This document shows positions 1 to 64,000 of a stretch of DNA of 64,000 bases, piece after piece; the stretch's first letter is position 1, and each line of letters starts with the position of its first letter. The notes under the pieces were generated by a model. The model searched no databases, had not been told where the DNA came from, and saw only the letters and a program-made list of their open reading frames with translations. The translations under genes were made by a program, and so were the position numbers. Origin of the DNA: Cystobacterineae bacterium (GTDB taxonomy: Bacteria; Myxococcota; Myxococcia; Myxococcales; Myxococcaceae); contig WQYA01000003.1 of assembly GCA_009781495.1 (NCBI GenBank), positions 1 through 64,000 on the forward strand. The letters run 5' to 3'.

Positions 1-451
1 GGTGATATCCTACATCTCATTTTTGGATAAAAGTCCAAAGAACAGATGTAAGCTAATGGCTTACAAGGCCATGGGGGGGGGTTGAAGAACCTATTCCTAT
101 ACAATCCGCATAACCCACGGATGCCAAAGTGTATCCTGCTCAAACGTATACGTTTGCCCCCCATTCCCCTCCCCTGAAAGAGAGGACGGCACAAAGCGCC
201 GAGAGGGAAAAGAATGTATAGGACTCCAACAAAACGGCTCCAGGGCCTCTGAATACCACTCGCAATGCCCAGGTTTTTTCAGAAGATGATGCTTATTGCG
301 GGCGAATGAGGCAACGAGCCAAGCCCTATTTCGGAAAACATTTGCGTTGAGCATTCGTCTTCACAGGCCTCAAACGCTTCCGGGTTGCGCAAAGCCTGCT
401 CCAAGTCGTAGCATTGTGGTGGAACAACATTTGAAGGAGACGCATAAGAAG
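1..451. other. leading stretch without a recognised gene
   Basis: No convincing coding region is seen here on either strand. The open frames that cross it have no ribosome binding site and read like random translations. A short perfect inverted repeat (7-base arms at 47-53 and 59-65) is present but has no following T tract, so it is not called a terminator. A run of nine G follows at about 73-81. The window may begin just downstream of a gene that lies outside it. Confidence 0.5.
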
Positions 452-844
452 ATGAATTGCCCCAGTTGTGGTGTTGAAATGGGCACCCTTGAATCCGATG
501 AGCAAAGCTTGTCACGCTGTGGGGAGTGCGGGAGCATTTGGACGGACATCTCCGACTTAAATCGGCTGCTGCTGCAAAACAACCTACCTGGTTTGGACTC
601 CCTGGGGGGGAAAGTTAATTTGGAGATGCTTTCCGGCCAATGTCCGGAGTGTCTGGTGGACTTGGTTGTCGTTGAGAATCCTCAACACGCCCTCGCCTAT
701 GCCTCTTGCGAGTCCTGCGGCGGCATTCTCGTCATGGATGACTTCTCTGCCTGCGCCGGTGCAGACGAAGCTTCCAAACATCTCGTGGAATTCTTCATCG
801 CCTTCCGAAACAAGGCCAAGAGAGTCCCCGCTGCCACCCTATAG
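452..844 (+). CDS. small zinc-ribbon protein
   Basis: The protein has 130 residues. ATG 452 is chosen because AAGGAG lies 11 bases upstream at 435-440 and because the zinc ribbon begins right there; the open frame runs upstream to 296 but that part reads as non-coding. The N-terminus carries CPSCG and CGECG, a four-cysteine zinc ribbon of the TFIIB-like kind (residues about 3-30). A second pair, CPEC and CESCG (about 70-95), could form another zinc site. No signal peptide or membrane segment is visible, so it is probably cytoplasmic. Such short zinc-ribbon proteins are common in Deltaproteobacteria and Myxococcota and have no settled function. It is convergent with the M16 pair, with only 13 bases between stop codons. 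Zinc binding is well supported; the role is unknown. Confidence 0.75.
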   Translation: MNCPSCGVEMGTLESDEQSLSRCGECGSIWTDISDLNRLLLQNNLPGLDSLGGKVNLEMLSGQCPECLVDLVVVENPQHALAYASCESCGGILVMDDFSACAGADEASKHLVEFFIAFRNKAKRVPAATL

Positions 845-857
845 GCCCACCCCCTTC

Positions 858-2198
858 TCAGCTGATTTCTGAAAGCTCCATCCTCCGGATGGGGCCAAAG
901 CGGGCCAGTCGAGGGGCAAGCGCGTCGGCATCCCCAGAAAAAACCAAAAGCCTGTTGTCCGTCGCCAAATAGTCCCTGGCCGCCGCGCGCGCCTGCTTCA
1001 TGTCGACGGCAAGCACATTGTCGCGGTATTGCCCTATCCAATTTTCAGGCAAACCATGAAGCTCTATGTCCGCCAAACTGGCCAAAAAAGCATCGTTGGT
1101 TTGTATCGCCATCGGAAAACAACCACATAAATATTGCTTCACCGCGGCCAACTCGCTGGGCGTCGGCCCCTTCTTCTGAAGCGTCTCTATTTCGCTCAAA
1201 ACAACCTCCGCAAGCGCTTCTGCCGTCTCCGGCTTCGTGAAGGAGCTGGCTACAAAAGCCCCTGCTACCGCCTTCTGGTCCCAATAACAACCTGCATGGT
1301 AGGATAAACCTCGCTTGACACGTACCGCATTTACCAGTCTGGAAGTAAACATACCTCCTAACAATGTCCCAACAACCGCCAAAGGAAAAACCGCAGGGTG
1401 CCCCTTGGGAATGCCCTTGGCCCCAAGTCGAAATTGGACTTGCGTCTGCTCAGGTTTGTGCGCCAACAAAACACCATCCCCCTGCGGCCGCCACTCAAAC
1501 GGGGGCATCTGCTGTGGCGTTTCAGGGCCCTGCACCCATGTGCCCAAAGTTTTTTCGCAAAGGGCCAAAACCTCCTTCGTGGAAACATCTCCCGCAATAT
1601 AGAGACGGGAAATTTTGGGCCCAACCTGCCTGCGGTAGTATTCCTCGACGTCTTGGCGACAAATATTGGCCAAGTCCTTGCAGGAACCTGAGGGGTTAAA
1701 TCCATAGGGGTGTGTGCCCCAAAAACCACGTGCCCATGCTCTGGAAATGAGTGTCGCCGGATCATCCAAGTCATTCACCAGGCGCGCCATGGTGCGCTTT
1801 CGAAGGCGCTCAAACTCTTCTTCGTTCAACGCAGGCTCGCACAACATTTCTGTCAACAAAGCCAAAAAATCCCCCAAAAAAGGCGTCGGAAAAGCAGCAC
1901 TAACAACAGAACAGTCCGCCCTTGCCCCCATCTCTAAGTCTACCCCTAGAGTTTCTATTAACTCCATCAACTCCTGCGCCGTTTTATGTTTTGTCCCCCG
2001 CCTTAACAACTGCCACATTAAACCCCCTATGCCTGACTTCCCCGGGGGACAAACCCCACTCCCTAGACGAATGACCAAACGTACGGACGTCAAAGGCACC
2101 AAGCCTCGCTTCATCACCCGGACGGGTAGCCCATTTCCCAGGTTCAGTTTCTCAACCGCCGGCAAGCGAATGGGCAACAATTTTGAAGACGGTTTCAT
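858..2198 (-). CDS. M16 peptidase, non-catalytic partner subunit
   Basis: This 446-residue protein belongs to the insulysin/mitochondrial processing peptidase family M16. ATG 2198 is chosen because its first bases overlap the stop of the upstream M16 gene as ATGA and GGGAGA precedes it; a longer frame to 2342 lies inside that upstream gene. Where an active member has HxxEH, this one reads GIGGLMWQLLRRGT, so both zinc-binding histidines and the catalytic glutamate are missing. It keeps the C-terminal substrate-binding stretch with Arg and Tyr (RVKRGLSYHAG). M16 enzymes typically work as a pair of one active and one inactive half enclosing a chamber. The catalytic half is the gene directly upstream, so the two very probably form a heterodimer. 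No signal peptide is obvious in either. Substrate is unknown; peptide turnover is likely. Confidence 0.88.
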   Translation of the reverse strand: MKPSSKLLPIRLPAVEKLNLGNGLPVRVMKRGLVPLTSVRLVIRLGSGVCPPGKSGIGGLMWQLLRRGTKHKTAQELMELIETLGVDLEMGARADCSVVSAAFPTPFLGDFLALLTEMLCEPALNEEEFERLRKRTMARLVNDLDDPATLISRAWARGFWGTHPYGFNPSGSCKDLANICRQDVEEYYRRQVGPKISRLYIAGDVSTKEVLALCEKTLGTWVQGPETPQQMPPFEWRPQGDGVLLAHKPEQTQVQFRLGAKGIPKGHPAVFPLAVVGTLLGGMFTSRLVNAVRVKRGLSYHAGCYWDQKAVAGAFVASSFTKPETAEALAEVVLSEIETLQKKGPTPSELAAVKQYLCGCFPMAIQTNDAFLASLADIELHGLPENWIGQYRDNVLAVDMKQARAAARDYLATDNRLLVFSGDADALAPRLARFGPIRRMELSEIS

Positions 2199-3490
2199 AT
2201 TTCTCCCTGCTCGGTTGGAAGCAAAGTCACCACATTCCGAAGCTCTGCTTTCAAATAGCGCTGCGCACATTCCTGGACGGCTTGTTGGCCAATGGCAGCA
2301 TAACGCGACAACAACTTCATCCCCTCCCTCCAGGAGCCCCAATACATCTCATAACAACCCAGAGACTGCGCACAACCCTGGTAGGTTGAAAAACTCTCCA
2401 ATACTTGGATGGACAAGTTGTTCACCGCCTTCTCAAGCTCCTTCTTCTGAATGCCGTTTTGCAATACCGAATCCACCTCTTCATAGAGCATGCGCTCCGC
2501 CTCCTTGGGAGAAACACCTGGACGAAGTTCCATCGCCACCACAAAACTCCCTGGATTTATCCGCCATGCCCAATGCACGGAAACCGAAACCGCCACTTCT
2601 TTTTCGAATACCAGGCTGCGCACGAGTCGACTGGAATGCCCCACCCCCAGGACAAACTGCAACACATCCAAAACCAAATTGTCTTCATGGGTGACTTGCG
2701 GCCCACGCCACGCAACCATGACATAGGGGGCTTGTGCCGGAAAGTGAATCTCCGCCCGACGCTCTCCCCTCTGCGGCGGCTCTGCATCGACAACCGGCGG
2801 CAAAGGCGGACCGGAGGGAATTTTTCCATAGTATTTTTTGAGCAAACGAAACGTTGCTTCAACGTCAATGTCTCCGGCAACAAACAAAGTCGCATTGTTG
2901 GGAGCATAGTAGGTGCGGAAAAAATCCAGACAGTCCTCTCTGGAGATGGCGGCAATGTCTCCGGCATAGCCAATAATAGGCCAACGGTAGGGGTGGGCTT
3001 TCCAAACCAATGCCGACAACTCCTCGTCCATCATCCCCATGATGTCGTTGTCCACACGCATGCTGCGCTCCTCCAAAACCACCTGTCTCTCCGTCTCAAG
3101 CGTCTTGTTCGTTATCAGCAATGAACGCATTCTGTCGGACTCTAAGTCGATGACGGTCTCCAGCGCCTCTGAGGCTGCGTTGTCATAATAAACCGTCATG
3201 TCAAACGACGTATAGGCGTTGCTGTGCCCGCCTTGTGACTCCAGTTTCTTGTCAAATTGGCCAGGCCCAAATTTTTTTGAGCCGTTGAACATCATGTGCT
3301 CAAACAAGTGGCTGATGCCCGTTATTCCAGGGCGCTCGTTGCGCGAGCCCACATTGAAAAACGTTTGGTAGCTGAATACGGGGATGGTTGAATCCGGATA
3401 GAGACGTACCTTCAAACCATTGGGCAATGTTTTTTCAACAACACGCTTGGACAGCTTTTTTAGAGCAGAAGAAAACCGTGCACGCACCAT
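2195..3490 (-). CDS. M16 zinc peptidase, catalytic subunit
   Basis: This 431-residue member of family M16 carries the inverted zinc motif HxxEH as HLFEH in the segment GISHLFEHMMFNG (about residues 60-72). The third zinc ligand is probably in ESDRM about 75 residues later. The N-terminal LPNGLKV and the SNAYTSFDMTVYY strand are typical of the family. ATG 3490 has AAAGG just upstream. The gene overlaps the next M16 gene by four bases, so the two halves are translationally coupled and probably assemble as a heterodimer. The response regulator gene ends 11 bases upstream on the same strand and may be co-transcribed. Members of the family degrade short peptides or process precursors; the precise substrate cannot be read from sequence. 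Confidence 0.9.
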   Translation of the reverse strand: MVRARFSSALKKLSKRVVEKTLPNGLKVRLYPDSTIPVFSYQTFFNVGSRNERPGITGISHLFEHMMFNGSKKFGPGQFDKKLESQGGHSNAYTSFDMTVYYDNAASEALETVIDLESDRMRSLLITNKTLETERQVVLEERSMRVDNDIMGMMDEELSALVWKAHPYRWPIIGYAGDIAAISREDCLDFFRTYYAPNNATLFVAGDIDVEATFRLLKKYYGKIPSGPPLPPVVDAEPPQRGERRAEIHFPAQAPYVMVAWRGPQVTHEDNLVLDVLQFVLGVGHSSRLVRSLVFEKEVAVSVSVHWAWRINPGSFVVAMELRPGVSPKEAERMLYEEVDSVLQNGIQKKELEKAVNNLSIQVLESFSTYQGCAQSLGCYEMYWGSWREGMKLLSRYAAIGQQAVQECAQRYLKAELRNVVTLLPTEQGEI

Positions 3491-3501
3491 AGCAAACCTT
3501 T

Positions 3502-4164
3502 CTAAAGCTGAATTGCTCCTGTTCGGAGCGCCAAGACAACAGCATCTACATGAGAATGAACACCCATTTTTTTATAAATGTGGCCAAGGTGCGTACGGAC
3601 TGTCCGAGACTGAATCTGCAAGACACTTCCAATTTCCGCATTGGACAAACCTTTGGATATGAGTCCTAATACGTCTAACTCTTCTGAGCTGAGCTCCCAG
3701 GGGTTTTGAACAGAATCCACCGAAGCCTGAACGGAGCTGAAATAGTTCCAAAAACGACGGGCAATGAGGGCTTCAATAACAACACCCCCATTGAAAACCT
3801 CTATGACTGCACGCCTCACCTTTTCTAGGCCTACACGCTTTACCAAATAGCCCAAAGCCCCTGCCTTCATCGCTTCAAAAACACGCTCCTCCTCGTCAAA
3901 AGTTGTCAGGACAAGGACTTCCAGAGGCAATTTCCTCTGTTTTAATTCCCGCGTCAACGCAACACCATCCCTCCCCGGCAACTCCAAATCCATCAACACA
4001 ACGTCGATGTCACGTTGAAGAATTTCTTCCAACGCCGTTTCTGAATGCATTGCAAACCCCACACACTGCATCTCCGGCCAACTGCTGATGGCTTTTGTCA
4101 GTCCTTTGAGAAGTTGTGGCGAATCTTCCACAACGTAGACATTTATTTTCCTGGTTTCATGCAT
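3502..4164 (-). CDS. NarL/LuxR-type response regulator
   Basis: The protein has 220 residues when started at ATG 4164 (MHETRK). A longer frame to 4248 lacks a ribosome site and precedes the receiver fold. The N-terminal receiver domain shows the acidic pair in VVEDS, the phospho-acceptor Asp in LMDLELPG, the Thr in VLTTFDE and the Lys in YLVKR. The C-terminal domain is a LuxR/GerE helix-turn-helix (SSEELDVLGLISKGLSNAEI, then TVRTHLGHIYKKMGVHS). It is therefore a phosphorylation-controlled transcription factor. No histidine kinase is in the window. It is divergent from the 5'-nucleotidase gene, and the 126-base gap holds a perfect palindrome at 4243-4258 that could be its own or another operator. 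It may be in one transcript with the M16 pair that follows after 11 bases. Confidence 0.9.
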   Translation of the reverse strand: MHETRKINVYVVEDSPQLLKGLTKAISSWPEMQCVGFAMHSETALEEILQRDIDVVLMDLELPGRDGVALTRELKQRKLPLEVLVLTTFDEEERVFEAMKAGALGYLVKRVGLEKVRRAVIEVFNGGVVIEALIARRFWNYFSSVQASVDSVQNPWELSSEELDVLGLISKGLSNAEIGSVLQIQSRTVRTHLGHIYKKMGVHSHVDAVVLALRTGAIQL

Positions 4165-4242
4165 TGCACACCCAAGCTTTTTAGAATATTGCCAGTCAGA
4201 CTTGTCCTCCTTTAGCCTGTCTTCATTCAACCTGGAAACAAT

Positions 4243-4258
4243 CAGCAAAACTTTGCTG
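4243..4258. promoter_or_regulatory. palindrome in divergent promoter region
   Basis: CAGCAAA and TTTGCTG form a perfect 7-base inverted repeat with a 2-base centre. It lies between the response regulator gene (start 4164, minus) and the 5'-nucleotidase gene (start 4291, plus). Position and symmetry suit a dimeric repressor or response-regulator site. This is inference from symmetry only. Confidence 0.4.
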
Positions 4259-4290
4259 GCTGACGTCTTGTCACTGAGGAATACATCAGA

Positions 4291-5898
4291 TTGAAACTCT
4301 TACACGGAAGTGTCAACGGGCCGATTGACCGCAGCCTCACACAAAAAATCCAAGAGCAGGCCAGAAAACTGCTGGCCGAAAACATTTCAGGGGACAACAC
4401 AGCAACTCAGGGGACTTTGGCTCAAGTTGAGCGAGCACGGCAAGTTTTCGTCAATCGAAACCTGCGCATGTCAACCATTGAGCTGATTGGTTTCGACATG
4501 GATTATACCCTTGCCATCTATCACCAACGGAGAATTGAACAAATCTCCTTTGAGCTCAGCCTGAAAAAGCTGGTGGGCAACTATGGGTACCCAGCAGAGA
4601 TTCTGCACATCCCCTATGATCCGCATTTTGCAATCCGCGGGCTCTGCATGGACAAAGCCCATGGCAATCTCGTCAAAATGGATCGCTTCGGCCATGTCGG
4701 TCGAGCCATGCATGGACGTACGCCTCTGGACAGCAAGGAATATAAACGCCTCTATAGAGACGAGAGAATACGCCCGTTCAACCCCTCCTATAGTTGGATT
4801 GATACGCTGTTTTCTCTCCCCGAAGCCTGCATGTTTGCCGACATTATTGAAATGCTTGAGGTGCGGCAAAAACAATCCGTGGACTATGCCCAACTTTGCT
4901 CGGACATTCGAGATGCCATTGATGGCATCCACCGGGATGGCTCGCTCAAAGAAATCATCCTCCAAAATATGGAGCACTATATTTATAAAGACAAGGAGCT
5001 GGGGCCCACATTGCACAAGCTTCGCTCCGGGGGGAAAAAACTCTTTTTGCTGACCAACTCTGCGCATGGCTACACACAAGCTGTCATGAGTTATTTGCTC
5101 GATAATGCCATCCCTGAATATCCCTCTTGGAAAAATTATTTTGACTTCATTATTACCGACGCCTGCAAACCCCTTTTCTTCTCCGGAAATGCCCCTTTTG
5201 AAGAAGTAGAGCCTGAAAATCCCCTCCTTGAAACCGTCTCCTCCCTTGAGCGTGGGAAAATATATCAACGTGGAAACCTCTCCGACTTTGAGCGGATGAC
5301 CAAAATCGGCGGTGATGCGGTGCTCTATGTCGGAGACCATATTTATGGCGACATTTTGAAATCCAAACAGGCTTCTCTCTGGAGGACCTGCATGGTGGTC
5401 CAGGAGCTTGAAGACGAAATGAGTTATTTGGCGTCGCGTGCGGAGGACATATTGACTTTGTCGGAACTTGAACAATTCCGAAAAAATTTGGACGAAGAAA
5501 TCTCTTCCATGCGCACGACATTCAACCTTTTTGAGCGTCGCCTTGACAAAGAAACGCCTACGCCGACTTTGGTTCAATCTCGCAGGGAAGCAAGGGCCTC
5601 ACTGGAAACCCTTCGTCAACGTTTTCGAGAAACGAATGACTTGAGTCGCCAGCTCGCTCTGGAAATTGACAAGGGATTCAACGCATATTGGGGGTTGGTT
5701 TTTAAGGAAGGCAACGAAACGAGCCGCTTCGGGGAACAAGTCGAGCAATATGCGTGCATCTATACCAGTCGCGTGTCAAATCTGCTTTTCTATTCGCCCA
5801 TGCAATATTTTCGCTCTGCACGAGACTTCATGGCCCACGAGAGAGACGGCTTTCTCACCTGGAAAAAAACCGAGGGTGAGGCTGAAAAGCCATATTGA
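4291..5898 (+). CDS. HAD-IG family 5'-nucleotidase
   Basis: The protein has 535 residues if started at TTG 4291, which has GAGGA ten bases upstream; the next good candidate, ATG 4468, would remove the helix that normally precedes the domain. HAD motif I is FDMDYTLA (about residue 68), motif II is the LLTNS strand (about 255), and motif IV is VGDHIYGDI (about 350). The large cap and C-terminal helical region match the cytosolic purine 5'-nucleotidase (cN-II-like, HAD-IG) family, which is roughly this long. It should dephosphorylate nucleoside 5'-monophosphates such as IMP or GMP in the cytoplasm. It is divergent from the response regulator and convergent with the diguanylate cyclase gene, 27 bases away. 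Family assignment is secure; substrate preference is inferred. Confidence 0.88.
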   Translation: MKLLHGSVNGPIDRSLTQKIQEQARKLLAENISGDNTATQGTLAQVERARQVFVNRNLRMSTIELIGFDMDYTLAIYHQRRIEQISFELSLKKLVGNYGYPAEILHIPYDPHFAIRGLCMDKAHGNLVKMDRFGHVGRAMHGRTPLDSKEYKRLYRDERIRPFNPSYSWIDTLFSLPEACMFADIIEMLEVRQKQSVDYAQLCSDIRDAIDGIHRDGSLKEIILQNMEHYIYKDKELGPTLHKLRSGGKKLFLLTNSAHGYTQAVMSYLLDNAIPEYPSWKNYFDFIITDACKPLFFSGNAPFEEVEPENPLLETVSSLERGKIYQRGNLSDFERMTKIGGDAVLYVGDHIYGDILKSKQASLWRTCMVVQELEDEMSYLASRAEDILTLSELEQFRKNLDEEISSMRTTFNLFERRLDKETPTPTLVQSRREARASLETLRQRFRETNDLSRQLALEIDKGFNAYWGLVFKEGNETSRFGEQVEQYACIYTSRVSNLLFYSPMQYFRSARDFMAHERDGFLTWKKTEGEAEKPY

Positions 5899-5925
5899 GT
5901 TTGAAGTATTTGGGCTCTCTGTATT

Positions 5926-8064
5926 TCATTGAGCCAGAAGACTTGAGGTGGTGCTTTCCCGCAACAACTTGGAGGAGGCCCCCTTGTTGGAGGACGTTGC
6001 AACCATGCAATTTCGCCCCTTGCGTTTGGCCATATAGAGGCGTTTGTCTGCCATTTCAATCAGCGCTGCTTTGTCCTTGGCACATTCTGGAAATGTGGCA
6101 ACTCCCAGTGACACCGTCACCCGAAGCATTCCTTGTTCCGTCTGAAACATCTCCGCCATCACCGCCTCTCGGATGCGCTCTGCAATGACTTGTGCCCCTT
6201 GCAAGTCTGTCTCGGGCATAATCAGCGCAAACTCTTCCCCTCCATAGCGCGTGGGAATGTCAGAATCTCTCGCCAACTTGCGCAGAAGTTTTCCTATCCT
6301 CTTCAAAACATAATCGCCGATGGGGTGCCCATATTTGTCATTGACGCTTTTGAAATGGTCTACATCAAACAAAATCAACGAGCACTGACGCCCATAACGT
6401 TTGGAGGCGCTGAGCAATTCATCCAAACGTACTTGAAACGTTCTGTGGTTATAGAGGCCCGTCAACCCATCCATCGTCGCCATTTTTTCCATCTGCTCAA
6501 ACAACTGTGCCCTCAAAACAGCTTGTGCCGCTGAAATGGCCACCACTTCCAACATGCGCAACCCATCTGCCTCAATGGCCAGCTTCTTCTTGCTCCCAAC
6601 AACAAGCGTTCCCAGGGTACGTTCTCCAGCCGTCAAAGGAAAAACTTTGATGGAGCCCATGCTTCCCAAAAGAATGTTCTCACAAAAAACAACATGCCTC
6701 TCGGAGGGAAGCGTGTCCTTGCTGGGCAGGGCGACACCATAGCGGACAACACTGGCGACAAGCCCCACGTTGTCCTCGAATGCCTTCTGCTCCATAGAAA
6801 CATCCCCCCCTGAAACCCGGGCAATTCTGTGAAAACGTTTCCCCTCTGAATCATCCACCAAAGTAATGGCACAAAAATCCAATGGAGCAATGTGTCGAGC
6901 GCTTTCTATGATTGCCGACAAAACCTGCTCGGGAGAACTTGAGCGATTCAAATCATTCACCACACGGAAAAACCTGTCTCGCTCAGACGCATTCCGTCGG
7001 ACATTCACCATAATCCGCTCTAAATCCATGACGCGCTGAATTTCTTGCGCAAGCACCGAAAGCTGTACCTCATCTTCAGCTTGAAAAGGAGCGCCTTTGG
7101 CACGTTCCACAAGCACAATGCCCGAAACAACACCTTCCTTGCCTTTCAAAGCAGTGGCAAGCAAAGCTTGAATGGCATGTGTGCGCCCCGCGCAATAACC
7201 CAGACTTTTGAGTCCATTTTCTGAAAAGAGATGCAAGGGCGCTTCTTTTTTCAATACGGCGCTCAACGCTCCTTCGGTGGACAAAAACGGCTCCCTCTTG
7301 TGTTGCTGGATGTCTCCTGCCCCCAAGTGCCAACACAAACTCTGCCTGTCTTCTGAAACCAAAAAGACAGCGGCACTGTCTGCCCGCAAAGCATAGTGCA
7401 GCACCTTCAACAAATTCTCCAAGGCGCCATCCACCTCACGCACAGAAGCCAGAAGCCACTCTGTCTGCGAAGAATAGGTTTCGCCTGAAAGTCGAAGCCG
7501 AAGCGCTCTCTTTTCGAGCTCCTTCATCCTCGCTTCAATGGCATTCTTTTCAGCCCGCCTGGCGCTCCAAAACTTTGCCGACAACACCAAATGATAGAAG
7601 GCCGCAAACAGCGCCATCCAAAAAACGTGGGCAACAAACCCCTTCCAATTTCTGCCTCCCTGCCCCAACAGAGTGACAGGCACATCCAGAAAAATCGCCG
7701 CCCCGCAGAGCCAACCAACGCTGCGTTTGGAAAAAAGCAGCGTGCAGCAGGCAAGGCACAAAAAAACAGCAGGGAAACCATCGGGCCTAAAACCGGCGGC
7801 GAAGAGAAAGCTGCTGATTAAAATGCTTAGGCCTAGCTCCAGGTCTCCTTGAAATTCACCAACGGTCTGAAACTTGCGCCTGGAAAACGCTAGCCCCATC
7901 GCCAATAACCCCAAGGCACCCACCCCAATGTCCACAACCAACAAATGTGGGGATTGAGCAAATCCCCCCAGCCAAAGCCAGAAAAAACCTAACCCAAGCC
8001 CCAGCCATACGCCCAGGGCCCCTGCCCTCTTTAGGTTATAAAACCACCTCCAAAGGCGCTTCAT
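5926..8064 (-). CDS. membrane-anchored GAF-GGDEF diguanylate cyclase
   Basis: The protein has 712 residues. The first 175 or so are hydrophobic with about five or six membrane spans, followed by a charged coiled coil (about 175-205). One GAF-like domain lies at about 205-345 and a second at about 380-525. The C-terminal GGDEF domain has the active-site signature RYGGEEF with an RDSD motif five residues before it, matching the RxxD inhibitory I-site. It should make cyclic di-GMP from two GTP and be feedback-inhibited by the product. Its ATG overlaps the stop of ftsB as ATGA, so it is translationally coupled to it and is the last gene of the menaquinone operon. The GAF ligands are unknown. A link between quinone supply, division and c-di-GMP is suggested by the arrangement only. 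Confidence 0.92.
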   Translation of the reverse strand: MKRLWRWFYNLKRAGALGVWLGLGLGFFWLWLGGFAQSPHLLVVDIGVGALGLLAMGLAFSRRKFQTVGEFQGDLELGLSILISSFLFAAGFRPDGFPAVFLCLACCTLLFSKRSVGWLCGAAIFLDVPVTLLGQGGRNWKGFVAHVFWMALFAAFYHLVLSAKFWSARRAEKNAIEARMKELEKRALRLRLSGETYSSQTEWLLASVREVDGALENLLKVLHYALRADSAAVFLVSEDRQSLCWHLGAGDIQQHKREPFLSTEGALSAVLKKEAPLHLFSENGLKSLGYCAGRTHAIQALLATALKGKEGVVSGIVLVERAKGAPFQAEDEVQLSVLAQEIQRVMDLERIMVNVRRNASERDRFFRVVNDLNRSSSPEQVLSAIIESARHIAPLDFCAITLVDDSEGKRFHRIARVSGGDVSMEQKAFEDNVGLVASVVRYGVALPSKDTLPSERHVVFCENILLGSMGSIKVFPLTAGERTLGTLVVGSKKKLAIEADGLRMLEVVAISAAQAVLRAQLFEQMEKMATMDGLTGLYNHRTFQVRLDELLSASKRYGRQCSLILFDVDHFKSVNDKYGHPIGDYVLKRIGKLLRKLARDSDIPTRYGGEEFALIMPETDLQGAQVIAERIREAVMAEMFQTEQGMLRVTVSLGVATFPECAKDKAALIEMADKRLYMAKRKGRNCMVATSSNKGASSKLLRESTTSSLLAQ

Positions 8065-8345
8065 GGCCCCCCCTCAAACGAAAAAATCATCTCGTCCGGA
8101 CGAATGTAGCCCAACTCTTCACGCAAAGCCCGCTCCATCACTTTCGCGTCTGTCTTGAGTGCCTCAATTTCTGCCCTCAACTTGGCATTCTCCGCCGTCA
8201 ACTCCTGGTTTTTTTGACGCAACATCAACGCCCCTTGAGACAAAGAGCGGTAGCGATTCAGGCCCCCACCCGACAAAAAAACCCCCAGTGCTGCCAGCAG
8301 GACAAGCGCAGCAACAACCCACAAAAGTTTTCTTCGGGTGAACAT
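8061..8345 (-). CDS. ftsB: FtsB/DivIC-like septum formation protein
   Basis: The protein has 94 residues from ATG 8345; a TTG at 8369 in frame would add eight. One membrane span (about residues 6-25) is followed by a heptad-type coiled coil (about 35-75), then LGYIRPDEMIF, the conserved end of FtsB/DivIC proteins. Size and layout match the family. It should act at the division site as a single-pass membrane protein bridging FtsL and FtsQ. It sits 45 bases after menE on the same strand and overlaps the diguanylate cyclase start by four bases. In many bacteria ftsB is near eno or ispD; a place behind menaquinone genes is unusual. No strong ribosome binding site is visible at either start. Confidence 0.85.
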   Translation of the reverse strand: MFTRRKLLWVVAALVLLAALGVFLSGGGLNRYRSLSQGALMLRQKNQELTAENAKLRAEIEALKTDAKVMERALREELGYIRPDEMIFSFEGGP

Positions 8346-8390
8346 GTCTGTAGCAAAGCTAGCAGGCAACCTGGGCTGCGCAAGAAAACG

Positions 8391-9803
8391 TCAAAAATTG
8401 CGAGAGGCGGAACGTTGATGAATGATTTCTTGCAACTTTTGGCGATCTGTTTTGCCGTTGGCATGCTTCGGCAAAGCCTCAACTGCAAAAACGGCCTTGG
8501 GGATTTTGTAGCCGGCAAGGTATCTTCGACAATGCTGCACAAGCGCTTCTTCAACAAACAAGCCTTGGGAAACAACCAATGCAACGGGGACTTGTCCCCA
8601 TGGCTCACTTGAATGTGCGCCAACGGCGGCCTCTTGGATGCCGGGGTATTGCAGCAGCACACGCTCAATTTCTGCCGGGTATATGTTCTCCCCGCCAGAA
8701 ATGATTAAGTCTACTCGACGCGAGAGGACGACCAGGCGGCCTTGAGTGTCCCAATATCCCAAATCCCCTGTCCTAAACCAACCCTCTGAAACGAGAACCG
8801 TCTGCCCACGTATTTCAATTTCCCCAACCTCCCCCCTCGCCACCTCCTGAAAGGTTTCATTGCACATTCGAAGCTCTACGCCGGGCAATGGAAATCCGCA
8901 ACTCTCTCCATCCGCTTTGCCCACAGGTTCCGTCGCTACCTGGGAGCAAGCTTCCGTCAGGCCATAGCTGCACACCACGGGAATTCCCATTTGCCTTGCT
9001 CTCAAAAACAACGGCAAGGGAACATGCGCCCCTCCCAAAAGACAAACTTTCATCCCCGGCGGAATGGGTTTTTCACGGCGGTATTCCAACCAGCGTGACA
9101 ACATCGTCGGGACCAAACTGAGGTGGGTCATATGCCCGGCTTCCACTTCAAAATCCAAGGCCTCTACGTTAAACTTTTCTGCGAGACTCAGCGTTGCCCC
9201 ATAGAGGGCACACCGGCTTAAATTGCTGAGCCCGCCCACATGAAACAAGGGCATGCATACATACCAAATATGCTGGGCTTCTCCACCCAGGTTGGCAGCG
9301 GAAGCCTTGGCATGCGCCAACAAATGGCGGTGACGAATGTCGATGCGCTTGGGTGTCCCCGTTGTCCCGGAAGTGAATAAAGTGACAGCCACATTTTCTT
9401 CGGCATAACTTGAAGCCGTTGCATGGGGAGGCGTTGGGGCAAGCTTTGGAAAAACTTCTCCGAGAGGGAATTTCTCCAAAAGCGCCTCTTCTATAAAACA
9501 AAGTTTGAGAGCAGACGAGGACTCCAATAAGGACAATTCCTTCTTTGTCAAACGCGCATTCAACAAAACCAGTCGAGCGCCCAGACGAGCACAGGCGTGG
9601 AAAAGCGCGACGGTGTCCGGCTTGTTGAATGCCAAGAGGCCTAGCCCATCCCCATTTTTAATGCCCCTGGAGGACAACTCTTGTGTCCAAGCGTATACCC
9701 AAGCATTCAGCTCCTCCCAACTCCACGCCTTGCCCTCAAACCTCAAGGCAATGGCCTTGGGTGTTTTTTGGGCCCACTGTTCAACAAGGCATTGCATAGG
9801 CAC
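8391..9803 (-). CDS. menE: o-succinylbenzoate-CoA ligase MenE
   Basis: The 470-residue protein is an ANL-superfamily adenylate-forming enzyme. It shows the P-loop LFTSGTTGTPK (about residue 145), the SYGLTEACSQ motif, WFRTGDLG, and the hinge and C-terminal catalytic lysine region around ALPKHANGKTDR. MenE activates o-succinylbenzoate with ATP and joins it to CoA, which supplies the substrate of MenB. The assignment to MenE over other acyl-CoA ligases rests on the neighbours, which are all men genes. The GTG at 9803 follows the menC stop with no gap; an ATG at 9797 is two codons in and could be the true start. It is cytoplasmic and co-transcribed with menC. Confidence 0.92.
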   Translation of the reverse strand: MPMQCLVEQWAQKTPKAIALRFEGKAWSWEELNAWVYAWTQELSSRGIKNGDGLGLLAFNKPDTVALFHACARLGARLVLLNARLTKKELSLLESSSALKLCFIEEALLEKFPLGEVFPKLAPTPPHATASSYAEENVAVTLFTSGTTGTPKRIDIRHRHLLAHAKASAANLGGEAQHIWYVCMPLFHVGGLSNLSRCALYGATLSLAEKFNVEALDFEVEAGHMTHLSLVPTMLSRWLEYRREKPIPPGMKVCLLGGAHVPLPLFLRARQMGIPVVCSYGLTEACSQVATEPVGKADGESCGFPLPGVELRMCNETFQEVARGEVGEIEIRGQTVLVSEGWFRTGDLGYWDTQGRLVVLSRRVDLIISGGENIYPAEIERVLLQYPGIQEAAVGAHSSEPWGQVPVALVVSQGLFVEEALVQHCRRYLAGYKIPKAVFAVEALPKHANGKTDRQKLQEIIHQRSASRNF

Positions 9804-10850
9804 TCAGGGAATACCCCATCCGGGTTGGCTTGGAAGCACAATTTCTCCGCCCCGAGGGGAAAAAAAATCCCCTTCAAACCCCTCCAACAATTCCGGAGAG
9901 CTCAGGCCGTGCGCTTGCTGAGTCTCCCCCAAAGCAAAAGCCAAATGTGCCGCAGCGGCTCTGCCAATGGGCCCATCCAAAAAGGTTGTTACAAAGGAAG
10001 AAACCTTTTTTTGCCGCGCGCGTTTTGCCATCTGCATGGCCGGAATCAGTCCTCCCATGGCCGCAGGTTTGAGGACAATGGCGTCTATTTCCGCGCTTCC
10101 TTCCAGCAGTGTATTCGCTACGCCTTCGTCCAGCAAAGCCTCGTCCGCAGCCAGGGGAATGCCCAAATTCATACGGTGTAAACGACGCAAAGCATGCACG
10201 TCTTTGGCTGGAACAGGTTGCTCGCAAAGCTCCACATGCAACATGCTCACCCCCCGAAGAAAAACACGCGCCTCCATCTCATTCCATGCGCCATTGGCGT
10301 CTATACGTATGCCCGGCGAGTCCCCTAGGCTTCGACGAAGCCTGCCTAAACAATGAGCGTCCCACTCCAAAGAGGCAGCTCCTACTTTTAATTTTAGTTT
10401 TGAAAACCCAGCTTGCACCGCATTCAAAGCCGAATGCTCCAAAGCTGTGGGCTCTTGTCCATCCAGCAGGGCATAACATGAAATTTGAGGAGGCGCTTGT
10501 TTGGAAAACAACTGCCAAACAGGGCATGCCTTTTGAAGCGCCATCCTTTCTAAAAAGGCTGTTTCCACGCCAAACCGCGTGCATGGAAGTTGCTTGAGGC
10601 CAAGCAAACGCTCTTCGAGTTCTTCCAAAGTGTTGGGCATGGGCGTCATCTTCAGCGAAGAAAGCGCTTGGGCTGCTTGAGAAAGCGTCTCTGTCCCAAA
10701 GGAAGGCATGGGGTAAACTTCCCCCCGCCCACAACAACCCTCCCCGTCTTCCAGAAAAATACGAAAACCCTCCCGCTGCTTAAAACAGCCATGTGAAGTC
10801 AGCAGGGCTGTCTTCAGTTTTAAAACACAATGCTCAAAACGAAGCTTCAC
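9804..10850 (-). CDS. menC: o-succinylbenzoate synthase MenC
   Basis: The protein has 348 residues from GTG 10850, chosen because it overlaps the menA stop as GTGA; the open frame extends to 10997 but lies inside menA there. It belongs to the enolase superfamily: FSKLKLKVG carries the KxK catalytic pair, RIDANGAW gives the first metal aspartate, ELCEQPVP and AADEALL give the next acidic ligands, and IVLKPAAMGG the second catalytic lysine. It dehydrates SHCHC to o-succinylbenzoate in menaquinone synthesis. Size agrees with other MenC. It is translationally coupled to menA upstream and directly abuts menE downstream. Confidence 0.93.
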   Translation of the reverse strand: MKLRFEHCVLKLKTALLTSHGCFKQREGFRIFLEDGEGCCGRGEVYPMPSFGTETLSQAAQALSSLKMTPMPNTLEELEERLLGLKQLPCTRFGVETAFLERMALQKACPVWQLFSKQAPPQISCYALLDGQEPTALEHSALNAVQAGFSKLKLKVGAASLEWDAHCLGRLRRSLGDSPGIRIDANGAWNEMEARVFLRGVSMLHVELCEQPVPAKDVHALRRLHRMNLGIPLAADEALLDEGVANTLLEGSAEIDAIVLKPAAMGGLIPAMQMAKRARQKKVSSFVTTFLDGPIGRAAAAHLAFALGETQQAHGLSSPELLEGFEGDFFSPRGGEIVLPSQPGWGIP

Positions 10851-11728
10851 AACACAACCCCTATGGCCAATAAAAACCCAAAGCCGGCCATGAGAAATGC
10901 CGTATGCCCCAACACGGCATTCAACGCGCGGCCTCGCAATGAAAACAAACCCAGGGTTGAACGGACTGCAAACGGCAAGGAGAGGAATACCAGCCACACC
11001 CAGGGGAAACGCTCAAAACACAGCTTCAATGAAACGCCATAACCCCAAGCCAACATGAAAACATATTGCCACCTCCCAAAGGCTTCACCCCAACGTACAA
11101 CCAAGGTGCGCTTGTTCGCTTGCGCGTCGGTTGCAAAATCTCTCACATTGTTGACTGCCAACAACGCAACCCCCAATGCCCCAACAATGGAGCCCAGCCA
11201 CAACACATCCGCACTCAAATGAAAGCTTTGGACAAAATAGCTTCCACCCACCGCTACCAAACCGAAAAAGACAAAAACAAAAACATCCCCCAGGCCATGG
11301 TAGGCAAGAGGGAATGGGCCACCTGTGTATATGTAGCCGGCCAGCAGAGAAAGAAGGCCCACCCATAGAATGGGCCACCCTGCTACCCATACCAAATAGA
11401 GGCCCAAAACCAGGGCCAGCGCAAAACATGTCAACGCGGCACCCAACACCACTTTGGGAGGAAGCCAACCTTGTTGTGTCGCTCTGGGCGGCCCGAGGCG
11501 AGACGCGTTGTCCGCACCACGTCGCCAGTCAAAATAGTCGTTGGTGAGGTTGGTCCCTACCTGAATCAACAAAGCACCCAACAGCGCCACCAACATGGTG
11601 TCCGCTCGAAAACACGCATCCTTCCACGCAAGCGCGGAGCCGACAGCGACAGGCACGGCCGCTGCCACCAACGTGCGTGGCCGGGAAGCCCACAACAATG
11701 CCCACAGAGAATTTTTGGGTTTTGTCAC
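10847..11728 (-). CDS. menA: 1,4-dihydroxy-2-naphthoate prenyltransferase MenA
   Basis: The 293-residue protein is a UbiA-superfamily membrane prenyltransferase with about eight hydrophobic spans. The first Asp-rich motif is [14 protein letters not shown] (about residue 62) and the second region is [16 protein letters not shown] (about 190), both needed for magnesium-diphosphate binding. It attaches the isoprenoid chain to dihydroxynaphthoate at the inner membrane, giving demethylmenaquinone. The start is GTG 11728, overlapping the menB stop as GTGA. Its own stop overlaps the menC start the same way. The product is the substrate of the divergent menG gene. Confidence 0.94.
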
Positions 11729-12552
11729 GGTCGCCTTGGAAATTTTGAGAAATCCGGTTTGCGTTTTTCCAAATAGGCCTTCTTCCCCTCCTGCGCTTCC
11801 TCCGTCATATAATAAAGCATCGTCGCATTGCCGGCGAGTTCCTGCACGCCTGCTTGGCCATCAATGGCCGCATTAAACGCGGACTTCAACATGCGCAAAG
11901 CCAAGGGGCTCATCTCCAATATTTCAGCGCACCAACGCAGGGTTTCTTCTTCCAGGTTTTCAAGGGGGACAACGGCGTTGACAAGCCCCATGCGCAATGC
12001 ATCTTCGGCGTTGTATTGTCGGCACAAAAACCAAATTTCCCGCGCTTTCTTCTGGCCGACAATCGACGCCAAATAGGAAGCGCCAAAACCCCCATCAAAA
12101 CTTCCGACGCGAGGCCCCGTTTGCCCAAACCGCGCATTGTCGGCACAAATGGTTAAGTCGCAAACCACGTGAAGCACGTGCCCTCCCCCAATGGCATAAC
12201 CGGCTACCATGGCAATAACGGGCTTCGGCAGGGAGCGAATTTGCTTTTGCAAGTCCAAAACGTTGAGACGGGGGACGCCATCCTCTCCCACATAGCCTTC
12301 ACTGCCTCGAATGCGCTGATCTCCGCCGGAGCAAAAAGCCTTGTCGCCGGCGCCTGTGAGAATAATGACTCCAACATCCACATCCTCTCGTGCATCTTCA
12401 AATGCCGTTTGCAACTCAAACAAAGTTTGGGGACGAAATGCATTGCGTACTTCGGGTCGGTTGATGGTTATTTTCGCAATGCCGTTCCATTTTTCATATT
12501 TTATGTCGCCAAATTCTTTGGCCAACGCATCTGTTTTCCAATCTGCCTTCAT
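11725..12552 (-). CDS. menB: 1,4-dihydroxy-2-naphthoyl-CoA synthase MenB
   Basis: The 275-residue protein is a crotonase-fold enzyme very close in sequence to well-known MenB. It shows [18 protein letters not shown], the [14 protein letters not shown] stretch with the catalytic Asp, and the C-terminal [11 protein letters not shown]. It closes the second ring of o-succinylbenzoyl-CoA to give DHNA-CoA in the cytoplasm. ATG 12552 has GAGGT seven bases upstream. It begins 51 bases after menH, the only gap of this kind within the men genes, so a secondary promoter there is possible. Its stop overlaps the menA start by four bases. Assignment is firm. Confidence 0.97.
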
Positions 12553-12603
12553 TCTTACCTCGATAAACTTCTCTGGTTAAACTGCCCTGCATGGAGCATA
12601 AAC

Positions 12604-13455
12604 CTAAACGCCCTTCACCCCTTCTTCTCTCATGTGAGGGGCACCACAAGCATCCGTTACCCTATCATTCTCTGGAGAAGCTTTTAAAAAAACAGAAGTG
12701 GCTTCCAGCCATTGTTGAGGCGACTCCAGGTGCACAGAATGTCCACAACCCGGCACAACGACATGCCAAGCCAAGGGCAATTCGCGCAACATTTTTTGCG
12801 CAATGTCCGTAAATTTGGTGTCCTCTTCTCCAGAAATCAACAAGGTCGGCAAATGCAATTCACAAAGCAAGGGCCAAAAGTTGGGTTGCACGCCCAAACC
12901 CATGCAGCGCAATGCGCCCGCCAAACCCGAGGCGCTATGAGACTTGCGTCTTTGCTCCAAAGCCTTTTTGGCCTCATGGGACAAACGCTCTTGCGTTGCA
13001 AACAAAGGCAGCTTCTTCCAAGAATCCATAAAGGACGCGACACCCTCTTGTTCCAACAAAGTCGCTTTTGCCTCGTCGTCCTCCCGGCGTTTTTGACGTA
13101 ACTCCTCGGGGCATAGCCCGGCCGTTCCCGACTCCAAAACAAGCCGACGAATGTGTTTTGTATGCCTCAACGCCAAGGCCAAAGCCAGACGAGCGCCCTG
13201 AGAATAGCCAAGCACGTCCATGGGGCCCTGGATGCACTCTGCCAAAGCATCCACCACTTCCCCAAAACCCCTCTCTCCCAAATTCGCAGGCAAAGGAGCA
13301 TGTGCATGTCCCGGCAAGTCAACCACCACCACCCTTGAAAACTCGGCCAAACGAGGCACAAGCTCATCCCAACTGCTTTTGTTCCCAGCAAACCCATGGA
13401 GCAACAACAGAGGGAAACCTTCTCCATACGTGGATATTGAGAGTCTGAAGCTCAA
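12604..13455 (-). CDS. menH: SHCHC synthase MenH (alpha/beta hydrolase)
   Basis: The 283-residue protein is an alpha/beta-hydrolase. The nucleophile elbow is GYSQG (Ser about 105), the oxyanion segment LLHGFAGN, the acid is in SGEEDTKF and the histidine in GCGHSVHLE. MenH removes pyruvate from SEPHCHC to give SHCHC. The general fold is common, so the name depends on its place between menD and menB. The start is TTG 13455, overlapping the menD stop as TTGA, which marks tight translational coupling. The C-terminus after about residue 265 is a charged tail without obvious function. Confidence 0.87.
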   Translation of the reverse strand: MSFRLSISTYGEGFPLLLLHGFAGNKSSWDELVPRLAEFSRVVVVDLPGHAHAPLPANLGERGFGEVVDALAECIQGPMDVLGYSQGARLALALALRHTKHIRRLVLESGTAGLCPEELRQKRREDDEAKATLLEQEGVASFMDSWKKLPLFATQERLSHEAKKALEQRRKSHSASGLAGALRCMGLGVQPNFWPLLCELHLPTLLISGEEDTKFTDIAQKMLRELPLAWHVVVPGCGHSVHLESPQQWLEATSVFLKASPENDRVTDACGAPHMREEGVKGV

Positions 13456-15182
13456 AGAAATCCCTTCAAAACTTTTGAAACACCTTCATAAAGCTTCTGG
13501 TGCACATTCAAATTGCTGTGGCGATCTGTGCAAACTTCAATGAGACTCACCTTTCGCTTCAATGCGGCAGACAAGGCCGAAGAGAATTCGGGCAAAGTTT
13601 TTGGGTTGAAATAACCCGCCCCCACCACTTCGGCCACCTTTGCAAAAGGCGTGTCATGAGGTAGGGCAAAACACGCTTCAAATTCGTCGCGCTGCTCTGC
13701 AACAGAAAGGAAATGAAAAATCCCCCCTCCCCTGTTGTTCACCACAACGACAACGAAAGGCACCTCCAAGCGCTTTGCCAACATCCACCCGCCGATGTCA
13801 TGCAAAAATGCCAAATCTCCAATGAGCAAAACGGTGGGCTTTTGGCTTGCGACAGCAACCCCTTGCGCCGTGGAAATCAACCCATCAATGCCATTGAGTC
13901 CTCGGTTGACATAAACGTCAACCCCCTTTGAAGACGAGGCAGAGAATGCGTCTATGTCTCGGATGGGCATGCTGTTGGCAATAAAGCAATTGCTTCCGGC
14001 AGGCACAGACGCCATCAGTTTTCTCGCAATGGCCGGCTCACACCAAGTGTCCTCCAAAAGCTCGCTCAATGTTTGTTGCGCCATCTTCTCTAGGCGTTCA
14101 AATTGCTCTGCATAAGTTCTGCCTTTGTTGGAGACACGCTTTTCAAGAAAGCAACAAGCCTCAACAACATTGCACTGCACAATGGCTTCGGAAATATGTT
14201 GAAAATCCGCCTCTGTCCCATGTTCCAACAATGTGAATATGCGCGCACCGGAATCCTTAAGCCACGTCTGCAAATGTTTGGAAACCAAAGTTCCCCCGAA
14301 ACAGAGGACCAGCTCCGGCTTCATCTGTTTCTTGAAACCATCGTCCCTGAGCAAAATGTCATAGCTCGCTATAACAGGCACATGGGGAGGCGCTTGGAAC
14401 CTGAGGTTGGAGGCCGCTTCTGCCAGCAACGGTGCAGACAGTTTTTCGCAAAGTTTGAAAACGGCGGAAGCAAAACCAGGGGTTGAGGGGTTATTGCCAA
14501 CAACCACCAACGTCCGGGAAACAGAATTCAGCGTTGACAACACATGCTCCAGTCCGCTTGGCGCCAAACCCCTTTCTGAATAAAAAAATGTCGGCGCCTG
14601 AGGCAAAGTCGACAACTCTCCTGTCGACAACTCCTCCCCGGTTAATGTTGAAGACAATGGCTCACGAAATTCAAAATTGAGGTGCGCAGGAAGCGACTTT
14701 TGTTTCATGTCTGCCAAAGCCCTGGCAACAACAGCTCGCATGTGAAGCAAAGCTTCTCTGTTTTCTCCAGGCGCGGGAATGTTTTCTGACAAACAGACAA
14801 ATTGGCCATAGAGCCCAAGCTGCGACATGGTTTGTGGCGCACCAAACCCATGCAACTCCCAAGGCCTGTCTGCCGTCACCACAAAGAGAGGCGCTTTGCT
14901 GAAAAACGCCTCGGTTATGGCCGGGAGAAAATGCGCACCGGCACTTCCGGAGGTGCACAGCAATGCGACAGGGCGCCCAGTGGCTTTGGCCAATCCAAGC
15001 GCAAAAAAACCTGCAGCCCTCTCATCCAGAATAATGTGGCTTTGAATTTGTTTCTCTCTGAACAAGGCCAAAGTCAGAGGCGTCGAGCGCGATCCTGGAC
15101 AAATCACCGCATGCTCGACTTGAGCTTGAATCAACTGGGCAACCCATGCTTGTGCCCAAAAAAGGTTGCGCTCTGCATTCAT
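13452..15182 (-). CDS. menD: SEPHCHC synthase MenD
   Basis: The 576-residue protein is a thiamine-diphosphate enzyme with the expected MenD length. CPGSRSTPL is the conserved N-terminal signature, DERAAGFFALG contains the catalytic Glu region, and the ThDP-binding stretch runs from IGDLAFLHDIGG to NNRGGGIF. It joins 2-oxoglutarate and isochorismate, releasing carbon dioxide, in the first committed step of menaquinone synthesis. Its ATG overlaps the menF stop as ATGA, so isochorismate made by MenF is handed to the coupled gene product. It acts in the cytoplasm. Assignment is firm. Confidence 0.96.
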   Translation of the reverse strand: MNAERNLFWAQAWVAQLIQAQVEHAVICPGSRSTPLTLALFREKQIQSHIILDERAAGFFALGLAKATGRPVALLCTSGSAGAHFLPAITEAFFSKAPLFVVTADRPWELHGFGAPQTMSQLGLYGQFVCLSENIPAPGENREALLHMRAVVARALADMKQKSLPAHLNFEFREPLSSTLTGEELSTGELSTLPQAPTFFYSERGLAPSGLEHVLSTLNSVSRTLVVVGNNPSTPGFASAVFKLCEKLSAPLLAEAASNLRFQAPPHVPVIASYDILLRDDGFKKQMKPELVLCFGGTLVSKHLQTWLKDSGARIFTLLEHGTEADFQHISEAIVQCNVVEACCFLEKRVSNKGRTYAEQFERLEKMAQQTLSELLEDTWCEPAIARKLMASVPAGSNCFIANSMPIRDIDAFSASSSKGVDVYVNRGLNGIDGLISTAQGVAVASQKPTVLLIGDLAFLHDIGGWMLAKRLEVPFVVVVVNNRGGGIFHFLSVAEQRDEFEACFALPHDTPFAKVAEVVGAGYFNPKTLPEFSSALSAALKRKVSLIEVCTDRHSNLNVHQKLYEGVSKVLKGFL

Positions 15183-16384
15183 AGGATACCCAGTGCATTG
15201 AGCAAAGCTTGCGCTTTATGCTCTGTCTCCAACCACTCTTTGCTCTCACAAGAGCCTTGCACCACACCCGCACCAACAAACAACTCCGCCATCTTTGAAT
15301 GAATTCTTGCAGAGCGCAATGCCACAAACAAGCTAAGCTCTGCTTCGTTTCCCCACCCCAATGCCCCCGCATACCAACCACGAGAAAAAGGCTCTTTCGC
15401 CCGTAAAAAACACATGGCTTTTTCTCTGGGGCTGCCCGCAACGGCAGGACTTGGGTGCATGGCACGCGCCACTTCCAGAGGCAAAACACCCTTGCGAAGG
15501 GAAGCACGAATCGGCGTATGCAAATGGATAAGGTTGGGAAGCGTCCGAATTCCCACAGAGGCAGCAACTTCTACTGTCTCACTAAAAGGTTGAAGTGCTT
15601 TTTGGATTCCCTCGGTCACCCAACGGTGCTCACGCAAGTCTTTTTCTGAATGCAACAGGGCAGAGGCTTCTCCAACACTGGCTGTGCCGGCAAGCGCTTC
15701 TGTCTCCAATTGCGCTCCCTTTATGTGACACAAAACCTCTGGCGTCGCTCCTATGAAAAAATGACCGTCATCGCCGCGAATAGAATAAACCCAACAATCC
15801 TCAAAACGACTTTCCAGGTTTTTCAATACGCCAACAGGGTTCCACGCCACTTCATTTTCAACATGAATTTGTCTGGCCAAAACCAGCTTGTGTATATGCC
15901 CTTCATCCATCTCTTGCAGTGCCGCCTCTACCAAGCGCGCCCAGGACTGCTTCTCTTGTTGAATGTCTCCCAGCCGACAAGCCGAAGGTGAAAAAACCGA
16001 CGGGGTGAAAACAGCGCTCTGCTTTTCGGTTTTTAGCTGGGACAAATGCTTCTGCGCTTCTTCTTGGGTGGGACCAAACCCACATGCAAAACATTTGTCT
16101 TCGTGCTGCCACACAAGCTGCTTCGGCAAACACCAAAGCTCTTTCTCAAACCCCGGCCACGGCCTTTGTTTGTCAAAAATCCATCCACCCCAAAAAGGCC
16201 CCGGCAACCCTTGGGGCTTTTCCCCACACCACCGAAGTGAAACCATGGACTTGCTCGCAACACCACGCGCCCAAAATTGAAAATTCTCACTGGGCTTTGA
16301 GCAATAGAAATCCACGGTTGCCAAATCCGCAACCCATCCTTTGTCAAACTCCAACTCCTGAGTACAACCCCAAAATAAGCTCAT
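15179..16384 (-). CDS. menF: isochorismate synthase MenF
   Basis: The protein has 401 residues from ATG 16384 (MSLFWG); another candidate at 16402 adds six. The C-terminal chorismate-utilising domain shows HKLVLARQ, FFIGATPEVL, EALAGTAS, HPSPAVAGSP and GWYAGALGW, all typical of isochorismate/anthranilate-type synthases. It converts chorismate to isochorismate with magnesium. The N-terminal 150 residues are divergent. It is the first gene of the nine-gene minus-strand operon and its promoter must lie in 16385-16516, shared with the divergent menG. Confidence 0.93.
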   Translation of the reverse strand: MSLFWGCTQELEFDKGWVADLATVDFYCSKPSENFQFWARGVASKSMVSLRWCGEKPQGLPGPFWGGWIFDKQRPWPGFEKELWCLPKQLVWQHEDKCFACGFGPTQEEAQKHLSQLKTEKQSAVFTPSVFSPSACRLGDIQQEKQSWARLVEAALQEMDEGHIHKLVLARQIHVENEVAWNPVGVLKNLESRFEDCWVYSIRGDDGHFFIGATPEVLCHIKGAQLETEALAGTASVGEASALLHSEKDLREHRWVTEGIQKALQPFSETVEVAASVGIRTLPNLIHLHTPIRASLRKGVLPLEVARAMHPSPAVAGSPREKAMCFLRAKEPFSRGWYAGALGWGNEAELSLFVALRSARIHSKMAELFVGAGVVQGSCESKEWLETEHKAQALLNALGIL

Positions 16385-16446
16385 GTCGCAAACGAAAACC
16401 AATCCTTCAGCCTTTTAGCTTAACAACGCCCTCCTTGCATCTTCTC

Positions 16447-16464
16447 GTTCAAAACACTTTGAAC
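16447..16464. promoter_or_regulatory. perfect palindrome between menF and menG
   Basis: GTTCAAA and TTTGAAC form a perfect inverted repeat with 7-base arms and the 4-base centre ACAC. It sits in the only promoter region available to both the menF operon (minus) and menG (plus), 63 bases from the menF ATG and 52 bases before the menG ATG. It is a good candidate operator for coordinated control of menaquinone synthesis. No regulator gene is adjacent. Confidence 0.5.
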
Positions 16465-16516
16465 TCACCCGGCAATAGGGTAGGCCTCAAACGCGTTTTG
16501 CCGCTGTCTTATCTTC

Positions 16517-17242
16517 ATGAATCAGGAGCCAGGCTTGAGTGAATCCGTCCGCAACATGTTTTCGCAAATTGCCCCACGCTATGATCTCGCCAACGATGTT
16601 TTATCTCTGGGAACACACCGCCGTTGGCGCAAAAAGGCTGTGAAACTTGCTCGTGCCGCCCCCGGAGACAAAGTGCTGGACTGCGCAACCGGAACAGGAG
16701 ACTTGGCGCTTGCCTTCAAACGCGCTGTAGGCCCACAAGGCGAAGTTACCGGTACGGACTTTTGTGCCGACATGCTCAACCTGGCCCCCGCCAAGGCCGA
16801 AAAAGCAGGATTGGATGTTCGCTTTGAAGTGGCAGACGCAACGGCTCTGCCCTATGCAGATGCTTCTTTCGACATTGTCTCTATTTCTTTCGGCATTCGA
16901 AATGTCGACAACCCTCAACGCTGCCTCCTCGAAATGGCACGTGTCCTCAAACACGGCGGCCGCGCCCTCATCGTCGAATTTGGCCAACCCAGAGGGTTGT
17001 TTGGAGGCCTCTTTCGTCTCTATTCAAAGCTCGTCATTCCCTTCGTCGGCAAATGCTTGACGGGAAACCGCTCTGCCTATGAATACCTTCCCAAAACCTC
17101 GGCCGCCTTCCCCTCCGGAAATGCATTCCTAAACCTCATGGAAGAAACCGCCGCCTTTCACAAAACTCAGGCCCACCCCCTCTCGCTTGGAATTGCTTAT
17201 GCCTATGTCGGCGAAGTCTCTAAGCCCGAGCAGAAAACCTAA
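16517..17242 (+). CDS. menG: demethylmenaquinone methyltransferase MenG/UbiE
   Basis: The 241-residue protein is a class I SAM methyltransferase. It shows the UbiE signatures YDLANDVLSLGTHRRWR near the N-terminus, the SAM-binding LDCATGTGDLA, and FGIRNVDNPQRCL with the preceding SFDIVSIS. It methylates demethylmenaquinone to menaquinone, the last step of the pathway. The gene is divergent from menF and 132 bases away. Since only menaquinone genes are seen nearby, MenG is the preferred name; a dual role in ubiquinone synthesis cannot be excluded from sequence. No clear ribosome binding site precedes the ATG. Confidence 0.94.
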   Translation: MNQEPGLSESVRNMFSQIAPRYDLANDVLSLGTHRRWRKKAVKLARAAPGDKVLDCATGTGDLALAFKRAVGPQGEVTGTDFCADMLNLAPAKAEKAGLDVRFEVADATALPYADASFDIVSISFGIRNVDNPQRCLLEMARVLKHGGRALIVEFGQPRGLFGGLFRLYSKLVIPFVGKCLTGNRSAYEYLPKTSAAFPSGNAFLNLMEETAAFHKTQAHPLSLGIAYAYVGEVSKPEQKT

Positions 17243-17384
17243 GTCTGAAATCCAACTCTAACATCCAGTCCCGCAACCAACTGGTTCGCATGGCGCTGAA
17301 CACTTAAGCGGTGCTTGTTTTCACTTGGCCGGCTTGTAAGTTTTTTTGGTTTGTAATTTTGAAACCAGCGTGAAATCTGGAGAC

Positions 17385-18677
17385 ATGTCCAACGAAACCT
17401 TGACTGTCACCGACAACCGAACGGGAAAAACCTATGAGCTGCCCATTGACAATGGGTGCGTTCGTGCAGTGGATTTGCGACAAATCAGAACAGGTCCAGA
17501 TGATTTTGGCTTGTTGTCCTATGACTCTGCTTTTCTCAACACAGCCAATTGCAAAAGCAACATTACCTTTATCGACGGGGATAAAGGTATTCTGCTCTAT
17601 CGCGGCTATCCCATTGAGCAACTTGCAGAGCATTCTACTTTCCTTGAAGTCGCTTACCTCATCATGAATGGTGAATTGCCTACTTCTGAACAGTTGGCAA
17701 AATTCAATCACCACATCATGGAGGAAACACACATACATGAGAATATTAAGGTGCTGGTCAGCGGCCTTCGTTATGACGCGCACCCCATGTCCATTTTGGC
17801 TTCCGCTGTCGCCGCGCTCTCCGGGTTTTATCCCGAAGCCAAAGAAGTGAAAAATTCCGAAATCCGCCGAGCAAATATGATGCGGCTGGTGGCCAAAGTT
17901 TCAACCATTGCCGCCTATGCCTTCCGCCACAGCCAAGGCTTCCACTTCAATTATCCCAACAGCGACCTCACCTATTGCGGAAATTTTCTCACCATGGTGA
18001 AGCGCATGAATGAAGCCAAATATATACCTCACCCCACCTTAGAGCGTGCCCTGGACATCCTCTTTATCCTCCACGCCGACCATGAGCAAAATTGCTCCAC
18101 AACCTCCGTGCGTGTCGTGGGCTCTTCTGAGGCAGATCCTTATTCCGCTGTCGCAGCGGGAATCGCTGCACTCTATGGCCCACTGCATGGGGGCGCCAAT
18201 GAAGCTGTGTTGCGCATGTTGCGTGAAATCGGCCACGTCTCCCACGTCCCTGAATTCATCCGAAAGGTGAAAGCCGGCGAAGGCGGACGTCTCATGGGCT
18301 TTGGCCACCGCGTCTATAAAAATTATGATCCGCGAGCGGCCATTATTAAACGCGTTTGTGACGAGGTTTTTGAAGTCACCGGGAAAAATCCGCTGCTCGA
18401 CATCGCCGTGGAACTTGAACGCATCGCTTTGCAGGACGACTATTTCGTCGCGCGCAAACTTTATCCCAATGTCGACTTCTATTCAGGACTCATTTATGAA
18501 GCCATGGGCTTCCCCGTTAATACCTTCCCCGTCTTGTTTGCCATTCCTCGCACCGTGGGTTGGGTCAGCCAATGGGAAGAGATGATTTCTAGCCCTGAGC
18601 ACAAAATCTCCAGGCCTCGCCAAATTTATTTGGGCTATGGTCACCGAAATTATGTGACTTTGGAAAAACGCCACTAG
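17385..18677 (+). CDS. gltA: citrate synthase
   Basis: The protein has 430 residues from ATG 17385 (MSNETL), preceded by GGAGA only a few bases away; an earlier in-frame start at 17346 is less likely. Catalytic residues are visible as GPLHGGANE (His), GFGHRVYKNYDPRA (His) and the Asp in YPNVDFYSG. The N-terminal extension and sequence agree with the hexameric type found in Gram-negative bacteria. It condenses oxaloacetate and acetyl-CoA at the entry of the TCA cycle. mdh and icd, which encode neighbouring steps, lie 1-3 kb downstream on the other strand. A strong intrinsic terminator follows. Confidence 0.96.
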   Translation: MSNETLTVTDNRTGKTYELPIDNGCVRAVDLRQIRTGPDDFGLLSYDSAFLNTANCKSNITFIDGDKGILLYRGYPIEQLAEHSTFLEVAYLIMNGELPTSEQLAKFNHHIMEETHIHENIKVLVSGLRYDAHPMSILASAVAALSGFYPEAKEVKNSEIRRANMMRLVAKVSTIAAYAFRHSQGFHFNYPNSDLTYCGNFLTMVKRMNEAKYIPHPTLERALDILFILHADHEQNCSTTSVRVVGSSEADPYSAVAAGIAALYGPLHGGANEAVLRMLREIGHVSHVPEFIRKVKAGEGGRLMGFGHRVYKNYDPRAAIIKRVCDEVFEVTGKNPLLDIAVELERIALQDDYFVARKLYPNVDFYSGLIYEAMGFPVNTFPVLFAIPRTVGWVSQWEEMISSPEHKISRPRQIYLGYGHRNYVTLEKRH

Positions 18678-18728
18678 AAATAAAAGCTTCTTGGGGGGCT
18701 ACCCCAAACACCTTGCCCCACCTCCCCT

Positions 18729-18759
18729 AAAAAACCCGCAAAATATTGCGGGTTTTTTT
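18729..18759 (+). terminator. intrinsic terminator of gltA
   Basis: The perfect stem CCCGCAA/TTGCGGG (18735-18741 and 18746-18752) has a 4-base loop, is preceded by six A and followed by seven T. It is a textbook Rho-independent terminator 50 bases after the gltA stop, and the A tract makes it able to work in both directions. Confidence 0.92.
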
Positions 18760-18809
18760 GTGCCTTGCCCCCTCTTGGGTCACCTCTGAAAGATTTTCTA
18801 GGAACACCG

Positions 18810-18838
18810 TTGACATGTGCAAAAAACACTCTTATTCG
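18810..18838 (+). promoter_or_regulatory. possible promoter of the acidic zinc-ribbon gene
   Basis: TTGACA at 18810-18815 and TATTCG at 18833-18838 are 17 bases apart. The -35 box is perfect, the -10 box is weak. If used, transcription would begin only a few bases before ATG 18848, giving an almost leaderless message. This would fit the lack of a ribosome binding site at that ATG. It is a suggestion only. Confidence 0.3.
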
Positions 18839-18847
18839 CCTGTATAT

Positions 18848-19213
18848 ATGACCATCGATTTCACCTGTCATAAATGCGGAAGCAGTTTCGAACTCGACAT
18901 TCAAGATCTCATCGACGGAAGCGAAAAAATTGAATGCCTTCATTGCGACGCAAGCCCTTCTCAAACCATGATGAACGACTTCGTCGCCGCCGTTGCCGAT
19001 TTGCGTTCCCAAATCTCCATGCTCTCGAAAAAATTCGATATCTCCCTCTCCATGACAACGGAAGAGCTGGATGAATCCGCTGAAGATCTCGACGACGAAG
19101 AGGAGGATGAAAACGAAGACGAGCTCGACAGCGACGACGACTATGACGATGAGACAGAAGATGATTATGACGACGATGATGAACTAGAAGACGAGGACGA
19201 GGACGAAGACTAA
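18848..19213 (+). CDS. zinc-ribbon protein with long acidic tail
   Basis: The protein has 121 residues from ATG 18848 (MTIDFTC). An ATG at 18815 would add eleven residues and has AGGA further upstream, so the start is not certain. CHKCG and CLHCD (about residues 7-10 and 31-34) form a compact four-cysteine zinc ribbon. A short helix follows (about 40-65). The last 50 residues are nearly all Asp and Glu with a few Tyr and Ser. No signal or membrane segment is seen. The acidic tail could mimic DNA or bind basic proteins or metal, but no function can be named. It is flanked by terminators and so forms its own transcription unit. Confidence 0.75.
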   Translation: MTIDFTCHKCGSSFELDIQDLIDGSEKIECLHCDASPSQTMMNDFVAAVADLRSQISMLSKKFDISLSMTTEELDESAEDLDDEEEDENEDELDSDDDYDDETEDDYDDDDELEDEDEDED

Positions 19214-19272
19214 AAAAGGCCAGCTTCTCAAAAGCCAGCCTTTGTTCAATTCCCTTCTCTCAATCTCATTTT

Positions 19273-19302
19273 AAAAGCGCACTTCCCTGTGCGCTTTTTT
19301 TA
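19273..19302. terminator. bidirectional intrinsic terminator
   Basis: AAAAGCGCAC (19273-19282) and GTGCGCTTTT (19289-19298) form a perfect 10-base stem with a 6-base loop, followed by further T. It lies between two convergent genes and touches the stop codon of the membrane protein gene on the minus strand. It should end transcription of the acidic zinc-ribbon gene and possibly of both. Confidence 0.88.
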
Positions 19303-19665
19303 TTTGAAAAATTTCTCAGAAAGATCTGCAATAAAGGGAATGGGCCAACGAATACCATTCAAAGCTTTGATGATGGCTAAAATGCAAATAACCACTATCC
19401 CTAAGAAAACTAAGCCAAGTAACGTGGAAAGAAGAAAACCCAGGATAATCGAAATAGAAGTCAATATCGCTGAAACGATGGCTATGACAATACCTGCAAT
19501 AAACGCAACAATGCAAAACGTTAATCCTTGCTTGGCATGCCACTTGACATAGTCATTTTTTGCTATGAAAAAAGGAATTAAAGAAAATAAACCTAAATAG
19601 GACAAAATTAACAGCACCTTATCTTCGCTTTGAACTGGCTCTGCATCTTTTTGTAACTCTTTCAT
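19300..19665 (-). CDS. small membrane protein, DUF4870/Tic20-like
   Basis: The 121-residue protein begins with a charged stretch of about 15 residues and then has three to four hydrophobic spans. The segment KNDYVKWHAKQGL between the first two spans is the hallmark of DUF4870/Tic20-like small membrane proteins, which have N..V..HA.Q at this place. Family function is unknown. ATG 19665 has GGAG six bases upstream. The gene is isolated, with a terminator at its stop codon and a 140-base gap before mdh. It is placed in the inner membrane by inference. Confidence 0.75.
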   Translation of the reverse strand: MKELQKDAEPVQSEDKVLLILSYLGLFSLIPFFIAKNDYVKWHAKQGLTFCIVAFIAGIVIAIVSAILTSISIILGFLLSTLLGLVFLGIVVICILAIIKALNGIRWPIPFIADLSEKFFK

Positions 19666-19710
19666 TTACAACTCCAATGTAGCAGTACGTCTTGCTGTGT
19701 CCGATAAACA

Positions 19711-19774
19711 AAAAAAAAGACCTCTCTTCCCTGACCCAACCTTCCTTGTCAATAAGGAATTAATGAGAGGTTTT
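19711..19774 (-). terminator. possible terminator of mdh
   Basis: Read on the minus strand, CCTCTC (19765-19770) pairs with GAGAGG (19721-19726) and is followed by a run of at least eight T. Between the arms lies an inner hairpin TTCCTT/AAGGAA. The structure begins about 35 bases after the mdh stop. It is longer than usual for an intrinsic terminator, so confidence is moderate. Confidence 0.5.
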
Positions 19775-19806
19775 GAAAGTTTCAAGAGGCCTTTCGCAAC
19801 AACGGA

Positions 19807-20739
19807 CTATAGCTTGACGCTGTCTACGGTTTTTTTCACGGATGCAAATGACTTAGCCAATTCTGCTTTCTCAGAATCATCGAGTTTTATTTCCAGAATT
19901 TTTTCAACCCCCCCTGCCCCAATTTGCGCAGGAACCCCAAAGAAATAACCCGAAATCCCATATTCGCCTTCCAACAAGGCCGCACAAGGCAAAATCCGCT
20001 TCCTGTCGAGCAAATAACTCTCTGCCATCGCTATGGCTGAAGCCGCTGGTCCAAAATAGGCCGAGCCTGTCTTGTAGAGGGCTACAAGCTCAGCACCCCC
20101 TTCACGCGTACGCTTCACAATGGCATCCAACTTCTCTTTGGAAAGAAGTTCGCACAAAGGCACACCACCTACGGTGCTGTGGCGCAACAAGGGGACCATG
20201 TCGTCACCATGCCCACCTAAAACCAGCGCGTCTATGTCTCGGATAGAACACTGGAGAGCCTCTGCAACAAAACACTTGAAACGGGAAGTGTCCAAAACTC
20301 CCGCCATGCCTGCAACCAACTGCTTCTTCTGGCCCACAATCTTGTGCAACGCAAACACCATCGCATCCAAAGGATTGGCAATGTTGATGACGAATGCCTC
20401 CGGGCATTGGGCCTGAATGTTGAGGGCCACATCACGGATGATTTTGAGGTTAATCTCCAGCAAGTCTTCCCGGCTCATGCCCGGCTTGCGGGGTACGCCT
20501 GCCGTAATAATGACAACGTCGGAGCCAGCCAAGTCGGCAGGATTGGTTGAGCCTACGCAGCGGCAGTCATAACCATCCACTGCAGACAGCTGGTTGATGT
20601 CCAAAGCCTTGCCTTTCACCAAACCCTCTGCCGGGGGAATGTCAAAAATCACCACATCCCCCAAAGACTTTTGAATAGAAAGCAACGCCAAATTGCCACC
20701 AATTTGTCCGCCGCCTATAAGAGCAATTTTTTTCTTCAT
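19807..20739 (-). CDS. mdh: malate dehydrogenase
   Basis: The 310-residue protein is a lactate/malate dehydrogenase of the LDH-like type. It shows the NAD-binding [11 protein letters not shown] and an Asp at the end of the second strand (VIFDIPP), which favours NAD. Substrate arginines are in VPRKPGMSR, and the catalytic pair is Asp in VLDTSRF and His in [10 protein letters not shown]. It oxidises malate to oxaloacetate, the substrate of citrate synthase encoded nearby. ATG 20739 has GAGG nine bases upstream. It follows icd after 15 bases on the same strand, so the two form an operon. Confidence 0.96.
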
Positions 20740-20754
20740 CTGAACATCCTCACT

Positions 20755-22050
20755 TTACATGTTTTTGATGATAGCTTGACCAAACTCGCTGCACTTCACT
20801 TCCACCACATTCGATTGAGCTTCTTGGCGCATCAACCGCGCAAAGTCATAGGTAACCGTCTTCTGAGAAATGGCCGCATCCATCCCCCGCAAAATAGCAT
20901 CCGCCGCTTCATCCCATCCCAAATGCCTCAACATCATCTCCGCTGACAAAATCACCGAGCCTGGATTCACCCTGTCGAGGTCGGCATATTTGGGAGCCGT
21001 TCCGTGCGTCGCCTCAAACACAGCATGCCCCGTTTTATAGTTGATGTTGCCCCCAGGAGCAATTCCAATGCCCCCCACTTGGGCGGCCAATGCATCCGAC
21101 AAATAGTCGCCATTCAAATTCAACGTCGCAATGACGTCAAACTCATCAGGGCGCGTCAACACTTGTTGAAGCGTAATGTCTGCAATGGCGTCCTTTATGA
21201 GAAGCTTCCCCTGTGACAAGGCTTCTTTTTGCGCCGCATTCGCCGCCTCCTCGCCTTTCTCGGCCTTCACCTTCTCCCACTGCTGCCATGTAAACGTCTG
21301 CCCCCCAAACTCCCGCTCCGCTAAGGCATAGCCAAAACGCATAAAGGCCCCTTCCGTAAACTTCATGATGTTGCCCTTGTGTACCAAAGTGACGCTCTTG
21401 CGCTTGTGGCTTAGAGCATATTCAATGGCCGCACGAATGAGCCTCTCGGAGCCTTCCTCTGAAACGGGTTTGATGCCGATGCCCACATTCTGTGGAAAAC
21501 GGATTTTGGCAAAATCCTTGGGGAATTCCTTTTGCAAAAAAGCCAATATCTTCTGGCTCGCTTCGCCGCCGTTCTCGTATTCAATCCCCGCATAAATGTC
21601 TTCCGTATTCTCACGGAAAATCACCATGTCCACCTTCTCCGGCGCCTTCACCGGAGAGGGAACCCCTTTGAAATAGCGTACGGGACGCAAGCATACATAA
21701 AGATCTAACATCTGCCGTAACGCTACGTTTAACGAACGTATTCCCCCCCCTATGGGGGTCGTTAGTGGGCCCTTAATCCCTACCAAATATTCGCGAAATG
21801 CTTGTACCGTCTCGTCCGGCAGCCAGTTGCCCACCGTCTTAAACGCTTTTTCTCCTGCCAATACTTCTTTCCAGACAATCTTCTTCTTCCCGTGATATGC
21901 CCGTTCAACAGCTGCATCCACAACGGCAACGGAGGAACGCCAAATATCCCGCCCTGTCCCATCCCCCTCTATAAAAGGAATAATGGGAAAATCTGGGACC
22001 AGAAGCTTTGTATCTATGAGAGTTATTTTCTCCCCACTTTCGAGTGACAT
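20755..22050 (-). CDS. icd: NADP-dependent isocitrate dehydrogenase
   Basis: The 431-residue protein closely matches bacterial homodimeric isocitrate dehydrogenase. [11 protein letters not shown] is the N-terminal signature, [13 protein letters not shown] holds the substrate Arg and the Ser that is phosphorylated in enteric enzymes, and [12 protein letters not shown] the active-site Tyr region. [11 protein letters not shown] carries the Lys-Tyr pair that marks NADP specificity. It decarboxylates isocitrate to 2-oxoglutarate, which MenD also uses. ATG 22050 has AAGGAG seven bases upstream. It is the first gene of the icd-mdh operon. Two copies of a 12-base direct repeat lie in its upstream region at 22103-22126. 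Confidence 0.96.
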
Positions 22051-22102
22051 ATGTAAACTCCTTCCTGAAGAAAACGTTGTTGGTTGTTTGTCGCACTAAA
22101 CG

Positions 22103-22126
22103 TTCAGCAGAAAATTCAGCAGAAAA
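22103..22126. repeat. 12-bp tandem direct repeat upstream of icd
   Basis: TTCAGCAGAAAA occurs twice without a gap, at 22103-22114 and 22115-22126. The pair lies between the divergent icd (minus) and FHA regulator (plus) genes and could be a binding site for a regulator of either. No matching regulator can be named. Confidence 0.6.
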
Positions 22127-22178
22127 TAAAACAGGGGCCGTTTTTTAAACCGGAATTCATTGTTTAGTCTCAATTGAG

Positions 22179-22218
22179 AGAAATCTTCAACTCCAATAAG
22201 AAATCTTCAACTCCAATG
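22179..22218. repeat. 20-bp tandem duplication at the start of the FHA gene
   Basis: Two copies of a 20-base unit lie at 22179-22198 and 22199-22218 and differ only in the last base (A in the first, G in the second). The change turns ATA into the ATG at 22216, which is the likely start codon of the FHA regulator. Since the unit is not a multiple of three, the duplication is not in frame for a longer protein. Confidence 0.8.
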
Positions 22219-23553
22219 AAGCAGCAAGGCACAGAACCTATACAGCATTTGGAAACCCTTCTTCGTTATGACCGGACTACGGGCACTTTGCGTGAACGGC
22301 ATTACCAAATTGCCGTCATCGCAGGCCCTGACACAGGACGTCTTGCACACATCGACGGCCGTCTGACGGTCGGCAGCCGCCCGGGTGTGGGCTTCCGTCT
22401 CAAAGACAATACCGTCTCAAGGCACCACTTTGAGCTTTTGGCCAAACCTGAGGGCGTTCTCATTCGAGACTTGGATTCTACCAACGGGACTTGGCTTGCC
22501 GGCGCACGCATCCGCGAAGTTGTCATTGAAGACGAAGCGGTTGTCACCATCGGCAAAACCAGCCTCCGCATCTCCATCCAAGAGGAAAACCTCGGACAGC
22601 CCAAGGCCATCTCCTCTTTTGGAAAAGTCCTCGGCGCCTGCCCCTCCATGCAGTCCATCTTCGGCCTCCTGGAGCGCGTCTCAAAAGCCTCTTCAACGGT
22701 TCTGCTTGCCGGTGAGCCCGGCACCGGCAAAAGTTTGGTGGCTCAATCCATCCACGAAAACAGCGCAAGGGCCAACAAACCCTTCGTCGTCTTCCGCTGC
22801 GCCGGCACCCCCATGGAAGACATAGACGCCGAGTTGTTTGGCCGCGTCGCCTCCCCTACCCAAAGCGAAAAAACAGGGGCCTTCTTGAATGCGTCTAACG
22901 GTACCCTCTATCTAAATGCCATCGACGCATTGCCAAAAAATACCCAACTCCGCCTGCTCAATGTCTTTGAAAACGGCAACATCCAAAAACTGGGTGCAGA
23001 CAAGTCCCAACGCGTAGACGTCCGCATCATCGCTTCAACCCAAAAAGACTTGGAAGCAGAAGTCACTGCAGAAAAATTCTCCCAGGAGTTGCTCCTGCAA
23101 CTGGCCGTCATCCGCATCCAAATCCCCCCCCTGCGGGAACGCCTCGAAGACATCCCCCTGCTGGCACAAGAGTTTGTTCGTCTCATGGGACGCGGTGACT
23201 TCGAATTGCCTCGCGGCCTCATGGCTCGCTTCGGCGCCTATGACTGGCCCGGCAATGTCCAGGAGCTGCGCAATCTGGTCGAGCGCGCATTGGCCGGAGC
23301 CGATGCGGATCCTCTGCCAGGACAGGCCACAACACGAAAGTCCCCACGCAACCTTGAAGCCGAAATCATTGCAGAGCTTCCTTTCAAAGAAGCTAAGGAG
23401 CGTCTCGTGGACTCCTTTACTCGTGAATACCTGATGTCGCTCTATGAGCGCTGTGAGGGCAATATCTCACGCATGGCACGAGAAGCCGGTATTGCCCGAA
23501 ATTATGTCCATAGGTTGGTAACCAAATATGGGCTTAAACCAGCTCAGGAATAG
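22216..23553 (+). CDS. FHA-AAA+ regulator with degraded sigma54 motifs
   Basis: The protein has 445 residues from ATG 22216; a TTG at 22174 is possible, neither has a clear ribosome site. An FHA domain (about 30-120) shows VGSRPG, SRHHFELL and STNGTWLAG, so it should bind phospho-threonine. The AAA+ domain follows (about 135-370) with Walker A GEPGTGKSLVA. The C-terminus has a Fis-type helix-turn-helix (NISRMAREAGIARNYVHRL). Two essential bEBP features are missing. The GAFTGA loop is replaced by RVASPTQSEKTGAF, and Walker B, normally FLDEI, reads YLNAID. It probably cannot hydrolyse ATP normally or remodel sigma54 polymerase. A phospho-dependent repressor or scaffold is more likely. FHA regulators of this layout are abundant in Myxococcota. 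Confidence 0.9.
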   Translation: MKQQGTEPIQHLETLLRYDRTTGTLRERHYQIAVIAGPDTGRLAHIDGRLTVGSRPGVGFRLKDNTVSRHHFELLAKPEGVLIRDLDSTNGTWLAGARIREVVIEDEAVVTIGKTSLRISIQEENLGQPKAISSFGKVLGACPSMQSIFGLLERVSKASSTVLLAGEPGTGKSLVAQSIHENSARANKPFVVFRCAGTPMEDIDAELFGRVASPTQSEKTGAFLNASNGTLYLNAIDALPKNTQLRLLNVFENGNIQKLGADKSQRVDVRIIASTQKDLEAEVTAEKFSQELLLQLAVIRIQIPPLRERLEDIPLLAQEFVRLMGRGDFELPRGLMARFGAYDWPGNVQELRNLVERALAGADADPLPGQATTRKSPRNLEAEIIAELPFKEAKERLVDSFTREYLMSLYERCEGNISRMAREAGIARNYVHRLVTKYGLKPAQE

Positions 23554-23605
23554 AGCCCCCTTTTATAACCCCCCCCCTCTCCTCCTGCGGTACCCCCCCT
23601 CCGCT

Positions 23606-23753
23606 GCTGTCTTGAGTGGCCCACTGCTGGCCGTACGCTATTGCTGTCTTGAGTGGCCCACTGCTGGCCGTACGCTATTGCTGTCTTGAGTGGCCCGCTG
23701 TTGGCCGTACCCTATTGCTGTCTTTAGTGCCCCGCTGCTCCCCCTAGTGGCCC
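23606..23753. repeat. 37-bp tandem repeat array
   Basis: A 37-base unit occurs at 23606-23642, 23643-23679 (identical), 23680-23716 (three changes) and in a decayed form at 23717-23753. The array lies between the convergent FHA gene and lptD and runs into the last codons of lptD. There are no spacers, so it is not a CRISPR array. Identity of the first two copies points to recent slippage or unequal exchange. Confidence 0.92.
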
Positions 23754-26314
23754 CCACTGCCCCAACTGCCTAGGCCCTGTAGCTGAAACGAAAAACCAAA
23801 GTTGGGCATCCCCAAAGTATATCCGTCGTTATGCTTGTTCGGCACTACCGTCTGCTGGGCGTAAAGCTCAAATCCAAAACAGTTGCACGCAGGCGTCCAC
23901 TTCACCCCCAACAAATGCTGCGCAAAACGAAACTTCTCATAAATGTCTAGAAAACTCATTTGGTAGCGAAATTGAAAACCCTTCAGCTTCGCCCATACCC
24001 CCATCTCTAAATTCGGAGAGGCCTTCGACGCAACCGGTTGCGCGCCTATCAGCATGTCCAGGCCCCGCCGGCTCGTCTCTGTGCCCTCTACCCTAAATAA
24101 GTCAAAACGTATGTGCCCGCCCAGCTTCTCCGGCCACTGGGCATGCAAGGACGTCCCAAGTCGCGAAAGCTGCCCACGCTGAGGCTCAATACAAGCGTAA
24201 AGGTTGGAATTCAAAAAACGCCAATGCGAGGAAAGTTTCAAAAAAGTGTCCCCCACGCGAAAGCTCGGCTCGTTCGCCACACCCACCGCTTGCGCAACCT
24301 CCAAACTCAACAACTCCTCCGCTAGCTCCGGGCTACGCCGCCATAGGCTTTGCCTTAAACTTAACCCTAACTCTAAACCCCGGTAGCCCCGCGGTATGGC
24401 TAAGTCCGTCTCGTCATACCCCATAGGGACACTCCCCCACTGCGCCGCTACCCAACGTAACTCCGCCTTCGGCGTTAACGTGTGCCATAGCCCCTCCACT
24501 ACCTCCTTCGCTAAAGTCCCCTCCGTCTGAAACTTTAACAGAGGGTAGCCCCGCGAAAACCACCGGCCCGTCGCCTCCCCCAGCCATATGTCTTCCCGTA
24601 GCCCTAGGGAAGCCGCTATGCCTAGGCCACCCCCTAAAAAACGCTTCTGGTATTTTAATACCGGTAATAGCCCTAGCCTGTCCCTCGCCTCCCTCTCCCC
24701 AGGTTGGTAGCGGCCATCCCCCTGCAACTGCTTGTTCCCCCACAAAGGCCTCATCGCTTCTTCAGGACATGCCTCCGCAAGCCCATCGTCATACCAGGAG
24801 GGTTGGTAGAGACGCCTTCGCATACACTCCAGGCTCAGCGTCTCCCAACGCCCATTTATCCACATTCTGTCGTCCCCCTCCCGCGCGTCCGGCCCCTCGT
24901 CCCCCGTCTGCCCACGCCAGGGCGCAAGGCGTATAAAACTGCCCTGCACCCCCCAAGAAAAACCCTTGCCCAAGGGCTGCTCGCGCAAAGTCATCGCCAA
25001 GGCGGGGAAACGTTGCAGGGTGTTGGGGCCGCGGGGAGCGTCTATCACCTGCCCATCACCCCCCACAGGACGAAGCAACTGCGCATCGCCCAGCAGAGAA
25101 TAACCCCAACGTACGTCCTGTAGAAAACCGAAGTCTAACAATAAGTCTATACGCGGCCCCTCATAGGAAAAACCTAACTGGGAGCGGGCATATTCAACGG
25201 ACTTTAAAATTAAATCCGTCTCAAAATCCCTCTGTAAATAACCGTCGGAGGCTAAATGGATGTCCGCCAGCATATGCCCATATTCCCCTATGGACTGCCG
25301 GTGGTTGATACGCGCCCCCCAACGTAAACCCCGCTGCTTCTTTGAGGCCCCCTCCTCCCCGGTGTAGAATGCATCTACCGGGGAGCGCTGCTCCCTCATG
25401 TCCCATAGCCAATCTACCGCTACAGTGCCCTGTAGGTTCTCTGAAGGGGCATAGCGAAACTCCGTGCCTAAACTGGGCCCCTTCACACCATAGGCATTCT
25501 CCGCCCCTACCGTCCAACCCGGCGTTAGGGTTAAATCCGCCGAGGGCCCCAGCGTTATGAAAAGGGGCAGCTTGGCCATAAACCCACTGGCAACACTTAT
25601 GGAGGGCATGGGGAAAAGCAGGCCCGTCTGCCGCGAGGACAAGGGCAGCGATATCCACGGCATCCAAAAAACCGGCACCTCGCCTATATAGGTGACGGTG
25701 GACAACAAACTGGCACGCTGGGCCTCCAAGTCCAACGTGCCCCTCTTGGCCTCCAAATGCCAACTGGGGTTCGTCGTGTCACAGTCGCAGGGCGCAAACC
25801 CAAAATCCTCAAGCTCCCACCGGCCTTCTTCCTGCCGCATGTGCGTCAAACGTAGGCTCAGCCCATTCTTCCCAAGCTTGAGGGCTTCATCCGCCGTGGA
25901 ATTCAGCAGCACACCCGCTTCCACACCCTGCTTCTGTATCCATAGGCCATTCTCTAGAAAAATTTCCTCTACCTCATAACTGTCGGAAAATATCCCCTCT
26001 AGTGTAGACCCCTCAGCCTCAGCCCCACTACCCCCCTTCGACTTTAAATGCAGGTGTACCATATCCGCCAATACCACCCAATGGCCCGCCTTGTCCGCCC
26101 AGCGGATAACCACTTGCCCCTGCGCGGAAAACCACCCCGTCTTCTGCGAGGCACTCAAACGCTGCGCCGTCAGACGCCCATTGGCAACTTGCATCTCCAC
26201 ATTGCCTTCAGCCCAGGCCTCTTCGCTGGATGCTTGGTAGGCAAGCACGTCTGCAGATACCTCCGGAGGTGAAGGTGTCGTGGTTTGCAAAAGCGCAAAA
26301 AGGAAAAGCAACAT
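23744..26314 (-). CDS. lptD: LPS-assembly protein LptD
   Basis: The 856-residue protein is an outer-membrane LPS translocon of near usual length. A short signal peptide is followed by an LptA-like beta-jellyroll domain (about 20-180; VSADVLAYQ, AEGNVEMQVANGRLTA) and a long series of amphipathic strands for the barrel. The conserved IGEVPVFWMPWISLPL marks the junction. Cysteine pairs CDC (about residue 180) and CNC (about 815) fit the disulfide pattern that links jellyroll and barrel. LptD with LptE inserts LPS into the outer leaflet, so the organism has LPS. LptE is not seen in the window. The C-terminus reaches into the 37-bp repeat array, which may have altered its last residues. The gene stands alone. 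Confidence 0.92.
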   Translation of the reverse strand: MLLFLFALLQTTTPSPPEVSADVLAYQASSEEAWAEGNVEMQVANGRLTAQRLSASQKTGWFSAQGQVVIRWADKAGHWVVLADMVHLHLKSKGGSGAEAEGSTLEGIFSDSYEVEEIFLENGLWIQKQGVEAGVLLNSTADEALKLGKNGLSLRLTHMRQEEGRWELEDFGFAPCDCDTTNPSWHLEAKRGTLDLEAQRASLLSTVTYIGEVPVFWMPWISLPLSSRQTGLLFPMPSISVASGFMAKLPLFITLGPSADLTLTPGWTVGAENAYGVKGPSLGTEFRYAPSENLQGTVAVDWLWDMREQRSPVDAFYTGEEGASKKQRGLRWGARINHRQSIGEYGHMLADIHLASDGYLQRDFETDLILKSVEYARSQLGFSYEGPRIDLLLDFGFLQDVRWGYSLLGDAQLLRPVGGDGQVIDAPRGPNTLQRFPALAMTLREQPLGKGFSWGVQGSFIRLAPWRGQTGDEGPDAREGDDRMWINGRWETLSLECMRRRLYQPSWYDDGLAEACPEEAMRPLWGNKQLQGDGRYQPGEREARDRLGLLPVLKYQKRFLGGGLGIAASLGLREDIWLGEATGRWFSRGYPLLKFQTEGTLAKEVVEGLWHTLTPKAELRWVAAQWGSVPMGYDETDLAIPRGYRGLELGLSLRQSLWRRSPELAEELLSLEVAQAVGVANEPSFRVGDTFLKLSSHWRFLNSNLYACIEPQRGQLSRLGTSLHAQWPEKLGGHIRFDLFRVEGTETSRRGLDMLIGAQPVASKASPNLEMGVWAKLKGFQFRYQMSFLDIYEKFRFAQHLLGVKWTPACNCFGFELYAQQTVVPNKHNDGYTLGMPNFGFSFQLQGLGSWGSGGH

Positions 26315-26409
26315 AGACAGCTGGCTTCTAGCTCAAAGAAACCTTCTGCGCATGTTCTAAAACTGCCCCTCAACCCCCCTCCCCTTTAAAATAGGCTTCC
26401 ATATCTCCA

Positions 26410-27291
26410 TTAACTTCGAGCGATACGCCGCCTAAGCCCCAGCCATAGGAACACCACACCATAAACCAAAGCTGAACTGTCATAAACCGTCGCTACACAA
26501 CCTACGGATTTGGTCATGTGAATGGGAGCAGAAAAACCCGCAGATGAACCATCACACCCCTGGGCAGATTTGTCTTTGGGATATGCATCGCAGACAAATT
26601 GCGCTGAGTCTAAATCCAAAGAATGATCTTCCACAAGCCCTGCAGCCAAGGTCGGACTCATGATAGAGCCCGGCTTCGTGCTGTGCCCAAGCCCCAGTAC
26701 ATGGCCAATTTCATGCACCATCACCGCCTGCAAATCTTCAAAAAAACAGCTCCTGCAAGGCGGCGTTTCATCCACAGCATAGGTGTAGCTGTTGTTAATC
26801 TCAATGTCCGCATTTAATAGCTGTCCCGTGTCTGCTCTAAACGTCGTCAAAGTAATCGCTAAGGCCATCTCGTCATATTGCCAACAATTATAAAGCTCGC
26901 TGCAGCTGTTGTTTTGCCAACACGGGTCCTCCAAGGCCACTTTCTTCTGACAACTCCCCTCTCGAAGAAGAATGAGGTTCTCCTTTTTTGAGCCCCTGGA
27001 AAGATATCTTGTGTTCGTTGAAACAGAGGCCGGCAATTGTTGAAATTGCAAACTTCCACACTCATCCATCTGCGCTTGCCAAACCCCAAAAGCACGCTGA
27101 ATGCATGCCAAAGAGCCAGGAAGTATCGCATCCAATTTGTCATTCGGTGTCCATGAGAGCAAATCATTTCCCGGCCACCAAAGGCATTTCCCTGTTGAAC
27201 TGCGCATGCGGACATAATCCGCTTCCACCGAAAAATGACTGTCTTGTGCCAAAACGAGCCCCGCCAACATACACAAGGCAGCAACATTCAT
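26410..27291 (-). CDS. matrixin-like secreted metalloprotease
   Basis: The 293-residue protein has a signal peptide (about 1-15) and the metzincin motif HEIGHVLGLGHS (about residue 193), with IMSPT nearby as the Met-turn. It thus resembles matrixins of family M10. Many cysteines suggest disulfides outside the cytoplasm. The C-terminus has GC, then a hydrophobic stretch (YDSSALVYGVVFLWLGL) and RRRIAR, which fits a MYXO-CTERM-like sorting tail for surface anchoring. Its ATG overlaps the stop of the preceding gene as ATGA. Substrate is unknown; a role in predation or matrix degradation is only a guess. The zinc-protease assignment is firm. Confidence 0.9.
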   Translation of the reverse strand: MNVAALCMLAGLVLAQDSHFSVEADYVRMRSSTGKCLWWPGNDLLSWTPNDKLDAILPGSLACIQRAFGVWQAQMDECGSLQFQQLPASVSTNTRYLSRGSKKENLILLREGSCQKKVALEDPCWQNNSCSELYNCWQYDEMALAITLTTFRADTGQLLNADIEINNSYTYAVDETPPCRSCFFEDLQAVMVHEIGHVLGLGHSTKPGSIMSPTLAAGLVEDHSLDLDSAQFVCDAYPKDKSAQGCDGSSAGFSAPIHMTKSVGCVATVYDSSALVYGVVFLWLGLRRRIARS

Positions 27292-27878
27292 AGCGCCTTC
27301 TCCTTCTTCAATCCTCCACTCATAGACTTCAACTTGGTTTGAACGCGTTGCCTTAATTGACTGAGGGGCATTTCCTTGCGCAATGGCATCGCCATACGTT
27401 GGGCATCTGAATAAATTAACTCTACATTTTTCACTTCTTCAGGAATGGCTATGGGCTCGCTCGAATCAGGTTTCCACTCCAGACGATATTTTCCTTGAGC
27501 CATGCCCAATATTCTAAAGCGGCTCTTTCCGTGGGCCGCAAGAAACACCACACACTCTTCCCCTGGTATAAATTGTACGGAGCCCGGCAGCCGCTGCTCA
27601 AAACCACCCTCCTTCCCCCCCACTACCAAAGCTGTCACCACCTCCGGACATACGCCCTTCCAACATTCCAGCGACTTGAGTTCAACATCCGTCAAAATCC
27701 GGCCGCGTTCACCTCTGATTTTTGCCTGAGACGAAAGAACTTCAGCTCGAATCACCATGTCGGCCTTCTGCACCAAAGTGTCTAAGTCTATGGCCAGCAA
27801 AACGGTTGCCTGCACACTCCAAGCACCCATAAGACTCAGCCACAACACCCTCTTTGTATGATTAAACAGTTTCTCCAT
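27288..27878 (-). CDS. secreted partner protein of the matrixin-like protease
   Basis: The protein has 196 residues from ATG 27878 (MEKLFNH), which gives a proper signal peptide (KRVLWLSLMGAWSVQA); the frame reaches 27923 but without benefit. The mature part begins with LDTLVQKADMVIRAEVLS, a pattern I associate with small beta-rich exported proteins in Myxococcota that sit next to matrixin genes. No catalytic motif is visible. It is coupled to the protease gene by a four-base overlap, so a role as its inhibitor, chaperone or targeting partner is plausible but not shown. The divergent gltX gene starts 38 bases away. Confidence 0.7.
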   Translation of the reverse strand: MEKLFNHTKRVLWLSLMGAWSVQATVLLAIDLDTLVQKADMVIRAEVLSSQAKIRGERGRILTDVELKSLECWKGVCPEVVTALVVGGKEGGFEQRLPGSVQFIPGEECVVFLAAHGKSRFRILGMAQGKYRLEWKPDSSEPIAIPEEVKNVELIYSDAQRMAMPLRKEMPLSQLRQRVQTKLKSMSGGLKKEKAL

Positions 27879-27915
27879 TTTAAAAAAATAGTCTCTCTGA
27901 TAGGAGCTCGCCACT

Positions 27916-29334
27916 ATGAGCACGGTACGCGTTCGTTTTGCGCCTTCTCCTACAGGCTATCTTCACATCGGCGGTGCGAGGACCGCTCTCTTCAATTGGC
28001 TTCATGCACGAAACCTCAAAGGCCAATTTATTCTTAGGGTCGAAGACACAGATCAGAGTCGCTCCACACCAGAATCCGTCGAAGCCATTTTGGAGGGCCT
28101 TCGTTGGCTCGGATTGAATTGGGACGAAGGCCCAGAAGTCGGCGGCGAATATGGCCCCTATTTCCAAATGCGAAAGTTGGAACGCTATCGAGAAGTCGCA
28201 GAAACCCTCATCGCCAGCGGCCATGCCTATCGCTGCAGCTGCACCAAAGAGGAACTCGAAGAGCGCCGCCTCTTGGCTGAAAAACAAAAACGCCTCTATC
28301 GCTATGAAGGACTCTGTCGCAACAAGACACTCTCACGCGACACGCCTCATGTCGTGCGTTTCAAAGTGCCTCAAGAAGCCGGCAGCGTCTGCTTTTTGGA
28401 CGAAGTACTCGGCCGCATCTGCAAACAATATTCGGATATTGAGGACTTTATCCTCCTGCGCAACGACGGCATCCCTCTTTATAACTTCGGCTGCGTCGTG
28501 GATGATCATGACATGGCTATCAGCCTCGTCGGCCGCGGCCAAGAGCACATCAATTCCACCTTCGGACAAATGCTGCTGTTTGAAGCCCTCGGTTGGCAAG
28601 CCCCCAAGTTTGCGCACTTCCCGCTCATCCTCGGGCAAGACAGAGAAAAACTCTCCAAACGCCTGCACCCCGAAGCCGATCTCATGCAACACCGCAAGAA
28701 TGGAATCCTCCCCCATGCCTTGCTCAACTTCATCGTTCGCTTGGGTTGGTCTCATCAAAACGATGAAACCTTCAGCCTCCAACAAATGATTGAATATTTC
28801 GGTTTCAATCATGTCGGCAAAACCTCGGGCGTGTGGAACCCCGATAAGCTGCTGTGGCTCAACCAATATTGGATGAAAAACTTGCCGCCTTCTGAAGTGG
28901 CTGCCGCCCTTATCCCCTTCCTTAAAGAAGCCGGCGCTACCGAAATACTGGAACCGGCCAAACTCGAAAAAACAGTGCTGGCCTTGCGCGAGCGCAGCAA
29001 AACCCTCGTCGAAATGGCACGCTTGGGTGTTTGCTATTTCCAAAAGGGCGTCACCATGGACGCCGCGGCCAAAGCCAAACACCTTGGCGCCGAAGGCCTC
29101 GCCTTGTTGCGCGAAGTGCGTGAGCGCTTGGCTGCTACCGACTTTTCACCAGCCAACATTGAGGCTGCCATTCGCGAAGTCGCCCAAACCCACCAAGTGG
29201 GCCTGGGCAAAGTCGCTCAACCCATACGCGTTGCCGTTACCGGCCAAACCATCAGCCCGGGCATCAGCGAAACCCTCGACTTGCTCGGACGCGAAGAAGC
29301 CCTCGCACGCATGCAGACAGCATTGAAAGGATAA
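27916..29334 (+). CDS. gltX: glutamyl-tRNA synthetase
   Basis: The 472-residue protein is a class I aminoacyl-tRNA synthetase. It shows the HIGH-like SPTGYLHIGGARTALFN, the KMSKS-like EKLSKR (about residue 252), and a zinc site with CSC and a later YEGLC in the connecting domain. It charges tRNA-Glu, and in bacteria without GlnRS also tRNA-Gln. One detail is odd: the segment usually read as HVIRG(E/D)DH appears as LVGRGQEHINST, in the active-site lobe. ATG 27916 has AGGAG nine bases upstream. A terminator hairpin lies about 60 bases after the stop, shared with the convergent sodC. Confidence 0.95.
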   Translation: MSTVRVRFAPSPTGYLHIGGARTALFNWLHARNLKGQFILRVEDTDQSRSTPESVEAILEGLRWLGLNWDEGPEVGGEYGPYFQMRKLERYREVAETLIASGHAYRCSCTKEELEERRLLAEKQKRLYRYEGLCRNKTLSRDTPHVVRFKVPQEAGSVCFLDEVLGRICKQYSDIEDFILLRNDGIPLYNFGCVVDDHDMAISLVGRGQEHINSTFGQMLLFEALGWQAPKFAHFPLILGQDREKLSKRLHPEADLMQHRKNGILPHALLNFIVRLGWSHQNDETFSLQQMIEYFGFNHVGKTSGVWNPDKLLWLNQYWMKNLPPSEVAAALIPFLKEAGATEILEPAKLEKTVLALRERSKTLVEMARLGVCYFQKGVTMDAAAKAKHLGAEGLALLREVRERLAATDFSPANIEAAIREVAQTHQVGLGKVAQPIRVAVTGQTISPGISETLDLLGREEALARMQTALKG

Positions 29335-29390
29335 CGGAAATCGCCTGGCCGTATCTCCTTGTCCCTATAAAACCCCTCTTCCTCCCCCTT

Positions 29391-29423
29391 CAATAAAACG
29401 CCCCGGCCTAAAGACCGAGGCGT
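29391..29423 (-). terminator. intrinsic terminator of sodC
   Basis: ACGCC-CGG arms at 29415-29423 and 29398-29406 form a 9-base stem with one G-T pair on the minus strand and an 8-base loop, followed on that strand by TTTTATTG. It lies 37 bases after the sodC stop. It may also stop transcripts from gltX. Confidence 0.8.
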
Positions 29424-29459
29424 GTCGTTGGCTTATGCCTGCTGCGTTGAATGCCCGTC

Positions 29460-29990
29460 TTATTCAATGACGGCGCAGGCCACGCGTGGACCCGCGTTGC
29501 CCGTGGGTTGCGCGGCATAATCATCCGGGTTGGCGTGTACAATCAACGCACGGCCAACAATGCTGTGCTCACCCGTCAGTGTAATGCAGGTCAGCAGCTC
29601 ATCCAACTTGGCGTTGCCATCGGCATCGGCTTCGAGCGAAGGCAAGTCGCCCGCATGGCCTTCACCCACTTTGCCGTGATCTACCTGTTGGGGATTGAAA
29701 TGCCCTCCAGCACTGGAAAAGTCAGGTGCGCTGCAATCACCTGTCTCATGAATGTGGAAACCGTGCCAGCCGGGCGTCAGTCCACTGACTTCGGCGATGA
29801 GCCTGACACCGCCTTCTTCTTCCTTGAAGAGAATGCTTCCTTGGACAACGCCGTCCTGCGCGGGCTTCAGTACAGCGGAAGCTTGTACGGGCACGGGTGC
29901 GTCTGCCGTCTTCACCGCACCTTTGGTAGCGCAAGCAGCAAACAGGCCAGTGAAAACAAACAGAGTAAAAAGAATGAGTAACTTTTTCAT
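29460..29990 (-). CDS. sodC: Cu/Zn superoxide dismutase lipoprotein
   Basis: The protein has 176 residues from ATG 29990, with AGGAG upstream; the frame to 30143 is not needed. A lipoprotein signal (MKKLLILFTLFVFTGLFAAC) ends in the lipobox with Cys 20, so it is lipid-anchored in the periplasm or on the outer membrane. All metal ligands are visible: WHGFHIHE, GGHFNP, the HAGDLPSLEAD zinc loop and VHANPDDY. The disulfide pair is in ETGDCS and RVACAVIE. It turns superoxide into peroxide and oxygen outside the cytoplasm. Rubrerythrin, which removes peroxide, is encoded about 1 kb away on the same strand but not in the same operon. Confidence 0.95.
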   Translation of the reverse strand: MKKLLILFTLFVFTGLFAACATKGAVKTADAPVPVQASAVLKPAQDGVVQGSILFKEEEGGVRLIAEVSGLTPGWHGFHIHETGDCSAPDFSSAGGHFNPQQVDHGKVGEGHAGDLPSLEADADGNAKLDELLTCITLTGEHSIVGRALIVHANPDDYAAQPTGNAGPRVACAVIE

Positions 29991-30208
29991 GAGAAGTCTC
30001 CTGGGTAGATAAATGTGTTGTTCCAAAACCGCGTTATTCAATCCCCAAACCTCCAAAGGCAAGGCCATCGCTCCCTTCAGTGGTTTCCCAGCCACCCCAA
30101 TCCTGAAGCTCAGAGCTATCTCATGTTTTGTTCGTGGATGCAAAACCTAAGCGGATTGCGTATAACAAAGGTTGTCATAGTGGCCGCCGGCCCCCGCTGG
30201 CCCCCTTG

Positions 30209-30658
30209 CTAAAATGAAACCCTCCCGGGTATCCCCCGGGGAGCCGCCGGCCATAACCAATGCTCTATAAACCAGGCCACTACCAGCCCTACCGCACTGC
30301 CAATCACATTCCAAGTCATGTCCTTCCAGGATGGCTGGCCATAACCCAGGGCGTCCCAGGCCTCCTTGAGTGCCCCTAGGCCAAGTACCACCAGCGCGCT
30401 TGCTCCCATACGAAAGGCAGGCTCTAACCGGGTCTGCCCCAACCATAAATAGGTAACCCCAGCAAGACTGGAGCTGACAATGAGGTGCTTTCGCTTGTCC
30501 TTGGCCCACCAACCATCATCGGCAGCCTGCGCCTGGCTGGGCAGACCCAGGCACAACAACAGACCCGCTAGGGCTACCCAGTACAACACAGCATGCAGAC
30601 TGTACGGATGGCTGGACTGCAAGTTTCGGGAAAAGGCCAGCCGGAAAAAGGAGGGCAT
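30209..30658 (-). CDS. DUF2279/YfiM-like membrane or periplasmic protein
   Basis: The 149-residue protein has a signal peptide or first membrane span (about 24-46, ending QAQA). The conserved frame WWAKDKRKHL, then GALKEAWD and KDMTWNVIGSAVG fits the DUF2279/YfiM group, a family of short proteins with DK..H, KE..D and D...N motifs. Two further hydrophobic stretches suggest membrane association. The function of the family is not established. No operon partner is close: sodC ends 219 bases after it and rubrerythrin lies 282 bases upstream. Confidence 0.7.
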   Translation of the reverse strand: MPSFFRLAFSRNLQSSHPYSLHAVLYWVALAGLLLCLGLPSQAQAADDGWWAKDKRKHLIVSSSLAGVTYLWLGQTRLEPAFRMGASALVVLGLGALKEAWDALGYGQPSWKDMTWNVIGSAVGLVVAWFIEHWLWPAAPRGIPGRVSF

Positions 30659-30940
30659 ATCTCCAACTAAGCATGCAAGACTTGCCGACGCAACTCCAGT
30701 GCCGCGGCCTTTGGACTCGGAGAAATGTTAAAATTAGGAAAATTATCCCCTTTGCCTAAACCGTCATAAGAAGGGTTCCCCTCTGTCGCCCCCCCTCCCT
30801 ATTCCTGGAAGCTAAGCTTAACCAGCTCGTACCCCCTTGCCCCGGGCGAATTTGAGCAAAGGTTGCCCAACGGCTCAGCTGCAAACAGCCCTATAGCTTG
30901 CCCCATCTGCCCGAAGAGCCCTGCCATACCGAAGGGAGCG

Positions 30941-31441
30941 CTATGCCATAAGCTTGTATTTCTCCGCCATGAGGCCGCAAATGGGGCAACGCTGGGTCGG
31001 CTTTCCAATCTCCACATGGCCGCAAACGGGGCAATAATAGAACTCGGTCTCGCTCAAGTCTTCGCCGGCAAGCACAGCTTCCAGGGCACGTTTATAGAGT
31101 TCCGCATGGACTTTTTCGGCCTTCATCGCCATGCCTATCATCGCCTTGCCGCGGTGCCCCTCTTTCTCGGCCTGCTCAAACATCGGCGGGTACATCTGCT
31201 CGTGCTCAAAAGTTTCGCCCTCAATGGCGGCCTTGAGGTTGTCGGCCGTAGTGCCTATGCCATTCATCGCGCTGAAGTGGCCAAGCGCGTGGACTGTCTC
31301 GGCCTCCGCTGCAGCACGAAAAAGCTTGGCAATGTTCGCGAAACCGTCCTGCTCGGCCTTGCGCGCGAAGGCCAGGTATTTATTGCGTGCTTGGCTTTCG
31401 CCAGCGAATGCAACCTTGAGGTTCTCTAGGGTGGTCGTCAT
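30941..31441 (-). CDS. rubrerythrin
   Basis: The 166-residue protein has an N-terminal four-helix ferritin-like domain with glutamates in AGESQARNKY, EAETVHA, IEGETFEHEQMY and KAEKVHAELY, which hold a di-iron centre. The C-terminal rubredoxin domain has CPVCG and CPICG for one iron. Rubrerythrins reduce hydrogen peroxide in the cytoplasm with electrons from NAD(P)H via rubredoxin, and are typical of anaerobic or microaerobic bacteria. ATG 31441 has AAGGAG upstream. Together with sodC it points to a lifestyle with changing oxygen. Confidence 0.95.
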   Translation of the reverse strand: MTTTLENLKVAFAGESQARNKYLAFARKAEQDGFANIAKLFRAAAEAETVHALGHFSAMNGIGTTADNLKAAIEGETFEHEQMYPPMFEQAEKEGHRGKAMIGMAMKAEKVHAELYKRALEAVLAGEDLSETEFYYCPVCGHVEIGKPTQRCPICGLMAEKYKLMA

Positions 31442-31531
31442 CGGTATGTTTCTCCTTGAGCTATAACTTAAAAATACGTTGTACAGCTTGGTGTAACTGT
31501 TTTCGAGAATTGTAAATCATCCTTTAAAATT

Positions 31532-32812
31532 TTATAACTCAAGTAACCCAAAAGCTCCAGATGCCCGCTCCACCTCGACAAGTGCGCGAGTTCGTTCGGA
31601 GAGAGCATCTAAAAAACCGAGATGCACTTCCGTTGCCTTTCGTTGGGCAATCAACAACTCAAGCAACGAAACGGCCCCACGTTGGTAGCTATAGAGCATC
31701 TTTTCGAGCACCCGGTCGGCGTCGCCAACCACACCTCGCTCGAAGAGGGCCGCCTTGCGAGAGGCCGCCTCAAATCGAGCCAGCGCCTGTTGAAGCTCTC
31801 CTTCGGCGGCGAGCTGTGCAGCCGCTTGTCCACTCACTGCTTGCCGGTGTGCACTCTTGGCCGCCTCAATGTCGCCGCGGTAGATGTGAGAGAAAGGGAG
31901 AGGAATGCTCAATGAAGCGGACAAAATCTCTGCCGATGGAACAGTTGGAGCGCTGGAAACCGAGAAGCTGTGCTGCCAGCCAATCTTCGCGGCGATGTCT
32001 ATAACACGGTTTGCCTCTTCAAGTTTCACCCGGCGCTCTGCTACTTCTACTCGGGCTGTCACGGAACGTAGATCTGCGCGTTGGGAAAGCAAGGCAAACA
32101 GTGAAGCCGTGTCGAGCGTCGGCGGCTGAGTACGGAGATCGCCGACAATCTCAAGTGAAGCCCTCGTTTCGAGGACACGTGCCCCAAGGAGTTGCCGCAA
32201 GCTAACCTCTGCAACGACTTGTTGCCCTTCGGCTTCTATAAGCTCTGCCCGAAATTGCTCTGCCTCGACTCGCAATTGAAGGAGCACCACTTCGCCGATT
32301 TCTCCTGCCGCAAGCCGTCGCTCGTCCGCCGCTACCAGTCGCTGGAGGCCTTCGAGAACCTCTGTTCTACGCGCAACTCGCAAACGAGCATGGAGCAAAT
32401 TGATAAATGCTTCAGCGGCCGTAGCACGCAATGCCCGACGCACTTCGTCGAACTCGGCATCGGCAGCATTCACCTCGGCTCTAGCAACCCCGACCCGCCC
32501 TGAACGCTTCCCTCCCAGTTCTATTGGCACAGACAACTCGACACCAACCATGGTTGGATTTCCAGCATGTGTCGCGTCGAGTTGCGTCAGTCCAACGGAG
32601 AGTTCCGGGTTAGGAAAAACTTTGGCGCTGGAAATTCGAGCGTGAGCGCCCTCAACTGCGTGCCTTGCCGTCTCAACGTTGGGATGTACCTCAAGCACCT
32701 CCGCAACATAGCGTGAGAGATTCCAAACAGCCTTGGGCTGGGACTCCTCGCCCTCAGCATAAGCCGAAAGCGTGAGCAGCAACATGCTAAGGGGCAGAAC
32801 TAAGCATCTCAT
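31532..32812 (-). CDS. czcC: outer-membrane factor of metal efflux (CzcC type)
   Basis: The 426-residue protein has a signal peptide (MRCLVLPLSMLLLTLSAYA) and two TolC-type repeats of long coiled coils with strand segments (NPELSVGLTQ, GVELSVPIELGGKR in the first, SASLSIPLPF in the second). It forms the outer-membrane channel of the three-part efflux pump encoded here. Its ATG overlaps the czcA stop by four bases. It is the last gene of the czcB-czcA-czcC order. Metal specificity cannot be read from this subunit. Confidence 0.9.
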   Translation of the reverse strand: MRCLVLPLSMLLLTLSAYAEGEESQPKAVWNLSRYVAEVLEVHPNVETARHAVEGAHARISSAKVFPNPELSVGLTQLDATHAGNPTMVGVELSVPIELGGKRSGRVGVARAEVNAADAEFDEVRRALRATAAEAFINLLHARLRVARRTEVLEGLQRLVAADERRLAAGEIGEVVLLQLRVEAEQFRAELIEAEGQQVVAEVSLRQLLGARVLETRASLEIVGDLRTQPPTLDTASLFALLSQRADLRSVTARVEVAERRVKLEEANRVIDIAAKIGWQHSFSVSSAPTVPSAEILSASLSIPLPFSHIYRGDIEAAKSAHRQAVSGQAAAQLAAEGELQQALARFEAASRKAALFERGVVGDADRVLEKMLYSYQRGAVSLLELLIAQRKATEVHLGFLDALSERTRALVEVERASGAFGLLEL

Positions 32813-35800
32813 GGTGTTGTCGCTTTCTCGGCAATTTTGCCAAAACGTCGTTCGATGACGAGATAGAGGGCAGGTAGGACCAGCAGCGTAAGCAATGTGG
32901 CGCCGAAGAGCCCGCCCACAATAACCGTGGCTAACGGACGTTGAACGTCCGAGCCAATTCCGTGCGCCAACGCGGCGGGGAGCAACCCAAAGGTTGCGAC
33001 CATTGAAGTCATGAGCACCGGACGTAGCCGCTCCGAGGCGCCGCTTAACACCGCCTTTGAAAGCTCAAGTCCTGAACCTCGCGCTCGAACAAGCGCTGAG
33101 ACCATAATTACACCGTTTTGTACTGCCACACCGAAGAGTGCGATGAAGCCGACCATGCTTGAGACATTGAGCGTCATCCCACGCAAATGGAGCGCCGCCA
33201 TTCCGCCAAGAAGCGCCAGCGGGACGATCACCAAAATCAGCGCAGCGTGACGCAAGGTGCCAAAAGCGCCATAGAGGAGCAAAAAAATAAGTGAGAGCAC
33301 CATCGGGAGAATCACCGCCAGACGTGCCTGCGCACGCTGCTGGTTTTCAAACTGTCCGCCCCAGTGAATTTCCATTGAGCGATCGGACACGTCAACAATC
33401 TCAGCAAGTACGTGATGAGCTTCACTCAGGAAGCTCGATAAATCTCGACCGCGAAGGTTAAGCCGCACCGTCATGTGACGTCGGTTCATTTCACGGGTGA
33501 TGGTTGTTTCACCTTCGCGCAGCTTAATTTGAGCGACTTGCGAAAGCGGAATGCGTTGGCCACCGAGAGCGGTAAGCATTAAGTTGCCCATTGCCTCTGG
33601 TTTGTCACGAGCGTCTTCAATGAAACGCGCGGTAACGTCATAACGCCTTTCACCTTGAAAAATTTTTCCGATGGGACGCCCGCCAATGCCAGTCTCAATC
33701 AACTCGCCAATTTGCGAAACGTTGATGCCAAAACGTGCAGCTGCGGCACGATTGACTTCAATTTGAACCTGCGGCGTCGGTGGCTCCTGGTCCACCGCCA
33801 CATCAACAGCTCCGGGAATTGCCTCAATTGCCGTAGCTATTTTTTCGGCGAGATGGCGTGTTGCTCCGAGGTCGTTCCCGAAAATTTTGATGACAAGCTC
33901 GCTGTGCGCCCCGGAAACTTTGTCGTTGACCCCATCTATCATCGGCTGGGAGAAACCAACCGTGAGACCGGGGATTCGCTTATAACGCTCCTCAAGTGCA
34001 GCAACCAGGTCGCGCTTCGTCTTGCCTGTGGGCCAAGTCGAATAGGGCTGGAGACCAACGAACGCCTCGATGTGTGAAGCAGTCCATGGATCTGTTCCCT
34101 CGTCGGGTCGGCCAAGCTGGGTAACCATCGTTTTCACCTCCGAAAACTCGCGCGTCGCCGCACGGAGCGTCCCAGCCATTTCGCTCGCCTTCTCAAGCGA
34201 GATTCCAGACGGCAAAATCACCTGCAACCAGATGGAGCCCTCGTCAAGCTCCGGGAGAAACTCGTGTCCGATGGTGGCTGTGAGCAGCCCAGCAACAACC
34301 AGCGCGACTGCTCCTGGAACGAGCGCCCGACGCGGCGCCTCAAGGAGCCAGGCAAGGAGCTGCTCATAGCGAGCATGCAGCCAAAGGAGCGGTATATTTC
34401 TGAGTGGTCGGTGCGGCTTGCGCAGGGCAAAGAGGGCTAGAGCGGGCATGAGCGCCAACGCCACCAGCGCCGCTCCGGTGAGCGCATAACCAACAGTGTA
34501 GGCCATCGGGGTGAAGAGTTTCTGCTCCACACGCTGGAAGGCGAAGAGCGGCAGATAGGCGGTGATGATGATGGCGGTGGCAAAAAACATCGGTCGCGCC
34601 ACCTGCAAGGCGGCATCACGAACCTGCACCTCTCCAAGCTCACCCTCTGGTTCTTCCTCGCGCCGACGCAATACACTTTCGAACACAACAATGGCTCCGT
34701 CAACGATGATGCCAAAATCAATAGCCCCAAGGGAGAGGAGGTTCGCGGGGATGTTGGTCAACGCCATTAGGATAAAGGCGGAGGCAAGGGAGAGCGGCAC
34801 GGTAACGGCGACAATCAACGCACCCCTCACACTCCCCAGGAAAAGCAGGAGGATGATAATAACCAACCCCATCCCCTCAAGAAGTGTCCGTGAAACGGTG
34901 CCAACAGTCTGTCCAACCAGCTCGGTTCTGTCGAGATAGGGGACAACCTTCACGTCATCGGGTAATATTCCATTGTTGAGTGCGTCAACCTTGGCGTGAA
35001 CCCCTTTGAGGGTTCTCGAAGGATTGTCGCCGCGCAGGAGGAGCACGACACCCACCACCACGTCGGGCGCCTCATCCTTTCCGGCGATACCTTTGCGCGT
35101 CATCGCGCCGAGCTGTAGCCGCCCCAAATCCCGGAGGTAGATAGGGGTTCCCTCGATGGAGGCAACAACAATGTTTCCGAGATCGTCGAGTGAGCGGATG
35201 AGCCCGATGCCGCGGACCACTGCAGCCTGCTCGCCCTGTACAATCATATTGCCGCCAGCATTGGCGTTGTTGACTTTGACCGCCTCTATCACCTGCTGGA
35301 GAGAGAGGTTGTATTGAGCGAGTTTGTTCGGATCGATAGCGAGTTGAAATTCGGTGGTTTCTCCGCCGAAGTGGGTCACGTCGGCAACACCCGGGACTTG
35401 CTTGAGCGTTGGAATAACAACCCACGTCTGCAACTCGGTCAACTCACGCGCCGAGCGAAGTTTCGATTCGAGCGTATAACGATAGATTTCACCGATGGGC
35501 GAGGTGAGTGGATCCAAAACGGGAGTTGCACCTTCGGGGAGTGTGACATCGGCAATGCGTTCGCGAATTCGCGCCCGTGCCCAATAATCGTCCACCCCAT
35601 CGCGGAAAACCAGAGTAATCAGCGAAAGGCCGAAGGTACTTTTCGAGCGCATCACCAGCAGCCCAGGAATACCGTTGAGCTCTCTCTCTATTGGAATGGT
35701 AATCTGCTCTTCAACTTCCTGGGCGGCGTGGCCGGGGTGCTGGGTTATCACCTGTACCTGAGTGTCGGAGATGTCGGGATAGGCTTCAATGGAGAGGGTG

Positions 35801-35895
35801 GTGAAAGAGTAATAACCAAATACAGCTATGAGTACGAAGGCGGCAATAACCATCCAGCGACGGGAAAGGCAGGCAGAGACAAGGTGCGAAATCAT
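32809..35895 (-). CDS. czcA: heavy-metal RND efflux pump (CzcA type)
   Basis: The 1028-residue protein has the expected RND layout: span 1 near the N-terminus, a large periplasmic loop, spans 2-6, a second loop and spans 8-12. The span-4 motif is LGAIDFGIIVDGAIVVFES, with two aspartates and a glutamate in the proton relay. This matches the HME branch for Co, Zn, Cd or Ni, whereas Cu/Ag pumps of the CusA type carry AIAIGAMVD there. It uses proton import to drive divalent metal export through czcC. It overlaps both czcB and czcC by four bases. Base composition and codon use look richer in G/C than the neighbours, which suits horizontal gain. Confidence 0.92.
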   Translation of the reverse strand: MISHLVSACLSRRWMVIAAFVLIAVFGYYSFTTLSIEAYPDISDTQVQVITQHPGHAAQEVEEQITIPIERELNGIPGLLVMRSKSTFGLSLITLVFRDGVDDYWARARIRERIADVTLPEGATPVLDPLTSPIGEIYRYTLESKLRSARELTELQTWVVIPTLKQVPGVADVTHFGGETTEFQLAIDPNKLAQYNLSLQQVIEAVKVNNANAGGNMIVQGEQAAVVRGIGLIRSLDDLGNIVVASIEGTPIYLRDLGRLQLGAMTRKGIAGKDEAPDVVVGVVLLLRGDNPSRTLKGVHAKVDALNNGILPDDVKVVPYLDRTELVGQTVGTVSRTLLEGMGLVIIILLLFLGSVRGALIVAVTVPLSLASAFILMALTNIPANLLSLGAIDFGIIVDGAIVVFESVLRRREEEPEGELGEVQVRDAALQVARPMFFATAIIITAYLPLFAFQRVEQKLFTPMAYTVGYALTGAALVALALMPALALFALRKPHRPLRNIPLLWLHARYEQLLAWLLEAPRRALVPGAVALVVAGLLTATIGHEFLPELDEGSIWLQVILPSGISLEKASEMAGTLRAATREFSEVKTMVTQLGRPDEGTDPWTASHIEAFVGLQPYSTWPTGKTKRDLVAALEERYKRIPGLTVGFSQPMIDGVNDKVSGAHSELVIKIFGNDLGATRHLAEKIATAIEAIPGAVDVAVDQEPPTPQVQIEVNRAAAARFGINVSQIGELIETGIGGRPIGKIFQGERRYDVTARFIEDARDKPEAMGNLMLTALGGQRIPLSQVAQIKLREGETTITREMNRRHMTVRLNLRGRDLSSFLSEAHHVLAEIVDVSDRSMEIHWGGQFENQQRAQARLAVILPMVLSLIFLLLYGAFGTLRHAALILVIVPLALLGGMAALHLRGMTLNVSSMVGFIALFGVAVQNGVIMVSALVRARGSGLELSKAVLSGASERLRPVLMTSMVATFGLLPAALAHGIGSDVQRPLATVIVGGLFGATLLTLLVLPALYLVIERRFGKIAEKATTP

Positions 35896-37007
35896 GGCAG
35901 CAGAACTGTTCCTGAGGTGATGATGCGCTCGCCTTCACTCAGACCTGCGAGAATGCATGTCCTGTCGCCAATTCGTTCTCCTATGTCGGCTAGGCGTCGT
36001 TCGAATTGCCAGGGCGCCTTTTCAACATAGAGGAAAGTACGCTCGCCGCGGAGCACGAGGGCAGAAGTGGGGGCGAGCAGCTCGTGGACCTCTCCTCCGC
36101 GCAGTGTGGCGCGTGCGAACATTCCAGGCTTGAAGCGTCCAGCGGTATTGTCGAGGGCGATTCGTACTTTGACAGCACGCGTCTCGGCCGTGAGCACTTC
36201 GCCGATGTGCTCGACATGGCCTTCAAACTGTTCTCCCGGGTAGGCGTTGAGCGCAACGAGGGCCTCCTCTCCCAGGCGAACATAACGGATGTCCTTCTCG
36301 GGAACACTCGCGGCGACCCATACAGCGGAGAGATCTGCGACGGTCATTACCGGCGTGGAGGCATCGTTCTGGTATTGGCCCGGAGCAGTCGTCAACTCGA
36401 CAATTCGACCGGCAATGGGTGAACGGATAACGAGGGGTTTGCCAACGTCGCTGGGGCCTATTCCAAGCAGACGAAGTCGGGCAGCAGCGCCCGAGAGATC
36501 GTTGCGCACAATTTCGCGCTCGGTTTCTGCCTGCTCAAGTTCCTTCGCCGCGACGATTCCATGGGCATGCAAGTCTTTCTGCCGCTGGAAATTCCGTTCA
36601 GCCTGGCGCTCAGCCGATCGCGCTTTGATGTATTCGGACTGCGCGGCAACCCATTCGGACGAGTCGAACATAAAGAGCGGCGCCCCCTGCTCTATTCTAT
36701 CTCCGAGTCGGACGTGAAGTTTCGCGATGCGACCAGCAAATGGAAGAGAAATTTTTGCAATCTTCGTCGGATCAGCCTCAATGCTCGCAGGAAGCGTCAG
36801 CTCATGGCGTACAGGTTTTGAATGGATTTCCTCAACAACGAGGTGTTCGCGCAGTGGGGAACGTTCCGGCACGAGAAGCAAACCATCACGCTCTTCAAAA
36901 TGTGCAGGCGCCTCGTCAGCCGGCGCCTTTGTGCCCCGGTTGCAACCCACGGACAAAAGAAGAACAACCGGAAAAAGAGGCAGCATCTCGGACAAAGCAG
37001 GCTTCAT
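35892..37007 (-). CDS. czcB: membrane-fusion subunit of metal efflux (CzcB type)
   Basis: The 371-residue protein has a lipoprotein signal with lipobox LSVGC (Cys 22), so it is anchored in the inner membrane. A beta-barrel and lipoyl half-motif (FAGRIAKLHVRLGDRIEQGAPLF) flank a coiled coil (about 120-185), followed by the second lipoyl half (IRSPIAGRIVELTTAPGQ) and a barrel domain. It joins CzcA to CzcC. No His-rich N-terminal metal-binding extension is present, unlike classical CzcB. ATG 37007 has a strong TAGGAGG upstream. It is the first gene of the operon; a promoter with an inverted repeat lies just before it. Confidence 0.92.
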   Translation of the reverse strand: MKPALSEMLPLFPVVLLLSVGCNRGTKAPADEAPAHFEERDGLLLVPERSPLREHLVVEEIHSKPVRHELTLPASIEADPTKIAKISLPFAGRIAKLHVRLGDRIEQGAPLFMFDSSEWVAAQSEYIKARSAERQAERNFQRQKDLHAHGIVAAKELEQAETEREIVRNDLSGAAARLRLLGIGPSDVGKPLVIRSPIAGRIVELTTAPGQYQNDASTPVMTVADLSAVWVAASVPEKDIRYVRLGEEALVALNAYPGEQFEGHVEHIGEVLTAETRAVKVRIALDNTAGRFKPGMFARATLRGGEVHELLAPTSALVLRGERTFLYVEKAPWQFERRLADIGERIGDRTCILAGLSEGERIITSGTVLLP

Positions 37008-37050
37008 GCCTTACCTCCTACGAATGGCAATCCGAGTTGTCATTGTTAGC

Positions 37051-37093
37051 GTTATAATTCACAGCAGGTTTCGTCTAATAAATTTCGAAACCT
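37051..37093 (-). promoter_or_regulatory. probable promoter and operator of the czc operon
   Basis: On the minus strand TTAGAC (37073-37078) and TATAAC (37051-37056) form -35 and -10 boxes 16 bases apart, 44 bases before the czcB ATG. A perfect inverted repeat AGGTTTCG/CGAAACCT (37066-37073 and 37086-37093, 12-base centre) overlaps the -35 box. Such placement fits a metal-responsive repressor. No regulator gene is adjacent. Confidence 0.55.
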
Positions 37094-38206
37094 ATCGGCA
37101 TCATAATCGACGCGAAAGACTTGTGCATGACCCGAACAAAAACGAGTCCAACGAAGAGATCATGTCAAAGTGAAAGCGGTCTGGCGGGATACTCCACGGC
37201 AGGATGCTCCACCCTGGATATTCGCCATGACTCTGGAACCGGGAGGGGAAACCGGCAGAGATAGAGACGCCTTGGGGCCTAAGGTGCTACATTTCCACCC
37301 ATGTGTCACAGCGACTTCATGCAACATAAAACCGGTCCAGTCCCTCCTAGCTTCAGCCAAATGTCATTTTCCGTCTATATATTAGGTGACGTATATATAG
37401 GTGACGTCGCCGTCGGGTTGGTGGACCAGCCTCAAAAGCCATAGCCTGTCCTGGTCGGCTTTGTTTTGCTGAATGCCAGTGTAACAGCATAGGTTTTTAG
37501 ATGGGACGGCGGAGCCCCCGTTCCCCGCTGGCGTTGTAGGATATGGAAATGGAAGCCATCTGTCCTGCCCCCTTATTCGTCATTGCATTATCATATTTTT
37601 GAATATTTTGAGTCGGCTTAAGCGTTTTGAAATTTCATCATTTTAGCCTCACCAAAGAAAGTTTAAATTCGTGAATACTTCCAGATGTCTGGCAAAAAAA
37701 TGTCGCTTAAAGCATCTTTATTGGCATTATGCGTACTGTATATACATATCTACGGATTCTTAATGAATAATGTTTATTTTAGCTAAAACCATTTAAAAAT
37801 ATTCAGGTTATTTTTTATTTTCTCAAGGCAGCCGCTGCTTCAAATTTTTATCCCATGGAGGGCTTCCAACAGAGCAGAGCAAACCAAGCAAGCTTCAAAC
37901 AAAAACCACCCGACAGGCCCCCCAAACCCTTCACCGGAAGCGACGAGAACCTCAGTTATGAAAAAAATGTCTGAGGCGTTTGAACGCCTTCTGAGCAGGC
38001 ATGGATGGGGCTTGCAGCATAACCTCTTGATTTAACACGAAAATAAATGCCATGGATCTCCCATCTGTTGCCACAAACAGCAGATCATCACTCTCAATTG
38101 TACGAGGCGCACAAAATATTTCTTACTTACAAGCAACAAATGGGTAGGATGTTCAGATAATGGTTTTTAGACGTCTCTTATTTTTGCATACCCAAGCGAG
38201 GACATA
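37094..38206. other. long gene-poor, A/T-rich intergenic stretch
   Basis: About 1.1 kb without a convincing gene. It holds two near copies of TATATA-TAGGTGACG in tandem (about 37375-37407). A hairpin with GAGGCGTT/AACGCCTTC arms lies at about 37971-37989. From about 37560 to 38200 the sequence turns clearly A/T-rich. One small open frame of 33 codons (37685-37786) encodes a hydrophobic peptide but has no ribosome binding site, so it is not called. The region may hold the promoter and long leader of the gene at 38207, or be a remnant of transferred DNA. Confidence 0.6.
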
Positions 38207-39292
38207 GTGAAAACCAATAATTTCCTTCAAAGCATCGTAACGAAGGCTACCGACGCAGCCCTCAAGAAATTAGATCTGCCCAGCAAACTGCCAACAAAGG
38301 TGGCCTCACCCGAAGCCAAGGCCAGTGGCAACTTCACCGAATATGGCACACAAGGTGACAAATACAAGTTCAGTGCTAAGGACAGCTTTGAGAATAACTG
38401 GTCTGGCTCCAAATCCGGATCGGCGGAGTTCAATCTCAAGCCCGAAACGCAGAAAAAGCTTGAGGATGGCGCCAAAACACTGGGCACTCTCCAGAAGGGC
38501 CTTGAGGCCATCGGCATCAAACCCGAGCTGAAGAAAGATTTTGACACGGAGTGGTCCAAGAAGGCCGAGGCCAGCACCTCCGGAAAGGTTCAGGGGAAAT
38601 ATGGCGAGGCCGAGTATGCGGCCAACGCTTCCGCTGAGATCTCAGCCGGCGCATCCGGACAAGCCACTCTCAACATGAACGGCCTTGACGCAAGCTTCAA
38701 CGCGAAGGTAGGTATCGAGGCCACAGCGGAAATTTCCGGCAAAGCCTCCGCGAACTTCAACGTTGCCGGCGTGGATATTCCCGTATCCGCCGAAGGGCAT
38801 GCGAAAGCAACGGCCAAAGCGTCTGCAGAGGCCAACGGTTCGGCCAAAATCACCCGAGATCCGCTCACTGCCGTCGCCGAGGGCTCTATAGGTGCATCGG
38901 CAGTTGCCAAATTGGAAGGCGACATCAAAGCCTCTGCGGGCCCCTTCAGCGTCAAGGCAAGTGGCTATGTGAGTGCAGGTGCTGAAGCTTCAGCGTCCGG
39001 AAAAATCGGCTATGAGGATGGCAAGTTCACGCTCAGCGGAAACCTCGGTGCGGCACTCGGCGTCGGTGCCGGCGCCTCCGTGGACGTCGAGGTGGACCTC
39101 AAACAGATCGGCAACATGGCCAAGGATGCGGCCGTCCACGTGGCCGAGAAGGCAGCCGACGCGGCTGTCCACATGGCCGAAACGGCGGTCAACGATGCCA
39201 AAAACACGGCCGAAAAAGCGGTCAACGAGGTCAAACACACCGTGGACAAGGCTGCAGGCCTCGTGAAAGGTTTGTTCGGCTTCGGCAACTAG
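38207..39292 (+). CDS. Ala/Gly/Ser-rich repetitive protein, function unknown
   Basis: The 361-residue protein starts at GTG 38207 with GAGG upstream. I do not recognise it. No signal peptide is present. The first 125 residues are charged, with Lys-rich helices. From about 125 to 300 the chain alternates small and polar residues (for example ASAEISAGASGQATLNMNG, EGHAKATAKASAEANGSA). This suggests many short beta strands, as in a solenoid or barrel-like stack. The end (about 300-350) is a run of 11-residue amphipathic helix repeats (AAVHVAEKAADAAVHMAET) like LEA proteins, finishing GLVKGLFGFGN. The general look recalls repetitive segments of polymorphic toxins and contractile-injection cargo, but that is a guess. 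A TPR protein follows 42 bases later. Confidence 0.8.
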   Translation: MKTNNFLQSIVTKATDAALKKLDLPSKLPTKVASPEAKASGNFTEYGTQGDKYKFSAKDSFENNWSGSKSGSAEFNLKPETQKKLEDGAKTLGTLQKGLEAIGIKPELKKDFDTEWSKKAEASTSGKVQGKYGEAEYAANASAEISAGASGQATLNMNGLDASFNAKVGIEATAEISGKASANFNVAGVDIPVSAEGHAKATAKASAEANGSAKITRDPLTAVAEGSIGASAVAKLEGDIKASAGPFSVKASGYVSAGAEASASGKIGYEDGKFTLSGNLGAALGVGAGASVDVEVDLKQIGNMAKDAAVHVAEKAADAAVHMAETAVNDAKNTAEKAVNEVKHTVDKAAGLVKGLFGFGN

Positions 39293-39334
39293 GCTGCCAA
39301 TCTCCGCTTCCCAACCTATAAATTTTGATGGATA

Positions 39335-40672
39335 ATGTTGTCTATGGCAAAGAACGAACTGTATCGGCGTGCAAGTGAAGAGTTGAAAGCGGGAAATTAT
39401 GAAGAGGCCAAACGGCTCTTCCTCAAACATGAGGAAGAGTCGGGTACTGCGGCAGAGACACCCTCTCTGCTGCAACGAGCGGATGAGCTCTTCACGAAGG
39501 GGGAGGTTGTTCAAGCCACGCAACTCTATGAGCAGATCTTAAATCGAAACCCATCGTTGGTGGGCGTCTATCTGGGCTTTGCTCGTATTGCTCTGCTCAC
39601 AGGCCAAATGGAGGCTGCGAAAATCCACGCCCAAGCCGCAGTTCGGATAGGGCCTGGCAACGGGATGGCATGGACGCTGATCGGCATCGTGGAAGAGGCC
39701 GAAGGCAATCCGGATGCCGCGCTGCAATACCTCGAAAAGGGGGTTGAGCTCGCTCCTTCTGCCTTCTTCTGCCAATACAACTATGGGCGGGTACTCGTCG
39801 CCACGAAGCGGTCAACCATGGAGTCGGCTATGGGAATTGCCGCACTGCTTGAGGCGACCAAACTGGAGCCACACAACCGCGACGCGCTTTTCATGCTGGG
39901 CAACGCCTACCGGGAAGCAAAGCAATATGAGAAGGCGATTCGAGCTTTCGAGGCAGCCCGGGACATCGATCCTAAAAATGTCGAAACGTGGGCTACACTG
40001 ATCGATCTGCTCTTCGAGGGCAAGGAGTTCAAAGCCGCCCAAGACATCGCCAACGCGGCACTCAGCAACTGTGGCGATCACCCGGCGCTGCTCGAAAAAG
40101 CAATGGCGACGGCGATGATGCTCTCGGACTCCACGACAGCAATGGACTATGTGGAACGCGAGCTTAAGCTTGTCCCGGAGCACGAGCAAGGGTGGCTCAA
40201 CCTGGCGAACCTGGCACTCCTCAACAAGGATTTCGACAAAAGCGAGAACGCTGCCTGTGAGCTGCTGCGGAGGAACCCGAAGAGCTGGGAGGCATGGTAC
40301 CACCTGGGCAACCTCTATGACGTCGTTCCAAAACGGGAGAAAGAGGCTGAGGAGGCCTATCGCAACTCGATAAAGCTCGCTCCCGACAACTGGAAACCGT
40401 TGACCAATCTGGCCGGCATGTTCATCCAGATGGCTGCAAAAGAGAAAAACGCCGAGGCCCTTACGCTGCTTGAGAAGGCCATTCCTCTCGCGCCCGAGGG
40501 GGAGTGGCGTGTCCACTATAACCTGGCCCTCGCGCACACGAAACTCGGCAATCCGGACAAGGCACTCGAAATAGCCCGTGCAATTCAGAAAAGCGCACCC
40601 CAGGACAATCCGATGTTCGCCGAGGCCCGCAAGCTCGAATCGAACCTCCTCGAAGCTCAGAAAAAATCCTAA
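39335..40672 (+). CDS. TPR repeat protein
   Basis: The 445-residue protein is built of about ten tetratricopeptide repeats from residue 5 to 435; typical stretches are LYRRASEELKAGNYEEAKRL, AMWTLIG-like AWTLIGIVEEAEGNPDAAL, and ALFMLGNAYREAKQYEKAI. No signal peptide, membrane span or other domain is visible, so it is probably cytoplasmic and serves as a binding scaffold. ATG 39335 and ATG 39344 are both possible and neither has a clear ribosome binding site. It lies 42 bases after the Ala-rich repetitive protein gene on the same strand, so the two are probably co-transcribed and may interact. Three hairpins follow the stop. Confidence 0.88.
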   Translation: MLSMAKNELYRRASEELKAGNYEEAKRLFLKHEEESGTAAETPSLLQRADELFTKGEVVQATQLYEQILNRNPSLVGVYLGFARIALLTGQMEAAKIHAQAAVRIGPGNGMAWTLIGIVEEAEGNPDAALQYLEKGVELAPSAFFCQYNYGRVLVATKRSTMESAMGIAALLEATKLEPHNRDALFMLGNAYREAKQYEKAIRAFEAARDIDPKNVETWATLIDLLFEGKEFKAAQDIANAALSNCGDHPALLEKAMATAMMLSDSTTAMDYVERELKLVPEHEQGWLNLANLALLNKDFDKSENAACELLRRNPKSWEAWYHLGNLYDVVPKREKEAEEAYRNSIKLAPDNWKPLTNLAGMFIQMAAKEKNAEALTLLEKAIPLAPEGEWRVHYNLALAHTKLGNPDKALEIARAIQKSAPQDNPMFAEARKLESNLLEAQKKS

Positions 40673-40688
40673 CAGGGGGTGTAGCACA

Positions 40689-40788
40689 CCTTCACACCTC
40701 GTTCGGCTGTGAAGGAGGGTGGGGGCAAGCCGCTTAAAAGAGCGGCTTGGAGAGGAGGGGTTTATAAGCCTACCCCCTATGTAGGCTT
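40689..40788. repeat. three consecutive perfect hairpins
   Basis: Within 100 bases there are three perfect inverted repeats. They are CCTTCACA/TGTGAAGG (40689-40696, 40708-40715), CAAGCCGCT/AGCGGCTTG (40726-40734, 40741-40749) and AAGCCTAC/GTAGGCTT (40766-40773, 40781-40788). None has a proper T tract. They lie between the convergent TPR and aldolase genes and may act together as a Rho-independent-like barrier or as an RNA stability element. Confidence 0.75.
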
Positions 40789-40897
40789 GTAGTTTATCGG
40801 TTATTCTACTGAATACCCATAAGCAGAATATTTGCGGCTCCGCCTCGCCCCCGTCCAATGAGACGTCTGGCTGCGCTCATTTCAACTTTGAACCGCT

Positions 40898-41530
40898 CTA
40901 GGGCCTGTAGTCCTTGAAGCGAAGCAGGACTTCGGCCATTTCTGCAGCTGACAAAACCGGCGGCTCAGCTACAGAAAGCGCCTGCAAATATATACGCGCC
41001 AGCGTCTCCACTTCAACGGCCAAAGCCAGGACATGTTCCAAATCCACAGCGTGGCAGAGCATCCCATGGTGCGCCAGGAGAACAGCGGAACGCTCACACA
41101 AAGCCTCAACCACCGTGTCGGACAAGGCCTGCGTGCCAAAAGTGGCATAGGCGGCACACCGTATGGAATCGCCGCCGGCCAGGGCCACCATGTAGTGAAA
41201 GGCAGGAATGGAACGCTCTAAACAGGCCAGGGTTGTACAATAGGGGCTATGGGCGTGAAGGATGGCGCCGGCTTGGGGGTAGACTCTATAAATGTCGGCA
41301 TGCATCCGCCATTCGGTTGAAGGCTTGCGCCTCCCCCGTATCCGACTGGCCCTACCCACCCATACCATGTCTTCGGGCGTGCACTGCTCATAGGGCAGGG
41401 CTGAGGGCGTTATCCAAAACCCCTCGCCTTCGCGGGCGCTGACGTTGCCCGAGGCGCCCTGGTTCAGCCCGTGGCCGCTCATCTCTCGGGCAGTGGCCAA
41501 TACCTGCTCCCGTATAGAAGTCCCCATCAT
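40898..41530 (-). CDS. class II aldolase of the deoxypentulose-phosphate type
   Basis: The protein has 210 residues from ATG 41530, which overlaps the mtnA stop as ATGA; the frame to 41581 lies inside mtnA. It belongs to the class II aldolase/adducin family: GNVSAREGEGFWITPS holds the phosphate-binding region, HAHSPYCTTLA gives two zinc histidines, and LLAHHGML the third. A Glu in TEWRMHADIY is the expected catalytic acid. Next to mtnA it fits the Ald2/DrdA role, splitting 5-deoxyribulose 1-phosphate or methylthioribulose 1-phosphate into DHAP and an aldehyde. L-fuculose-phosphate aldolase is an alternative by family but less likely by context. Confidence 0.85.
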   Translation of the reverse strand: MMGTSIREQVLATAREMSGHGLNQGASGNVSAREGEGFWITPSALPYEQCTPEDMVWVGRASRIRGRRKPSTEWRMHADIYRVYPQAGAILHAHSPYCTTLACLERSIPAFHYMVALAGGDSIRCAAYATFGTQALSDTVVEALCERSAVLLAHHGMLCHAVDLEHVLALAVEVETLARIYLQALSVAEPPVLSAAEMAEVLLRFKDYRP

Positions 41531-42636
41531 CCCCCCTGCTCCGGATAAAGGCCCAGCAACCCCTCTCGACTTGCCCTGCAAATACCACGCTCGGTAATCA
41601 ACCCGCTCACCAGCCTCGCCGGAGTCACGTCAAAGGCCGGATTGACTGCTGGCGTGCCAAGGGGCGCAATGGCTACCGTCCGTATGCTTCCACTCTCATC
41701 CTCTCCCTGTATGCCTAATACCTCTTCCATACCCCGCTCCTCTATGGGAATTTCTGTTAGGCCTTCATCCACTGTCCAGTCCACCGTCGAGCCCGGTAGG
41801 GCTACATAAAAAGGCACGCGGTTGTCCCTGGCGGCCAGGGCCTTCAAATAAGTGCCTATCTTGTTGCAAACGTCACCGCCAGCCGTAACCCGGTCGGCGC
41901 CGACAATGCAGAGATCGATCAGACCGTGCTGCATGAGATGGCCGCCGGCATTGTCCACAAGCAAATGATGGGGAATGCCTGCGGCCGCCAGCTCCCAGGC
42001 AGTCAAACGGGCGCCCTGGTTGCGGGGACGGGTCTCATCTACCCATACATGTACCGGAATGCCTGCGGCCGCTGCCGCATAAACCGGAGCAAGCGCCGTG
42101 CCCCAATCAACGGTGGCCAACCAGCCGGCATTGCAATGGGTGAGAATATGAACCGGTTCGCCCGAGGGCTTTTCTCTCCACCGTTCCTCAATGAGGGCGA
42201 GGCCCCAGCGGCCAATGGCCTCGTTGGCGGCCACATCCTCCTCGCAAATTCGCCCGGCCTCACCATATGCCGCGGCCAGCCGTTGCTCTTCGGGCAGGGG
42301 CCGCAAACAACCCAGCATCCGCTCTACTGCCCAACGGAGGTTGACGGCTGTAGGTCTGCAGCCCATCAGCCGACGCGCCATCTCCTCCAGGGCTTGAGTA
42401 CAACTCGACTGACGCAATCCCAAACACATACCATAGGCGGCTGTGGCGCCAATCAGCGGCGCGCCACGCACCAACATCCGGCAAATGGCCCCCACGGCCT
42501 CCTCTAAACTTTCGAGCCGCACTACCTGAAAATGAAACGGTAACTGAGTCTGATCTATAACCTCTATCCCTATACCGTCCGCGGCTAAACAAATGGAACG
42601 ATAGGCCTGTCCTTTAACCCGCACTGTCCACCTCAT
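41527..42636 (-). CDS. mtnA: methylthioribose-1-phosphate isomerase-like protein
   Basis: The 369-residue protein belongs to the MtnA/eIF2B-alpha isomerase family. RGAPLIGATAAYGM is the N-terminal sugar-phosphate loop, HCNAGWLATVDWGTAL contains the catalytic Cys, and VGADRVTAGGDVCNKIGTY the catalytic Asp. The C-terminal NPAFDVTPARLVSGLITERG is diagnostic. It converts an aldose 1-phosphate (methylthioribose or 5-deoxyribose 1-phosphate) to the ketose. The coupled class II aldolase would then release DHAP. Nucleosidase and kinase or phosphorylase for the earlier steps are not in the window. The downstream methionine-cycle genes mtnB-D are also absent here. Confidence 0.93.
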   Translation of the reverse strand: MRWTVRVKGQAYRSICLAADGIGIEVIDQTQLPFHFQVVRLESLEEAVGAICRMLVRGAPLIGATAAYGMCLGLRQSSCTQALEEMARRLMGCRPTAVNLRWAVERMLGCLRPLPEEQRLAAAYGEAGRICEEDVAANEAIGRWGLALIEERWREKPSGEPVHILTHCNAGWLATVDWGTALAPVYAAAAAGIPVHVWVDETRPRNQGARLTAWELAAAGIPHHLLVDNAGGHLMQHGLIDLCIVGADRVTAGGDVCNKIGTYLKALAARDNRVPFYVALPGSTVDWTVDEGLTEIPIEERGMEEVLGIQGEDESGSIRTVAIAPLGTPAVNPAFDVTPARLVSGLITERGICRASREGLLGLYPEQGG

Positions 42637-42842
42637 GGCTGCCCGGAAACACTGGCCGTAGGTTGTAGGCTTTGTAGAATGGATGCTTTAGCATTTTACA
42701 AACCTCCCCAAGGCTTGCCTAGGGGCTGATGAGACTTTTAGTCATATTTTTCAATCCATTCCATCCTCATTTCCTCTAAAATTTCCTTAAAAATACCGGC
42801 GACCCCCCCCTCAGGGGGTTGGAACACCGTGGACGGGGGATT

Positions 42843-43658
42843 TTAGCAACGCCGACGCCTATGAGCCGAGCAAACCAACAAGAGCGCCCAAACCGGCAAA
42901 AAGCCGCCTGAGACAGCACTTGGGCATAGGGCCGGGCTGTCCACATGGAAACCAACCCCGTTCCGGGAGACAACAGAGAAGCCCGCATCAGAGCCCCAGT
43001 CTCCGAAATAGGAGCCGAACAGGCCCATAAAAACGGCTTTGGGTTTGCGGATGACAAAATCCAAGGTGCCGGGTCCGCCCTGCACGCTTTGAGCAGAGCC
43101 ACCGCCAATTGCAAAAGTAAAAGCATAACCATCGTCCGACTCCAACTCTCTGAGATAAGCTTCTCTGTCTGCAACGACAGTAGGCGCTGTGACAAAAGGC
43201 GAAGCCGTGGCGCTGACGCCTTCCGTCTGCACCCACCAGCCTTCTTCCATGTCCGTGGCAAGTCGACTCAACTGGCTGGCCAGGGCCGTCCTATGGGCAT
43301 TGTCGACGAGAATGAGAACGCCTCTTGGCTGCTCGTCAAAAGGCACGTCCATGCCCGCTGTGACATAGGTAACGCCCGACACATGGGCGCTGGGCATTTT
43401 CTGAATGCGGTATTCAAACAGAGTGCCCAAACTGAGGTTGGTGTCCGTATAGGAGGTTGCGGTCGCCGCCACGCTGCCCAAAGTCACCCAAGCCGTATCG
43501 GGCGGCACCCAACGAGAGATGGTTATGGAATTAGCATAGACGAAGGGTTCCCATCTCAAGTGTATGCTTAGCGGTGAGGCTGTTACGACAACGTGCACAT
43601 GAGGCTCCAACTCCTTGACTTCTTGAGCCCACACTGTCCAAGAGAAAACGGCTCCCAA
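42843..43658 (-). CDS. secreted MYXO-CTERM-like protein, start disturbed
   Basis: The frame begins at TTG 43658 and has 271 residues, but the signal peptide clearly extends upstream (IRRTAIAFLGAVFSWTVWA, starting at about 43682) where no usual start codon exists in frame. A good GGAGGG site with ATG 43699 sits just before it, in another frame, so a single-base deletion near the start or a sequencing error is likely. A fibronectin III-like segment (about 20-90; SIHLRWEPF, WVTLGSVAATATSYTDTNL) is followed by an unrecognised part. The end has Cys, a hydrophobic stretch and RRRRC, resembling MYXO-CTERM sorting tails. Function unknown. It may be a pseudogene or use an atypical start. Confidence 0.65.
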   Translation of the reverse strand: MGAVFSWTVWAQEVKELEPHVHVVVTASPLSIHLRWEPFVYANSITISRWVPPDTAWVTLGSVAATATSYTDTNLSLGTLFEYRIQKMPSAHVSGVTYVTAGMDVPFDEQPRGVLILVDNAHRTALASQLSRLATDMEEGWWVQTEGVSATASPFVTAPTVVADREAYLRELESDDGYAFTFAIGGGSAQSVQGGPGTLDFVIRKPKAVFMGLFGSYFGDWGSDAGFSVVSRNGVGFHVDSPALCPSAVSGGFLPVWALLLVCSAHRRRRC

Positions 43659-43962
43659 GAAGGCGATGGCCGTTCTGCGAATAGCCGCCTGTCATTCATA
43701 CACCCTCCATTCCCCATATAACCCGCAGTAGCGGTATGTTTTGAAAGTGCTGTCAAAAGGGAAAAGCGGTGTCTCATGAAGAGCACACCGGCTTCAGCAG
43801 ACGCCCAGCGCCTCCTTTGTGGATGGGGCCTTCAGCGCCTGGCTGTCCTTGGGGATTTGCTATGTCGCACAAAAAACTTTCTCGCAAATGCTCAGCGCGC
43901 AGGCTGCCCACCGCCTTGGGGGTGGCTTCGGCCATTTTATATCCGTTTGGGCACCCTTCTGG
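43659..43962. other. intergenic stretch without a recognised gene
   Basis: Apart from the presumed start region of the secreted protein (43680-43715), nothing could be recognised here. Plus-strand open frames through 43776-44220 run across the DUF3795 gene and look like shadows; one has a hydrophobic first half but no ribosome binding site. Confidence 0.5.
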
Positions 43963-44301
43963 TTATTGAGACTTCACCAGGTTCTCTTTCGCGCCTGGGA
44001 CATTCTGAAGAACAAAACCGACAATGGGGCAAGTGCTCCATTCCTCACAATCGCCACAGGTGCTCAAACCTTTTTCTTGTACGCATTTGCGGATTTCACA
44101 CTGGTTGCAGTGGGCAATTTTGGGCCCATCCACACGACAGCCCATACAGTTGATGGATTCTGCACAAATATCGGGCGAGTTATACATGAGACGCCACTTT
44201 TGGGCGGTTTCTTCACGTAATTCGTCGCTGTTGGCGAGGGTAGCCCTGCGGGCATCGCAATGCTCACAATCTATTCCACAACAGGCAATAAGCTGTTTCA
44301 T
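43963..44301 (-). CDS. DUF3795 cysteine-rich protein
   Basis: The 112-residue protein starts at ATG 44301 with AAGGAG upstream. It begins IACCGIDCEHCDARRA, the usual opening of DUF3795 proteins (CGxxCxxC), and has further cysteines in CMGC, CNQCEIRKC and CGDCEEWSTC. At least ten cysteines suggest zinc or iron-sulfur binding. There is no signal peptide. The family function is not known. The gene stands alone between two secreted-protein genes. Confidence 0.82.
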   Translation of the reverse strand: MKQLIACCGIDCEHCDARRATLANSDELREETAQKWRLMYNSPDICAESINCMGCRVDGPKIAHCNQCEIRKCVQEKGLSTCGDCEEWSTCPIVGFVLQNVPGAKENLVKSQ

Positions 44302-44407
44302 CTTGAATATCTCCTTTTTTCGACAGAAGTCCCCAAGCCCCTTCGCTGCTCTGACGCTTTTGGCGTCAAAGCAGAAAGCTTGCCAGGGGCAAGGCAGCTT
44401 GTCAACC

Positions 44408-46402
44408 TCAGGGGGGGCAGCAGACGGGGGGGCAGCAGCTGGGATAACAGTCTGAACGGCAACGGGAACAATCCAGAGGGGGGCTAGCAGGGGCTACCGG
44501 GGAGGGCATGACCCTTGAGGCGGCGGCGTTGTTGTCATTGGCGGCCAACGTACGCTGGCTGGTGGTGACGCAGACGTCATCGCCGATAAAGGCCTCCCTC
44601 CAGACATAACCTGACTTGCAGGTATGCACACCATAGGCGCCCACCACCCAACGCGAGGCTTTGGCAGCGTTGTCCGCAGCTACCTGTGTGCGGGTGGCCG
44701 GCGTAACGCAGACATAGTCCGATAGGTCCGCCTCCCTCCAGACATAACCCACTTTGCAAGTATTGGGACCAAATACATTTTGCGCCGGGTTGACGCGTGA
44801 GGCGGCGGCTTTGTTGTCATTGGCGGCCTGCGTACGCTGGCTGGTGGTGACGCAGACGTCATCGCCCGGAAAGGCCTCCCGCCAAACATAACCTGACTTG
44901 CAGGTATGTGCACCATAGGCGCCCACCACCCAACGCGAGGCTTTGACAGCGTTGTCCGCTGCTACCTGCGCGCGGGTGGCCGGCGTGACACAAACGCGGT
45001 CGCTGTCTCTGGCTTCCCGCCAGACATAGCCGACGAGGCAACGCTGAACGATGTTGGTGGTAATGGTGACGGAGGCAGCCGTGTCCGTCATGCTGTTGAT
45101 ACGAATTTGCACATCGTTCTTGTTGAGCGATGCTATGGGTCCACCTTTAGGCCCGGTACGAAGGAGATAGGGGGTGCCATATTTCACTTCACGTATCAGC
45201 ACTTGCTTCTCCTCATGAAAGCCTTTGCCCCAATTGACTTTACGACGGTATTCGACGGTATAATAGCGGAATGGATCTGCCGGCTCAAAAGGAACGCGCA
45301 CCAACAATGGCCCCGAAGATGCCGATGGGGCCTCCAGCGGCGCAAGGCTCAGCGTCCTTGAAGCAACTCCGTCGGCCCCCATGGTGAATACCCGGTTGCG
45401 CGGCAACCAACCCAACTTGTCGCGTTGGTAGCCCCCTAGCCCAACCCCACTGTCCCCAAAAATGCTGGTTTTAAAACTATAGGCGCCTTGGTTGCCCATC
45501 ACATCCCACGGGTCATCATATTCCCCGGCTTTGGCCCAGCACGCGTTCCTATAGGTGGTATCGTCGGAGAACCCATGGCCTAAGCCATAGACATGAAGCA
45601 TCTCATGGGCGGCAGTGCCGACGTTCCATCCGTTGTAGTCGAGCGTCACACGGGCGTCCTCGGCGCCATTGTCGATGATATGGCTAAAAATAACGATAAT
45701 TCTATGGTTGCTCGGAACGCTATAGCCCCCTTTCTTCGCGGCGTCGATGCAGTGCTGAGCACGTGGCCCGCGCTGCGTAGGTGGAAACATCATTTGTGCA
45801 GCGGTATAAGGCAGGGTATACCACCCCCGCACGGCCGAACCACTCAGCGAAATTAACCCGCCGGACTGGTCCGCCAAATAGCCAGCTACCCCGTCGGTAT
45901 TGGCCTGAGTGAAGAATTTAATGAAATAGTCCATGTCATATTTCTGGGCAATCCGCGAGGCGGCGGCTTTGTTGTCATTGGCGGCCTGCGTACGCTGGCT
46001 GGTGGTGACGCAGACGTCATCCCCAACAAAAGCCTCCCGCCAAACATAACCTGACTTGCAAGTATGCGAACCATAGGCGCCCACCACCCAACGCGAAACT
46101 TTGGCCGCGTTGTCCTCCGCCACCTGCCTGCGGGTTGCCTCCGTGACGCAGACATAGTCCAGCAGGTCGGCCTGTCGCCAGACATAGTTTGTCTGGCATT
46201 TGCTCGCAAAGTCCCTCTGATCTTGAAACTTGCACAGCAGCACAGACCAGGGCGTGTTGCCACGAATCGGCACAGCCTCCGCGGGAACAGCTACGCCCAA
46301 AATACCCAGCGTGAGAAAAATTCCCATCGCCGAATGAACCCACCTTAGCCCAAAAAACACCTTCAAGAAATGTATGGCTGTCCAGCCTGTTCTCATGCGC
46401 AT
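44408..46402 (-). CDS. secreted metalloprotease with six GYVWREA repeats
   Basis: The protein has 664 residues from ATG 46402, with AAAGGACGG upstream; the longer frame to 46579 reads as non-coding. A membrane or signal segment lies at about 25-43 (ending VPAEA). Two copies of a 37-residue repeat follow (about 69-106 and 114-150), with the pattern C..GYVWREA...D.VCVT...R...A.DN.AA.SR. The protease domain has HEMLHVYGLGH (residues 266-276), a metzincin-type zinc motif. Four more repeats fill about 454-630. The last 20 residues are Cys/Pro-rich (CRSDCYPSCCPPVCCPP). Each repeat has two conserved cysteines, likely one disulfide, so they could be binding modules. Substrate is unknown. Confidence 0.88.
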   Translation of the reverse strand: MRMRTGWTAIHFLKVFFGLRWVHSAMGIFLTLGILGVAVPAEAVPIRGNTPWSVLLCKFQDQRDFASKCQTNYVWRQADLLDYVCVTEATRRQVAEDNAAKVSRWVVGAYGSHTCKSGYVWREAFVGDDVCVTTSQRTQAANDNKAAASRIAQKYDMDYFIKFFTQANTDGVAGYLADQSGGLISLSGSAVRGWYTLPYTAAQMMFPPTQRGPRAQHCIDAAKKGGYSVPSNHRIIVIFSHIIDNGAEDARVTLDYNGWNVGTAAHEMLHVYGLGHGFSDDTTYRNACWAKAGEYDDPWDVMGNQGAYSFKTSIFGDSGVGLGGYQRDKLGWLPRNRVFTMGADGVASRTLSLAPLEAPSASSGPLLVRVPFEPADPFRYYTVEYRRKVNWGKGFHEEKQVLIREVKYGTPYLLRTGPKGGPIASLNKNDVQIRINSMTDTAASVTITTNIVQRCLVGYVWREARDSDRVCVTPATRAQVAADNAVKASRWVVGAYGAHTCKSGYVWREAFPGDDVCVTTSQRTQAANDNKAAASRVNPAQNVFGPNTCKVGYVWREADLSDYVCVTPATRTQVAADNAAKASRWVVGAYGVHTCKSGYVWREAFIGDDVCVTTSQRTLAANDNNAAASRVMPSPVAPASPPLDCSRCRSDCYPSCCPPVCCPP
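44513..45043 (-). repeat. four C-terminal GYVWREA repeats
   Basis: Four copies of the 37-residue module, separated by short linkers, lie in the C-terminal third of the metalloprotease. Copies 2 and 4 and copies 1 and 3 are more alike, so a two-module unit of about 92-94 residues was duplicated. Confidence 0.9.
45953..46198 (-). repeat. two N-terminal GYVWREA repeats
   Basis: Two copies of the same module precede the zinc-protease domain. They again alternate as a WRQADLLD-like and a WREAFVGD-like type, the same A-B order as in the C-terminal set. Confidence 0.88.
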
Positions 46403-46674
46403 GCGGGTCCGTCCTTTCTTTTTGGCATTATGACGCACAAGACAGTTATTCGCACAATTAAATATATTTATATTCAAATTTAAGCTAATGTTAAACTTAA
46501 ATCTCCCATCTCTGTTCCTTAAGGGGTTATTGGTAAGCCGTGGCGTGGCAGCTGAGGGAGGAAGCCACGTCTCGTCCAAAAATACCAGCTTGCTTTTGTC
46601 CTAAGCGGACTGTTTGCGCCGCTGTTTGTCACGTGCCTGTCTTAAGTCTTCGCGCGCTTGCTCGCTTGCGTGCC

Positions 46675-47772
46675 TCATTGAGACAGATGGGTTTGAATCC
46701 AATCCGCAACATCTTGTCTTGCATTGAATTTTCCCCTTCGGATATCCCCCCCGAGACGCCAACCCGCCAAACTCAATAATAAGTCTTGATATGAATTGCC
46801 TTTTTGATCGGAATTCACGGCAATGCCTCCGGTCGTCGTCCCGTCCTCATTCTCTTTAGGTTTCAGAATTTCCAACGCAGCACCCAATTTAAGCTCCTTG
46901 GGGTTCTCTCCCAGTGCCGCGTTGGCTTGCTTGAAAGTTTGAACATCCTCGTTGGTGGCTGCGTTATATTGCGTCCAAAATGCAAGCGGTTCTGTTATGG
47001 ATAAGTCCGGCGTCTTTTCGTGCCCAACCATCAACCGAATCGCCACTTCTTCATCGCTGACCGACGCAGGGACAGCAAGCATGTCTCTGATGTTTGTAAC
47101 CAGCGGCAACGGCACAACCGTTGGCGTTATGCCACGCAACATGCTCCATGTTGAAATGACTTTTTCGTTGGGTTTGGATACAAAATCGGGATGGAGGCCT
47201 AAGTTGACGGCGGTTAGGAAGTGGCCCACTTGATTATCGCTGGATTCGTGCGGATCCTTAAACAGCCCGCCAAAGCCTTCGTCATGCCATCCATCAACGA
47301 TTCCACCTGTCTTCAGCCCGGGTACAGCCCAGTGTTCCGTGGCCTTGAGTATTCGCTGCATTCTGTCGTAGGCAGTGTCGCTGCTTGCATCTTTGCCGTC
47401 GAAACAGTTCGATGAAAAAAAACCGGCCAAGTCTTGGACTCTGTTTGGAAGCCCAGGCTTGGGGGAATTCTCTTGGCGCTGAACCTGCTTTGGCTGCATT
47501 GCGTCGCCACCCATGCTGCGTTGCTGAACGACATGCGCAAGCTCGTGCCCCAAGAGCTTTTGGTCTGCAAAGCTGCCGGAAGCACCCAAGGCAATGTTGT
47601 TGCCCAGCGTGAAAGCTTTGGCGCCGAGGGATTCAGCCATTTGAGCAGCGTTGTCACCCCTATGAAGGCGCACTTGGCTGAAGTCCTGGCCAAAGCGGGG
47701 CTCAAAAAAGGCGCGGGTGGGGGTGTCGAGGGGGGCGCCGCCCTGGTTAAGGGAATGGAGGGAGGACTCCAT
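46675..47772 (-). CDS. DUF4157 (eCIS-associated metallopeptidase-like) protein
   Basis: The frame gives 365 residues from ATG 47772. A DUF4157 domain lies near the N-terminus (about 13-87): LDTPTRAFFEPRFGQDFSQV, then the zinc motif GHELAHVVQQR. The family is often encoded near extracellular contractile injection systems or toxins and is thought to include cargo-processing proteases. The rest is unrecognised; it contains several DNA-free, probably helical stretches. Upstream of ATG 47772 the frame continues as sensible DUF4157-like sequence (AHIQKNLKASSSVAAAASPQ) to a TAG, with only a CTG or ATA as start. The real N-terminus may therefore be longer or damaged. No injection-system genes are in the window. 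Confidence 0.78.
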   Translation of the reverse strand: MESSLHSLNQGGAPLDTPTRAFFEPRFGQDFSQVRLHRGDNAAQMAESLGAKAFTLGNNIALGASGSFADQKLLGHELAHVVQQRSMGGDAMQPKQVQRQENSPKPGLPNRVQDLAGFFSSNCFDGKDASSDTAYDRMQRILKATEHWAVPGLKTGGIVDGWHDEGFGGLFKDPHESSDNQVGHFLTAVNLGLHPDFVSKPNEKVISTWSMLRGITPTVVPLPLVTNIRDMLAVPASVSDEEVAIRLMVGHEKTPDLSITEPLAFWTQYNAATNEDVQTFKQANAALGENPKELKLGAALEILKPKENEDGTTTGGIAVNSDQKGNSYQDLLLSLAGWRLGGDIRRGKFNARQDVADWIQTHLSQ

Positions 47773-47913
47773 CTGTGGGGAAGCAGCGGCGGCGACAGAA
47801 GAGGAGGCTTTTAAATTTTTTTGTATATGAGCCAGCTAACAAAGTGTTACACACATGGGCGGCCTTCACGGAGGAGGCGCTCATTCCAGGCGAGAATGGA
47901 CGCGCCCCGTCAT

Positions 47914-48567
47914 TCAGAGATATTTCCCAGCCTCTTTGACAGACAACTTGTTTAATTCATTGCCATGTTTTTTCAAAAAACTTCTCACCCAAGATGGATT
48001 TGTTTTTGAATATTCCCGCAAACTCCAACCAATGGCCTTGTTGATAAAAAACTCTTTGCTGCCAAGGTTGTTGACAATGATTTTTTCCAACAATTCAACA
48101 CGTGTTTTGTCTTTATATCCCTGCTGAAAATCAATGGCTGTCCGTCGAAGCCATATGTTCTCGCTTTGAGACCAAACCAGCATTTCTTTTTCCAGCTCCG
48201 GGTGTTTCAAAACAATACTTCCAACAAAAGCGTCAAGAGTATCAATGGTTTCCCACCAGGATTTTCGGACAATCAGTTTTTGCAATTTGGGCAAGTCGTC
48301 CTTCGTCAATTTTTTGATTTTGGTTCTCAAATAATCCAGGGCAACATATTGGGCTTCACGATAATCCTTTTCCCAACAGGCGTTCACAAAATCCCAATCC
48401 AAATCTGCTTTTTTGAATTCTTTGAAAAATAACTTTTCTAATTCTTTTAGCTTCGGTTTTGGAATACCCAAAAATGGAAATATATTTCGCATATAAGCCG
48501 ACATTTTTTCGGCTTGTTTGTCGTCTTTATGTTTTTCTAATTCGGCAAAAATTTTGTCATATTTCAT
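47914..48567 (-). CDS. AlkD-like DNA alkylation repair protein
   Basis: The 217-residue protein is made of HEAT-like helical repeats typical of the AlkD/AlkC DNA glycosylase family. Conserved stretches are FPFLGIPKPKLKEL, CWEKDYREAQYVALDYL, KSWWETIDTLDAFVG and NIWLRRTAIDFQQGYK. The WWETIDTLD segment carries the aspartate and tryptophans used on alkylated bases. It would remove positively charged alkyl-purines from DNA. The gene is A/T-rich compared with its surroundings and stands alone, which suggests acquisition by transfer. No ribosome binding site is clear before ATG 48567. Confidence 0.88.
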   Translation of the reverse strand: MKYDKIFAELEKHKDDKQAEKMSAYMRNIFPFLGIPKPKLKELEKLFFKEFKKADLDWDFVNACWEKDYREAQYVALDYLRTKIKKLTKDDLPKLQKLIVRKSWWETIDTLDAFVGSIVLKHPELEKEMLVWSQSENIWLRRTAIDFQQGYKDKTRVELLEKIIVNNLGSKEFFINKAIGWSLREYSKTNPSWVRSFLKKHGNELNKLSVKEAGKYL

Positions 48568-48701
48568 TTTTATTTTTCAGAGTTAGTCTAGGGTTATTTC
48601 CTGGGTACCTCCTCCTTAAATACCTCTTTTTTAGCCATAAATACAATAGCCCACCCTGCTCTGCCCTAGGGCATAGCCGACCCCTATGCATTGCCAGCCG
48701 C

Positions 48702-51700
48702 TTAGCGCCTTATGCGCAGGCGCTCCACCAACACGTCGGCTTTGCTGTGATTGTTTTTTGAGGTTTTGCTGACTTTGTGCGCTGTCACCTGGGTTTTCCT
48801 CGGCGGAATCCCCTTGCCCTTGGCTTTTGCATTGACGCGTACGCTGAATTCAACAACCCCTTTCCTCCCACCCGACAACTTGAAGTTACCAAGTCTTATT
48901 TCCAGTTTGCGCGATTTGGCGTCAAAGCTATGCCCGCGTACGCTGACGGCGCTTTTGTTCTTCGGGATACTCACAACGACTTCAACACCTTCCTCATTTT
49001 CTGAAATATAACGCACGCTGTCCGGCATCCATGTAACGCTGGCCGGCAGCAGGTCGACAACTTGCAAGTGCTCCGCACTGTCCTTTTCGTTGCCATCGTT
49101 GGAGAGGGTTATGGAATATTTTATAACATCGCCAACGAGATCGACACCTGTGTCCTTGTTGCTGAGGTTTTCAGTTTCTATTCCTGCGGAAATGTTGATG
49201 GGGCGCTCTATTTCAACGCGAGCCACCGACGCATCGCTCTCGGGCATGCCCACTTCACGCTGAGTCACCCTAATCTCATCGCCTTCGGCCAGCGTTAAGC
49301 TGCGCGGGACAGCAACAGACCATTCAAGGCTTGGGTCCGTTTGGGTTTCCACCGTGGCGCCATTGGGCAATGCAACGCTAATCAGCGCGTTGGTGCTGGT
49401 GCCAACCCCTGTAATGGTTGAAGCGCCCGTCACAACCCCACGAATGATGGGCGGGGCCGACTGAAGCGCAATGGCCAGCATGAAATAGGGATAGGTCGGC
49501 GTCTCGGCGGGAGTCCCGTTGAACCATCCTATATCCCAAATGGTATCAAAGTCCCAAGTGCTGCCCCCCCGTGTGAAGGTGCTCACGGTCTTCATGTTTT
49601 TTGTGCTTTCACCTTTCAGCTTGCCCAAGTCGATGTTGCTCATGTCTTGCGTCGCTGTGGTGGATTTTTGTGCAACATCGGTGTCATAAAAGCTCATTCC
49701 CCGAGTCAGCAAACGCGAGGAAACATAGCCTACCAGTGGGTTAATACGTCGGCTGCCTGCACTTTCCACAATACCGGAGGCATAGACGTTTTCAATCGCT
49801 GACGCCCCACCCACAATACCGATAAGGCCGCCTATGCCTTCACCATAGCTCACCTTCGTCCCGCTAATCTGCGTTTGGCCCAGCACATATCCACGGGCAA
49901 ATGAGTTTTCAATGCCTGTGGCCTGCACATTCCCAACCAACCCCCCAACACCCATATAGCCGGTTGCGTTGGCATAGGAAGAGCAACTGGAGACGACACT
50001 TTTTTGAAGTTCGCCGGCCAAGCCGCCAACATGCGTGGTTGTGAGGGCCGTTCCCCTGACTGCAAAAGTGTTGTTGGGTTCGGGGTGGCTGGCATAAATC
50101 TCCATGAGTCCATTGGGGCCATAGGTGAAAGAACCGCCAATAATACTGTTGTCGGCCTTGCCTACCAGTCCGCCCACATATCTTGCCCCGGTGACGCCAT
50201 TGTTTCCAATCATAACGCGAACACCCATGATCTTCGTATTCTCCGCCCACCCAACGAGGGCACCCACGCGGTAGTTGCCATGAACGCCACTGTCTGCAAC
50301 TATCAGCTCCAGATCTTTGATCAGGGCGTTGTTGCGTGTTCTGCGGAACAGTCCCTGGTCGCTTTGTTTGGGATTGTTGGCTGCCAAGCCACGGATGCTT
50401 CTTCCGTTGCCGTCCAGAGTACCGTCAAACAGCGCTATGGGCGTCCAGGGCTTGGTCAACTCAATGTCGTTGGCCAACCAATACTTGCCGGTTCGGCTCA
50501 TGTTCCTCAATTGCGTTTCATTGCTGACAACCGTATATCCGGAAGGCGCTTGAGCTGGAACGAGATTGCCCATTGTTTGAGTGAGCTTTGACAGAGCAGC
50601 GTCCAGTTCTGCCTGCGTCGCGTTGGTGTTGTAGACGGTCAGCGCATCTATATAAGCCGCGAGGAACTCCGACCAACTGTCTGTGTCATAGTCGGATCTG
50701 TTGAGAGAACTGGCCTCATAGAGACTTTCAGCAAGAGGCATTTTGTTGGGTGTCCCGGGCTGTTCAACCGACAGTTCTACGGTTTTGGATGCTCTAACGC
50801 CGCCAATCTCAAAATGGAGCGTCAAGCTTTGCCGCCCTACGCCAATAGGCGTAAAAATAACGTCGTATAAATCCGATTGATGCTGTGTGCTGGTTTCGTT
50901 AACAGTATAAAAACCTGTATCCTTGATTGGATCATAGGCGCTTGGATTGTCCCACTGAAAATCCGTGAAATCTCTCACTGCGCGCCTCACAACCTGAACG
51001 TCCACCAGATGGCTGTTATAACTCAATTGAAGCCTTTCCCCTGTGGCCCTCGCGTCGGTCACGAGAACCGTCATCGGCGCCACGGTTGATCGGCTCAGCG
51101 CCAATTCACGGGGACCATTCGGGTAGATTCCCAAGCTGATGGGATCTGCTCTCCATACCTGGGCGCCGTTAAAAGGGTTCGCCGTCATGACATGAAGCCC
51201 ATGCTCGGATGAAACCATAACTCGCCCACCATAGTTGTATTTGTCCCCAAATCCGCCAACAACAACCGGAGCGAAACTCGTTCCATCCTCCGTGGCAAAC
51301 AGATCAAATCCGGCCGGATCTGACGCGTCAGCAAAATATTCGGAGGTATAGGAAAAATATTCGACAATGTCCGCGGTAATTTCTCGTGCGCTGCGCGGGG
51401 CGTCCGTCTCGTTAATGACGTCGATAATAATGTCCATTAACAAGAGAATGGCCAGTCTAAAATCCGGGGTCGGCAGGCGCCGCGCGATGGTGGCTACGGC
51501 ACCCTGGACAACTTGTCTGAGCTCGTCGTCGGTTTCAATCGACACCCCTTCGACGCCAAGCAAATAGTCGTCTAAATCTTTCGCCAATAGATCAAAGTCT
51601 ATGAGATGGGCATCCCGCATCAGCAAAAAATGCAGCCGCGCCAAGTCGATATAATGTCCATTGAGCACCGGAGCTGCACCGTCAATAAGTGTATCCACAT

Positions 51701-53033
51701 ATCGGTTTGTGAAGACGGCATAGTTTTCCTTGAAGGTGCTCATGTCCCATGTCGTGGCGTACATCTTCCCTTCGTGCTCGGTCATCCACCACGTGTATTG
51801 ATTAAACGAGGTGTTCTTCCGCGCATCGGGCAGAAGAGAAAACCCCGCACGCTGGTTGCCAATATGAGGAACCGCTATGCCGTTGGCGTCGACGGCGACA
51901 TTCTCGCCAACCCTATCCCCGACCACCACCTCCCAGTTGTCATGAACGTCAAACCTATAAATTTGAGCCGGAGAAAACAGCTCGCTCAACACTTCCTTAT
52001 AGAGACCCCTCAAAAACCCAACAGCGATGGCGGGACCACTGGAAAATGTGGTGACATAGACATAGTCCTGGCCAAATAAGGTGGACAAGAAACCGGAAGC
52101 CGAGGCGTTCTTGTGGAGCCCCATACCAAAGGGATAGGGGGAACCTGCCTCCCCTACTATCTCCTCCACCACCAATCCGTTCGGTCCCGGAGTCACTTTG
52201 ACAACACGAAAACCCCTCACCTCAATGTCTCCTACCCCTTGGTAATCCTGAAATTCCTGCCCCGCTAAAAATGCATAAATAGAACCGTTGAAGGCCAATA
52301 TGTCCCATACGGAGTCTGGTATTCCGAAATCTGCGAAGTCAACATAGAGTGACCAACCGACGGAATTGGCCCCCGCATTGGGCATCAGATCTTGAAGGTT
52401 TTTCCCGTCCGTTACATAAATTTTTGAGTCAAATGTACCGATGTATAACTTATCGTCAGAAAGGGTCGCGGCTCTAAAGTGCTCATGCGAGTCGGTGGGC
52501 AGGTTTTCCCAAAACACCATTTCCGGCCTGTCACCCAGTTTGAAATCCTTGCGAAATCGCAAAATAAAGGAATAGTCCGCTATGGGTTTGTTCGTTGTGG
52601 CAGCCAGGACATAGAGATCTTCGTTGAAAACAATCATTCTGCGAAAACCGCTCACCATGGGACTCGCATGCACAAGCTCCCACGGGGCGTCGGGATCTGA
52701 AGCCCTCTGCCTATATATTCTCCCCGCCATGTCGCCGCTGGGCTCGGGAATGTTGAATACGGTATACATCCCCGGAGTGGGGTTTGCAGCACGCGCCAAT
52801 ATGTTGCCGGCCAAATCTCTGTTCGTGCCTACCCAGAGATAGTCACCATCCGTCTGTTGGAAAAGCTCGCTGCACCAAGCATAGCTGTTGTGCTCGCCCA
52901 CATAGGGATTGGTGTCAATTCCGTCGATGGTTCCGCGACTGTTTGAATTGGATAGCTTTTGGGCTGCAAACGCGCCGGGAAACGAACACAAGAGCAGCAG
53001 GAACACGACTACGGACGTGATAGCCTTCTTCAT
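48702..53033 (-). CDS. giant secreted protein with FIVAR, GLUG and DUF11 parts
   Basis: The protein has 1443 residues from ATG 53033, with AAGAAGG upstream. A signal peptide covers about 1-24 (ending PGAFA). The first 700 residues look like a large propeller-type fold, with YDYLWVGTN-like blades (LYIGTFDSKIYVTDG, VYVTTFSSGPAIA). A FIVAR-like helical segment lies at about 766-821 (YDTDSWSEFLAAYIDALTVY). Five GLUG motifs follow at about 920-1070 (VGALVGWAEN, VGGLVGKADN, VGGLAGELQK, VGGLVGNVQ, IGGLIGIVGG). A DUF11-like domain is at about 1280-1370 (GDVIKYSITLSNDGN). The end is basic without a sorting motif. It is probably a surface adhesin or extracellular structural protein. No catalytic site is visible. 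Confidence 0.85.
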   Translation of the reverse strand: MKKAITSVVVFLLLLCSFPGAFAAQKLSNSNSRGTIDGIDTNPYVGEHNSYAWCSELFQQTDGDYLWVGTNRDLAGNILARAANPTPGMYTVFNIPEPSGDMAGRIYRQRASDPDAPWELVHASPMVSGFRRMIVFNEDLYVLAATTNKPIADYSFILRFRKDFKLGDRPEMVFWENLPTDSHEHFRAATLSDDKLYIGTFDSKIYVTDGKNLQDLMPNAGANSVGWSLYVDFADFGIPDSVWDILAFNGSIYAFLAGQEFQDYQGVGDIEVRGFRVVKVTPGPNGLVVEEIVGEAGSPYPFGMGLHKNASASGFLSTLFGQDYVYVTTFSSGPAIAVGFLRGLYKEVLSELFSPAQIYRFDVHDNWEVVVGDRVGENVAVDANGIAVPHIGNQRAGFSLLPDARKNTSFNQYTWWMTEHEGKMYATTWDMSTFKENYAVFTNRYVDTLIDGAAPVLNGHYIDLARLHFLLMRDAHLIDFDLLAKDLDDYLLGVEGVSIETDDELRQVVQGAVATIARRLPTPDFRLAILLLMDIIIDVINETDAPRSAREITADIVEYFSYTSEYFADASDPAGFDLFATEDGTSFAPVVVGGFGDKYNYGGRVMVSSEHGLHVMTANPFNGAQVWRADPISLGIYPNGPRELALSRSTVAPMTVLVTDARATGERLQLSYNSHLVDVQVVRRAVRDFTDFQWDNPSAYDPIKDTGFYTVNETSTQHQSDLYDVIFTPIGVGRQSLTLHFEIGGVRASKTVELSVEQPGTPNKMPLAESLYEASSLNRSDYDTDSWSEFLAAYIDALTVYNTNATQAELDAALSKLTQTMGNLVPAQAPSGYTVVSNETQLRNMSRTGKYWLANDIELTKPWTPIALFDGTLDGNGRSIRGLAANNPKQSDQGLFRRTRNNALIKDLELIVADSGVHGNYRVGALVGWAENTKIMGVRVMIGNNGVTGARYVGGLVGKADNSIIGGSFTYGPNGLMEIYASHPEPNNTFAVRGTALTTTHVGGLAGELQKSVVSSCSSYANATGYMGVGGLVGNVQATGIENSFARGYVLGQTQISGTKVSYGEGIGGLIGIVGGASAIENVYASGIVESAGSRRINPLVGYVSSRLLTRGMSFYDTDVAQKSTTATQDMSNIDLGKLKGESTKNMKTVSTFTRGGSTWDFDTIWDIGWFNGTPAETPTYPYFMLAIALQSAPPIIRGVVTGASTITGVGTSTNALISVALPNGATVETQTDPSLEWSVAVPRSLTLAEGDEIRVTQREVGMPESDASVARVEIERPINISAGIETENLSNKDTGVDLVGDVIKYSITLSNDGNEKDSAEHLQVVDLLPASVTWMPDSVRYISENEEGVEVVVSIPKNKSAVSVRGHSFDAKSRKLEIRLGNFKLSGGRKGVVEFSVRVNAKAKGKGIPPRKTQVTAHKVSKTSKNNHSKADVLVERLRIRR

Positions 53034-53407
53034 GATAGCCTTCTTTTCAATATTGGGTGGAGATCCCCGTGCCGCCAACAGCTCCGCCCGGCAGGCTATT
53101 CGATGCTATTTGAATTTTCAATACGTCGATGAATTTAAATTAGAATAAATGAATTAATCGGCGCGCTGCCGCCGTCATAGCAACGCTACCGTGAAGGAGA
53201 TAGCCTATGGTGTATCCTTCACCGTTTGGCAGCCGCATGGCGCATTGGGTTCACCGGTTTTTGGCTCCTAAAGGGTATTGAGGGGAGGGTGTCAGCAACA
53301 TGAGGACCAGCTTTGGGTTTTTGAAATTTCAAAAAAGCTTAAGGAAGGGCCTTGACGCGCCTGCAACTGTGGCTATTTTTGTCGGGAAAGGAGGGAATTC
53401 ACCTACC
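53034..53407. other. intergenic stretch upstream of the nitroreductase gene
   Basis: The stretch holds the ribosome binding site of the giant protein gene on the minus strand, an A/T-rich segment at 53100-53160 likely to contain promoters, and the short open frame described separately. A second ribosome-like GGGAGGG at about 53284 precedes an ATG at 53300 that is in frame with the nitroreductase gene but adds sequence with no family match. Confidence 0.5.
53207..53281 (+). CDS. possible 24-codon leader ORF with hairpin-covered start
   Basis: ATG 53207 has AAGGAG seven bases upstream and opens 24 codons to TGA. The ribosome site is within a hairpin: GTGAAGGA (from 53191) pairs with TCCTTCAC (ending 53222), with the ATG in the loop. 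Such an arrangement could be a controlled leader peptide for the nitroreductase gene that starts 126 bases later. The peptide has no recognisable family, so coding is uncertain. Confidence 0.3.
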   Translation: MVYPSPFGSRMAHWVHRFLAPKGY

Positions 53408-54199
53408 ATGATAGAAGCCATTCAAAAAAGACGCTCCGTTCGCACTTATATGGGCAAACCCTTGGACGATGAAACGCTTGCTCAAATAAAACAATACATC
53501 CGTCAGCTGCAAGCGCCTTTCGGCATTCAAGCAAGAATAGAATTGCTGGGCATACATTCCGAAGAAAAACGAATAAAGCTAGGGACTTATGGTTGGATTC
53601 AAGGCGCGTACGATTATTTAGCGTTGGTTTATGAAGAAGCGCCTTTTGCCGAAACTGCGGCTGCATATATGTTTGAGCAAGCGGTTTTATTTTGTACAAA
53701 TTTAGGTTTAGGAACTTGTTGGCTAGGGAGCTCCTTCAGTCGCAACGACTTCAAAAAACACATTCAACTGGGTGAAAACGAAAAATTAAGAATTGTTTCA
53801 CCTGTAGGCCATGCAAGCGACAAGAAAAATTTTATTGAGAAGCATATTGTAAAAGCAGATAAAAAACATGTGTCTCGCAAACCTTTTGGGGAACTTTTTT
53901 TTCATAAGAATTTCGACAATCCACTCACAGAAACCCAAGCAGGACATTTTTTGACGCCTCTTGAAATGGTTCGTCTGGCGCCTTCGGCCAACAACAAACA
54001 GGAATGGCGTGTGCTGCTTGAAAACAATATGTTGCACTTTTATAAAAAACCTTATCCAGCGTTTGATACCATTGACATGGGAATCGCTCTTTGCCACTTT
54101 GAATTGAGCTGCAAAGAATTGGGTATTGAAGGTAACTTTAAAATATTAAAGGACTTTTATGTTAGAGAGCCCATGGAATATGTCATTTCATGGGTTTAA
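53408..54199 (+). CDS. nitroreductase-family protein (TM nitroreductase type)
   Basis: The protein has 263 residues from ATG 53408, with AAAGGAGG upstream; the frame opens earlier at 53300. It is a flavin nitroreductase-like fold in two halves. The N-terminal AIQKRRSVRTYMGKPL binds FMN phosphate, LGLGTCWLGSSFSRNDF lies mid-chain, and LEMVRLAPSANNKQEWRV starts the second half. This two-half pattern is that of the putative TM nitroreductase group. FMN-dependent reduction of an unknown substrate in the cytoplasm is expected. The gene is A/T-rich relative to its neighbours, a sign of transfer. A quinone oxidoreductase gene follows after 43 bases and is probably in the same operon. Confidence 0.87.
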   Translation: MIEAIQKRRSVRTYMGKPLDDETLAQIKQYIRQLQAPFGIQARIELLGIHSEEKRIKLGTYGWIQGAYDYLALVYEEAPFAETAAAYMFEQAVLFCTNLGLGTCWLGSSFSRNDFKKHIQLGENEKLRIVSPVGHASDKKNFIEKHIVKADKKHVSRKPFGELFFHKNFDNPLTETQAGHFLTPLEMVRLAPSANNKQEWRVLLENNMLHFYKKPYPAFDTIDMGIALCHFELSCKELGIEGNFKILKDFYVREPMEYVISWV

Positions 54200-54242
54200 G
54201 CCTAACAAAGGTTTTCAGCGTGGCATAGAAAGAGAGAGCCGC

Positions 54243-54848
54243 ATGCCTGAAAAAAAACGTATTCTCGTCGTCCTGGGGCACCCGGATTCCCAAAGCTTCA
54301 GCCAAGCCATTTTCAACGCCTATGTCGCCGGGGTTGACCGAACACGCCGTGAAGTCGAAACCTTGGAGCTGGGCAAACTCGACTTCGATCCTGTCCTGCG
54401 CTTCGGCTACCGGGCCCGCATGGCGCCTGATCCGGTCATTGAGCGCAGTCAGGAACTGGTAGGCTGGTGCAACCATATGGTCTTTATTTTCCCTTGCTGG
54501 TGGGAAAACATGCCCGCCCTGCTCAAAGGTTGGTTTGATCGCGTCTTCACCCCCGGTTTCGCCTATAATTATCAGCTTAAGGGCATAGGCGCCATGTTGC
54601 GTACCACCCAACATTTGAAGGGACGTACGGCCACACTGATTGCGACTTATGACGGCCCCGCCTGGTGGTTTAAACTTCGGTTTACCTCCCCTACCCGGTT
54701 AATGAAAATCGCTAACTTAAACTTCTGTGGGGTCCGTGTTACCCGTACTCTGGAGCTGAGTTGGACCCGTTCGCAAACCAAAATGACGGACGCCAAGCGC
54801 CAAAAGTTCCTGGACAAAGTGGCTGCAGCCGCTCAAACGGATGGATGA
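54243..54848 (+). CDS. flavodoxin-fold NAD(P)H quinone oxidoreductase
   Basis: The protein has 201 residues from ATG 54243. The FMN loop is VVLGHPDSQSFSQAI, and the characteristic FPCWWENMPALLKGWFDRVF follows at about residue 80, then GFAYNY. These mark the flavodoxin_2 family (DT-diaphorase, KefF/YabF type). It should reduce quinones with two electrons from NAD(P)H, near the inner membrane or cytoplasm, and would protect from redox cycling. The frame to 54159 overlaps the nitroreductase gene and is not used. Base composition is more G/C-rich than the preceding gene, so the two may have different origins. Confidence 0.9.
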   Translation: MPEKKRILVVLGHPDSQSFSQAIFNAYVAGVDRTRREVETLELGKLDFDPVLRFGYRARMAPDPVIERSQELVGWCNHMVFIFPCWWENMPALLKGWFDRVFTPGFAYNYQLKGIGAMLRTTQHLKGRTATLIATYDGPAWWFKLRFTSPTRLMKIANLNFCGVRVTRTLELSWTRSQTKMTDAKRQKFLDKVAAAAQTDG

Positions 54849-54882
54849 GAGGGGGAGCATATACCCCCCCTAAAGCCTGTTG

Positions 54883-56553
54883 TTATGCCATGTTGCGGCG
54901 GCGAAGCCGGGCAAGCAACGCCCATAACAGCACAAAACCAAGCTCGGCAACCGAGGAATTTCCACTTGCCCTGCAACCACAGCCCGAGCTTTTCTTCGGT
55001 TTGTCAGGCGGGTCGGTTTCGGCCTTATTCCCCGTTGTTTCGGCATTGCTGCTGCCACAGTCTGTTGTCTCGGAGTCGTCGCCGCTGCCGATTTCATCGA
55101 CGGTGGCATAGATGCAGTTTGCTCCTTGAGACAGCCAGAAAGTGTGCCCGCTTCCGCTCAGGCTCTGTCCGTTGTTGGCAATAGCGCCTTCAAAGGTGCA
55201 CGCGCAAATAAGGGGAATCCGTGTCCCCACCGCCGGGGCATAGCCGGGAGCGAGGGTGATGGAGGTGACGGCAGAAACCGCGCCGGCCGGCACGCCGTTT
55301 GCCGGGGTGAAGCGCACGGTGTCCGCCCTCAGAGGCTGCGAATCGGCGGAGAGCAGGAATTCATAGGACTCAAAGTGCCCAACCGTTCCAAAGTCCGTCA
55401 CTTCGCTGCGCTTGTAGTTGTCCAAACTCAAGGTGTTGCCGGTGAAGCAGTCTTTGTCGGCCTCGCAATCCAGAATAGGAGGCGCCATCGTTTTATTTCC
55501 TCCACTCATCAAGGAGCCTATGCCAAGCTTCAACGTGCCGCTGAGTTTCACGCTGTTATTCGTAGCGTTGCCAGAGCCGGAGACGCCACCGAGAATTCTA
55601 TGCCTCTCACCCAAAATTTCACTGTCGGCAATGCTCAGGCTGTTATTCCTAGCGTCGCCCTCATGGGAGTAACCGCCAAAAAAATAGGGGGCATCCATGG
55701 AAATTTCACTATTGGCAATGCTCAGGCTGTTGTTCGTGGTGTCGCCCGTATCGGAGTAACCACCGAGAAAATAGGGGTGATTGCTGGAGATTTTCGTATC
55801 AGCAATGCTCACACTGTTGTTTGAGACGTTGCCGTCGGAGGAATAGCCGCCATAAATATAGGGGTTATTGCCTGAGATCTTCGTATCGGCAATGCCCACG
55901 CTGTTGCTCATAGCGTCGCCCACCTCGGAATAACCGCCGAAAAAATAGGGGTGAGTGCCCGATATCTCACTGTCCGCAATGCTCAGGCTGTTGCCCGCGA
56001 CGTTGCCATAGTAGGAGTTGCCGCCGCGAAAATAGGTGCCTGATATCCCACTGTCCGCAATGTCCAGGCTGTTGCCCGTGACGTTGCCATAGTAGGAGTT
56101 GCCGCCGAAAATATAAGCATCGTCCAAAATCTCGCTATAGGCAATGCTCACGCTGTTGTTGGTGATGTTGCCATTGCGGGAGTCGCCACCATATAGCAAA
56201 ATCTGACTCAGGCCGCTAATGCCTCTGATGAAAACCGCATTCCCTTCATTGCCGCCCACTTCTTCGAAGTCCGCAAAGTTATATGCGCCGCAAACCAAAA
56301 CCAAATCCGGAACATCGCCAAGCACAGAGATGGAATTGCCGGAAAGGCTTGCGCTCCTGTCTGTGGAATATGCCGCAGGGGCCAGGGAACCGTCATAGAC
56401 GCTGATGGTCCGCAGCTGCGGACACGAGGCGCCGGCCACAGGGGGCACAGGTTCGGGGCAAATAATGGTTTCAGGCGGCGCTGTCTGCGCCCAGGCTGGA
56501 ACAGCCAGCAAAATGCCGAAACAGCCCAAAGCATGCGCTAACACACCTCTCAT
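54883..56553 (-). CDS. surface protein with eight 29-residue repeats and MYXO-CTERM tail
   Basis: The 556-residue protein has a signal peptide (ending PAWA, about residue 22). Eight repeats of 29 residues fill about 119-347, with the pattern YFFGGYS..GD..NNSLSIADSEIS. This suggests a beta-helix. It resembles repeats of autotransporter-type adhesins. A beta-sandwich-like region follows to about 480, then a linker rich in Asp, Thr and Lys. The end is SGCGCRASGN, a hydrophobic stretch (ELGFVLLWALLARL) and RRRN, a good MYXO-CTERM sorting signal. The protein should be displayed on the cell surface. It is convergent with the quinone oxidoreductase gene. Function is unknown, adhesion is a guess. Confidence 0.88.
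   Translation of the reverse strand: MRGVLAHALGCFGILLAVPAWAQTAPPETIICPEPVPPVAGASCPQLRTISVYDGSLAPAAYSTDRSASLSGNSISVLGDVPDLVLVCGAYNFADFEEVGGNEGNAVFIRGISGLSQILLYGGDSRNGNITNNSVSIAYSEILDDAYIFGGNSYYGNVTGNSLDIADSGISGTYFRGGNSYYGNVAGNSLSIADSEISGTHPYFFGGYSEVGDAMSNSVGIADTKISGNNPYIYGGYSSDGNVSNNSVSIADTKISSNHPYFLGGYSDTGDTTNNSLSIANSEISMDAPYFFGGYSHEGDARNNSLSIADSEILGERHRILGGVSGSGNATNNSVKLSGTLKLGIGSLMSGGNKTMAPPILDCEADKDCFTGNTLSLDNYKRSEVTDFGTVGHFESYEFLLSADSQPLRADTVRFTPANGVPAGAVSAVTSITLAPGYAPAVGTRIPLICACTFEGAIANNGQSLSGSGHTFWLSQGANCIYATVDEIGSGDDSETTDCGSSNAETTGNKAETDPPDKPKKSSGCGCRASGNSSVAELGFVLLWALLARLRRRNMA
55513..56199 (-). repeat. 87-bp repeats encoding the 29-residue motif
   Basis: Eight tandem units of about 87 bases with clear but imperfect identity encode the beta-helix-like part of the surface protein. 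Unequal exchange between units could change the length of the protein. Confidence 0.88.
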
Positions 56554-56693
56554 GACAACCTCCTGTTTAAAAATACTCGCACAATAGAAAACCAGCTCTA
56601 CGCGAAATAATCTAAGTACGTATGAAGCATCTAAATGTTACACGTATAAGATGGCCGGTCTGCTTTTTCCTGCGGCTTCGCTGCCTTCTGTTC

Positions 56694-57137
56694 CTAAATC
56701 AACTGGTGAAGAAAACGCCGAAATGTCTTTTCATCCTCCGCCAAAACACCGAAAAAATCTTCGTCGATTTTTTCTACCATCGGCAAAGCGCGCTTCATCA
56801 CCTCTTGGCCTTTCTCAAGAAGCTGAACAGCGTTGGCTCTTGTGTCTTTGGGATGAACCGTTCTTTTCAAAAAACCCTTCTCTTCAAGCCCGCGAAGAAT
56901 TTGCGAAACCGACATCACATCCATATCCGCCATCTTTGCAATGCTGGATTGCGTCACAAATTCATCAAATTGGTTGAGAAAATTCAAAACAGTCATCGTC
57001 ACAAATTGAGGGTGTGTTATTCCCATCTCCCTCAATTTGTGTTTGATGGTTGTGTGCCATTTGTTATAAGCACGAATAAAAATAAAGCCGGTGGAAGCGT
57101 CGGAATTATTTTTGAATTTTTCTGATGGAAATTCCAA
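56694..57137 (-). CDS. MarR-family transcriptional regulator
   Basis: The 147-residue protein has the MarR winged-helix layout: GITHPQFVTMTVLNFL, TQSSIAKMADMDVMSVSQIL as recognition helix, and GFLKRTVHPKDTRANAVQL as wing with the conserved DxR. It starts at TTG 57137, directly after the stop of the SRPBCC gene, so the two are translationally coupled. It probably represses its own operon and responds to a small molecule or oxidant. Both genes are A/T-rich and may have been gained together. Confidence 0.9.
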   Translation of the reverse strand: MEFPSEKFKNNSDASTGFIFIRAYNKWHTTIKHKLREMGITHPQFVTMTVLNFLNQFDEFVTQSSIAKMADMDVMSVSQILRGLEEKGFLKRTVHPKDTRANAVQLLEKGQEVMKRALPMVEKIDEDFFGVLAEDEKTFRRFLHQLI

Positions 57138-57551
57138 TTATTTTTCAACCTCCTGTTTAATCTTCATCATAGCGCCGGGAACGTCGGCGAATACACCGTT
57201 GAGGAACCCCAAATCTTCTTTTGTGAATGTTTCCTTTTCCAGACGAACGCTGTGCTGAATGTATGTCTTTCCATTCTCTTGCGAGATTTTGTGGTTGAAG
57301 AAGAGACTTCCCATTCCGGGAACATCTGTTCTGTCGCAATAGGAGGCATATTCTATCACTTCTGTCAGCACAAACGCCATTTCCGGTATGTCTTTGAGTT
57401 TCACTCTGCCGGTTGTTCCGGCCTTGGCTTCACCATCCAAAACAAGGCTTTCCAAGTCTTCTTCCCAAATGGAACGCTTGCTCGTATCCGCATAATAGGG
57501 CCAAATGGCTTCCCGGGTGGCGTTTATTGTCAGTTTACATTTTAATTCCAT
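57138..57551 (-). CDS. SRPBCC-fold (START/polyketide cyclase-like) protein
   Basis: The protein has 137 residues from ATG 57551, with GGAG eight bases upstream. It begins KLTINATREAIWPYYADTSK, the usual first strand and helices of the SRPBCC fold, and continues with beta strands and a long C-terminal helix (FLNGVFADVPGAMMKIKQEV). Such proteins bind hydrophobic ligands in a deep pocket. Coupled with the MarR gene downstream, it might sense or sequester the inducer. Enzymatic activity cannot be told from the sequence. Confidence 0.8.
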   Translation of the reverse strand: MELKCKLTINATREAIWPYYADTSKRSIWEEDLESLVLDGEAKAGTTGRVKLKDIPEMAFVLTEVIEYASYCDRTDVPGMGSLFFNHKISQENGKTYIQHSVRLEKETFTKEDLGFLNGVFADVPGAMMKIKQEVEK

Positions 57552-57645
57552 AGTGTTAGCTCCATATCTTAAGTGCACTTATAATAAGTATGCTTATAAT
57601 ATGGCAGGAGAAACGCCTTGTCAAGCTGCAAATAGGCAACTGCCC

Positions 57646-57662
57646 GGCGGCGGGAATCGAAC
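57646..57662. other. 17-bp copy of the ssrA 3' end (att-like)
   Basis: GGCGGCGGGAATCGAAC at 57646-57662 is identical to 58697-58713, the acceptor and T-arm end of tmRNA. The orientation is the same in both. Copies of the tmRNA 3' end are typical left by integrases that use ssrA as attachment site. The flanks differ and no tRNA-like fold surrounds the copy, so it is not a second gene. No integrase gene is in the window. Confidence 0.6.
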
Positions 57663-57864
57663 TGACGAAAACCATATTGTTGATCAATGTGTTGTCACGG
57701 CAAGTTTTTCGCTACCTGATGTTAGCTGTTTTGCCAGCGCCTTTCTGAGCCCGGTTTCTCTTTCAGCGTTTTTTTCGAGGTGCTTTCTTGCAAGGCCTTC
57801 GTTTGGAAACCGCTTTAGAAATTCATATAGGGCTTGTTTGCTCCCCAAGTGGAGAGGTGTCATA

Positions 57865-58296
57865 ATGTGTCCTGAAGCAGTTGCGTCCAGGCAAGGAGAG
57901 CTTGTGGACTTGCTTATCTACATTTTGCTCATCTCCCTCTTCCTTCTTCTCCTCCAAGGTGGCCTCAGCCTGTGGTTTTGGAGAAATGCTTTCGTGGACC
58001 AAGAAGGGAACAACCCCATGGTGGTGCTCAACGGCATTTTGGCTTTTGCAGCTCTTGGGGGTATTGTGGGGGCTGTTGTTGCCTCGGTTATGAAGCAATC
58101 CTGGTTGCTTGGTGGGTGGTTCCAAGCAGCTGTTGGTGCTTTGGTCGGCAGTGGAATCGGTTTTTTTGTTGGGATTGTTCCGGTTTGTTTTGCTCCGGTG
58201 CGCAAGGCTTTTGCCGAAGTGGAAGCGTTGTATTATTTTCCTACGGTGTTGTTTGCCGTGGCGATTTTCATCGGTTTCCTTGCTGTTATTTCATAG
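57865..58296 (+). CDS. small integral membrane protein, function unknown
   Basis: The protein has 143 residues from ATG 57865, with GGAGAGG seven bases upstream; the open frame from 57505 is not supported by a ribosome site. It has four hydrophobic spans (about 15-38, 52-72, 80-100 and 120-142). The loops hold few charges. I do not recognise the family. It lies between the two copies of the ssrA 3' end, so it might be the remaining gene of a decayed integrated element. Confidence 0.65.
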   Translation: MCPEAVASRQGELVDLLIYILLISLFLLLLQGGLSLWFWRNAFVDQEGNNPMVVLNGILAFAALGGIVGAVVASVMKQSWLLGGWFQAAVGALVGSGIGFFVGIVPVCFAPVRKAFAEVEALYYFPTVLFAVAIFIGFLAVIS

Positions 58297-58692
58297 AGCC
58301 CCCACCCTGTTCGCTCTCAAGAGAAAATCGCCCGTCTGGGTGCACGCTCGTTTTGTTTTTCCACCCTCGGCCTACCTGCCGGGGGGGGCATGACAAGCCC
58401 CCTCACTTCTCAACAACAACTTGTGCGCCTTTGGCCGAGCGTTAAGCTCGGTAACGGAAGCCGTCCGTCTTGGACCATCCACCCATCCACCTAACGATAA
58501 ACTTCTGAAATTCTGTGCAAAAAAAAATGTCTGTGAGTTTCATGCTCCCCACCTGATTCTTGGGTTGGTATCCACTTTCCGAAAGGCTGAATGCCCGCGA
58601 ACATGCCAACAAAACGTTGGTATGCATAGAGCGAGCGCATTGAAATACAAAGCCCCATAAGATTTATGGGACTTGGTGGGGTTGTTATTGAG
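58297..58692. other. intergenic stretch downstream of ssrA
   Basis: No gene is recognised in about 400 bases. A short palindrome CCGAGC/GCTCGG lies at about 58434-58450. A perfect stem CCCATAA/TTATGGG with a short loop lies at about 58654-58670, some 25 bases beyond the 3' end of ssrA, and could help end its transcription although the T tract is poor. Confidence 0.5.
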
Positions 58693-59054
58693 TGGAGGCG
58701 GCGGGAATCGAACCCGCGTCCGAGAAATGTTGGCGTTGAGGCGCTACGTGCGTAGCTGACGTTTGTGGTTGTGGCCCATGGGTTGCAAGTCAGCCTGCAA
58801 CAACCACATGCCATCCCAGAGTTGTCTCACCTCGCCGCTGTCCGGGTGCAACGGCGAAGCCAGCCCGCTGGTTGGCAGACTGTTTTGCCCGCAGGCAATG
58901 GCAAACAGTCCGGGCAAGGCGCTTTTTAGGCAGCCAGTGCCAGCTCAACGTTGTCGTTGGCTTTTGTGTTTTTGCTTCCGTATTTGACGAGTGTGAAAGC
59001 CCACTCGGCACGCTCCCCAAAACCTCCAGGCCCCGTCGAAACCTTGTCGCCCCC
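58693..59054 (-). ncRNA. ssrA: transfer-messenger RNA (tmRNA)
   Basis: On the minus strand the 5' end GGGGGCG (59048-59054) pairs with the 3' end CGCCTCC (58694-58700) as a 7-base acceptor stem with one G-U pair. The following GGTTTCGACGGGG near the 5' end and GGTTCGATTCCCGCC near the 3' end are tmRNA hallmarks. The mRNA part ends in the tag ANDNVELALAA and a TAA stop (58926-58928); the exact resume codon upstream of it could not be fixed. The CCA tail is not encoded. The RNA rescues stalled ribosomes together with SmpB, which is not in the window. Length of 362 bases is normal. Confidence 0.95.
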
Positions 59055-59239
59055 TTAAAACTTTATTCTTTAACTTCACTCTTCACTTTTCAAAGAACAG
59101 CCCTACGTCCCCATTTTGCCATATTCCCCTCACTAACTCAACTCCCCTGCCCCTCGCCTATGCTTCTAGAGGGCTACCCCCCCCTGCTGTAGAATGTACC
59201 GGCCAAATACCCCTGGGGCTTGGCCGGTCAACCCCCGTC

Positions 59240-60847
59240 TCACTCTGCCTTTTCAGGCAGCTCAGGCGCTCCGGCTTCCTTGAGAAGAAATTCCGTACGG
59301 CGGTTTTTAGCGCGCCCTAGGGCGGAGTCGTTGGGGGCTACGGGTTTATCAAAACCATAGCCTACACTTTGTAGGCGGCTAGGTTCTATGCCTTGGCTAA
59401 CCAGGTAGTCCACCACAGACTTGGCCCGCCTGTTGGACAAATCCAGGTTATAGGGGCGGCTGCCAACATTGTCGGTGTGGCCTTCAACGGAAATAGGGCC
59501 GACTTCAGGGTAGCGCTTGAGCAGCTCCACCACACCGTCCAGCAACTTGAAGCTCTCAGGCTTAATGCTGTCCTTCGCCGTGTCAAAAAGAATGGTCCCC
59601 CGAATACGGATACGGTCCGACTCCAGGGCAACTTCGTCTTCCTCAGGAGGCGGCGGACAACCGTCCAGCTCAGGAATGCCCGGCTCCAATGGACACTTGT
59701 CCAGATGGTCCGGAATTTCGTCACCATCCGTGTCAGGACAGCCGTCATATTCCGTGGGCCCAGGAATGTCAGGGCAGGCGTCGAGGTGATCCGGCACACC
59801 ATCGTCGTCCCTGTCGGGATAGGGGCAGCCGTTGTTTTCTTTGGGGCCCGGCTCATCCGGGCAAGCATCCACACTGTCGGGAATGCCGTCGCCGTCTCTG
59901 TCAGGATCCGCCAAGTGCTGGTAGCCAAAACCCAGGCCTATGCGAAAAGTCTCCCGGCCATAGCCCGTGTTTTTGCCCACCACGCCGCGGCCCAGGTGCA
60001 CCTGAAGCAGCCAGTTTTTATAAAGCTGCGCCCTATAGCCCAACATCAGCTCCATCGGCGTCTTTATAGCGTCCGCATAGTCAAAATTAAAGGGGGCTTC
60101 AGCGGAGGTTACAAGGTTAAATTCCGCTAATAATTGGTTTTTAGTAAAAATACGCCCGCCCCCTAAGTCGACAATGGCCCCTAAACCCATCATAAACTCC
60201 TGGCCTACATAAAGGTTGAGGTATTGCCCAGGCTTGGTGCGCAGACGCCAGCCAATGTTGCCGAGTATACGTAGGGGCCCAAAAGCGCGCTCCAGCGCAG
60301 CCCGAGGCGCAAAAACAAACCCCTTCTCCCCTAGAAAATTGTTGGTGTTGCTCGTGGGCGCACGTATTTCAAGCACAGCTCCCAGCGCAACCGGAAATTG
60401 CTCCTGCGTCAAAATGGCATAACGGCCCATCAGACGCAAATCGCCCAGCCCCGCCGCTGCCGGCGCCCTCTGAAAAAAACCATACTGCTCAAATACCTCA
60501 AACTTGTTCGACTGGTAGACCGTCAAAGGCAAGTCCAAGGCAAGCTCCAAACGAGAAAGCGGTTGATAGCTCGCAAAAAGGTGTACGTCCGCACGAAAAG
60601 GAATGAGACTGCCCACACGCTCACCGCCAAATTTAATGGAGAAAGGGACAAAATTAAGGTCCCCCAAAAGACGTAGGCTCCATGTGCCCGCCTGCTGCAT
60701 TTCTACGGCCTCAAGAATGAGGCCTGAGTCCAAAGTCGGCGTCAGTTTGAGAGGAACGACATCCATGCCACGCTGGAAAGGGTCCGCCGCCAGGGCTGTG
60801 TGGACAAACAGACAAGTCAGCAAACAGAGCGCCATTTTGGGCTTCAT
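59240..60847 (-). CDS. OmpA-family protein with TSP3 calcium repeats
   Basis: The 535-residue protein has a signal peptide (ending HTALA, about residue 20) and an N-terminal part with alternating strands (about 25-310) that is probably an outer-membrane barrel. Three to four thrombospondin type 3 repeats follow (about 313-400), for example DRDGDGIPDSVDACPDEPG, which bind calcium. The C-terminal OmpA domain (about 420-525; VEGHTDNVGSRPYNLDLSNR) binds peptidoglycan. It thus links outer membrane and cell wall. Such TSP3-OmpA proteins are frequent in Myxococcota. ATG 60847 has AAGGA upstream. The gene is divergent from the LTA synthase-like gene. Confidence 0.92.
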   Translation of the reverse strand: MKPKMALCLLTCLFVHTALAADPFQRGMDVVPLKLTPTLDSGLILEAVEMQQAGTWSLRLLGDLNFVPFSIKFGGERVGSLIPFRADVHLFASYQPLSRLELALDLPLTVYQSNKFEVFEQYGFFQRAPAAAGLGDLRLMGRYAILTQEQFPVALGAVLEIRAPTSNTNNFLGEKGFVFAPRAALERAFGPLRILGNIGWRLRTKPGQYLNLYVGQEFMMGLGAIVDLGGGRIFTKNQLLAEFNLVTSAEAPFNFDYADAIKTPMELMLGYRAQLYKNWLLQVHLGRGVVGKNTGYGRETFRIGLGFGYQHLADPDRDGDGIPDSVDACPDEPGPKENNGCPYPDRDDDGVPDHLDACPDIPGPTEYDGCPDTDGDEIPDHLDKCPLEPGIPELDGCPPPPEEDEVALESDRIRIRGTILFDTAKDSIKPESFKLLDGVVELLKRYPEVGPISVEGHTDNVGSRPYNLDLSNRRAKSVVDYLVSQGIEPSRLQSVGYGFDKPVAPNDSALGRAKNRRTEFLLKEAGAPELPEKAE

Positions 60848-61079
60848 GCGTCATTTTCCTTCAAAACAAGAGGTCGGCCGGTGTGTCAAACATATGCTCT
60901 TGCGAAAAAAACAACAACTTTTGTGAAACACCGAGTATTTTTCTAAGTCAAAAAAAGCATTTTTGGGAGAGTAACCTTTTTTCTTTACCCCCTCATTGCT
61001 AACAAACAGTAAATGCTTGGACAACCCTCATTGCTTTGTGGGCGCCGTTTAGCATAGGCCCTATAAGGCTTAGAAAACC

Positions 61080-63056
61080 ATGCCGCCTTATCACCATAGC
61101 CCTAACCCCTCCCCTCCTCCCCTCCTCTACCGCCTCCGCTCCGCTTGCGCCCGCTTCGGCATTACCCGCGAATTGGCAGGGGGGTTCCTTGCCGTTTCAT
61201 TTTTGACGCGCATCGCTTTGTCCATGCATTCGGATGTGACGGGGAAATGGCATGAGCTGTTTTTCGCCTTCTTCATGGGTGCGGCCTATGACTTGCTGAC
61301 ACTCCCCTTTGTGCTCGCCCCATGGCTCCTCTTCCTTGCGCTTTTGCCAAACCGCGCTGCGAAATGGCGGCTTTCGAGGCTTGGGGTGGGCCTCCTGCTT
61401 TGCAGTTTTGTGTTTGCCCTTTTGTTGACGGCTGTTGCCGAATGGTTTTTCTGGGAAGAATTTTCAAGCCGCTTCAACTTCATCGCCGTGGATTATTTGT
61501 TTTATACCCATGAAGTTTTAGGCAATATTTGGGAGAGTTATTCCACAGGGAAAATTCTGCTGCTCGTGGCCTTCGCCACACTGGCGCTCACATGGTTTTT
61601 GCTCCGGCACCGGTGGAACAGCCTCGCTGCACCCCTGGGGTGGAAAATACGCATGGCCGGTATAACGGTAGCCCTAGCCCTACCCTTCCTCCTCTTCTAT
61701 GGCTTTTCCTCTACCGGGAAAAACCGCTTCTCAACGGATGTGTTGAATGAATTGGCAGGCAACGGCTTCTATGAGTTCGCCTCCGCCGTACGCAACAATG
61801 AGTTGGACTATTTGCGCCTCTATGCCTCCCTCCCTGAGGACGAAGCCTATGCGCTGCTAAGGGCCAAACAGTCGCTGACGGTGGACGCCTGGCATTCCGA
61901 AAACCCCGCGGAGCGACGCTTTCTCATCCGCCCAACGGAGAAGGAAAAACAACTCAACGTCATTCTCATCAGCGTCGAAAGCCTCGGGGCGGACTTCATC
62001 GGCGCCTGGGGGGACGAGCGGGGACTGTCACCCCGCATCGACGCGCTTGCAAAGGAGAGCCTGGTCTTTTCCCAGGTATATGCCACCGGCAACAGGACGG
62101 TGCGCGGCCTGGAGGCTTTGGCGCTGTCCATTGTGCCTACGCCGGGGCAGTCCATTGTGAAACGCCCTAACAATACCCATATGTTTTCACTGGGCAGCCT
62201 CTTTAGAAGCCGGGGCTATGAAAGCCTATTCCTCTATGGCGGCTATAGCTATTTTGACAACATGCAGGCCTTCTTCGCCAACAACGGCTACCGCGTCGTC
62301 GACAGGCAGGCCATTGCCAAAGCCAACATCCACTATGAAAACATTTGGGGCGTCGCGGATGAGGATTTGTTCCACCTGGCCCTCGGCGAAACAGAGGCTC
62401 TGCACAAAGACGGCAAACCCTTCTTCGTCCACATTATGACGACCAGCAACCATAGGCCCTATAGCTACCCGGAGGGGCGTATTGATATTCCCTCCGGTAC
62501 GGGGCGTAACGGTGCGGTTAAATATAGCGACTGGGCCATAGGCCATTTTATAGACGAGGCTAAAAAGACGGCCTGGTTTAAAGACACCTTATTTGTCCTT
62601 ACGGCGGACCACGGCGCCAATGCGCGGGGGGTAGGGGAGTTGCCTATAGACAAATACCGGATTCCACTACTGTTTTATGCGCCCTACCATATAACCCCCC
62701 AGTATGTTGAACGTTTAATGTCCCAAATGGATATTCCCCCTACCCTGCTGGGAAGGCTCGGCTTCGAATATGAAAGCAAATTTTTCGGACAGGACATTTT
62801 TCGCCTGCCCGAGGGGGAAGAGCGCGCCTTCGTCGCCAACTACCAGTCGCTCGGCTATTTGAGGGATGGGCGTCTCGTCATGCTCTACCCCAAGCGGCAA
62901 ACACGCGTGACGCCCAACGCGTTTGCGGGGGCCATGCGCGAAACACAGCCGCTCGACGATGCGGCCCTGCTGCGCGAAGCCATTGCCTGGTACCAGTCCG
63001 CCGCCATGTCCTTCGGACAGGGGACTTATGGGTTAGAGGATACGCCTAAAAAATAG
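61080..63056 (+). CDS. LTA synthase-like phosphoglycerol transferase
   Basis: The 658-residue protein has five membrane spans in the first 210 residues and an extracellular sulfatase-type domain (about 285-610). VILISVESLGADFIG holds the metal Glu, TGNRTVRGLEA the Thr nucleophile, and LTADHGAN the Asp-His metal site. The layout equals that of lipoteichoic acid synthases and of Gram-negative phosphoglycerol transferases such as OpgB. In this Gram-negative background it probably transfers phosphoglycerol or phosphoethanolamine to a periplasmic glycan or lipid. The start at ATG 61080 is not marked by a ribosome site. Confidence 0.9.
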   Translation: MPPYHHSPNPSPPPLLYRLRSACARFGITRELAGGFLAVSFLTRIALSMHSDVTGKWHELFFAFFMGAAYDLLTLPFVLAPWLLFLALLPNRAAKWRLSRLGVGLLLCSFVFALLLTAVAEWFFWEEFSSRFNFIAVDYLFYTHEVLGNIWESYSTGKILLLVAFATLALTWFLLRHRWNSLAAPLGWKIRMAGITVALALPFLLFYGFSSTGKNRFSTDVLNELAGNGFYEFASAVRNNELDYLRLYASLPEDEAYALLRAKQSLTVDAWHSENPAERRFLIRPTEKEKQLNVILISVESLGADFIGAWGDERGLSPRIDALAKESLVFSQVYATGNRTVRGLEALALSIVPTPGQSIVKRPNNTHMFSLGSLFRSRGYESLFLYGGYSYFDNMQAFFANNGYRVVDRQAIAKANIHYENIWGVADEDLFHLALGETEALHKDGKPFFVHIMTTSNHRPYSYPEGRIDIPSGTGRNGAVKYSDWAIGHFIDEAKKTAWFKDTLFVLTADHGANARGVGELPIDKYRIPLLFYAPYHITPQYVERLMSQMDIPPTLLGRLGFEYESKFFGQDIFRLPEGEERAFVANYQSLGYLRDGRLVMLYPKRQTRVTPNAFAGAMRETQPLDDAALLREAIAWYQSAAMSFGQGTYGLEDTPKK

Positions 63057-63064
63057 GGGGGTGA

Positions 63065-63132
63065 GGGAGAGGGAGAGGGAGAGGGGGGGGTTAGCCCGTT
63101 CCTGTAACTGTAGCTGTAACTGTAGCTGTAGC
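63065..63132. repeat. G-rich hexamer repeats and TGTAAC/TGTAGC repeats
   Basis: Four G runs separated by AGA (63065-63067, 63071-63073, 63077-63079, 63083-63090) fit a G-quadruplex pattern on the plus strand. They start nine bases after the LTA synthase stop. From about 63102 to 63132 the hexamers TGTAAC and TGTAGC alternate. Both are simple-sequence repeats that can vary by slippage. Confidence 0.85.
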
Positions 63133-63266
63133 CATACCCATATATGTAGCCTATGGACCTATGTTAACCTACCCATCTCAATATTTTTATTTTTATTGCA
63201 AACAGCTAACAATATATGCTAACAGTTGCTAGCGTATAATTGGAATAATTTAAATGAGGCTAACGA

Positions 63267-63824
63267 ATGAGCGCAACCAAAGAACGTATGGAAACCGTAG
63301 GCGTACGCTTCCCTTTGTCGGACATTGAGTGGCTGGCGTCTTTGCAGTTGAAGGAGGCGCTGACGCCCTCCGACAAAATCCGCGCGATTGTCACCGCAGC
63401 GCGGCGGCAGCAGGAGGGCTATGGCGACTATGAGGCCTCGCTTTCCTGGCTGAGCGAGCTTTGGGCGCCGGTAGTAGCCGCCATTCGCGCGAGGGAGTTT
63501 AGGGCGGAGGGGCCGGGGCTACACTCGGAGTTGCTAAGGCTGCTGATGGAGTGGCTACCTCAAACCTTAGCCCTGCTATTAGCGCGGGGCCGGGGTGAGG
63601 AGGAGGGCAGCGGGGGGGCGGGGAGCAAGGACGAAAACCTGGAGGCCCTGCTGCAACTGGAAGCGCAGTTGGCGCAGCGCTGTTTTCTATTATGCGAGTC
63701 CCTGCTGCGCCTGGGTATCGGCAGCGCGGCGCCGTGTTATAACCCTGAAATCATCCATGCCTATTTGCCGCGCGTCATTGAATTGGTCCAAGTCATCTCC
63801 CACACCCGCAGTCCCCAACCCTAG
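63267..63824 (+). CDS. hypothetical protein upstream of pspA
   Basis: The 185-residue protein starts at ATG 63267 with GAGG seven bases upstream. I do not recognise the family. It is mostly helical, with a charged N-terminal part (VGVRFPLSDIEWLASLQLKE), a Gly/Glu/Ser linker at about 110-122, and a C-terminal helical pair. No signal peptide or membrane span is present. The first 50 residues could be a small ribbon-helix-helix-like module (VGVRFPLSDIEWL then PSDKIRAIVTAAR), which would suit a DNA-binding or adaptor role. The PspA gene begins 15 bases after its stop, so the two form an operon and are probably linked in envelope stress control. Confidence 0.75.
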   Translation: MSATKERMETVGVRFPLSDIEWLASLQLKEALTPSDKIRAIVTAARRQQEGYGDYEASLSWLSELWAPVVAAIRAREFRAEGPGLHSELLRLLMEWLPQTLALLLARGRGEEEGSGGAGSKDENLEALLQLEAQLAQRCFLLCESLLRLGIGSAAPCYNPEIIHAYLPRVIELVQVISHTRSPQP

Positions 63825-63839
63825 AGGAAGGAGCTTCCC

Positions 63840-64000
63840 ATGGCAGACAGCATCCGTACCCGTGTAGCACGTATCATCAGCGGCAACATTCACTCCCTCA
63901 TTGACGCATTGGAAAACATCAACCCTGAAGCCGGCATGGCGCAGGCCATTCGCGAAGTGGACGGCGTCATTGACGAAGTCAGCACAGGGCTTGGCCGCGC
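63840..64000 (+). CDS. PspA/IM30-family protein, cut by window edge
   Basis: Only the first 53 codons are present. ATG 63840 has AAGGAG eight bases upstream. The start IRTRVARIISGNIHSLIDAL, then INPEAGMAQAIREVDGVIDE is the typical first helices of PspA/IM30 proteins, which form large ESCRT-III-like coats on the inner membrane and protect it under stress. The assignment depends on this N-terminus only. Confidence 0.8.
   Translation, partial: MADSIRTRVARIISGNIHSLIDALENINPEAGMAQAIREVDGVIDEVSTGLGR

What the first reader, a model, noticed from the sequence alone, without database searches (positions are those of the whole stretch)
38207..40672. Unrecognised Ala/Gly/Ser repetitive protein paired with a TPR scaffold
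Seen: a 361-residue protein without signal peptide, with a charged N-terminus, about 175 residues of alternating small and polar residues and an 11-residue amphipathic tail, followed 42 bases later by a pure TPR protein. A 1.1 kb gene-poor A/T-rich stretch precedes it. Known: similar low-complexity alternation occurs in cargo or toxin carriers and in LEA-like protectants. Inference: the pair could be an exported or self-assembling protein with its dedicated chaperone or scaffold. I cannot place it in any described system, which makes it the best candidate for something new in this window.
Basis: partly seen in the sequence, partly recalled or inferred. Interest (0 to 1): 0.62.

Follow-up and report, generated by a model that had tools for sequence, protein, structure and literature searches.

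The report
Conserved beta-sheet protein with TPR partner
Two neighbouring genes in a genome-reduced relative of predatory myxobacteria encode an undescribed protein predicted to be built of very long alternating beta-strands and a helical-repeat partner; the two have stayed together across the phylum, which suggests a chaperone and its cargo, probably an exported one.

Summary
ORF 38207-39292 (361 aa) matches no curated family. It carries a ~190-residue core predicted as seven ~25-residue antiparallel strands, one face Ala/Gly-rich and one polar, then amphipathic helices and an aromatic C-terminus. A TPR protein follows.

The pair is real and conserved. Orthologues of both occur in the same 23 of 98 related genomes and never alone. 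Across the wider family, 37 distinct pairs are adjacent and their divergence is strongly correlated (Mantel r 0.93). One MAG (G198) has five core paralogues, each with its own TPR gene just downstream. One distant relative appears to fuse TPR-like repeats to the core. In four of five actinobacterial relatives the core sits behind a Pfam ESX/type VII domain, which suggests an exported module. The window's genus is a genome-reduced Myxococcaceae lineage with a termite-gut member.

Best reading: an exported or surface-assembling beta protein with a dedicated cytosolic TPR chaperone. Pairing is well supported; export is inferred; the route is unknown. Many carriers lack T6SS. A type III-type export gate is present in every myxococcotal carrier scanned, but also in most non-carriers. 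LEA-like, phage, defence and polymorphic-toxin readings are not supported. Protein family undescribed; moderate-to-high interest.

The parts
37008..38206 (.). A/T-rich stretch without a recognisable gene upstream of the pair; presumably holds the promoter
   Evidence: GC 0.444 against window 0.528; promoter-like sites no more than about 2 sd above shuffles; no Rfam match; no DNA similarity to the region upstream of the same-genus homologue
38207..39292 (+). 361-aa small-residue long-strand beta protein (here 'SRP'), GTG start, no signal peptide seen
   Evidence: homologues; dN/dS about 0.15 against G002
38207..38527 (+). aa 1-107: variable, mostly low-confidence N-terminal part (replaces about 200-350 aa of Thr/Ser/Lys-rich beta hairpins in free-living relatives and about 190 aa of amphipathic helical repeats in the same-genus relative)
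   Evidence: AF2 pLDDT mostly under 50 over aa 1-77, 50s over aa 80-107; alignments; L021 model
38528..39097 (+). aa 108-297: conserved core, seven predicted antiparallel strands of 23-29 residues joined by short turns; one face Ala/Gly/Val, other face Ser/Glu/Lys
   Evidence: AF2 pLDDT about 75-84; face composition; conservation
39098..39289 (+). aa 298-361: amphipathic helical tail with 11-residue repeats, ending ...GLVKGLFGFGN
   Evidence: aromatic residue in last six in 54 of 71 family members
39293..39343 (+). short intergenic stretch, largely identical in the same-genus genome
   Evidence: side-by-side sequences
39344..40672 (+). TPR protein, probable start 39344 (442 aa; the longer ORF starts at 39335); no other Pfam domain evident
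   Evidence: Pfam TPR_14 2.9e-34; start choice; orthologues; dN/dS about 0.09

Best explanation
The two genes form one functional module. The first encodes a protein made without an N-terminal signal, whose core folds into a long, amphipathic, antiparallel beta sheet with a smooth Ala/Gly-rich apolar face, followed by amphipathic helices and an aromatic C-terminal tag. The second encodes a cytosolic TPR superhelix. I propose that the TPR protein is the dedicated chaperone or targeting partner of the beta protein: it binds the new chain (perhaps its tail or apolar strands), keeps it soluble and hands it to an export machine, after which the sheet closes or self-assembles at a membrane or surface. 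Shown here: the pairing, its conservation and correlated divergence, and the absence of any known family for the core. Predicted: the fold. Inferred: physical binding, export, assembly and the route.
For: (1) Identical phylogenetic profiles: strong SRP hits and TPR orthologues at E<=1e-50 occur in the same 23 of 98 genomes. (2) TPR gene directly downstream on the same strand in 37 distinct pairs from several subfamilies. In the fetched loci nearly every TPR hit lies at that position, and TPR is the only neighbour conserved across sub-clades. (3) Core and TPR distances correlate, Mantel r 0.932, 0 of 2000 permutations as high; clusters largely agree. (4) MAG G198 has five core paralogues, each with its own TPR gene 6-109 nt downstream. 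(5) G177 encodes a 1206-aa protein with TPR-like repeats (TPR_2 6.9e-4, below the gathering score) plus the core. (6) In 4 of 5 actinobacterial relatives the core follows a Pfam ESX/T7SS domain: T7SS_signal 2.3e-39, 1.3e-38, 2.2e-28; EspA_EspE 1.9e-24. (7) Long strands with one apolar face are plausibly aggregation-prone and in need of a chaperone (inference). (8) Purifying selection on both genes.
Against: Two core subfamilies (e.g. L080/L084/L087 and L081/L088/L089) show no TPR gene downstream, and some subfamily-A paralogues (L035, L037, L039, L040) lack one, so a TPR partner is not universally required. No secretion machinery is linked to the pair. TPR proteins are common in these genomes, and the Mantel test does not remove shared phylogeny. 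The L110 TPR match is weak. The same-genus genome G001 lacks the pair, so it is dispensable. The ESX fusions are distant relatives in another phylum. The AF2 model has mean pLDDT 63.8 and pTM 0.47.
Confidence: 0.5

Rival explanations
1. Intracellular lipid- or granule-coating module: the amphipathic sheet and 11-mer helices coat a lipid body, polyester granule or membrane, as apolipoproteins, perilipins or phasins do, with the TPR protein as scaffold.
For: In the family scan one member each matches Apolipoprotein (8e-7) and Perilipin (2.1e-6) (the report was for the set, and the amphipathic-helical same-genus member L042 is the likely source). ApoB100 is among the generic beta matches. The window tail matches phasin models weakly (E 0.2 and 0.067). 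A Saprospiraceae relative has two copies, each next to a gene whose sequence I read as a thiolase.
Against: The apolar face is 42% Ala and 13% Gly rather than bulky residues. No window match reaches a curated cut-off. ESX fusions in Actinobacteria argue for export. The thiolase association is seen in one genome only.
Confidence: 0.2
2. Intracellular structural or self-assembling filament/sheet protein with a TPR scaffold, not exported.
For: Single-layer-like long meander in the models, with Thr-rich hairpins at pLDDT about 90 in L021; a short match to the magnetosome TPR protein MamA among TPR hits; no signal peptide.
Against: ESX fusions in Actinobacteria; the TPR match to MamA is generic.
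Confidence: 0.15
3. Desiccation/stress protectant of the LEA type; low-complexity composition is the function and the TPR neighbour is incidental.
For: Low-complexity composition, 11-mer helical repeats; one family member matches LEA_4 at 0.015.
Against: No LEA match for the window protein; predicted beta core with many invariant positions; TPR pairing conserved with correlated divergence.
Confidence: 0.04
4. Carrier of a polymorphic toxin or a contractile-injection cargo.
For: ESX signals on actinobacterial relatives resemble the architecture of ESX/T7SS toxins; a DUF4157-like ORF (by my reading) lies 6 kb away in the window.
Against: In most members the core is followed only by helical or aromatic tails rather than variable toxin domains; no immunity-like gene is conserved next to it and the DUF4157-like ORF is not conserved nearby; T6SS TssK is absent from G000, G002 and seven other carriers scanned.
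Confidence: 0.08

Closest known systems
Type III secretion class II (TPR) chaperones of translocators (SycD/LcrH, IpgC; YscY/SctY)
   Same: A cytosolic TPR protein dedicated to a neighbouring amphipathic exported partner (SycD-YopD, PMC3443056; YscX:YscY bound to the gate SctV, PMC9163089). The window TPR region matches NCBIfam SctY (6e-13) and LcrH_SycD (6.2e-13).
   Different: About 442 aa with TPRs along most of the chain; scores 48.6-49.2 bits against cut-offs 104.8 and 70. The partner is a long beta sheet, and no type III genes lie beside it.
ESX / type VII secretion substrates with T7SS_signal or EspA_EspE domains (Actinobacteria)
   Same: Same beta core at the C-terminal end in L049, L135, L136 and L138.
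   Different: The window protein has no such signal domain; in Myxococcota the core is accompanied by a TPR gene.
Outer-membrane beta-barrels / TPR-barrel exporters (PgaA, BcsC, Slam)
   Same: Antiparallel meander with alternating polar and apolar residues; generic structural matches to porins, autotransporter barrels and LptD; TPR plus beta meander as a recurring combination (from general knowledge of these exporters).
   Different: Strands about 25 residues, no signal peptide, sheet followed by helices instead of a terminal beta-signal, no match above the structural background.
Apolipoprotein / perilipin / phasin amphipathic proteins
   Same: 11-mer amphipathic helices flanking an amphipathic sheet.
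   Different: Ala/Gly-rich apolar face; no curated cut-off reached by the window protein; ESX fusions in relatives.

Membership tests
T3SS class II TPR chaperone (LcrH/SycD, SctY) | Score above the NCBIfam equivalog cut-off | tested here: not met
   48.6 bits against 104.8 (TIGR02552) and 49.2 against 70 (NF052415)
T3SS class II TPR chaperone (LcrH/SycD, SctY) | Gene beside type III secretion genes | tested here: not met
   No neighbour other than the pair is conserved across sub-clades. In single-contig genomes the core genes and FHIPEP lie 110 kb to several Mb apart by coordinates
T3SS class II TPR chaperone (LcrH/SycD, SctY) | Binds its cargo and promotes its export | not testable with these tools
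   needs biochemistry
ESX/T7SS substrate | N-terminal WXG/T7SS_signal/Esp domain | tested here: not met
   no such match in the window protein; present in four of five actinobacterial relatives
LEA / hydrophilin protectant | LEA Pfam match | tested here: not met
   no LEA match for the window protein at E<=1
Phasin / perilipin / apolipoprotein | Match above the curated cut-off in the window protein | tested here: not met
   Phasin 12.1 bits against 28.8, PHA_granule_1 13.3 against 94.7
[quoted passage not shown]
   The core is C-terminal and constant, with helical/aromatic or short tails; N-termini vary; no conserved immunity-like neighbour
Outer-membrane beta-barrel | Barrel fold | tested here: inconclusive
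   best PDB matches are barrels but at background level (Foldseek best E 2.7e-3; VIA Z about 9)
Outer-membrane beta-barrel | Sec signal peptide | tested here: not met
   N-terminus MKTNNFLQSIVTKATDAALKK lacks a hydrophobic core (by reading; no predictor run)
Anti-phage defence protein | PADLOC match | tested here: not met
   none for the beta protein; only weak TPR-type matches for its partner

The most novel reading that the evidence does not exclude
These beta-core/TPR pairs are a substrate-chaperone class of the needleless type III-like apparatus (T3SS*) of myxobacteria, whose effectors are unknown (PMC10433427) and still hypothetical in a 2025 study (PMC12075869): the TPR protein would deliver the beta protein to the export gate and the beta protein would assemble on or in the contacted cell. 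Not excluded: the one T3SS gate gene is retained even in the 2.1-2.7 Mb genomes of this genus, and every myxococcotal carrier scanned has one. Weak: most non-carriers have it too, and the genes are not linked.
Probability: 0.12. Interest if true: 0.87.

Novelty: new variant of a known kind. Interest (0 to 1): 0.6.

Why it matters
A protein family absent from Pfam, NCBIfam and PHROGs, with several paralogues per genome in predatory myxobacteria and with ESX-fused relatives in Actinobacteria, would be a shared exported beta module used with different delivery solutions: an ESX signal in one phylum, a TPR partner gene in another. It gives concrete, small, testable candidates for Sec-independent exported proteins in myxobacteria, where the cargo of the contact-killing apparatus is still unknown. 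Its retention in two of three genomes of a genome-reduced genus with a termite-gut member suggests it matters outside soil predation too.

Tried and rejected
Single-sequence scans of viral and GTDB contigs found nothing; the alignment was needed. No relatives in viral, phage or plasmid collections, so a mobile-element origin was dropped. PDB by sequence: only a designed bundle at E 10 for the protein and short low-complexity matches for the profile. Structure searches gave only generic barrels, LptD and ApoB, which I do not read as homology; a family missing from those lists is not excluded. T6SS as a general route: TssK absent in G000, G002 and in seven other carriers scanned. FHIPEP correlation: all 57 core-positive genomes have it, but so do 102 others, so it is not diagnostic. 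Upstream DNA was searched for a remnant of the longer N-terminus of the same-genus homologue: none. DUF4157 and other window neighbours are not conserved near the pair. Literature searches gave no paper naming this family.

Full report
Observation. The alternation of small/apolar and polar residues over aa 108-297 is extreme (lag-1 and lag-2 autocorrelation z -7.1 and +6.3). The tail carries 11-residue repeats. The upstream stretch is A/T-rich (44.4% against 52.8% G+C) and shows no gene, no Rfam element and no remnant of a longer N-terminus. The TPR start is probably 39344, because the same-genus homologue has ATGGCAAAG there and no ATG at 39335. Both genes are under purifying selection (NG86 dN 0.168/dS 1.09 and 0.092/1.01).

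Host. The window lies in G000, a 2.27-Mb, 102-contig, 88%-complete genome. The closest homologue (73%, G002, 2.7 Mb, 99% complete) is on a 64,261-base contig that matches WRKR01000012.1, MAG Cystobacterineae bacterium Th196P3bin117. Th196 is the termite Termes hospes (PMC7024585). The free-living relatives are named Archangium, Citreicoccus and other Myxococcaceae with genomes of 5-13 Mb. The window's genus is therefore a genome-reduced lineage with at least one termite-gut member.

Family. The 361-aa protein matches no Pfam, NCBIfam, PHROGs, PADLOC or PDB sequence family. In Myxococcaceae relatives the protein is mostly 520-720 aa: a variable N-terminus, often Thr/Ser/Lys-rich repeats, then the core (53-57% identical in the best hits), then an EF-hand/dockerin-like motif (ten of 28 aligned members match Dockerin_1), an amphipathic helix and in most a final aromatic tag such as WLGL, WFGF or WLPW. 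The window version lost the EF-hand-like motif and most of the N-terminus. More distant subfamilies keep the core and usually the tag: 54 of 71 family members have W or F in the last six residues against about 21% expected from composition, though these members are not independent. Outside Myxococcota the core is rare: 5 of 247 genomes of the actinobacterial class and 1 of 247 of the Bacteroidota class.

Structure. AlphaFold2 gives seven antiparallel strands of 23-29 residues at aa 108-297 (pLDDT about 75-84), then helices; overall pLDDT 63.8, pTM 0.47. The full-length Citreicoccus relative (L021) gives an N-terminal meander of shorter strands at pLDDT about 90, a helix, and the long-strand core. 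One face of the window strands is 42% Ala, 13% Gly, 12% Val; the other is Ser, Glu, Lys, Gly. Structural searches return many unrelated barrels, LptD and ApoB at background level, so the fold is a long-strand meander without an assignable relative.

Pairing. Strong SRP hits and the orthologous TPR gene at E<=1e-50 occur in the same 23 of 98 genomes, none with only one of them. By position the TPR gene is normally the next gene downstream; in three sub-clade members one or two unrelated genes sit between and in G020 and G004 the pair is divergently oriented. In the wider superfamily 37 distinct adjacent pairs were collected; core and TPR distances correlate with r 0.932 and the clusters largely agree. 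MAG G198 has five core paralogues, each followed by its own TPR gene at 6-109 nt. A distant member of the phylum (G177) appears to carry TPR-like repeats and core in one 1206-aa protein (TPR score below the gathering cut-off). Two subfamilies (examples L080/L087 and L081/L088) and some subfamily-A paralogues have no TPR gene next to them. Nothing else is conserved near the pair across sub-clades, including the DUF4157-like ORF in this window.

Export inference. In Actinobacteria four of five members place the core after a Pfam ESX/T7SS domain (T7SS_signal 2.3e-39, 1.3e-38, 2.2e-28; EspA_EspE 1.9e-24), and the fifth (L137) looks WXG-like by eye without a Pfam match. This is the main reason to think that the core is an exported module. 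In Myxococcota neither gene has a recognisable signal sequence by reading, so a Sec-independent route would be needed. T6SS is not required. The export-gate family FHIPEP is found in every myxococcotal core carrier scanned, including the 1.1-Mb G177. It is also present in most non-carriers (159 of 195 genomes in all), so it is permissive evidence only. The myxobacterial T3SS* has unknown effectors and several LcrH-type chaperone homologues (PMC10433427), and its effectors were still hypothetical in a 2025 study (PMC12075869). That makes the link worth testing but not established.

Judgement. Functional pairing: well supported (about 0.85). TPR as chaperone or targeting partner of an exported beta protein: about 0.5. 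T3SS* as the route: about 0.12. The lipid-coating and internal-scaffold rivals remain open; LEA-like, defence, phage and polymorphic-toxin readings are disfavoured. In kind, cargo plus dedicated TPR chaperone is known from type III secretion, but the membership tests for that family were not met. This is therefore a new variant built from an undescribed protein family.

Noticed in passing
window 46678-47772 (-): ORF beginning MESSLHSLNQGGAPLDTPTRAFFEPRFGQDFSQVRLHRGDNAAQMAESLGAKAFTLG, which reads like a DUF4157-type domain; 6 kb from the pair and not conserved near it in relatives.
   Followed up: partly
window 44411-46579 (-): Putative secreted metalloprotease-like ORF (HEMLHVYGLGH-type motif by reading) flanked by repeated 'GYVWREAFxGDDVCVTxxxRxQxAxDN' modules at both ends.
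   Followed up: no
L047 (Saprospiraceae MAG) 3861-5345 and 8869-10350: Two copies of the beta-core protein in tandem, each followed by a gene that reads like a thiolase (5402-6586, 10477-11742); seen in this genome only.
   Followed up: partly
L139 (G198) 4549-8481 (-): 1311-aa relative with many tandem beta-hairpin repeats (KLNDDTKLNNKVGIKDGKVTV...), core, EF hands and long amphipathic GVDAIGDGLQAVGRGI-type repeats ending LVRFFGG.
   Followed up: partly
L048 (Rhodospirillaceae MAG) 3-2114: ALTTAQ repeats (Pfam PF20080, 4.1e-23) fused to the same beta core.
   Followed up: no
G000:C14:34823-36844, G001:C178, G002:C22: A single FHIPEP (T3SS export gate) gene is retained in all three genomes (2.1-2.7 Mb) of this genus although T6SS TssK is absent.
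   Followed up: partly
L035, L037, L040 downstream of the core gene: TPR-less core paralogues are followed at about 70-120 nt by a large sensor histidine-kinase-like protein (by reading) instead.
   Followed up: no
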